Below, piece after piece: positions 1 to 22,812 of a stretch of DNA of 22,812 nucleotides; within the stretch, counting starts at the first letter, position 1; the number at the start of each line of letters is the position of its first letter. The stretch lies in the IMG/VR virus record IMGVR_UViG_3300031216_000069, positions 1 through 22,812 of that record. One strand, given 5' to 3'. Under the pieces are notes generated by a model, which did not search any database, was not told the origin of the DNA, and saw only the letters and a list, made by a program, of their open reading frames with translations. Position numbers and translations under genes: made by a program. Source of the DNA: a virus.

Positions 1-127
1 AGTAATCGTGACCGATGGCGTCGGTGTGTTCCTGTGGCCCGCAAGTTCGGCCAATGAGATCATCACCGACCAGATCGGCCCGTGCGAAGCGGGACAAGTC
101 GCCTACCCGATCGAGGTGGCGTCGTGA
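1..127 (+). CDS. 3' end of an unidentified phage protein (partial)
   Basis: An open frame enters from the left edge (first full codon at 2) and stops at TGA 125-127, leaving 41 C-terminal residues ending in IEVAS. The visible part holds short hydrophobic strands (VIVTDGVGVFLWPA) and a single Cys, with no recognisable motif. Its stop overlaps the GTG of the next gene (GTGA, 124-127), so the two are probably translated together. Because the next two genes look like virion surface proteins, this may be the end of a minor tail or baseplate gene, but that rests only on position. Confidence 0.65.
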   Translation, partial: VIVTDGVGVFLWPASSANEIITDQIGPCEAGQVAYPIEVAS

Positions 128-756
128 ACCGCGCGTCCAACCCGCTCGGCGTGCCAGCTCACCAACATCCGAATGGCGGTGGCTGGGTCGCTGACACCGC
201 CACCGTGTCAGACGAGGCTTATGTCGGGCCGACTGCCCGAGTGTTCGGAGGCTACATCTACGGCGGCGTCATCCGTGGCGGCGTCATCTTCGGCGGTGCT
301 GTCTTCGGCGGTGCTGTCTACGGCGGCGTCATCCACGGTGGCTACATCCACGGTGGCTACATCTACGGTGGCAACATCTACGGCGGCAACATCTACGGTG
401 GCGTCATCAACGGCGGCGTCATCCACGGTGGCGGCATCTACGGCGGTGCTGTCTTCGGTGGCGACATCTACGGCGGCGTCATCTTCGGTGGCGACATCTA
501 CGGCGGCGTCATTCGGGACACCCGTGACGTCTTGACGGTCGGGCCGATCGGATCAGAAGACCAGTACCTCACACTCGTTCGATCCGACACAGGCCATCAC
601 GTCTCCATCGGCTGCTGGTGGGAGCCCGCCGCCACCATCGACGACATCGCCGCCGAAGTCGAAGAGTGTGCCCCCGAGTTCGCTGACGAGTACGCCGAGC
701 TGATGCCGATGCTTCGACGTCGTGTCGATGAGTGGAATGCGGGAGCGGCGTCGTGA
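124..756 (+). CDS. GG-pentapeptide repeat beta-solenoid-like protein, possible tail fibre or tip component
   Basis: The protein has 210 residues from GTG 124, chosen because it overlaps the upstream stop (GTGA); a GTG at 82 lies inside the previous gene. Three parts are visible. Residues 1-43 include a hexapeptide-like stretch (VADTATVSDEAYVGPTARV) resembling the start of left-handed beta-helices. Residues 44-128 are 17 uninterrupted units of X-[I/V]-X-G-G, where X is mostly Y, V, A, N, D, H or F. Residues 129-210 are a normal acidic globular C-terminus. A residue-perfect 5-aa period with one buried Ile/Val per unit suggests a solenoid or fibre, but the Gly-Gly differs from the classical A(D/N)LXX pentapeptide family. 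The place between virion-like genes fits a structural role; the exact function is unknown. Confidence 0.7.
   Translation: MNRASNPLGVPAHQHPNGGGWVADTATVSDEAYVGPTARVFGGYIYGGVIRGGVIFGGAVFGGAVYGGVIHGGYIHGGYIYGGNIYGGNIYGGVINGGVIHGGGIYGGAVFGGDIYGGVIFGGDIYGGVIRDTRDVLTVGPIGSEDQYLTLVRSDTGHHVSIGCWWEPAATIDDIAAEVEECAPEFADEYAELMPMLRRRVDEWNAGAAS
253..507 (+). repeat. 17 tandem 15-bp coding repeats
   Basis: Seventeen consecutive in-frame 15-nt units follow the pattern NNN-ATC/GTC-NNN-GGC/T-GGC/T and encode X-[I/V]-X-G-G. Units vary at the first and third codons but the GGNGG end is nearly constant. Such an array can expand or contract by slippage in multiples of 15 nt without breaking the frame. There are no spacers, so it is not a CRISPR. 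Confidence 0.9.
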
Positions 757-821
757 GCTTCGACCCGCCCCGAAGCATCCAGTCGTCGCCCGGCGCGACG
801 TGTGAAAGGCTGACCCGATGA
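753..821 (+). CDS. 22-aa mini-ORF bridging two virion-type genes
   Basis: A GTG at 753 overlaps the stop of the repeat protein (GTGA), and its TGA at 819-821 overlaps the ATG at 818 of the lectin-like gene (ATGA). The 22-residue product starts VSFDPPRS and ends CERLTR. It spans the GAAAGG Shine-Dalgarno sequence of the downstream gene. The double overlap suggests a translational bridge rather than a functional peptide, although a short real protein cannot be excluded. Confidence 0.45.
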   Translation: MSFDPPRSIQSSPGATCERLTR

Positions 822-1753
822 CGACTCGCGACATCACCTGGACCGGAGGCCCAACGTCGTTCGACGGAATCAACGCCGGATACTGGCGGCTCACCTCCGC
901 CGAACGGGTCACTCCGCCGTACACGTTCTCCGGTCGGGTACGCCTCAACGCCGTGATGGACCCGCCCGTGTTCGGCTACGGCTGGCAACAAGGCGTGACC
1001 GCCCCGTACGACCCTGGCCTCAACTGGCACCCGCTGTACCCCTCGAACAGCCGCAACGTCGGCATCGGCATCGGTCGCCGCAACAAGCCGACCCGTGTGA
1101 GCTGTTGGGCCGAGATGCGCGACGTGCGCCCCGACGACCCGTACGGCTCCCGTTCCGGCTATGAGTACCGCGACCTTGAAACGATCCCCGATCCGATGGA
1201 CGGCGACTGGCACCAGTTCCGCTGCGAAGTGTTCACCGCCGCCCACTACGCCCTGCACTGGGACGGCCGCATGGTCGCGGACATCATGGAGAACGACCCG
1301 CCGACCATCGACCCCGGCTACCACTCGGTCGGGCTACGCCTCGACTTCTGCGACATCGACCTTGCCGACATGAAAGTGACTCAACACATGACCACCCACA
1401 CCGGACAAGCCGCCGACCCGTTCATGCTGCCCGCAGCGGTCCGCGTCCTCGACACCCGCGAATCCAACGAACGCCTCCCGCACAAACGGAACGTCCCCCT
1501 GTCGCTGACCGGCTCACCGCCAGCCGGGGCTACAGCAGCGATCGTCTCGCTCGTCGCCGTCAACCCGCACGCCGACGGCTACCTGTGCTTGTGGGCCGGT
1601 GGCCGACGCCCTGGCACATCCAACGTCAACTACCGGAAGGGAGAGAACCAGTCGGGGTTCGCGATCGTCCCGATCGGACCGAACGGCGAGATGTGGGCGT
1701 ACACGTCCGCTGGCGCTGACCTTGTCCTCGACCTCATCGGCTACACACGGTGA
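818..1753 (+). CDS. Concanavalin A/LamG-like domain plus RVLDTR-type surface domain; putative receptor-binding virion protein
   Basis: The protein has 311 residues; ATG 818 has GAAAGG about 10 nt upstream. Residues 1-190 form an all-beta, Trp/Tyr-rich region (TFSGRVRLN, DWHQFRCEV, YALHWDGRMV, GLRLDFCDIDLADMKV) resembling the laminin-G/glucanase-like fold of sugar-binding proteins. Residues about 203-311 contain RVLDTR, then GATAAIVSLVAVNPHADGYL, SNVNY and a terminal DLVLDLIGYTR. This matches a beta domain that is widespread in secreted actinobacterial proteins (RLLDTR ... GYLTVYP ... SNLN ... DVAGY). Family knowledge suggests carbohydrate or surface binding; a receptor-binding role on the virion is inference. 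No signal peptide is seen, as expected for a phage structural protein. The pairing with the upstream repeat protein suggests an end-of-tail module. Confidence 0.7.
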   Translation: MTTRDITWTGGPTSFDGINAGYWRLTSAERVTPPYTFSGRVRLNAVMDPPVFGYGWQQGVTAPYDPGLNWHPLYPSNSRNVGIGIGRRNKPTRVSCWAEMRDVRPDDPYGSRSGYEYRDLETIPDPMDGDWHQFRCEVFTAAHYALHWDGRMVADIMENDPPTIDPGYHSVGLRLDFCDIDLADMKVTQHMTTHTGQAADPFMLPAAVRVLDTRESNERLPHKRNVPLSLTGSPPAGATAAIVSLVAVNPHADGYLCLWAGGRRPGTSNVNYRKGENQSGFAIVPIGPNGEMWAYTSAGADLVLDLIGYTR

Positions 1754-1920
1754 CGGGCGAACGAGGACGACGCGTGACAGGGGGTCAACCAGGCGATGTG
1801 GAACGAAAGATCCTGGCGGATGACGTGCGGCGCGAGGAGCGGCTAATCACTGAGTGGGAGGAGCACCGCTCCAAGATTCTTTCGGACGAAAGGTTGCAAT
1901 CCCGACACGGGTCGGGGTAG
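1750..1920 (+). CDS. 56-aa charged, helix-rich hypothetical protein ending in the promoter repeat
   Basis: GTG 1750 overlaps the upstream TGA (GTGA); GTG 1774 is an alternative start. The product is rich in charged residues (KILADDVRREERLITEWEEH), probably one amphipathic helix. Its last codons run through the conserved promoter repeat, and its TAG stop (1918-1920) is the first three bases of the TAGGTT -10 hexamer. The C-terminus ERLQSRHGSG is therefore encoded by -35/operator DNA. No family is recognised. Confidence 0.5.
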   Translation: MTGERGRRVTGGQPGDVERKILADDVRREERLITEWEEHRSKILSDERLQSRHGSG

Positions 1921-1923
1921 GTT
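1885..1923 (+). promoter_or_regulatory. Dispersed promoter-operator repeat, copy 1
   Basis: After a GACGAAAGG lead-in come TTGCAA (1894-1899), an 18-bp spacer (1900-1917) holding the dyad CCCGACACGGGTCGGG (1901-1916), and TAGGTT (1918-1923). The ATG of the next gene is at 1930, exactly 6 nt after the -10 hexamer and with no Shine-Dalgarno, predicting a leaderless transcript. A dyad lying between -35 and -10 is a classic repressor position. The same element recurs at 5892, 6854 and 11276. Confidence 0.85.
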
Positions 1924-1929
1924 GCAGAC

Positions 1930-2139
1930 ATGACCGAAACCGCCGCCCTCGCCAACTGCTTCATCTGCTCGCAGGCCATCCGCTCAACCGACGACAACGT
2001 CGGCTTCGGCTACACCGCCGACGAGGTCACCGACCCCTTCACCGCCGACTGGCATCCGATCCCCGGCAACGAGGACAAGGCCTTCCACCGGGACTGCGCC
2101 GAAGATCACGGTCACGCCCTCGGCCTCCACGAAGCCTGA
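1930..2139 (+). CDS. Small zinc-binding-type protein, first gene of a leaderless cassette
   Basis: The product has 69 residues. CFIC at about 10-13 and FHRDC at about 51-55 give a C-x2-C ... H-x2-C arrangement typical of a single zinc site. The start at 1930 is fixed by the promoter 6 nt upstream and by the lack of any Shine-Dalgarno. No specific family is recognised. The next gene is reached over a 26-nt gap with its own strong ribosome-binding element. Small Cys-pair proteins like this are common in the early or accessory regions of actinobacteriophages and usually have unknown function. Confidence 0.75.
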   Translation: MTETAALANCFICSQAIRSTDDNVGFGYTADEVTDPFTADWHPIPGNEDKAFHRDCAEDHGHALGLHEA

Positions 2140-2142
2140 TCC

Positions 2143-2160
2143 CGAACACCTACCGAAAGG
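2143..2160 (+). promoter_or_regulatory. Conserved ribosome-binding element, copy A
   Basis: CGAACACCTACCGAAAGG lies between the leaderless gene and ATG 2166. The same 18 nt with one mismatch occurs at 11506-11523, in the same place after another leaderless gene. GAAAGG is the Shine-Dalgarno core; conservation of the preceding CGAACACCTACC is not explained by ribosome binding alone. Confidence 0.7.
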
Positions 2161-2165
2161 CACCC

Positions 2166-2318
2166 ATGCTCGACCCGACCCCCAACTTCAAGCACCTCAT
2201 CATCGACGACCGATGCGTCCACTGCGACATCGACCGAAACGCCGTCAAGGAACGCCGAGCGCCCCTCAACTGCGACGCCCGGCAAGAGCACACCGCCAAG
2301 TACGGGAGCGAGCGATGA
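2166..2318 (+). CDS. 50-aa hypothetical protein with a CVHC pair
   Basis: ATG 2166 follows GAAAGG by 5 nt. The 50-residue product contains CVHCDIDRN and a further Cys (NCDARQEH), so it may bind a metal ion, but no family is recognised. Its TGA overlaps the next ATG (ATGA at 2315-2318), indicating translational coupling. Confidence 0.7.
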   Translation: MLDPTPNFKHLIIDDRCVHCDIDRNAVKERRAPLNCDARQEHTAKYGSER

Positions 2319-2803
2319 CCGCACATAGAGCCCGTCCGTACGGGGCCATGATCGACCGGGCATTCGCCTCCGCTGATCCCCGAGAACGGATACTCCTCCG
2401 TTGGCTGTACCGCCGTTTCCGTGAAGGCCAATACGCCACACCGTTCTCAGCGCGAGCCACCGTCGCCGCCTACACCATGAAGGCCGAAGGCCGAACGATG
2501 AGACGCGACGACGCACCGCCGCACGGCATCCCACGCCCGATCATCATGCCGGACTGGGACACCCTCACCGCCCGCCCGTCGCAATGCGAAGCGCAGAGCT
2601 GCGACCTCCGAGTCGACACCGGAGACTTCCGATTGTGGACCGCCCGCACCGGCCTCGATGAGGGTGAGCCGTACGAGCGCACCGTGTACGTCGAATTGTT
2701 GACTGACACCAGATGGGTCAACCTCGGCCACTACGACGGCGACGAACCGCCACGCGGTCTGCCCGGCGTCACGCCGCACGCGTTCCGAGGGGAGCTGCCA
2801 TGA
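2315..2803 (+). CDS. 162-aa hypothetical protein of the small-gene operon
   Basis: ATG 2315 overlaps the upstream stop and the gene ends in an ATGA overlap with the next. The N-terminal part (residues about 1-50) is basic and helical (DPRERILLRWLYRRFREGQ). The rest is mixed alpha/beta with two Cys (CEAQSCDLRV) and several Trp. No catalytic motif is recognised. The basic helix could bind nucleic acid, but this is a guess. It belongs to the run of overlapping genes from 1930 to 3761. Confidence 0.7.
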   Translation: MTAHRARPYGAMIDRAFASADPRERILLRWLYRRFREGQYATPFSARATVAAYTMKAEGRTMRRDDAPPHGIPRPIIMPDWDTLTARPSQCEAQSCDLRVDTGDFRLWTARTGLDEGEPYERTVYVELLTDTRWVNLGHYDGDEPPRGLPGVTPHAFRGELP

Positions 2804-2874
2804 ACCTCATCGCCGACAAGATCCGCTTCGTAGAGCGCAACCTGCCCGAGTACGACCCCAACCTCGCAGCGTGA
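2800..2874 (+). CDS. 24-aa mini-protein in the operon
   Basis: ATG 2800 overlaps the upstream stop (ATGA) and its own stop overlaps the next ATG (TGATG at 2872-2876). The product, MNLIADKIRFVERNLPEYDP followed by NLAA, is probably one amphipathic helix. Overlap at both ends supports translation, whether for the peptide itself or to carry ribosomes to the next gene. Confidence 0.5.
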   Translation: MNLIADKIRFVERNLPEYDPNLAA

Positions 2875-3047
2875 TGCCCGCTGTCCCGCAGCAAGTCGAA
2901 TGCCCGAACTGCTGGCACACGTTCAACCCGTCCGGTCACTCAACCCGCCGCAACAGCAGGAGACTCCCCGAACGGCACGGCCACTGCGCCGACGACTACA
3001 CCATCGCGTCGGCGCAGCTCGCCGCCCGACGAAAGCGCCCCTCGTGA
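2874..3047 (+). CDS. 57-aa zinc-finger-like protein
   Basis: ATG 2874 overlaps the previous stop (TGATG). The product has CPNCWHTF near residues 11-18 and a later HGHC, a plausible four-ligand zinc site. Its C-terminal part (TIASAQLA, then a basic RRKRPS tail) includes a 25-bp segment (2999-3023) identical to DNA inside the otherwise unrelated gene at 5928. The stop overlaps the next GTG (GTGA). Function unknown. Confidence 0.65.
   Translation: MPAVPQQVECPNCWHTFNPSGHSTRRNSRRLPERHGHCADDYTIASAQLAARRKRPS
2999..3023 (+). repeat. 25-bp exact direct repeat, copy 1
   Basis: This 25-bp coding stretch, beginning CACCATCGCGTCGGCG and encoding TIASAQLA, is identical to 6176-6200, with the same reading frame used in both genes. 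The flanking sequences and proteins differ. Confidence 0.85.
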
Positions 3048-3202
3048 CCCGAGAGATCACCTGCCACGGCTGCGCCGCCACCGCCACCACCGACCGCCTC
3101 GACATCGCGATGAAGTTCGGCGACATCATCGTCTACACCTGCCCCGTCTGCGGAACCCAACTCGACCCGATCGCCCACATCAACACGCAGATGAACCCAT
3201 GA
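3044..3202 (+). CDS. 52-aa zinc-ribbon protein
   Basis: GTG 3044 overlaps the upstream stop (GTGA). The product carries two CxxC knuckles, CHGC at about residues 7-10 and CPVC at about 33-36, separated by a beta-rich stretch (FGDIIVYT). This is the classic zinc ribbon seen in small DNA- or RNA-binding or regulatory proteins. The stop overlaps the next start (ATGA). The specific role is unknown. Confidence 0.7.
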   Translation: MTREITCHGCAATATTDRLDIAMKFGDIIVYTCPVCGTQLDPIAHINTQMNP

Positions 3203-3396
3203 ACCGCCACGACTTCCACCACTGCGTCGCACGCGACCACCCCACGGGCTGCTCCAAAGACCGCGCCCTCTACATCGGAACAGACGGCAAGCGGTACTGC
3301 CAAGCCCACCTCCCCGACAAACGCTGGCGAACATCCTGCACCCACACCTTGTCCACACCCGGCAACCCGTGCCCGTTCTGCGGAACCCCCACATGA
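3199..3396 (+). CDS. 65-aa Cys/His-rich protein
   Basis: ATG 3199 overlaps the upstream stop. Seven cysteines and several histidines are present (FHHC, GC, YCQAH, CTH, CPFC), enough for one or two zinc sites; the CPFC near the C-terminus is a typical knuckle. No family is recognised. The gene is coupled by ATGA to the RusA-like gene. Confidence 0.65.
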   Translation: MNRHDFHHCVARDHPTGCSKDRALYIGTDGKRYCQAHLPDKRWRTSCTHTLSTPGNPCPFCGTPT

Positions 3397-3761
3397 CCGA
3401 CCACATCCTCACCTTCGACGCACCCGCCACCCCAATCAGCATGAACCAAGGCGACACATGGTCAGTACGCCGAGACGCCGCCGCATGGCGCGACCGGGCC
3501 TACTACGCCTGGTGCCACCACTGGCCCAACACAGGACCATCAGGCCGGAACCTGCCACCCTCCGCCGTCCACACCGCACTCCCCTTCCCAACAAACAGAC
3601 GCCGCGACCCAATCAACTACGCAAAGACCGTCAAACACATCGTCGACGGCCTCACCCAAGCCGGAGCCTGGCCCGACGACACCCCCAACTGGGTCACCCA
3701 ACACATCCCCACCCTCCACCCCGGCACCACACTCGTCATCATCACCATCACACCCCAATAG
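3393..3761 (+). CDS. RusA-like Holliday junction resolvase
   Basis: The product has 122 residues from ATG 3393 (ATGA overlap), close to the 120-residue RusA family size. The hallmark region RRDPINYAKTVKHIVDGL followed by AGAWPDDTPNWV matches the RusA pattern of an acidic motif, a helix with conserved Lys and Asp, then a DD pair; these Asp residues are the presumed Mg2+ ligands. An N-terminal strand segment (ILTFDAPATPISMNQ) also fits. RusA dimers resolve four-way junctions; phages use them to debranch replication intermediates before packaging, consistent with the position just ahead of the terminase genes. It is the last gene of the operon beginning at 1930. Confidence 0.8.
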   Translation: MTDHILTFDAPATPISMNQGDTWSVRRDAAAWRDRAYYAWCHHWPNTGPSGRNLPPSAVHTALPFPTNRRRDPINYAKTVKHIVDGLTQAGAWPDDTPNWVTQHIPTLHPGTTLVIITITPQ

Positions 3762-3785
3762 AGCTACACACCGATACACGACCAC

Positions 3786-3798
3786 TACCATCACCACA
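3786..3798 (+). promoter_or_regulatory. Putative leaderless -10 element for the ribbon-helix-helix gene
   Basis: TACCAT (3786-3791) lies 7 nt before GTG 3799 and no Shine-Dalgarno precedes the start. A good -35 is not obvious. The spacing matches the other leaderless starts in the window. Confidence 0.45.
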
Positions 3799-3981
3799 GT
3801 GGTCACCAAACGCCGAACCCCCCGAGGAACACCACGCCGCCAAACAAACCTCCGCCTCGACGCCCACAAGCTTGAACAACTCCGAGACGAATCCGAACGA
3901 CGCGGCTACAGCATGAGCCGCATCGTGGACGACGCCCTCGAACTGTGGCTCGACCTCTACGGAGGCCAGGATGTCCGCTGA
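3799..3981 (+). CDS. Ribbon-helix-helix (CopG/Arc-like) DNA-binding protein
   Basis: The 60-residue product has a basic N-terminus (VTKRRTPRGTPRRQ), then a beta strand TNLRLD and two helices (AHKLEQLRDESERRG; SMSRIVDDALELWLDLY). This is the MetJ/Arc/CopG fold, which dimerises and inserts the strand into the major groove of palindromic operators. GTG 3799 is the only sensible start. It overlaps the small terminase gene by 11 nt. It could regulate the late genes, or bind the CCCGAC-N4-GTCGGG dyads found four times here. The fold is well supported; the target is inference. Confidence 0.8.
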   Translation: MVTKRRTPRGTPRRQTNLRLDAHKLEQLRDESERRGYSMSRIVDDALELWLDLYGGQDVR

Positions 3982-4474
3982 ACCCACCCCCATCAAAGGG
4001 CGCTCCGGCAAACGAACACGCCCACTGAACTCGCAAGAACACCTCGACCTGCACCGCGCTGTCGGCGTCCTCCAAACCGGAGGCACCATCGAGCAAGCAG
4101 CCGAAGCGATCGGCACCACCCGGCAAACCCTCAAACGCCACCTCGAAACGCCCGAAGGCCGAGGCATCGTCCGCGAGTACGAAGCCGACCTCACCGAACG
4201 CACGAACCGACTCCTCGCTGCAGGGCAGGCCGTCGCACTACGCACCCTCCTCTCGGCGATGAACGAAGCAGACCGATGGTCCGACCGCATCCGTGCCGCC
4301 GACGCGTTCGCCCGCCTCGGACCCCGCCAGATCATCGTGACCGGAGGCGACGGAGGACCCATCGAGATCACCTCGTCCACCGAAGCGCTCGTGGACCGCC
4401 TGGCACGGATGCGCAAGGCCAACATCGAAGCGATCGAAACGTCAGCGATCGAGCTCACCGAGGGCGGGTCGTGA
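3971..4474 (+). CDS. terS: Putative terminase small subunit
   Basis: The 167-residue product starts at ATG 3971, 5 nt after GGAGG. Residues about 36-57 form a helix-turn-helix (TIEQAAEAIGTTRQTLKRHL) like the DNA-recognition domain of small terminases; a longer helical region follows (EYEADLTERTNRLLAAGQ ... RIRAADAFARLG), suited to ring oligomerisation, then a short beta segment (QIIVTGGDGGPIEIT). The GTGA overlap with the large subunit gene makes the assignment likely. TerS recognises the packaging site and stimulates TerL. Length and layout fit the family; sequence alone does not prove it. Confidence 0.75.
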   Translation: MSAEPTPIKGRSGKRTRPLNSQEHLDLHRAVGVLQTGGTIEQAAEAIGTTRQTLKRHLETPEGRGIVREYEADLTERTNRLLAAGQAVALRTLLSAMNEADRWSDRIRAADAFARLGPRQIIVTGGDGGPIEITSSTEALVDRLARMRKANIEAIETSAIELTEGGS

Positions 4475-5883
4475 CGGACCTCCGGTACCGGGCACCCGCC
4501 CAACTGTCCGACATCGAACTGGCAATCCTCGCCGGGACTGACGGCAACCTCCTCGACGGCCTCACCGAACACGAGGCAGAGGAGCTTCTGCATCATTGGC
4601 CGTCGTGGAGGCGCCCATCGCAGCGCATCCCGGCGAACATGGGCTACGACTACCGAGTCTGGTTCATCCGCGCTGGCCGAGGGTTCGGAAAGACGAGGAC
4701 CGGAGCGGAAACGTGCCGCATTATGTCGGAACGGTGCAAGCGGATCGCTCTCGTCGCACCGACCCGTTCCGAGGTGCGCGACATTATGATCGAAGGCGAG
4801 TCCGGCCTGATGGCTGCGTTCCCGTCATGGGAGCAGCCGATCTACGAACCGTCGCGCCGTCGCGTGGTATTCCCGTCCGGCTGCATCGGCTTCATGTACT
4901 CGGCGGAGACGCCGGACCGGTTGCGAGGCCCGCAGCACGAGTGGGCGTGGGTGGAGGAGCCCGCGTCGATGAAGCTGCACGGCGACGACATGATGAGCAA
5001 CCTCCTCCTCGGGCTGCGCCTCGGCGACGCACCGTGGGCGCTGATGACGGGAACACCGAAGATGCTGCCGTGGCTGCGCCGCATCGCCGAGCGGACATCG
5101 ACTGTCGAGACGCGCGGTTCCACGTACGAGAACATCTCGAACCTGGCACCGACCTTCGTGGAGGACGTGGTGGACCGGTACGAAGGGACGCGCCTCGGAC
5201 GGCAGGAGCTTCACGCCGAGTGGCTTGAGGATGTCGAGGGCGCACTGTGGCTCATGGGCACCGTGGACGACAACCGGATGATCGACTGGAAGCAGGACGA
5301 CCCGTGGGCCTCGCTCAGCAAGTTCCTCGTCGCCAACGAGCGTCCAGCGATCACTCAGGCGGGTCGAGCCTGGAAGACGATCGTGGCCGTCGATCCGCCT
5401 GGCGAGACGGCCGAGTGTGGAATCGTCGTCGGGTCGGCTCCGGTGCACGCGAAGGCGGGCCGCGATCATGCTGTCATCTGGCGTGACGCTTCGATGACTG
5501 GACGGCCCGAGGAGTGGGGGTCGGCGGTGGTACGGGCCTACCGGGAGTCGAACGCCGCAGCGGTGCATGTGGAGTCCAATCAGGGCGGCGACATGACAAG
5601 GGCGACGATTCACGCGGTTGACCCTTCGGTGGTGGTCAAGAAGATCACGGCGCGCGGGTCGAAGCAGACGAGGGCGGAGCCGGTTGCTGCCCTGTACGAG
5701 CGGGGCTGGATTCATCATGTCGGCGCGATGCCTGAGCTGGAGGAGCAGCTAACGACGTGGATACCTTCGGATGCGAAGTCGCCGGACCGGCTCGATGCGT
5801 TGGTGCATTGCGTGGCGACTCTGCTGCCGGAGGGTCAGCAGCACGCGTCGCGTGTCGGGAAGGCCACCGGCAGAAATATTTAG
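4471..5883 (+). CDS. terL: Terminase large subunit (packaging ATPase/nuclease)
   Basis: The product has 470 residues from GTG 4471 (GTGA overlap with TerS). The ATPase domain shows Walker A RAGRGFGKT (residues 67-75), Walker B and catalytic acid HEWAWVEE (156-163), and the coupling motif MTGTPK (192-197). The RNaseH-like nuclease shows AVDPPGE (Asp308), VHVESNQGG (Glu368) and PDRLDAL (Asp439/Asp442) as metal ligands. It pumps DNA into the prohead and cuts concatemers. The TAG stop (5881-5883) directly abuts promoter repeat copy 2. Unusually, about 2.6 kb of small genes separate it from the portal gene. Confidence 0.95.
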   Translation: MTDLRYRAPAQLSDIELAILAGTDGNLLDGLTEHEAEELLHHWPSWRRPSQRIPANMGYDYRVWFIRAGRGFGKTRTGAETCRIMSERCKRIALVAPTRSEVRDIMIEGESGLMAAFPSWEQPIYEPSRRRVVFPSGCIGFMYSAETPDRLRGPQHEWAWVEEPASMKLHGDDMMSNLLLGLRLGDAPWALMTGTPKMLPWLRRIAERTSTVETRGSTYENISNLAPTFVEDVVDRYEGTRLGRQELHAEWLEDVEGALWLMGTVDDNRMIDWKQDDPWASLSKFLVANERPAITQAGRAWKTIVAVDPPGETAECGIVVGSAPVHAKAGRDHAVIWRDASMTGRPEEWGSAVVRAYRESNAAAVHVESNQGGDMTRATIHAVDPSVVVKKITARGSKQTRAEPVAALYERGWIHHVGAMPELEEQLTTWIPSDAKSPDRLDALVHCVATLLPEGQQHASRVGKATGRNI

Positions 5884-5921
5884 ACGAAAGGTTGCAGTCC
5901 CGACAACGGTCGGGGTAGGTT
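5884..5921 (+). promoter_or_regulatory. Dispersed promoter-operator repeat, copy 2
   Basis: After ACGAAAGG come TTGCAG (5892-5897), an 18-bp spacer with the dyad CCCGACAACGGTCGGG (5899-5914), and TAGGTT (5916-5921). The ATG at 5928 is 6 nt downstream, as in copies 1 and 4. The dyad centre is AACG here and in copy 3, but ACGG in copies 1 and 4. Confidence 0.85.
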
Positions 5922-5927
5922 GTCGAC

Positions 5928-6338
5928 ATGAGCCAAACAGCAACTACCACCGCCTTCAACACCACCGAGTTCGCACAGCGCATCGTCACTCGGGCCAACT
6001 CCGAGATCACCGCCTCGGGCGAGGCCATGTCAGCAGCCCCCAACCTCGGAGCGGACTACACCGCCGACGACCTGCGCAACGCCCTCACGACCCGCACCGA
6101 GCTCGCCGCCTCCGTCAAGGTGTGCAGAACCGCCATGAGCGTCGCCAGCTTCATCGCCCGCAACGCCGACGAATTCACCATCGCGTCGGCGCAGCTCGCC
6201 ATTATGAGCGAACTCATCGACCTCGCCACTGACGGCGCAGACGACACCTGGTCGGGCCGGGGCAACGATGACGCCCGCATCGCCAACGATGCGAAGCTCG
6301 CCACCATCCGCATGATCCGTGACTGGGTGTCGGCATGA
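5928..6338 (+). CDS. 136-aa helical hypothetical protein, leaderless
   Basis: The product is Ala/Thr-rich and probably all-helical (EFAQRIVTRANSEITASGEAMS, DDLRNALTTRTELAASVKVC, SELIDLATDG). No catalytic motif, signal peptide or membrane segment is seen. The start is set by the promoter repeat 6 nt upstream. It contains the second copy of the 25-bp repeat (6176-6200, encoding TIASAQLA). The stop overlaps the next ATG (ATGA). Function unknown. Confidence 0.75.
   Translation: MSQTATTTAFNTTEFAQRIVTRANSEITASGEAMSAAPNLGADYTADDLRNALTTRTELAASVKVCRTAMSVASFIARNADEFTIASAQLAIMSELIDLATDGADDTWSGRGNDDARIANDAKLATIRMIRDWVSA
6176..6200 (+). repeat. 25-bp exact direct repeat, copy 2
   Basis: Identical to 2999-3023 and read in the same frame (TIASAQLA), inside a different gene. 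It lies 3.2 kb from copy 1, on the other side of the terminase genes. Confidence 0.85.
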
Positions 6339-6487
6339 GCCGCGACGACCGGATGCAGTACGAGATAGACCCGTCCGACCGCTGGGACATCGACCTCGCA
6401 CTCTGGTCGCCGCAGCCCGGCGAGCCGGTCGAGCCGTTGCCGCCCGAGGCCGATGAGCGCACCTACTGCCGGGACCACTGGGCATGA
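6335..6487 (+). CDS. 50-aa acidic hypothetical protein
   Basis: ATG 6335 overlaps the upstream stop, and the stop overlaps the next ATG (6484), both as ATGA. The product is acidic and Pro-rich in the middle (SPQPGEPVEPLPPEADE), with a C-terminal YCRDHWA. No family is recognised. Tight double overlap supports it as a real gene of the 5928 operon. Confidence 0.6.
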   Translation: MSRDDRMQYEIDPSDRWDIDLALWSPQPGEPVEPLPPEADERTYCRDHWA

Positions 6488-6618
6488 CCCCTCGCGGGGC
6501 GCACGACTTCCGGCGAGGACCGGACGGCCAGTGGCAGCGTCAACGGCGCGACGAGCTGGCGTGGCGCACCCTCGTCGTGAAGGAGCGGCCGGAAAGGAAC
6601 CACTGGAAGTGGGAGTGA
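6484..6618 (+). CDS. 44-aa basic hypothetical protein
   Basis: ATG 6484 overlaps the upstream stop and the TGA overlaps GTG 6615. The product is rich in Arg and Trp (FRRGPDGQWQRQRRDELAWR), which would suit nucleic acid binding, but no known motif is present. Confidence 0.55.
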   Translation: MTPRGAHDFRRGPDGQWQRQRRDELAWRTLVVKERPERNHWKWE

Positions 6619-6803
6619 ACGAGACGTGCCTGGCCGTGTGGACCGCAGATCGGCGCTGCTTCGGTTGGGCCGTCAACGGTGATCCGCTCCACGGCTGTGA
6701 GCTTGAGCTTGGGCATCGCCGCCGTACGCGAGCCCATCAGTGTCGGTGCGGCGCGCAGGCGGGCAACGACGGGGTGCTCCCGCCGCCTCGGTTGAACCCG
6801 TAG
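6615..6803 (+). CDS. 62-aa Cys/His-containing hypothetical protein
   Basis: GTG 6615 is chosen for its GTGA overlap; GTG 6609 in the same frame is an alternative. Cysteines occur in CLAVW, RRCFGW, HGCELELGH and CRCG, consistent with metal binding. The pattern RRCFGWAVNGDPLHGCELELGH resembles small phage proteins with a Cys-x-n-HxxC site, though no named family fits. It ends the operon, followed by a hairpin at 6802-6832. Confidence 0.6.
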   Translation: MNETCLAVWTADRRCFGWAVNGDPLHGCELELGHRRRTRAHQCRCGAQAGNDGVLPPPRLNP

Positions 6804-6832
6804 CGGTCGGGGAGTACGAACCCCGCCCCGCT
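6802..6832 (+). terminator. GC-rich hairpin, possible terminator
   Basis: AGCGG (6802-6806), one unpaired base, CGGGG (6808-6812), an 8-nt loop AGTACGAA, CCCCG (6821-6825), two unpaired bases, CCGCT (6828-6832): a 10-bp interrupted stem between the last operon gene and promoter copy 3. There is no U-tract, which is common for terminators in GC-rich actinobacteria and their phages. Confidence 0.45.
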
Positions 6833-6845
6833 CAGGATTGTCTAC

Positions 6846-6883
6846 ACGAAGGGTTGCATTCCCGACAACGGTCGGGGTAGGTT
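6846..6883 (+). promoter_or_regulatory. Dispersed promoter-operator repeat, copy 3
   Basis: TTGCAT (6854-6859), an 18-bp spacer with the dyad CCCGACAACGGTCGGG (6861-6876), and TAGGTT (6878-6883). Unlike the other copies, no start codon follows at 6 nt. Instead a short leader carries ACACCCACCCCGAAAGG (6891-6907), related to the ribosome-binding element after the leaderless genes, and ATG 6916. This copy looks like the cassette without its first gene. Confidence 0.8.
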
Positions 6884-6915
6884 GCTCGTAGACACCCACC
6901 CCGAAAGGAAACGCC

Positions 6916-7428
6916 ATGCCCACCAACACCACACCCGCCCTCCCAGCCCATAGGAGCACCGCAGGATTCCCCCTGCAAGCCTGCACTCGATGCGGCGGCG
7001 GAGGCCACTACAGCTTCAACTCGGTCACCGGCTCCACCTGCTTCGGATGCGGCGGAACAGGATGGGTCGTAGCAGCCGGAGCACGCAAGGCCCACGGCGA
7101 ATACCACACGGCCTTCCGCGCCGAGACGCAACCCATGCTCGGCAACGTCGAACGCAACGACATCATCGAATGGCCGTACCGCTCCGACCAGTGGCACACC
7201 GTCGAAACGACACTGGTCGACCATGACACCCCGTGCGGCTGGTCGAACGGCGAGGAGTGTGCATGGCGCATCGTCATCCACCTCGATGACGGAGAACCCA
7301 TCAACGCCGCCACCCACCAGGTCGTCAACCGGAAGAAGCGCGACACCTGGCACGCCCGCCGAGCCGAGTACGTCGAAGCGGCCCTCAAAGGCTGGCGGCG
7401 CTCCGGCAAGAAGGGCGGCGTCAAGTGA
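6916..7428 (+). CDS. DnaJ-type zinc-finger-like protein
   Basis: The product has 170 residues from ATG 6916, 9 nt after GAAAGG. Residues about 23-49 hold CTRCGGGGHY and CFGCGGTGWV, two CxxCxGxG-type knuckles that would form half of a DnaJ-like zinc domain. The remainder is mixed alpha/beta with several Trp/His and a basic C-terminal tail (GWRRSGKKGGVK). In DnaJ these repeats bind unfolded protein, but isolated pairs in phage proteins have no settled role. There is no J-domain. The stop overlaps the next GTG (GTGA). Confidence 0.7.
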   Translation: MPTNTTPALPAHRSTAGFPLQACTRCGGGGHYSFNSVTGSTCFGCGGTGWVVAAGARKAHGEYHTAFRAETQPMLGNVERNDIIEWPYRSDQWHTVETTLVDHDTPCGWSNGEECAWRIVIHLDDGEPINAATHQVVNRKKRDTWHARRAEYVEAALKGWRRSGKKGGVK

Positions 7429-7703
7429 CCGCCATCATCTACCGGGACCAGCACCCCACCTTCACCGAGGTGGAGGAGGAGTACGTGTGGGGCGCGTTCG
7501 GTCCGATCTCCGGCGGTCGATGGGCCTCGTACGACGAGTACGAGGCGTTCTGCGTCCGATGCGGAACGGTAGTCGGCTTCACCGTCGACGTGTGCGACGA
7601 AACCGGGCACGACCGGGTCCGCACAATCACTATTTGGGAGGATCCCCTGATGCAGCCGTATTGCGAAGATTGCGTCATCGACGTAGAGGACGCAGCGCGA
7701 TGA
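7425..7703 (+). CDS. 92-aa protein with two CxxC knuckles
   Basis: GTG 7425 overlaps the upstream stop. CVRC (about residues 43-46) and CEDC (about 83-86) flank a beta-rich region with an additional Cys and His (VDVCDETGH), forming a likely zinc site. Aromatic, acidic N-terminus (EVEEEYVWGAFG). No family is recognised. Coupled by ATGA to the next gene. Confidence 0.65.
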   Translation: MTAIIYRDQHPTFTEVEEEYVWGAFGPISGGRWASYDEYEAFCVRCGTVVGFTVDVCDETGHDRVRTITIWEDPLMQPYCEDCVIDVEDAAR

Positions 7704-7879
7704 GCGGCAGGCCCCGTCCTCACGGCGCAGCCCTGAACGTCGTCTGTACCGGCGACTGGGCTTGCGATGGCCGGTCGCACTGCTCATGTTGGTGGGATGC
7801 CCCGCTGAACTCGGAGGCTGACTGCTGCTGCGGCGACATCGAAACGTACGACAAGTGGGCGAAACGGGTCCAGCGATGA
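7700..7879 (+). CDS. 59-aa Cys-rich protein
   Basis: ATG 7700 overlaps the upstream stop. The product has at least seven Cys (VVCTGDWACDGRSHCSCWW ... DCCCGD), one of the highest densities in the window, suggesting one or two zinc or other metal sites. No family is recognised. The stop overlaps the next ATG. Confidence 0.6.
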   Translation: MSGRPRPHGAALNVVCTGDWACDGRSHCSCWWDAPLNSEADCCCGDIETYDKWAKRVQR

Positions 7880-8088
7880 GCGGCTACCGGAAGCAACTAC
7901 GCAAGGTCGCAGCGAAACGAGGGTGGACGATCAGTGTTCGAAACAACTCGCACCTTCGTCTCTCAAAGCAAGGGTGCCGGGACGTCAACTGCTCGATGAG
8001 CCCAAAGACCGACATGACGATCAAGGCCGTCGAGCGGGACATGGACAGGGCCGAAGGGCTCCGCCCCGACCCGTACGCCACCCACTGA
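7876..8088 (+). CDS. HicA-like small protein (dsRBD-like fold)
   Basis: The product has 70 residues from ATG 7876 (ATGA overlap). The layout of an N-terminal helix (YRKQLRKVAAKRGW), strand TISVRNN, SHLRLSK and a later strand plus helix (VNCSMSP ... TIKAVERDMDRAE) follows the HicA mRNA-interferase fold, in which a His in the SH-x-hydrophobic strand is catalytic; His34 in NSHLRL fits. No HicB antitoxin is adjacent, so this may be an RNA-binding or regulatory relative rather than a toxin. Fold moderately supported; activity unproven. Confidence 0.6.
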   Translation: MSGYRKQLRKVAAKRGWTISVRNNSHLRLSKQGCRDVNCSMSPKTDMTIKAVERDMDRAEGLRPDPYATH

Positions 8089-8097
8089 CGATCCGAC

Positions 8098-8109
8098 TAC
8101 GATCGGCTC
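8098..8109 (+). promoter_or_regulatory. Putative leaderless -10 element for the DUF1360-like gene
   Basis: TACGAT (8098-8103) and CGGCTC directly precede ATG 8110. The same TANNNT-CGGCTC-start arrangement is found at 8523-8535. No Shine-Dalgarno is present and no clear -35 is seen. Confidence 0.5.
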
Positions 8110-8400
8110 ATGCCGTTCCTCCTCGTCGCGTTGACCATCCTCGCCGTATGGCGGATCACCCGGTTCGTCACGATGGACTTCCTGGCCGAACCGGTCCGAG
8201 CGTGGGCCGCGCGCCGAGGCGAGAAGATCGGCTACCTGTTCGAATGCCCGTGGTGCCTGAGCATCTGGATCGCTCCGATCGTCGTAGTGCCGGTTGTCAT
8301 CTGGCCGGACAACCGAGCCATCCTCGCCGCACTCCTCGTCTTGACGGCGTCCGGTGCGGCCGGGATGCTCGCCGTCATCGAAGATCGCCTCGACCGGTGA
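8110..8400 (+). CDS. DUF1360-like membrane protein
   Basis: The 96-residue product has a hydrophobic N-terminal segment (PFLLVALTILAVWRITRFV), then a polar region (DFLAEPVRAWAARRGEKIGYLF), ECPWCLSIW, and two further hydrophobic stretches (IAPIVVVPVVIW; ILAALLVLTASGAAGMLA). The combination WRITR...D followed by C-x-W-C-x-S-x-W is typical of DUF1360 proteins found in phages and Gram-positive bacteria. The function is unknown; an inner-membrane location is expected. Together with the next small membrane protein it is the only candidate here for a lysis-related membrane function, but that is speculative. Confidence 0.7.
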   Translation: MPFLLVALTILAVWRITRFVTMDFLAEPVRAWAARRGEKIGYLFECPWCLSIWIAPIVVVPVVIWPDNRAILAALLVLTASGAAGMLAVIEDRLDR

Positions 8401-8507
8401 CGTGGGTAGACCTACTCGTTGGCGCGTTGTTCTTCGTCGTGTTTGGTGCCGGGATGCTCGGAGAAGCGTGGTGGCGTCGTCGCAGCGGCCGAGACTATCC
8501 CTGGTGA
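8397..8507 (+). CDS. 36-aa single-span membrane peptide
   Basis: GTG 8397 overlaps the upstream stop (GTGA). The peptide has one hydrophobic helix (WVDLLVGALFFVVFGAGMLG) followed by a basic tail (EAWWRRRSGRD), so it should be N-out/C-in by the positive-inside rule. It is coupled to the DUF1360-like gene, which suggests that the two act together in the membrane. Holin-like accessory, membrane anchor or superinfection functions are possible; none is shown. Confidence 0.6.
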   Translation: MTWVDLLVGALFFVVFGAGMLGEAWWRRRSGRDYPW

Positions 8508-8522
8508 CCTGAGCCGGGAAGG

Positions 8523-8534
8523 TAACCTCGGCTC
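8523..8534 (+). promoter_or_regulatory. Putative leaderless -10 element for the portal gene
   Basis: TAACCT (8523-8528), then CGGCTC, then GTG 8535: again 6 nt and no Shine-Dalgarno. The CGGCTC between hexamer and start is identical to that before 8110. Confidence 0.5.
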
Positions 8535-10430
8535 GTGAGCGATCGACCGACACGTTCCAAGCCGCACGTATTTAGCCTCGTCGCCGCTGCAGAAGTCATC
8601 ACGTCGAAGGGCGTCACCCGCAAGCTCAAAGGGCAGAGACTTCTCCCGTGGCAGGAGCAAGCGTGGATGCACTACGACACGGTCGGGGAGTTCCGGTTCG
8701 GTGTGAACTGGTTGTCGAACGCCATGTCGCGCGTCAACTTGACGGCCGCTCGCCCACCGTTGCAGGTCGGCGACGAACCGACTCCGATCCGCACCGACAG
8801 CGACTCGCCCGAGGAGTACACGAAGGCGCAGCGGCGTGCCGCCGAGCTGGTCGAGTACATCGCTGGTGGATCAATCGGGCAAGGGCAGATCCTCGGCGAG
8901 TTCGGGCAGCACCTTTCGGTCGCCGGGTTCGGGTGGCTCATCGCCGAACCCGACCTTGAGGACGAGGACGCCGACGAGTACGAGACGTGGGGCGTCTACT
9001 CACAGGACGCCGTGAAGGTCGAATCGAACAAGGTGATGATGGCGACCGGTGGCAGCGGTAGCGACGGGTGGCGCGTAGTGCATCCGAGCGCCCTCGTCGT
9101 GAAGTGCTGGCGGCGTCACCCTCGTCGCCCGTGGGAACCGGACGCTCCGGTGCGGGCCGTCCTCGGCATCCTCGACCAGATCGACCTACTGTCGGCGCAC
9201 ATCACAGCGACGGGCCGCTCCCGTCTGGCCGGTGCCGGGATGATGGCGATCCCCACGGAAGCCGAGTTCCCTCCTGCTCCGATCCCCGAGGACGGCTCAA
9301 CTCCGCTCGACCCGTTCGACTACTTCGTGGAGAACCTGGTCGAGACGATGACCGTTCCGATCCGCGACCGGGACAACGCCTCGTCCGTCGTGCCGCTCGT
9401 CGTGCAGATCCCCGGCGAGTACATCGACAAGTTGAAGCACCTCTCGTTCTCGACGCCGTTCGATGCGCAGGCGAAGGAGTTGCTGACCGACGCGATCAAG
9501 CGGCTGGCGCTCGGCCTCGACATGCCGCCCGAGATCCTGATGGGCATGGGTGGCGTCAACCACTGGACCGCCTGGCAGGTTGAGGAGACTGCCGTCACGC
9601 TGCACATCGAACCGGCTGCAGAGGTGGTCTGCGCTGCGCTGACCGAGGGGTACCTTCGTGCCGCGCTCGAAGCGGAGGGCCTGCCCACAAACGAGGCGAT
9701 CGTCTGGTACGACACGTCCGACCTGACATCTCCTCCCGACAAGTCAGGGAACGTGGTCCTCGCATACGACCGCAACGAGGTGTCGGCTGCGGCGTTGCGT
9801 CGCGAGCTCGGGCTTGGCGAGGATGACAAGCCGGACGACGCCGAGTTCCGAAAGCGGGTGCTCCTTGAGTTGGCTCGCGCTGCCCCTGTGCTCGCTCCCG
9901 CCCTCCTCGCCGAAGTGGGCATCATGGCGGAGGAGATCGCAGTTGCACCGGAGGATGTCCCAGCACTGGAAGATGCTGCACGCCCGTCTACGCCTGGCGA
10001 TGGGCCGTCCGGTCCGGACAGCCGTACGGGCGGAACACCGCCACGAGGTGACCGTCCAGGCGTCGATGCGGGCGCTGCGGTGTCGGCGACGATCATGGCG
10101 TGCGACGGCATCGTGTATCGGGCGATGGAGCGTGCCGGTTCTCGTCTTCGTTCGGCGATCGGCCGGAAGGTTCCTGGCGGGCCGCAAGCCGTTGACCACG
10201 TTGACCCGACAACGCTGCACTCGGTGTACGACGCGACCGTCTACGCCGACCTCGATGCGCTGCTCACGGGAGCGTTCGATCGGGTACCTGACGTAGCCGA
10301 GTTCCTCGGGATCGACAGCGACGCTTTGGCCGGAACGCTGAACGCGTACTGCCGTGCGCTACTCGCATCCGGTCTGCCGCATGACCGGATGCGGCTCACG
10401 TCAGCGTTGGGCGCGGAAGCGACGATCTGA
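8535..10430 (+). CDS. Portal protein
   Basis: The product has 631 residues from GTG 8535. Order and content fit phage portals: an N-terminal entry region (QRLLPWQEQAWMHYDTVGEFRF), the early helix NWLSNAMSRV, an acidic wing region, and a central helical part (QAKELLTDAIKRLALGLDMP, then PEILMGMGGVNHWTAWQVEE and TVTLHIEPAAEVVCAALTEG-like segments) typical of the portal stem and crown in actinobacteriophages. The C-terminal 130 residues are Pro/Gly-rich then helical. It forms the dodecameric ring at one capsid vertex, where terminase docks and DNA enters. Overlap with the MuF-type gene (TGATG) supports the assignment. Confidence 0.85.
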   Translation: MSDRPTRSKPHVFSLVAAAEVITSKGVTRKLKGQRLLPWQEQAWMHYDTVGEFRFGVNWLSNAMSRVNLTAARPPLQVGDEPTPIRTDSDSPEEYTKAQRRAAELVEYIAGGSIGQGQILGEFGQHLSVAGFGWLIAEPDLEDEDADEYETWGVYSQDAVKVESNKVMMATGGSGSDGWRVVHPSALVVKCWRRHPRRPWEPDAPVRAVLGILDQIDLLSAHITATGRSRLAGAGMMAIPTEAEFPPAPIPEDGSTPLDPFDYFVENLVETMTVPIRDRDNASSVVPLVVQIPGEYIDKLKHLSFSTPFDAQAKELLTDAIKRLALGLDMPPEILMGMGGVNHWTAWQVEETAVTLHIEPAAEVVCAALTEGYLRAALEAEGLPTNEAIVWYDTSDLTSPPDKSGNVVLAYDRNEVSAAALRRELGLGEDDKPDDAEFRKRVLLELARAAPVLAPALLAEVGIMAEEIAVAPEDVPALEDAARPSTPGDGPSGPDSRTGGTPPRGDRPGVDAGAAVSATIMACDGIVYRAMERAGSRLRSAIGRKVPGGPQAVDHVDPTTLHSVYDATVYADLDALLTGAFDRVPDVAEFLGIDSDALAGTLNAYCRALLASGLPHDRMRLTSALGAEATI

Positions 10431-11272
10431 TGGCGTGGCCCCTCCCGGCCGAGCCGCCCTTGAACGCGTCCCCTGAGCGCACTGAGGAGTACCTGCGTGA
10501 GATGCAAGAGGTGCTGGCTGCGAGGATGGGTGACGAGGCTGGCCGGTTGGCGCGCGAGGCGGTCGTCGCGTACGCCGACGCGATGACGGCGGCGGTCGGT
10601 GACCCTGCCGTGTTCGACGCTGCGGAGGTGGCGTGGCGTGGCTTCATCACGCAGGAGGTCGGGTCGTACGTGGCGGGCATTCACCTGAACGGTGCGATGG
10701 TCGCGTTCTTCCGTACGCCGGGACTCGACGGCATCATCGACGATGTGGCCGAGGCGTGGCTGACGGTGGTCAACGAAGGGGCTGTCACCTATCAGGCGAC
10801 GGCAACGAACCGGATCGTGCAGGCGTCGGCGAGCACCTGGTCGGATGTCCGCTCGAAGACGGTGACTGCTCTGAGCGAGGGACTGTCGAACGAGGAGCTC
10901 AAGGAGTCGATTGAGGCGGTGACCGGCTACTCCGAGTATCGGGCTGCGACGATCGGCCGGACGGAGACGATGCAGGCGTACAACGCTGGCGATCTTGCTG
11001 GCGCGAAGGGGTTGGGGGAGTACGGGCCTCACGAGAAGGTGTGGATCGCTGCGCTTGATGCGCGTACTCGCGTGGAGCACGCCGAGGCTGATGGGCAGAC
11101 GGTCGGCATCAACGAGATGTTCGTGGTCATGGGCGAGCAGATCGAGCGGCCGGGCGAGGGGTCGGCGGCGAACGTTGTGAACTGTCGGTGCGTGATGGAG
11201 TTCCTGTATCCAGGCGATGCGCGGCCGGACGGCTCGGTTGTGCCGGAGACGCCCGAAGTTTCTTTGGACTAA
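10430..11272 (+). CDS. MuF-type minor head (head morphogenesis) protein
   Basis: The product has 280 residues; ATG 10430 overlaps the portal stop. The N-terminal two thirds is helical. The C-terminal region has the Mu gpF/SPP1 gp7 pattern: TIGRTETMQAYNAG (about residues 175-188), EKVWIAALDARTRVEHAEAD with the conserved W...D.RTR..H, DGQTV, and the terminal NVVNCRCVMEF. Family members bind the portal or are packed in the prohead in small numbers. It is the standard neighbour of the portal. Its TAA stop (11270-11272) abuts promoter repeat copy 4. Confidence 0.88.
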   Translation: MAWPLPAEPPLNASPERTEEYLREMQEVLAARMGDEAGRLAREAVVAYADAMTAAVGDPAVFDAAEVAWRGFITQEVGSYVAGIHLNGAMVAFFRTPGLDGIIDDVAEAWLTVVNEGAVTYQATATNRIVQASASTWSDVRSKTVTALSEGLSNEELKESIEAVTGYSEYRAATIGRTETMQAYNAGDLAGAKGLGEYGPHEKVWIAALDARTRVEHAEADGQTVGINEMFVVMGEQIERPGEGSAANVVNCRCVMEFLYPGDARPDGSVVPETPEVSLD

Positions 11273-11305
11273 GGGTTGCAATCCCGACACGGGTCGGGGT
11301 AGGTT
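11270..11305 (+). promoter_or_regulatory. Dispersed promoter-operator repeat, copy 4
   Basis: TTGCAA (11276-11281), an 18-bp spacer with the dyad CCCGACACGGGTCGGG (11283-11298), and TAGGTT (11300-11305). ATG 11312 follows after 6 nt. The spacer is identical to copy 1. It splits the head operon between the MuF-type gene and the protease. Confidence 0.85.
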
Positions 11306-11311
11306 ACAGAC

Positions 11312-11503
11312 ATGAGCAACCCCGACGCCCTCAAAAACATCCTCCTCCGCACCGCAGTGGCGCTCGACGCCCGCGCCGCTCAGGCTCTCCGCCTGGCGCA
11401 GAACGCAGCGGAGTTCGGCATGAACGCCGACCGCTACCAGGCTCAGTGGCAGTCATTCGCTGACCGCTCCAACCGAGCCGACCACGCAGCCTGGAACGGC
11501 TGA
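11312..11503 (+). CDS. 63-aa helical hypothetical protein, leaderless
   Basis: The product is Ala-rich and probably two or three helices (NILLRTAVALDARAAQALRL, then FGMNADRYQAQWQSFADRSN). No Cys, no membrane segment and no known family. The start is set by the promoter repeat. Like the gene at 1930 it is followed by the 18-nt conserved ribosome-binding element and a second small gene, although the two leaderless proteins are unrelated in sequence. Confidence 0.7.
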   Translation: MSNPDALKNILLRTAVALDARAAQALRLAQNAAEFGMNADRYQAQWQSFADRSNRADHAAWNG

Positions 11504-11505
11504 AT

Positions 11506-11523
11506 CGAACACCTACCCAAAGG
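11506..11523 (+). promoter_or_regulatory. Conserved ribosome-binding element, copy B
   Basis: CGAACACCTACCCAAAGG differs from 2143-2160 by one base and sits in the same place: after the stop of a leaderless gene and shortly before the ATG of a second gene (11531). Confidence 0.7.
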
Positions 11524-11530
11524 ACACATC

Positions 11531-11773
11531 ATGATGAAGTTCACTTGCCTCTACAACGGCAGCACCCTCCGCAACGAGTTTGAGATTCACAAGCCTGGCT
11601 GCAGAGACATCACCAAGCACACCGGCCTCGGAGGAGCAGCCGAGTTCCCCATCGAGGGCACCGACCTCAAGGACGCAGTACAACGCGAGATCGACGTGTA
11701 CCAAGCCCAAGATCAAGGCTGGGACTGGCCGCACTTCACCCTCATGCCATGCGCCCGAAAGTGCGACCGATGA
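11531..11773 (+). CDS. 80-aa hypothetical protein with HKPGCRDI motif
   Basis: ATG 11531 follows AAAGGA by about 8 nt; the ATG at 11534 (the second Met) is an alternative. The product has an N-terminal beta region (FTCLYNGSTLRNEFEIHKPGC), then RDITKH, a Gly-rich loop and a helix (DLKDAVQREIDVYQAQDQG), ending HFTLMPCARKCDR. Four Cys and several His could bind a metal. H-x-x-G-C-R-D motifs occur in small actinophage proteins of unknown function. Confidence 0.65.
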   Translation: MMKFTCLYNGSTLRNEFEIHKPGCRDITKHTGLGGAAEFPIEGTDLKDAVQREIDVYQAQDQGWDWPHFTLMPCARKCDR

Positions 11774-11817
11774 GCGCCCTGTGCGACGACGGCGCGTACC
11801 GGGCCACGGTGCCCTGA
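11770..11817 (+). CDS. 15-aa ORF coupled to the previous gene
   Basis: ATG 11770 overlaps the upstream stop (ATGA) and runs for 15 codons (MSALCDDGAYRATVP) up to the hairpin region. It may be a genuine tiny product, the remnant of a longer gene cut by the methyltransferase insertion, or chance. Confidence 0.25.
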   Translation: MSALCDDGAYRATVP

Positions 11818-11840
11818 GTCGCAGCGAGCGCCACGCAATC

Positions 11841-11875
11841 GACGGAGCCACCTGGTCACACCGGGCGGCTCCGTC
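11841..11875. terminator. Bidirectional hairpin terminator between convergent genes
   Basis: GACGGAGCC (11841-11849) pairs perfectly with GGCTCCGTC (11867-11875). After one mismatch, CCTGG/CCGGG adds five inner pairs (one G-T wobble) around a 5-nt loop TCACA. The hairpin lies between the last forward small gene and the stop of the reverse methyltransferase (complement of TCA at 11879-11881). Its symmetry would serve both strands. No U-tract is present. Confidence 0.75.
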
Positions 11876-11878
11876 GCG

Positions 11879-12538
11879 TCAGGGCGACGCTTGCAGCCTG
11901 CGTAGAAGCTGCCGTCCGATGTGCTCCGTGTACGCCGGAGGGATCGCCTTTGAAAGCGGGTGAGTCGGAAGCCAATCGATGCCCATCGCGATCTGACGAA
12001 GCCGTAACTCCCCCTCGTACTGCAGGTTCCCGTGAACCCCGACGACCGACGACAGCTTCTTCGTTCGCATCGAGTTGTTCAGCGACCGGAACCGAGGCTG
12101 CTGCCATTCGTGCATACACCGCTTCCCGGCGCACGGCCAGTTCGTTTCAAACAGGCGATGCCGCCGAAGGTGCAGGCGAAACGACGAACCGCAGAGCATG
12201 ACCGGATTCCGTAGGTGCGGGCGCGCCGCTGCAACGTTCTCGATCACGTACGGGACGCCGGAGGCGAAGAGGCGGTCACGGATGACGGCGATGAGGTTGA
12301 CATGCTCGTGCCGATTTGGGGTGACCGTTGAGAACACCTGGCACGGAGGCGACGCGTGGATCGCATCGAAGCGCAACGGCCACGACGCCACGTCCACCGC
12401 ATCCGCCTGAATGAACTGGAACGGGTAGTCCGGCATCGGATTCCGGTCAATCCCGATCACGTCGAAGCCTGCCCGGTGGTAGCCCATCGACGCTCCACCG
12501 CCACCGCAGAAGAGGTCGAGGAGTACCGGTCGGGTCAC
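11879..12538 (-). CDS. DNA (cytosine-5) methyltransferase, short phage type
   Basis: The product has 219 residues from GTG (complement of 12536-12538). Motif I is LLDLFCGGGGASMGYHRAGF (residues 6-25), an acidic motif II lies in VIGIDRN, motif IV is SPPCQ with catalytic Cys66, motif VI is IENV (99-102), motif VIII is RRHRLFETNW, and the C-terminus IPPAYTEHIGRQLL matches motif X. The target recognition region is very short compared with Dcm/HhaI (about 330 residues), as in other actinophage methylases of this size. It probably methylates phage DNA against restriction. It is the only reverse-strand gene here, with its own promoter and terminator, so it behaves like a moron inserted in the head operon. 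Confidence 0.9.
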   Translation of the reverse strand: MTRPVLLDLFCGGGGASMGYHRAGFDVIGIDRNPMPDYPFQFIQADAVDVASWPLRFDAIHASPPCQVFSTVTPNRHEHVNLIAVIRDRLFASGVPYVIENVAAARPHLRNPVMLCGSSFRLHLRRHRLFETNWPCAGKRCMHEWQQPRFRSLNNSMRTKKLSSVVGVHGNLQYEGELRLRQIAMGIDWLPTHPLSKAIPPAYTEHIGRQLLRRLQASP

Positions 12539-12544
12539 GCTCGG

Positions 12545-12550
12545 AGGGTA
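12545..12550 (-). promoter_or_regulatory. Putative leaderless -10 element of the methyltransferase
   Basis: On the reverse strand TACCCT (complement of 12545-12550) is followed by CCGAGC and the GTG start at 12538, a 6-nt gap as in the forward leaderless genes. It is divergent to the protease promoter about 30 bp away. Confidence 0.5.
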
Positions 12551-12580
12551 GCAATCACCCGCTGACTACGACGTGAGGTC

Positions 12581-12586
12581 TACGCT
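12581..12586 (+). promoter_or_regulatory. Putative leaderless -10 element of the protease gene
   Basis: TACGCT (12581-12586) lies 7 nt before ATG 12594. This argues for ATG 12594 over the in-frame GTG 12573, which would put the start upstream of the -10 hexamer. No convincing -35 box is visible. Confidence 0.5.
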
Positions 12587-12593
12587 CTACGTC

Positions 12594-14096
12594 ATGCCGA
12601 AGCTCACACTGTCCCTCGACTCCGACGAGGTCGCTCCCGACGCGGTCGAGGAGCTACCCGTGACCGAAGCGGCCACGCAGCGATGGCTCCTCGCCATCGA
12701 AGGTTCGCCTACGGGCGACGGCCGCACCTTCGAGGACAACGCGTTCACCTGGCGTGAGCTGCCACTGCCGTTCATGGCAACCGACGTAACTGGCGAAGGG
12801 CACGACGGCGCGAAGCTCGTCGCCAAGCTGGTCAACATCGAACGTGTCGGATCCTCGATCTACGGCTACACCGAGAACATCGCGTCCGACGACCCCGACG
12901 TGCTCCGACTGCAGAAGCTCATGACCGAAGGCGACCTGCTCGGCGTGTCCGTCGACCTGGACGACATCGCCGGAGAGATGATCTACGCAGTGCCCTCCGA
13001 GGAGGACGCCGCACCGTCCGAAGATGGCGACATGAGGATCGCCATCGGCGGCAACGCTGAACGCCTCGTGTTCTCCAAGGCCCGCATTATGGGCGCTACC
13101 GCCGTCCCGTTCCCAGCGTTCGCCGAGGCGCGTCAAGCGAGTGCTGTCCTCATCGCCGGAGCCGGGCGGATGTTCTGCGCGCTGACGGCCGACGCAGCAG
13201 AGGATCGTCGCACCGTCGAGGACGCGATCGGCGACGACCCCGAGGCGCTGGAAGCGTTCGTGCGACTCCTCGCCGAGATCGGCGTCGATGCTGCCGAGGA
13301 CGTGAGCGAAGCCGACGATGTCGAGGTGGAGGAGGCGGCAATCACCGCTGCCGTCGAGCCGCCCGACGCTCCTCCTGCAGCGTGGTTCGCCGACCCGCAG
13401 ATTGAGGATCCGTTTCCTGGCATCCGTGTCACTGACGACGGACGCGTGTACGGCTACCTCGCCCTGTGGGACACCTGTCATGTCGGGTTCCAAGATCAGT
13501 GCGTCATGGCACCCCGCTCGGCAATCGACTACGCAGCGTTCCGGTCCGGTGAAATCATCACGGCCGAGGGTGGGCGGATCGCTGTGGGCACGATCACCAC
13601 CGGCTCCGGTCATGCCCCACTGAACGCCAGCACCCTTCGCGCGAAGGAGCACTACGACCACACCGGTTGGGGAGCGGCCGACGTTGCGTGCGGCGAGAAC
13701 GGTCACGGCATCTGGTTGGCTGGTGCCGTCCGGTCGGGACAGTCGAGCGCCGAGCTTCGAGAGTTCATGGCGGCGAAGGTGTCCGGCGACTGGCGACGGG
13801 TTGAGGGCAACCTTGAGCTCATCGCGGTGGCCTCGGTCAACTCGCCGGGGTTCCCAACGGTGCGGGCATCCCTCGTCGCTGGCGCAGTGTCGGCCCTGGT
13901 GGCTGCACCGGACGGCGGCTGTGCGCCCGCTGAGCGTTCGCCGGGGTCACAGGCCGCAGCGGAACGTGTAGCGGCCACAATCGGCCGTCACCCGGCGCAG
14001 CGGCAAGCGCAGCGGGATGAACTGGCCTCGAAGATCGGCCGCGACCCGTTCCAACGACGACTCGCTCTCGCTGTACGCGTGAAGGGAACGAACTGA
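12594..14096 (+). CDS. Capsid maturation protease (two-domain actinophage type)
   Basis: The product has 500 residues from ATG 12594. Residues about 20-200 form a first domain (WLLAIEGSPTGDGRTFEDNAF, later GDLLGVSVDLDDI and ATAVPFPAFAEA) like the prohead proteases of the HK97/herpes assemblin type, with Ser in GVSVDL as a candidate nucleophile. After an acidic linker, residues about 260-440 form a second conserved unit (GRVYGYLALWDTCHVGFQ, GHAPLNAS, HYDHTGWGAADVACGENGHGIWLAGAV, SGDWRRVEGNLELIAVASVNSPGFP), known from actinophage maturation proteases. It trims scaffold and capsid protein during prohead maturation. Its position before the major capsid gene fits. Confidence 0.8.
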   Translation: MPKLTLSLDSDEVAPDAVEELPVTEAATQRWLLAIEGSPTGDGRTFEDNAFTWRELPLPFMATDVTGEGHDGAKLVAKLVNIERVGSSIYGYTENIASDDPDVLRLQKLMTEGDLLGVSVDLDDIAGEMIYAVPSEEDAAPSEDGDMRIAIGGNAERLVFSKARIMGATAVPFPAFAEARQASAVLIAGAGRMFCALTADAAEDRRTVEDAIGDDPEALEAFVRLLAEIGVDAAEDVSEADDVEVEEAAITAAVEPPDAPPAAWFADPQIEDPFPGIRVTDDGRVYGYLALWDTCHVGFQDQCVMAPRSAIDYAAFRSGEIITAEGGRIAVGTITTGSGHAPLNASTLRAKEHYDHTGWGAADVACGENGHGIWLAGAVRSGQSSAELREFMAAKVSGDWRRVEGNLELIAVASVNSPGFPTVRASLVAGAVSALVAAPDGGCAPAERSPGSQAAAERVAATIGRHPAQRQAQRDELASKIGRDPFQRRLALAVRVKGTN

Positions 14097-14097
14097 C

Positions 14098-14310
14098 ATG
14101 TGCTGCAAGTCCCGTCAGAACAAGAAGTCCGCTCCGGCTCCGGCCCCGACCATCTCGACGGAGCAGACAGCTCAAGCCGTCGCAGCCGGATCACAGGTCC
14201 ACTACGAGGTCGACGTGGACGGGCAGTTCTCAGGTCGCCGGTTCCGGTCGCTCCTTGCCGCGAACAGCTACGCCACGTCGCGTGGAGGCACCGTCCGAAT
14301 CACCTCGTGA
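14098..14310 (+). CDS. 70-aa hypothetical protein between protease and capsid genes
   Basis: ATG 14098 lies 1 nt after the protease stop, with GAAGGGA about 10 nt upstream inside that gene. The N-terminus is basic with two Cys (MCCKSRQNKKS), then Ala/Pro-rich, then a beta-rich region (VHYEVDVDGQFSGRRFRSLLAANSYATSRGGTVRI). The last part resembles short actinophage proteins found just before the capsid gene. Function unknown. Its TGA stop (14308-14310) forms part of the terminator hairpin. Confidence 0.65.
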   Translation: MCCKSRQNKKSAPAPAPTISTEQTAQAVAAGSQVHYEVDVDGQFSGRRFRSLLAANSYATSRGGTVRITS

Positions 14311-14330
14311 AACCTCAGAGTTGAGGTTTC
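14309..14330 (+). terminator. Perfect 9-bp hairpin terminator
   Basis: GAAACCTCA (14309-14317), loop GAGT, TGAGGTTTC (14322-14330): a perfect stem with a tetraloop, overlapping the stop of the upstream gene. It separates the protease operon from the capsid operon. The right arm ends TTTC, giving a short U-run. Confidence 0.8.
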
Positions 14331-14343
14331 GCACTGGCGGTGG

Positions 14344-14372
14344 TTGCGTCGGCACGCGCTGAGGGCTACTGT
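14344..14372 (+). promoter_or_regulatory. Probable strong promoter of the capsid operon
   Basis: TTGCGT (14344-14349), 17-bp spacer, TACTGT (14367-14372). Transcription should begin near 14379, leaving a leader of about 100 nt before the capsid ATG. The position just after the terminator supports it. It lacks the CCCGAC dyad, so it is probably under different control from the four repeat promoters. Confidence 0.65.
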
Positions 14373-14477
14373 CACGCTCAACGAATCAGGAGTCGGTTTG
14401 ACCGCCCTCTGAGCGATGCGGGTCTGACCCGAGCGCATGACGATCACTTCAAACATCCCTTAGGAGGGAAGATCCTC
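14373..14477 (+). promoter_or_regulatory. Structured leader of the major capsid gene
   Basis: This gene-free leader holds three elements. A palindrome CGGGTC-T-GACCCG lies at 14419-14431. An 8-codon ORF MTITSNIP (14437-14463) has a TAG stop that is the start of the TAGGAGGGA Shine-Dalgarno (14461-14469). TCCCT (14456-14460) can pair with AGGGA (14465-14469) to mask that ribosome site. Translation of the mini-ORF would open this hairpin, a plausible control of capsid synthesis. Confidence 0.5.
14437..14463 (+). CDS. 8-aa leader ORF ahead of the capsid gene
   Basis: ATG ... TAG encodes MTITSNIP. The stop codon overlaps the capsid Shine-Dalgarno. No own Shine-Dalgarno is clear. Similar short ORFs precede three other structural genes. 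Confidence 0.3.
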   Translation: MTITSNIP

Positions 14478-16145
14478 ATGGAGACTCAAGTCCCCGAAAC
14501 CTTTGACGACCTGAACGACGAGCAGCTCACCGAGCTGGAGGAGTCGCTGGTCAACGAGTTCGATGCCGCGTTCGACAACGACGGCTCGATGGAACTCCTC
14601 GGCGAACTCGCTGAGGCCATCGACAAGACCCGCTCCACGAAGCAGGAGCGCTCGATCCAGGCTGAGGAGAACGCCGCCAAGCGCGCCGAACTCGCAGAGC
14701 GCATCCGCCCCAACGCCGAAGACGGCACCGACGAGGATGGCGCAGAAGCCGCCACCGACGAGGCTGACCCCGACGCAAACGTCGAGGATGCCGACGCCGA
14801 CGCATCCGCACCAAGCGACGATGCCGTCGAGAAGGAGCCGGAGCTTGTGACCGCTTCCGCCACCAACAAGCGTCCCCCTTCGGCTCGGAAGGTCGCAGGC
14901 CGTCAGACTGCTCCGACCGCACCGACCTCCGCCGCCTCGGAGATCGTCATCACGGCCTCCGCCGACGTGCCGGGCTACTCGAACGGCCAGCAGATCGACC
15001 GGCACGGCATCGCTCAGGCGATGCACGCTCGTGCCCGTGGCATGGGCGACTCGAAGGGCCGTCAGACCGTGTTCAACGTGGCGACCGTCAACCGTCCCAT
15101 CCCCGAGGCGCACTGGATTCGCGACGGCAACGACAACGCCGCCGACGTGATGACCGCCGCCGTGAACGACGCCCTCGCCGGTAAGGACGCAAACGCCCTT
15201 GTTGCGTCTGGCGGGTTCTGCGCACCCTCGGAGATCATGTACGACCTGTTCAGCGTCGAGTCCCGTGACGGCCTCATCGACCTTCCGACCGTGGGCGTGT
15301 CCCGTGGTGGCGTGCAGGTGCCGAACTACATCGGCCTCGGCGACGTGGCTGCAGGCGTGTGGGCATGGACCGAGGCGAACGACATCACTCCCGGCTCTGA
15401 TGGTCCGGCGACAAAGCCGTGCATCACGGTGCCGTGTCCCGGCTTCACCGACGTGCGTCTCACGGCCGAAGGGCTGTGCGTTACGGCGGGCAACCTGACG
15501 GACCGTGCGTACCCCGAACTGACGGCTCGCACCGTCGATTTGGCGATGACCGCACACCTCCACCAGATGTCGACTGCGAAGATCGCAGCCATCGTCGCTT
15601 CGGCCACCTCGGTGACCGTGACGGCCGTACCGTCCGACGCTGCCGGTGACATCCTCAACGCCGTCGACTTGCAGGTGAGCGACTACCGCTCGCAGCATCT
15701 CCTCGGCGAGGGAACCGTCCTCGACGCCGTGCTTCCGCACTGGTTCTTCGGTGCCATTCGAGCGACCCTCGCAATGCGGGCGGGCGTCTCCGAGCTGGCC
15801 GTTTCCGATCAGCGTGTCCGAGAGTTCTTCACGATCCGCAACCTGCGTCCGCAGTTCGTGTACGGCTACGACGCCTTGTTCGACACGACCCCGGCAACCG
15901 GCTGGCCTACAACGGCAACGATGCTGTTGTTCCCGACCGGCGGCTACGTCGCTGGCGACGGTGGCACCATCGACCTCGGCGTGGTGCGCGACTCAACGCT
16001 CAACGCGACGAACGACTTCACCGCAGCGTGGGCCGAGTCGTTCTACTCGGTCATGCAGCGTGGTCCTGCAGCCCGCGAGGTCACGATGACGACGCTCATC
16101 AACGGCATCACGGGTGGCCCGGCCGCCGTCCCGGTCGCAGCCTGA
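14478..16145 (+). CDS. Major capsid protein with N-terminal scaffold-like region (HK97 fold)
   Basis: The product has 555 residues from ATG 14478, with strong AGGAGGG 9 nt upstream. Residues about 1-155 are helical and very acidic (QLTELEESLVNEFDAAFDNDG, TDEDGAEAATDEADPDANVE), followed by a Pro/Thr/Ala linker. This resembles the scaffolding delta domain of HK97-type capsid precursors, which the protease removes. The rest is the capsid body: ALVASGGFCAPSEIMYDLF, GLIDLPTVGVSRGGVQVPN, then LQVSDYRSQHLLGEGTVLDAVLPHWFFGAIRATL and FVYGYDALFDTTPATGWP, typical of actinophage capsid proteins. The cleavage site is not evident. It builds the icosahedral shell. Confidence 0.85.
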   Translation: METQVPETFDDLNDEQLTELEESLVNEFDAAFDNDGSMELLGELAEAIDKTRSTKQERSIQAEENAAKRAELAERIRPNAEDGTDEDGAEAATDEADPDANVEDADADASAPSDDAVEKEPELVTASATNKRPPSARKVAGRQTAPTAPTSAASEIVITASADVPGYSNGQQIDRHGIAQAMHARARGMGDSKGRQTVFNVATVNRPIPEAHWIRDGNDNAADVMTAAVNDALAGKDANALVASGGFCAPSEIMYDLFSVESRDGLIDLPTVGVSRGGVQVPNYIGLGDVAAGVWAWTEANDITPGSDGPATKPCITVPCPGFTDVRLTAEGLCVTAGNLTDRAYPELTARTVDLAMTAHLHQMSTAKIAAIVASATSVTVTAVPSDAAGDILNAVDLQVSDYRSQHLLGEGTVLDAVLPHWFFGAIRATLAMRAGVSELAVSDQRVREFFTIRNLRPQFVYGYDALFDTTPATGWPTTATMLLFPTGGYVAGDGGTIDLGVVRDSTLNATNDFTAAWAESFYSVMQRGPAAREVTMTTLINGITGGPAAVPVAA

Positions 16146-16168
16146 TCGGGTTTGACGCCGCCGATCTG

Positions 16169-16189
16169 ATGGACGAAGGAGAACACTGA
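16169..16189 (+). CDS. 6-aa mini-ORF overlapping the next start
   Basis: ATG GAC GAA GGA GAA CAC TGA encodes MDEGEH. The Shine-Dalgarno AAGGAGA of the next gene lies inside it, and its TGA overlaps the next ATG (TGATG, 16187-16191). Confidence 0.25.
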   Translation: MDEGEH

Positions 16190-16932
16190 TGACACTTCAA
16201 GATGTACGCCGAGTGGTCGATGCGCCAGCTCGTGTCCCGTACCGTTTCGGGTTGTTCTCGGTGATCTCCTTCGTCCCTGACGAGCGGGCGGCTGGTGGCG
16301 TGGCGTGGGATTCGCTGGGCTGCTTGGTGCCGGGGACGATCACCGACGACTGCATCGTGGTCGGTGGCGGCGACGGGACGATGCCTGCGACGAACATCGA
16401 GTGCGCCGACAAGACGGCCAACCCGTTCACGGTCGTCTCGTTCGATGAGTCCTCGTTAGGCCGTCCTCCTCGTTCGGCGTCGCCGGGGCGGGCACAGGCG
16501 CGACTCATTGCAGGCGAGCAGACGGCCGTGGAGACGGAGCTCTCGGGTTACCTCGTGACTGGCGCGACGGACATCACGGTCGCCGCGAGTGGCCTCGCCA
16601 CTCAGCTCGGTGAGATGGAACACGCACTGGCCGAGCAGGGGTCCGAGGGCGTCATCGTCGTGCGCCGTTCCGTGATCGCTGCGATGCCGGACTACTTCAT
16701 GCAGACCGGTTCGATGCTGCGCACGAAACTCGGCACTCCGGTAGCTGCGTTGGGCGGATGGACACCGGCAAGCCCGTTGACCATCTTCGGTGTCCCTTCG
16801 TTCATCGGGCACCGCTCGGCCGTCTCGGTGGGCACCGGCTGGAACCGCGCCATCAACGACGTGTCCGAGTACGCCGAACGCGACTATGCGATCGGTTGGG
16901 ACTGCACCGCCCTGACCGCTACCGCCGCCTGA
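16189..16932 (+). CDS. Conserved structural protein downstream of the capsid gene
   Basis: The product has 247 residues; AAGGAGA lies 6 nt before ATG 16189. It has a beta-rich first half (RFGLFSVISFVPD, GGVAWDSLGCLVPGTI) and a second half with ALAEQGSEGVIVVRRSVIAAMPDYF, LRTKLGTPVAALGGW and VFGVPSFIGHRSAV-like strands. Proteins with this pattern (a LGEMEHAL helix, then GVIHA/VVRR..., then T-x-x-GTPVV-GG-W/Y) regularly follow the major capsid gene in actinophages; their precise role (minor capsid, decoration or a capsid-like subunit) is not established to my knowledge. A virion role is likely from context. Confidence 0.65.
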   Translation: MTLQDVRRVVDAPARVPYRFGLFSVISFVPDERAAGGVAWDSLGCLVPGTITDDCIVVGGGDGTMPATNIECADKTANPFTVVSFDESSLGRPPRSASPGRAQARLIAGEQTAVETELSGYLVTGATDITVAASGLATQLGEMEHALAEQGSEGVIVVRRSVIAAMPDYFMQTGSMLRTKLGTPVAALGGWTPASPLTIFGVPSFIGHRSAVSVGTGWNRAINDVSEYAERDYAIGWDCTALTATAA

Positions 16933-16946
16933 CGGCGACACAACCA

Positions 16947-16979
16947 ATGAACACACTGATCGCCGTAGGAGGCACCTGA
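16947..16979 (+). CDS. 10-aa mini-ORF before the tail protein gene
   Basis: ATG at 16947 encodes MNTLIAVGGT and stops 1 nt before ATG 16981. It contains GTAGGAGG, the Shine-Dalgarno sequence of the next gene. Confidence 0.25.
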   Translation: MNTLIAVGGT

Positions 16980-16980
16980 C

Positions 16981-17649
16981 ATGGCAACGAAAATGCTGCA
17001 GAGCTTGAAGGGTCGGGTCATCCGACTCACCCGACTCGATGTGTGTGGAGTGCCGGTTACCGGCGACTGCTCGACCATCGTGACTGACGGGTTCATCACC
17101 GTCGAGTTCGCTCCTGAAGTGGAGTCGGGTGAGGAGTACACGCAGAAGAACGCTTGGGGCGACTTCTGTATCCAGGAGAAGGACCGCGACCGCACCAAGT
17201 GGGTCAACATCACGCTCTCGATGTGCGAGGTCAACCCTGACGTGATGGAGCTCGTCGGTGGCGGCACCAACGTCCTCGACGCGAACGGCACCGACACGAT
17301 CGGTACCACGTTCGGCGTGAACGGTTCGTTGGAGGCGTTCGCGTTGGAGGTCTGGACGAAGCAGGCTGGCAACGGCTGCGACGGCGGAACTCCCGAGTGG
17401 GGCTACTTTGTCTCTCCGTTCGTGACGAACGGCAACATTGACGGTGCGGTCACCATCGAGAACGGGACCATGTCGCTGGGCCTCAAGGGTGAGGGCCAGC
17501 AGGCCGTCGCCGAGTGGGGCGTCAACCCGTATGGCGACAACCCGATGCTCGAAACGGACGGGTTCCCGGTCGGCGACTTTTGGGGCGTCGTTCGGACCAC
17601 GGTGCAACCTCCGGCTGTCACTGACGGCTGCGTGGCGCTGGCCGTATGA
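16981..17649 (+). CDS. Probable major tail (tube) protein
   Basis: The product has 222 residues; GTAGGAGG (16965-16972) lies 8 nt before ATG 16981. The opening GRVIRLTRLDVCGVPVTG ... STIVTDGFITVEF is characteristic of actinophage major tail proteins, followed by acidic EVESGEEYTQKNAWGDFC and ITLSMCEVNPDVMELVGGG, matching the tube-protein pattern (fC.vdP.l..l..G). All-beta composition with a C-terminal strand segment fits a hexameric tube ring. It lies upstream of the adaptor and stopper genes, whereas most siphoviruses place it after them. Its stop overlaps the next ATG. Confidence 0.75.
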   Translation: MATKMLQSLKGRVIRLTRLDVCGVPVTGDCSTIVTDGFITVEFAPEVESGEEYTQKNAWGDFCIQEKDRDRTKWVNITLSMCEVNPDVMELVGGGTNVLDANGTDTIGTTFGVNGSLEAFALEVWTKQAGNGCDGGTPEWGYFVSPFVTNGNIDGAVTIENGTMSLGLKGEGQQAVAEWGVNPYGDNPMLETDGFPVGDFWGVVRTTVQPPAVTDGCVALAV

Positions 17650-17900
17650 GTTCGTTTCACGCCAACCAGCGGTCGATCCTCAAGGCCGCTCGCGACAAGC
17701 GGGAGTCGGGGCAGGTTCGGGCATCTGTCCCGGCTTCCGCACCCGTGGAGGAGTCGTACGATCCGGCCGAGCACACCGTGTCCGATGTGGAGGCGTACGT
17801 CGCCGAGGATCCGTCTCGGCGCGACGACGTGCTCGCGTTGGAACGGGCCGGGAGGGGCCGCTCGACGCTCATCGAGTTCCTCACTGAGCTCGGCGACTGA
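17646..17900 (+). CDS. 84-aa small structural-region protein
   Basis: ATG 17646 overlaps the tail protein stop (ATGA). The C-terminal part TVSDVEAYVAEDPSRRDDVLALERAGRGRSTLIEFL is a helical module often seen in short phage proteins or capsid-gene tails just before the head-tail connector genes (pattern: VxxVxxYL...P.....VL..E..G..R.tL...L). The N-terminus is basic (HANQRSILKAARDKRESG). The exact role is unknown. Confidence 0.65.
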   Translation: MSSFHANQRSILKAARDKRESGQVRASVPASAPVEESYDPAEHTVSDVEAYVAEDPSRRDDVLALERAGRGRSTLIEFLTELGD

Positions 17901-17903
17901 GCG

Positions 17904-17909
17904 TAAGGT
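17904..17909 (+). promoter_or_regulatory. Putative leaderless -10 element for the adaptor gene
   Basis: TAAGGT (17904-17909), GGTCGC, then ATG 17916: a 6-nt gap. GGTGG inside could also act as a weak, too-close Shine-Dalgarno, so the leaderless reading is not certain. Confidence 0.4.
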
Positions 17910-17915
17910 GGTCGC

Positions 17916-18632
17916 ATGATGTGGCCGATCCTTTACCCGTGCGATACCACCGAAGCTGATCCTGATCTGTTGGCTGCAGCCGACGCGACCGCCTCGCTCA
18001 TGATGTGGGGTTTGACGGGTCGCCGGTTCGGTGAATGGGCGATCACTGGCGAACGGTGGCGGGTCTACGGTTGCGAGTCGACGGGCGCATGGCGGGCCGT
18101 CCCGTACAACGGTTCTGACGGCGAGCGGCGAAACGCCGTGTGCGGCGGCGGATGCTGCGTTGTGCCGTTGGCACACCATCCAGTGCGTTCCGTCTCAGAG
18201 GTGCGCCTTGACGGGGCAATCGTGGCCGATGATCGGTACGAGGTCGATGCGGGCGTCGTCCGACTCTATGACGGGTGCCCGTTCTGCTCCGATTGTGGTC
18301 CCGCTCCGATCGAGGTGGATTACACGGCCGGGTTCCCGGTGCCAACGGCGGGGCAGTACGCAGCCGGTGAGGTGGCGTGCGAGCTACTGAAAGGGTTGGA
18401 GGGTGGCGTGTGTGCCCTGTCTGCTCGGGCCGTGTCCGTCGCCCGGCAGGGCGTTCAGATTCAGATGGAGGACGCGTCGGCACTCCTCGAAAGCGGGATG
18501 ACGGGACTGCCGTTAGCTGACGCGTTCATCCGTGCTGTGAACCCGCATGGTCTGTCTCGACGCTCGCGCGCGATGTCCCCCGATCGGATGCCTGGCACGT
18601 CGGGCCAGGCCGTGCAGGTTCCGCAACCGTGA
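17916..18632 (+). CDS. Head-to-tail adaptor (connector) protein
   Basis: The product has 238 residues from ATG 17916. An N-terminal helical part (DPDLLAAADATASLMMWGLTGRRFGEW) with the LTGRRFG element is typical of actinophage adaptors related to HK97 gp6. It is followed by Cys-rich and beta segments (VCGGGCCVVPLAHHPVRSVSEVRLDG, VVRLYDGCPFCSDCG) and a helical C-terminal region (AAGEVACELLKGL ... SARAVSVARQGVQIQM). Adaptors form the first ring below the portal. Nine Cys in the middle part suggest metal binding or a Cys-stabilised loop, which is typical of these homologues. It overlaps the next GTG (GTGA). Confidence 0.75.
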   Translation: MMWPILYPCDTTEADPDLLAAADATASLMMWGLTGRRFGEWAITGERWRVYGCESTGAWRAVPYNGSDGERRNAVCGGGCCVVPLAHHPVRSVSEVRLDGAIVADDRYEVDAGVVRLYDGCPFCSDCGPAPIEVDYTAGFPVPTAGQYAAGEVACELLKGLEGGVCALSARAVSVARQGVQIQMEDASALLESGMTGLPLADAFIRAVNPHGLSRRSRAMSPDRMPGTSGQAVQVPQP

Positions 18633-19120
18633 CCCCGTACTCGGTGTGCGATGCGCTGCGCGCTCAGGTGCTTGCTGCGCTGGACGCGAACCCAGAGTCG
18701 GATCCTGTGACGACGACGTACACGGGCGTCGGCCTCGTCGCCTGGGACGACTGCTGCGGGCAGCTCGTCGTGACGCCCGAGCGGATCTTCCGGTACCTGA
18801 CGTTCCCGAACGAGGCGACCGCTGACGAGCAGTGCTTCGGCGGCGAGCTCGGCGTGGTGGTAGCCGTCACGTTGGTGCGGTGTGTCCCGACTCCCGACGA
18901 CTCGGGCCGTCCCCCTACGGCGGCGCGCCTACAGGTTGCCCACGAGCGGGTACTGGATGACGCTGCAATCGTCTGGAACTCGCTCGTGGGGCCATTGCCC
19001 GACCCACTGTGGGAGCGGGCGTCAGTGAGCCAGGAGTTCACCGGTTCCGAGGGTGGCTGCATCTCGATCAATACGAGGTTGACGGTTGGGGTCGGCGCGA
19101 TCGACTGGTGCTGGTCCTGA
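18629..19120 (+). CDS. Tail terminator-like or neck protein
   Basis: The product has 163 residues from GTG 18629. It has an N-terminal helix (CDALRAQVLAALDANPE), strands around YTGVGLVAWDDCCGQLVV and LGVVVAVTLVRCVP, then a helix (AARLQVAHERVLDDAAIVWNSL) and a final strand pair (GGCISINTRLTVGVGAIDW). This order, with paired Cys and a VTLVRCVP-like strand, is seen in actinophage neck or tail-terminator proteins that stop tail-tube polymerisation and join the head connector. The family match is by pattern only. It overlaps the adaptor gene by 4 nt. Confidence 0.6.
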   Translation: MTPYSVCDALRAQVLAALDANPESDPVTTTYTGVGLVAWDDCCGQLVVTPERIFRYLTFPNEATADEQCFGGELGVVVAVTLVRCVPTPDDSGRPPTAARLQVAHERVLDDAAIVWNSLVGPLPDPLWERASVSQEFTGSEGGCISINTRLTVGVGAIDWCWS

Positions 19121-19121
19121 C

Positions 19122-19544
19122 ATGGCCGAGGCTGTCATCCGACTCGACACGGCGGCGATCAAGCAGCAGCTCATGGGCACGAACGGTGCAGCGGCCCGCG
19201 ACCTCGTGCGTCGAGCGCAGCGCGTGCAGAACATGGCTCGCCGGGAGTGCCCCGTCGACCAGGGGCGGCTGCGCGGTTCGATCACGTTCGAGGTGCGCGG
19301 TTCCGGCGACGGTCTGGAAGCCCGTATCGGGTCGAACCTCAAGTACGCCATCTACGTCGAGAAGGGCACCGGCATTCACGCCGGGCGCGGCTACATCTAC
19401 CCGCGCGGACAGTTCCTTCGATGGCCGAACACTCAGGGCGGGCGCTACTCGGGCGGCTCGACGGGGAGCTACGTGTTCGCTCGTCGCATCAAGGGCATGA
19501 AGGCGCAACCGTTCCTCGAACCAGCGTTGCGGGCTGCCGCGTAG
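19122..19544 (+). CDS. HK97 gp10-like tail completion protein
   Basis: The product has 140 residues; ATG 19122 lies 1 nt after the previous stop. The sequence CPVDQGRLRGSI (residues about 43-54), YAIYVEKGTG, HAGRGYIYPRG and the end KGMKAQPFLEPALR match the HK97 gp10 family: P-x-D-x-G-x-L-R-x-S, V-E-x-G-T, and QPFL-x-PAL. These proteins connect or complete tails and are usually placed just before the major tail or chaperone genes. An N-terminal helix precedes the core. Confidence 0.82.
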   Translation: MAEAVIRLDTAAIKQQLMGTNGAAARDLVRRAQRVQNMARRECPVDQGRLRGSITFEVRGSGDGLEARIGSNLKYAIYVEKGTGIHAGRGYIYPRGQFLRWPNTQGGRYSGGSTGSYVFARRIKGMKAQPFLEPALRAAA

Positions 19545-19553
19545 CCGAACAGC

Positions 19554-19559
19554 TATCGT
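19554..19559 (+). promoter_or_regulatory. Putative leaderless -10 element for the tail chaperone gene
   Basis: TATCGT (19554-19559), GGCGTC, then ATG 19566 with no Shine-Dalgarno: again a 6-nt gap. Confidence 0.5.
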
Positions 19560-19565
19560 GGCGTC

Positions 19566-20039
19566 ATGCCCGAAGACACCCTGCCCGACACCGACCATCA
19601 GTCCATCATCGACAGCGTGCTTGCTGCCCGGTCGAAGCGGAACATCTCAGTCCATCGCGAGTACGACGGGGTCCCCGTCGAGTTCCGGTTCCAGCCGTCC
19701 ATGACGATCCCTGCGCTCCGTATCGTGAGCACTGTCGGGAAGCTCGCCGAGGCCGACAGACCCGACATCATGGAGCAGCTCCGACTCCTCATGGATTTCC
19801 TTGACGTGATGGCCGAACCGGAGACGGGTCGACTCATCGGTTCACTGCTTGAAGCGGGCGCAATCGACATCAACGAGGTGGCGTTCTTGCAGCAGGAGGT
19901 CGTGACTCAGATCGCGGCCCGCCCTACCATGAGGTCTTCGTCCTCTGCTACTGGATCGGACGGTACTGGCGAGAGTTCGACGGACTCTGCGGACTCGGAG
20001 GCGTCGACCCTGCCGACCTCCCACTCCATCGCCTTCTGA
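19566..20039 (+). CDS. Tail assembly chaperone, short form (gpG-like)
   Basis: The 157-residue zero-frame product has a first part of about 120 residues that looks like a normal phage chaperone (HREYDGVPVEFRFQPSMTIP, LRIVSTVGKLAEADRPDI, MEQLRLLMDFLDVMAEPETG). After about residue 120 it becomes a Ser/Thr/Asp low-complexity tail (SSSSATGSDGTGESSTDSAD) that is read from DNA coding for real protein in the -1 frame. This is the usual organisation just upstream of the tape measure gene in siphoviruses: most product is the short form, a minority is a longer frameshift fusion. It binds the tape measure and recruits tail tube subunits. Confidence 0.8.
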   Translation: MPEDTLPDTDHQSIIDSVLAARSKRNISVHREYDGVPVEFRFQPSMTIPALRIVSTVGKLAEADRPDIMEQLRLLMDFLDVMAEPETGRLIGSLLEAGAIDINEVAFLQQEVVTQIAARPTMRSSSSATGSDGTGESSTDSADSEASTLPTSHSIAF

Positions 20040-20203
20040 ACACGTTCCTGCATCATCTACGCTCTACGTCCGACGAGGACGGGTGGGAGCAGATTCAGGA
20101 GGCCCTTGAGCCACCGAACCGGATCAACCCTCGCACGGGAGTCCCGTACGGGTGGGACGAAGGGAGCGAGCTGTCGGATTTCGACAAGCTCCTCAACGGG
20201 TAG
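19566..20203 (+). CDS. Tail assembly chaperone, -1 frameshift fusion (gpGT-like)
   Basis: The -1 frame is open from before 19913 to TAG 20201-20203. It encodes a well-composed segment, including YHEVFVLCYWIGRYWREFDG, LPLHRLLNTFLHHLRS, GWEQIQEALEPPNRI and SELSDFDKLLNG, that has no start of its own near the switch. Joining at about 19923 gives about 212 residues. The added domain is helical and Trp/Tyr-rich, as in the T domains of other phages. Conserved protein-like composition in the -1 frame against a low-complexity zero-frame tail is direct support. Confidence 0.8.
19894..19927 (+). other. Programmed -1 frameshift signal of the tail chaperone
   Basis: AGGAGGT (19894-19900) is an internal Shine-Dalgarno-like stimulator. 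Zero-frame codons GCG GCC CGC CCT (19914-19925) become GGC CCG CCC TAC in the -1 frame. The best re-pairing is a Pro tRNA moving from CCU (19923-19925) to CCC (19922-19924); no classical X-XXY-YYZ heptamer is present. A weak GAGG/CCTC hairpin lies at 19931-19945. Confidence 0.55.
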
Positions 20204-20229
20204 AGCCTCGTCGGGTGACGGCACGAGAG

Positions 20230-20235
20230 TAACCT
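20230..20235 (+). promoter_or_regulatory. Possible -10 element upstream of the tape measure gene
   Basis: TAACCT (20230-20235) lies 7 nt before ATG 20243 and is identical to the hexamer before the portal gene. A transcript starting there would give the tape measure gene a leader of about 35 nt. Confidence 0.35.
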
Positions 20236-20242
20236 GACCGTC

Positions 20243-20278
20243 ATGCTCCTCACCGCCGACGCAAAGGACGACCGGTAG
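20243..20278 (+). CDS. 11-aa leader ORF overlapping the tape measure start
   Basis: ATG 20243 encodes MLLTADAKDDR and ends TAG 20276-20278, whose G is the first base of the tape measure GTG (TAGTG). The Shine-Dalgarno AAAGGA of the tape measure gene lies inside the ORF (20263-20268). Confidence 0.35.
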   Translation: MLLTADAKDDR

Positions 20279-22812
20279 TGGACGGGCCAATCGCCAAAGC
20301 GTTCGTCTCCATCGTCCCCGACTTCACAAAGTTCACGTCGGAGCTGCGCGGCGAGTTCTCCAAGGCTGAACGGGCTGCGGGGGGTGCCGGTGAGGACATC
20401 GAACGGTCGTTTGAGGATGCAGCGAGGCAGTCCGGTCAGGCGTTCAACAAGCTCGACCGGAGTGAGTTTCGTGACGCCGAGCGGGGCGCGGACAAAGCCG
20501 GTGAGGACATCGAACGGTCGTTCAAGGATGCGGCGAAGGACTCCGAGAAAGCGCTTGGTGGCATCAACTTCAAGAAGGCCGCTGCGGGCTTGGCCGGTCT
20601 GTTCGCAGGAGCGCAGCTCGGCTCGTTCTTCAAGGACTCGGCGCTCGACGCTCAAACGTTGAACTCGGCCATCGCGAACACCGAGCAGATCATCGAAGCG
20701 ACCGGTGGTGTGGCCGGGGTGTCGGCCGCACAGATTCGTGCGTCGTCGCAGGAACTCTCAGCTCAGACGGGTCAGACGGCCGTCTCGATTCAGGAAGCAT
20801 CGAACGTCCTCCTCACGTTCAAGAACATCGGGCCGGACGCGTTCGGCCGGACGCAGCAGGCGGCACTCGACCTGTCGTCGGTTCTCGGCGGCGATGCTGC
20901 GTCGGCGTCAGTCCAGCTCGGCAAGGCGCTCAACGATCCGATCAAGGGCGTGTCGGCGCTCGCGAAGGCGGGCGTCACGTTCACCGATGAGCAGAAGGAA
21001 CAAATCAAGGTGTTCCAAGAGTCGGGGGACGTCCTCGGCGCTCAGAACATCATCCTCGGCGAGATCGAAGGGCAGGTCGGCGGAACCGCTGCAGCGTCAG
21101 CCGACTCGACGGCGAAGATCGGTGCGGCGTTCACCAACCTCAAGGAGAACCTTGGTCAAGGGCTCATCGGCGCGATCGACAACATCACGCCTGCGATCAC
21201 ATCACTGTTCGACACGCTCGGGCCGGTAGCGACATCGCTCGGCGAAATCCTGGGCGGAGCGTTGGAGGCACTGCTGCCTGCAGTCGAGACGGTCATCGGG
21301 GCGCTCGAACCGTTCTTCGAGATCATCGGTGGCCTCATCCCGATCCTCGCTCCGGTTGCGGCGCTCGTCGCCGACGTGTTCGTCATCGCCATAGAGCTGC
21401 TGGCCGAGGCGTTCGGGCCTGTTCTCGAAGCTCTCGCTCCGGTAGCGAAGGCGTTGACCGGCGCACTCGGGAAAGCGTTGGAGAAGCTAGCTCCGATCTT
21501 GTCGAAGGTGGCGGGCATCTTCGCCGACACGCTCGTCTCGGCCATCGAGATCCTGTCGCCAATCCTCGATGAGCTCATTCCGATCTTCGTGCAGGTGGCC
21601 TCAATCATCGGAGGGGCAGTCAGCACCGCTCTCGGCACGCTCGCCGAAGCGTTCTTGGAGATCCTGTCGGCGGTCGCACCGATCATCCCTGTCCTCGCCG
21701 GAGCGTTCCTCTCGATCTTCGAGGCGCTCGCACCGATCATCCCGATCATCGCCAGTGCGTTCGCTGAGCTCGCGACGATGCTCGCCGGGGCGCTAGCTCC
21801 GATCATCACGCAACTGGTTGAGCTGCTTGCGCCGCTCATCGTTCAGCTCATCGACGCGTTGCTGCCGGTCATCCCGCAGCTCATCGAAGTGTTCCTCCTC
21901 CTCGTTGCAGCACTCCTCCCTCTACTGCCGCCACTCCTTGAGCTGGTGACGCTCATCCTGCCGCCGCTCATCTCGCTCCTTGCCGAAGGGCTCATCCCGA
22001 TCGTCGCCGAAGTGCTGACCGTCGTCATCGAGACGTTGACCGCCGTCGTGGAAACGGTCGTCCAGTTCGTCACCGATGTAGTCACCAAGATCACCGAGTT
22101 GTCGACCGACTGGGACGCCACGTGGCAGGCGATCAAGGACTTCTTCAACGAGACGTGGGAGACGATCAAGACGATTGTCACCGAAGCGTTCGGTGCCGTC
22201 ATCACGTTCGTCACGGAAAGCCTCGTCACGATCGTCACGTTCTTCACGGAGCTGCCCGGTCGCCTCGTGGAGGCGCTGGTTGACCTGACCGCTGACGTGC
22301 TCGGCATGTTCACCGATCTGATCGTGACCGTCAGCGAAGCGGTCATCGGGTTCATCGCCGACGTGGTCCAGTTCTACTTTGAGCTGCCCGGCAAACTCGT
22401 GACGGCCCTCGTGGACCTTGCGGGCGACGTGCTCGGCGTGTTCACCGACATGTTCCTCGACGTGACGACCGCCATCGGCGGGTTCATCATCGACGCCGTT
22501 CAGTTCTACCTCGACCTGCCCGGCAAGCTCGTAGATGCGCTGGTCGACCTGGCGTCGCTGGTCCTCGGAGTGTTCGAGGGGATGTTCACCGATGTCGTCA
22601 GCGGCATCGAGACGTTCATCAGCGACGCTCTGGCGTTCTTCACGGATCTACCTGGCGAGATTGTCTCGACGCTCGGCGACCTCAGTCAGCTCCTCGCCGG
22701 GATCGGCTCCGACATCATCGGTGGTCTGTTGCGCGGGTTGAAGGACAAGTTTGAGGAGACGAAGGACTGGGTGGGAGGAGTCGCTGGAACGATCGCGTCG
22801 CTCAAAGGCCCT
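20278..22812 (+). CDS. Tape measure protein (runs off the right edge)
   Basis: GTG 20278 opens an 845-codon frame still open at the window end. Start choice rests on AAAGGA 9 nt upstream and on the first residues VDGPIAKAFVSIVPDFTKF, a typical tape measure opening. Order: charged N-terminus with two AGEDIERSF repeats 37 residues apart; a conserved ASSQELSAQTGQTAVSIQEA-type region with LLTFKNIGPDAFGRT; a long hydrophobic stretch rich in LAPI/IPII (about residues 300-580); then four 44-residue repeats with an LPG motif. The end IIGGLLRGLKD...GTIASLKGP is the usual near-C-terminal motif of actinophage tape measures, so probably only a modest part is missing. It sets tail length and is ejected with the DNA. 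Confidence 0.92.
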   Translation, partial: MDGPIAKAFVSIVPDFTKFTSELRGEFSKAERAAGGAGEDIERSFEDAARQSGQAFNKLDRSEFRDAERGADKAGEDIERSFKDAAKDSEKALGGINFKKAAAGLAGLFAGAQLGSFFKDSALDAQTLNSAIANTEQIIEATGGVAGVSAAQIRASSQELSAQTGQTAVSIQEASNVLLTFKNIGPDAFGRTQQAALDLSSVLGGDAASASVQLGKALNDPIKGVSALAKAGVTFTDEQKEQIKVFQESGDVLGAQNIILGEIEGQVGGTAAASADSTAKIGAAFTNLKENLGQGLIGAIDNITPAITSLFDTLGPVATSLGEILGGALEALLPAVETVIGALEPFFEIIGGLIPILAPVAALVADVFVIAIELLAEAFGPVLEALAPVAKALTGALGKALEKLAPILSKVAGIFADTLVSAIEILSPILDELIPIFVQVASIIGGAVSTALGTLAEAFLEILSAVAPIIPVLAGAFLSIFEALAPIIPIIASAFAELATMLAGALAPIITQLVELLAPLIVQLIDALLPVIPQLIEVFLLLVAALLPLLPPLLELVTLILPPLISLLAEGLIPIVAEVLTVVIETLTAVVETVVQFVTDVVTKITELSTDWDATWQAIKDFFNETWETIKTIVTEAFGAVITFVTESLVTIVTFFTELPGRLVEALVDLTADVLGMFTDLIVTVSEAVIGFIADVVQFYFELPGKLVTALVDLAGDVLGVFTDMFLDVTTAIGGFIIDAVQFYLDLPGKLVDALVDLASLVLGVFEGMFTDVVSGIETFISDALAFFTDLPGEIVSTLGDLSQLLAGIGSDIIGGLLRGLKDKFEETKDWVGGVAGTIASLKGP
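20386..20522 (+). repeat. Two N-terminal tape measure repeats
   Basis: The DNA for AGEDIERSF is identical at 20386 and 20497 (26 nt), spaced 111 nt (37 residues), within two related charged helical units. This indicates a recent partial duplication. Confidence 0.75.
22252..22779 (+). repeat. Four 132-bp (44-residue) repeats in the tape measure gene
   Basis: LPG codons begin at 22252, 22384, 22516 and 22648, exactly 132 nt apart. Each is followed by a related helical unit, such as RLVEALVDLTADVLGMF, KLVTALVDLAGDVLGVF, KLVDALVDLASLVLGVF and the more diverged EIVSTLGDLSQLLAGI. These are tandem coding repeats of a helical module. Confidence 0.85.

Follow-up and report, generated by a model that had tools for sequence, protein, structure and literature searches.

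Dispersed predicted promoters with a proposed spacer operator form a putative regulon ahead of small-gene cassettes in an environmental phage

Results

The stretch of DNA analyzed here (the window) is the whole of IMG/VR record IMGVR_UViG_3300031216_000069, a phage fragment of 22,812 bases in which the gene starts are our own reading. It opens with small genes, followed by a RusA-like resolvase (3393), an Arc-like ribbon-helix-helix (RHH) protein (3799), a TerS-like gene (3971), the terminase large subunit (TerL) and a group of cassette genes. Beyond these lie a DUF1360 protein (8110), the portal (8535), a MuF-like gene, further cassette genes, a reverse-strand methyltransferase, a protease-like gene (12594) and the major capsid gene (14478). 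Four copies of a promoter-like element are dispersed through this arrangement (Table 1). The genes directly behind elements 1, 2 and 4 gave no convincing family match in Pfam or PHROG, and the gene behind element 3 gave weak matches only, to families of unknown function.

Table 1. Positions of the elements, leaders and genes discussed, counted from the first base of the window
Feature	Position	Strand	Details
Element 1	1894..1923	+	TTGCAA (-35); dyad CCCGAC-ACGG-GTCGGG 1901-1916; TAGGTT (-10) 1918-1923
Small gene, 69 aa, predicted leaderless	1930..2139	+	ATG 6 nt after element 1 -10
Shine-Dalgarno leader, second gene of cassette 1	2144..2165	+	GAACACCTACCGAAAGGCAC
Arc-like ribbon-helix-helix protein, 60 aa	3799..3981	+	PHROG 3180, E 2.6e-6
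Terminase large subunit (TerL), left border of TerL-portal gap	4471..5883	+	Pfam Terminase_6N, E 3e-14
Element 2	5892..5921	+	TTGCAG; dyad 5899-5914; TAGGTT 5916-5921; begins 9 nt after TerL stop
Small gene, 136 aa, predicted leaderless	5928..6338	+	Behind element 2; no PHROG/Pfam match
Element 3	6854..6883	+	TTGCAT; dyad 6861-6876; TAGGTT 6878-6883
Leader with Shine-Dalgarno behind element 3	6884..6915	+	ACACCCACCCCGAAAGG...
Small gene, 170 aa, Cys-rich zinc-finger-like motif	6916..7428	+	Behind element 3; Shine-Dalgarno-led
Portal, right border of TerL-portal gap	8535..10430	+	PHROG 776, E 7e-147; TAACCT 6 nt upstream of GTG start
MuF-like head protein, left border of MuF-protease gap	10430..11272	+	PHROG 2468, E 6.5e-32
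Element 4	11276..11305	+	TTGCAA; dyad 11283-11298; TAGGTT 11300-11305; begins 4 nt after MuF-protein stop
Small gene, 63 aa, predicted leaderless	11312..11503	+	Behind element 4
Shine-Dalgarno leader, second gene of cassette 4	11507..11530	+	GAACACCTACCCAAAGGACACATC
DNA methyltransferase inside MuF-protease gap	11879-12538	-	PHROG 363
Capsid maturation protease-like, right border of MuF-protease gap	12594..14096	+	Predicted leaderless: TACGCT, 7 nt, ATG

The element, TTGCANTCCCGACANNGGTCGGGGTAGGTT (equivalent to TTGCAN-TCCCGACANNGGTCGGGG-TAGGTT), occurs four times in the window, always on the plus strand and with zero mismatches. The first-pass annotation had described four copies combining TTGCAN, an 18-bp spacer with a dyad, and TAGGTT; all four proved exact, and none arose by shuffling, as 100 dinucleotide-preserving shuffles of the window yielded 0 matches to TTGCANTCCCGACANNGGTCGGGGTAGGTT even at up to three mismatches. 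Reading the pattern backwards likewise gave 0 matches in the window. The CCCGAC-N4-GTCGGG dyad, with its perfect 6-bp arms, is found in the window only at the four elements, and the spacer between -35 and -10 is 18 bp in every copy. When the four were aligned, the block running from GGTTGCA through TAGGTT was identical except for a single base following TTGCA and two bases of the dyad loop; 5' of this block the similarity is looser, with a weaker common ACGAAAGG (gACgAAaGG). The looser pattern TTGCA-N18-TAGGTT matched the window 19 times against 15 expected, which is chance level, so that the significance resides in the whole element, dyad included.

An E. coli-style promoter scan of the window did not list the four elements because TTGCA and TAGGTT match TTGACA and TATAAT weakly. 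They look like putative promoters of the actinobacterial TANNNT type. In Actinobacteria, leaderless genes are recognisable by a TANNNT near the start codon, N6/7 from the ATG; one documented example, S. coelicolor furA, has TAGGTT-N7-ATG (PMC3160421). Behind elements 1, 2 and 4 an ATG follows exactly 6 nt after the -10 (1930, 5928 and 11312), a leaderless geometry that the first-pass annotation had missed, and the genes at these three positions are predicted to be read from leaderless mRNAs. The window elements are like the actinobacterial leaderless promoters in core and start-codon distance, furA also having TAGGTT, but they carry a putative common spacer operator, of which none is described for the latter (PMC3160421). 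More broadly, TANNNT stood 5-8 nt upstream of 9 of 33 likely gene starts as compared with 1 of 657 other ATG or GTG codons on the same strand of the window, a contrast that is large and uses a hand-made list of starts drawn up after some cases had been noticed, so that little weight attaches to an exact p-value; with the elements left out there were still 6, versus 1.

Element 3 has no leaderless ATG, its gene starting at 6916 behind a Shine-Dalgarno leader. This leader, ACACCYACC..AAAGG, is joined to element 3 and also precedes the second gene in cassettes 1 and 4. That one core feeds two modes of translation start argues that its conserved part acts in transcription. The original description of the elements as promoter-like sequences ahead of small-gene cassettes is supported.

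Relatives were retrieved by TerL alignment, with TerL identities of 55-60%. CCGAC-N4-GTCGG within a promoter spacer was found in eight other phage records representing about six lineages, the window's sites being matched to these by motif and position, as the flanks are not alignable. G001 (47 kb) holds six such promoters, its close relative G018 five, G006 three and G007 four, two of which have one arm mismatch; the reversed dyad pattern was found zero times in every record searched. An alignment of 21 sites drawn from seven records showed arms that hardly change and an N4 in 13 different forms. Spacers of 17-18 bp were seen at these sites, with 0-4 nt separating the dyad from the -10 (its centre is 7-11 nt away, and 7 or 8 in G001 alone), such that the invariant geometry claimed at first holds within the window phage and gives way across relatives, where the dyad slides within the spacer.

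We then compared the synteny of the junctions for three dyad-bearing lineages, G001, G006 and G007. By gene synteny, both the TerL-portal and the MuF-protease gaps hold elements in the window and in each of the three. The first-pass annotation had named absence or scrambling of the elements in related phages as grounds for abandoning its proposal; the opposite was observed, with the spacer dyad kept in eight records and the junctions matching in these three lineages.

In two further lineages, a different repeated promoter stands at the TerL-portal and MuF-protease junctions, an observation missed by the first-pass annotation. The corresponding junctions of G004 carry a different dyad promoter, [GT]TGCAAGCGCTCGCAAGGCTTGCTAGATT, present in ten copies in that record (the MuF-protease assignment assumes that the contig closes into a circle), and those of G008 and G002 carry a promoter with GTTGGTT-N10-GTTGGTT, in six and three copies, respectively. 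Promoters with yet other dyads occur in the more distant relatives L127, L128 and L132, in two, two and three copies, respectively. Despite the different operators, the first codons behind many of the repeated promoters are identical, ATGACCACGA (L011, L012, L019; G001, G002, G008). The TerL tree was without resolution and the grouping of relatives rests on the portal tree, in which the window and L090 fall outside the other seven relatives and G004, with neither CCGAC nor the protein family A5 described below, sits beside G006 and G007, in which both are present (support 93/93). This placement indicates that the promoters in the structural block follow the regulator-bearing module, not the surrounding structural genes, and suggests selection for matched operator and regulator.

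Wider searches returned little. A whole-window DNA search in known phages gave no match, the strict element pattern found no IMG/VR record besides the window, and the element was absent from L005, the first relative found. A looser element pattern produced four single matches without promoter context, and a 30-nt match in MW202496 (E = 7) fell inside a structural gene; all were judged to be chance. Scanning bacterial genomes for TerL gave best identities of 43-46% in scattered phyla and no usable host. For known phage isolates whose portals are related, stretches of seven genomes (some of them incomplete) were covered, and these showed no leaderless dyad-promoter family. Streptomyces phage Abt2graduatex2 (L357) carries another repeat at 24755, 31344, 31619 and 32456, GGGG-TTGCACCAGCGG-CCCC then CTGTAG, the arms of which change in pairs (ACCGGGG/CCCCGGT, ACGGGGG/CCCCCGT, CCCGGGG/CCCCGGG), as in a hairpin.

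We then asked which protein might bind the dyad. The RHH protein at 3799, proposed initially as the first candidate, has no homologue in G001 or G006, both of which bear the dyad, and an Arc-type RHH regulon was rejected since the repressor is not conserved alongside the operator. A comparison of gene content identified three families, A4, A5 and A6, that are present in G001, G006 and G007 and missing from G004 and G008. A4, a MarR-like winged helix, was discarded: about 75 other phage loci have A4 without the dyad and three dyad-bearing records have no A4. A5 is a new family of 70-80 aa that is helix-turn-helix-like. As a lone IMG/VR query, in a test that was able to fail, A5 retrieved four new records (G019, G020, G021 and G022), and all four contained dyad promoters, with 4, 2, 5 and 1 copies, respectively, of TTG..CCGAC-N4-GTCGG and 0 in the control. 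Every near-complete record with the dyad had A5, and none of those lacking the dyad did. With lineages collapsed, the co-occurrence has p = 0.002 on a small sample of 6 versus 5 lineages, and it may in part reflect inheritance of one gene module.

The predicted A5 structure (pLDDT 94) comprises a long helix and two helices forming a helix-turn-helix-like pair. Its best structural neighbour was the DeoR DNA-binding domain at Z 6.0, a value that is not decisive for small helical proteins, with LuxR-type domains among the weak neighbours; no Foldseek match had E <0.001, and a sequence search of solved structures with A5 returned nothing. In G019 (L361 8898, 8945) and G021 (L364 about 8901, 8948), tandem dyads ~47 bp apart, one copy being mismatched in G021, precede a conserved operon encoding an HNH-like protein, a 154-aa protein, a 116-aa protein and, last, A5. 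Paired dyads ahead of an operon that ends in A5 are as expected for putative self-regulation. The dyads are accompanied by A6 (about 180 aa) as consistently as by A5, and A6 is also present in G019-G022; comparison with Pfam and PHROGs recognised no DNA-binding domain in it. We prefer A5 over A6 because the A5 model is helix-turn-helix-like, with DeoR and LuxR-type neighbours. The 22.8-kb window encodes neither family. With relatives of 41-50 kb, it may represent roughly half of a genome, and by extrapolation the binder in the window phage is likely an A5-family relative encoded on the unsampled part.

Discussion

We regard the elements as real, regulon-like operator-promoters for which protein binding and the direction of control are putative. 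What sequence comparison shows is that the elements exist, that they recur at orthologous junctions, that their half-sites are fixed and that A5 and the dyad occur together. On this basis, we think it fairly probable that sigma-A-type promoters with a spacer operator form one regulon under a phage dimeric repressor, likely an A5 relative. Each element would be a complete host-sigma-A-type promoter whose spacer contains the operator. A dimeric protein encoded by the phage would sit on the two CCGAC half-sites, as fixed arms around a free N4 centre are the mark of such a protein, and from its seat between -35 and -10 would most likely block RNA polymerase. Every copy precedes a small-gene cassette between late structural genes, and the copies would be switched together as one regulon, independently of the neighbouring structural genes. 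Transcripts from elements 1, 2 and 4 would begin on the A of the ATG or no more than 1-2 nt away from it, and those from element 3 would have a short leader containing a Shine-Dalgarno. Promoter activity, binding, the choice of A5 as binder, repression over activation and timing are what we infer here; for the last, the promoters may perhaps be on at DNA entry and then off as the regulator accumulates. The initial proposal of a phage-wide regulon under one dyad-binding protein fared better than every rival and gains from retention of the dyad in relatives, and its suggestion of the RHH protein at 3799 as that binder is withdrawn.

Alternatively, the dyad could bind a MerR-like (or some other) activator that twists or bridges the 17-18 bp spacer and leaves the promoters silent until it is made. 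Spacer operators are typical of MerR activators, and the imperfect -35 and -10 hexamers, with no E. coli-type promoter called, would suit promoters in need of activation. MerR promoters, however, have 19-20 bp spacers and strict dyad placement, features not found here, where the spacer is shorter and the dyad centre varies even within G001. The sliding position would suit steric repression better than a phase-critical activator, and we consider activation unlikely.

A second possibility is that the repeats are recombination seams or the ends of mobile cassettes, with any promoter role secondary. The elements do lie at junctions where unrelated small genes swap, in some relatives (G001, G002 and G008) the similarity extends to the opening codons, ATGACCACGA, and element 3 is fused directly to a leader that elsewhere precedes a second gene. 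Conservation nevertheless tracks the -35, the half-sites and the -10, not the full length, and the motif changes among relatives in step with A5, not with the structural genes, which makes this origin distinctly unlikely. It is very unlikely that the binder is a host regulator whose operator was recruited by the phage. A dyad class common to several phage lineages would be compatible with that origin, but TTGNANNCCCGACNNNNGTCGGGNTANNNT, as a strict pattern only, had no match in 84,980 bacterial and archaeal genomes, phages without A5 have a different element at the corresponding junctions, and A5 alone predicts the dyad. Finally, it is extremely improbable that the dyad acts in read-through late transcripts as an RNA hairpin, whether for termination, processing or translation. 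The 6-bp GC-rich stem with its 4-nt loop would permit one, and folding was better than in shuffled sequence at two of the four contexts (z -3.2 and -3.0) but not at the other two (z -0.4 and -0.6). No T-run follows the dyad, no terminator was called at the elements, the arms in relatives are constant without paired changes as the loop varies, and each element stands upstream of the start that is predicted for it.

Among known systems, the closest in kind to the proposed operator-promoters are the ESAS of cluster K mycobacteriophages; the window element works alike but is not an ESAS. ESAS are conserved intergenic sequences of 46-47 bp in which SigA-like hexamers 17-18 bp apart accompany an imperfect inverted repeat (PMC11373665). 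The repeats have a subcluster-specific consensus, and a DNA-binding protein has been proposed to bind them (PMC3203893). The repeats are imperfect over 15-17 bp, and ESAS are paired with a SAS, a 13-bp sequence close to the start codon, the SAS sites being confined to the non-structural half of the genome (PMC3203893; PMC11373665). The two share dispersed intergenic copies, SigA-like -35 and -10 boxes at that distance, an inverted repeat and a place before small genes. They differ in that the window dyad has perfect arms of 5-6 bp wholly inside the spacer, and in that the window starts are mostly leaderless and its sites stand between structural genes. The 13-bp SAS GGGATAGGAGCCC, sought 3-7 nt before start codons, is absent from the window at up to two mismatches. 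The first-pass annotation had considered the element, for its inclusion of the whole core promoter, to be unlike SAS/ESAS; this contrast was overstated, as a later description gives ESAS -35 and -10 boxes and a repeat as well (PMC11373665).

Cluster A stoperators (L5, D29) are likewise short dispersed sites for one phage regulator but are asymmetric, 13 bp long and outside promoter spacers; a search of the window gave one match with 2 mismatches against 1.2 expected, and none beyond chance. In P22, the Arc operator sits between the -35 and -10 of Pant and is bound by a small dimeric RHH repressor. The arrangement proposed here is alike in having a phage operator between -35 and -10 and a small dimeric repressor, and differs in that P22 has a single site and an RHH protein, whereas here there are several sites and the window RHH protein is not linked to the dyad. 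The phiC31 repressor binds numerous palindromic operators scattered through a single actinophage genome, with many at promoters; its palindromes are longer and the protein is a large immunity repressor, and we found no link between the two systems.

More tentatively, and with somewhat less than even confidence, we suggest that these features could amount to an undescribed circuit of environmental actinophages. An A5-type protein and its spacer operator would run dispersed leaderless promoters of swappable late-operon cassettes, and close relatives would swap operator specificity (CCGAC dyad, GCAAGC dyad, GTTGGTT repeat, CTAGG dyad), giving regulons that do not cross-talk despite common structural genes. 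The late genes of tailed phages are usually pictured as a single block with a single control. In this phage, accessory genes amid the head genes appear to own a common switch, kept at the junctions while the genes behind it change. The element may thus serve as a DNA tag for accessory, possibly anti-host, genes in uncultured actinophages. It also offers a regulator and operator that can be tested as a pair, as well as a naturally occurring collection of compact and possibly orthogonal actinobacterial promoters, and would place the still unexplained cluster K ESAS in a wider class of dispersed operator-promoters.

Several minor features of the window were also recorded. At 231-527, an array of a 15-bp unit encodes pentapeptide-like repeats (GGVIx/GGYIx type) inside a 224-aa ORF (82-756) that weakly matches PHROG families of unknown function. 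Positions 2978-3023 and 6155-6200 are 87% identical over 46 bp and give a common ADEFTIASAQLA-like peptide to two otherwise different small genes in two cassettes, which we read as a putative shared or copied protein segment. The methyltransferase in the MuF-protease gap weakly matches an ORF overlapping the A4/A5 region of G006. Directly before the major capsid gene, a perfect 9-bp hairpin at 14309-14330, GAAACCTCA-GAGT-TGAGGTTTC, is a possible terminator or processing site.
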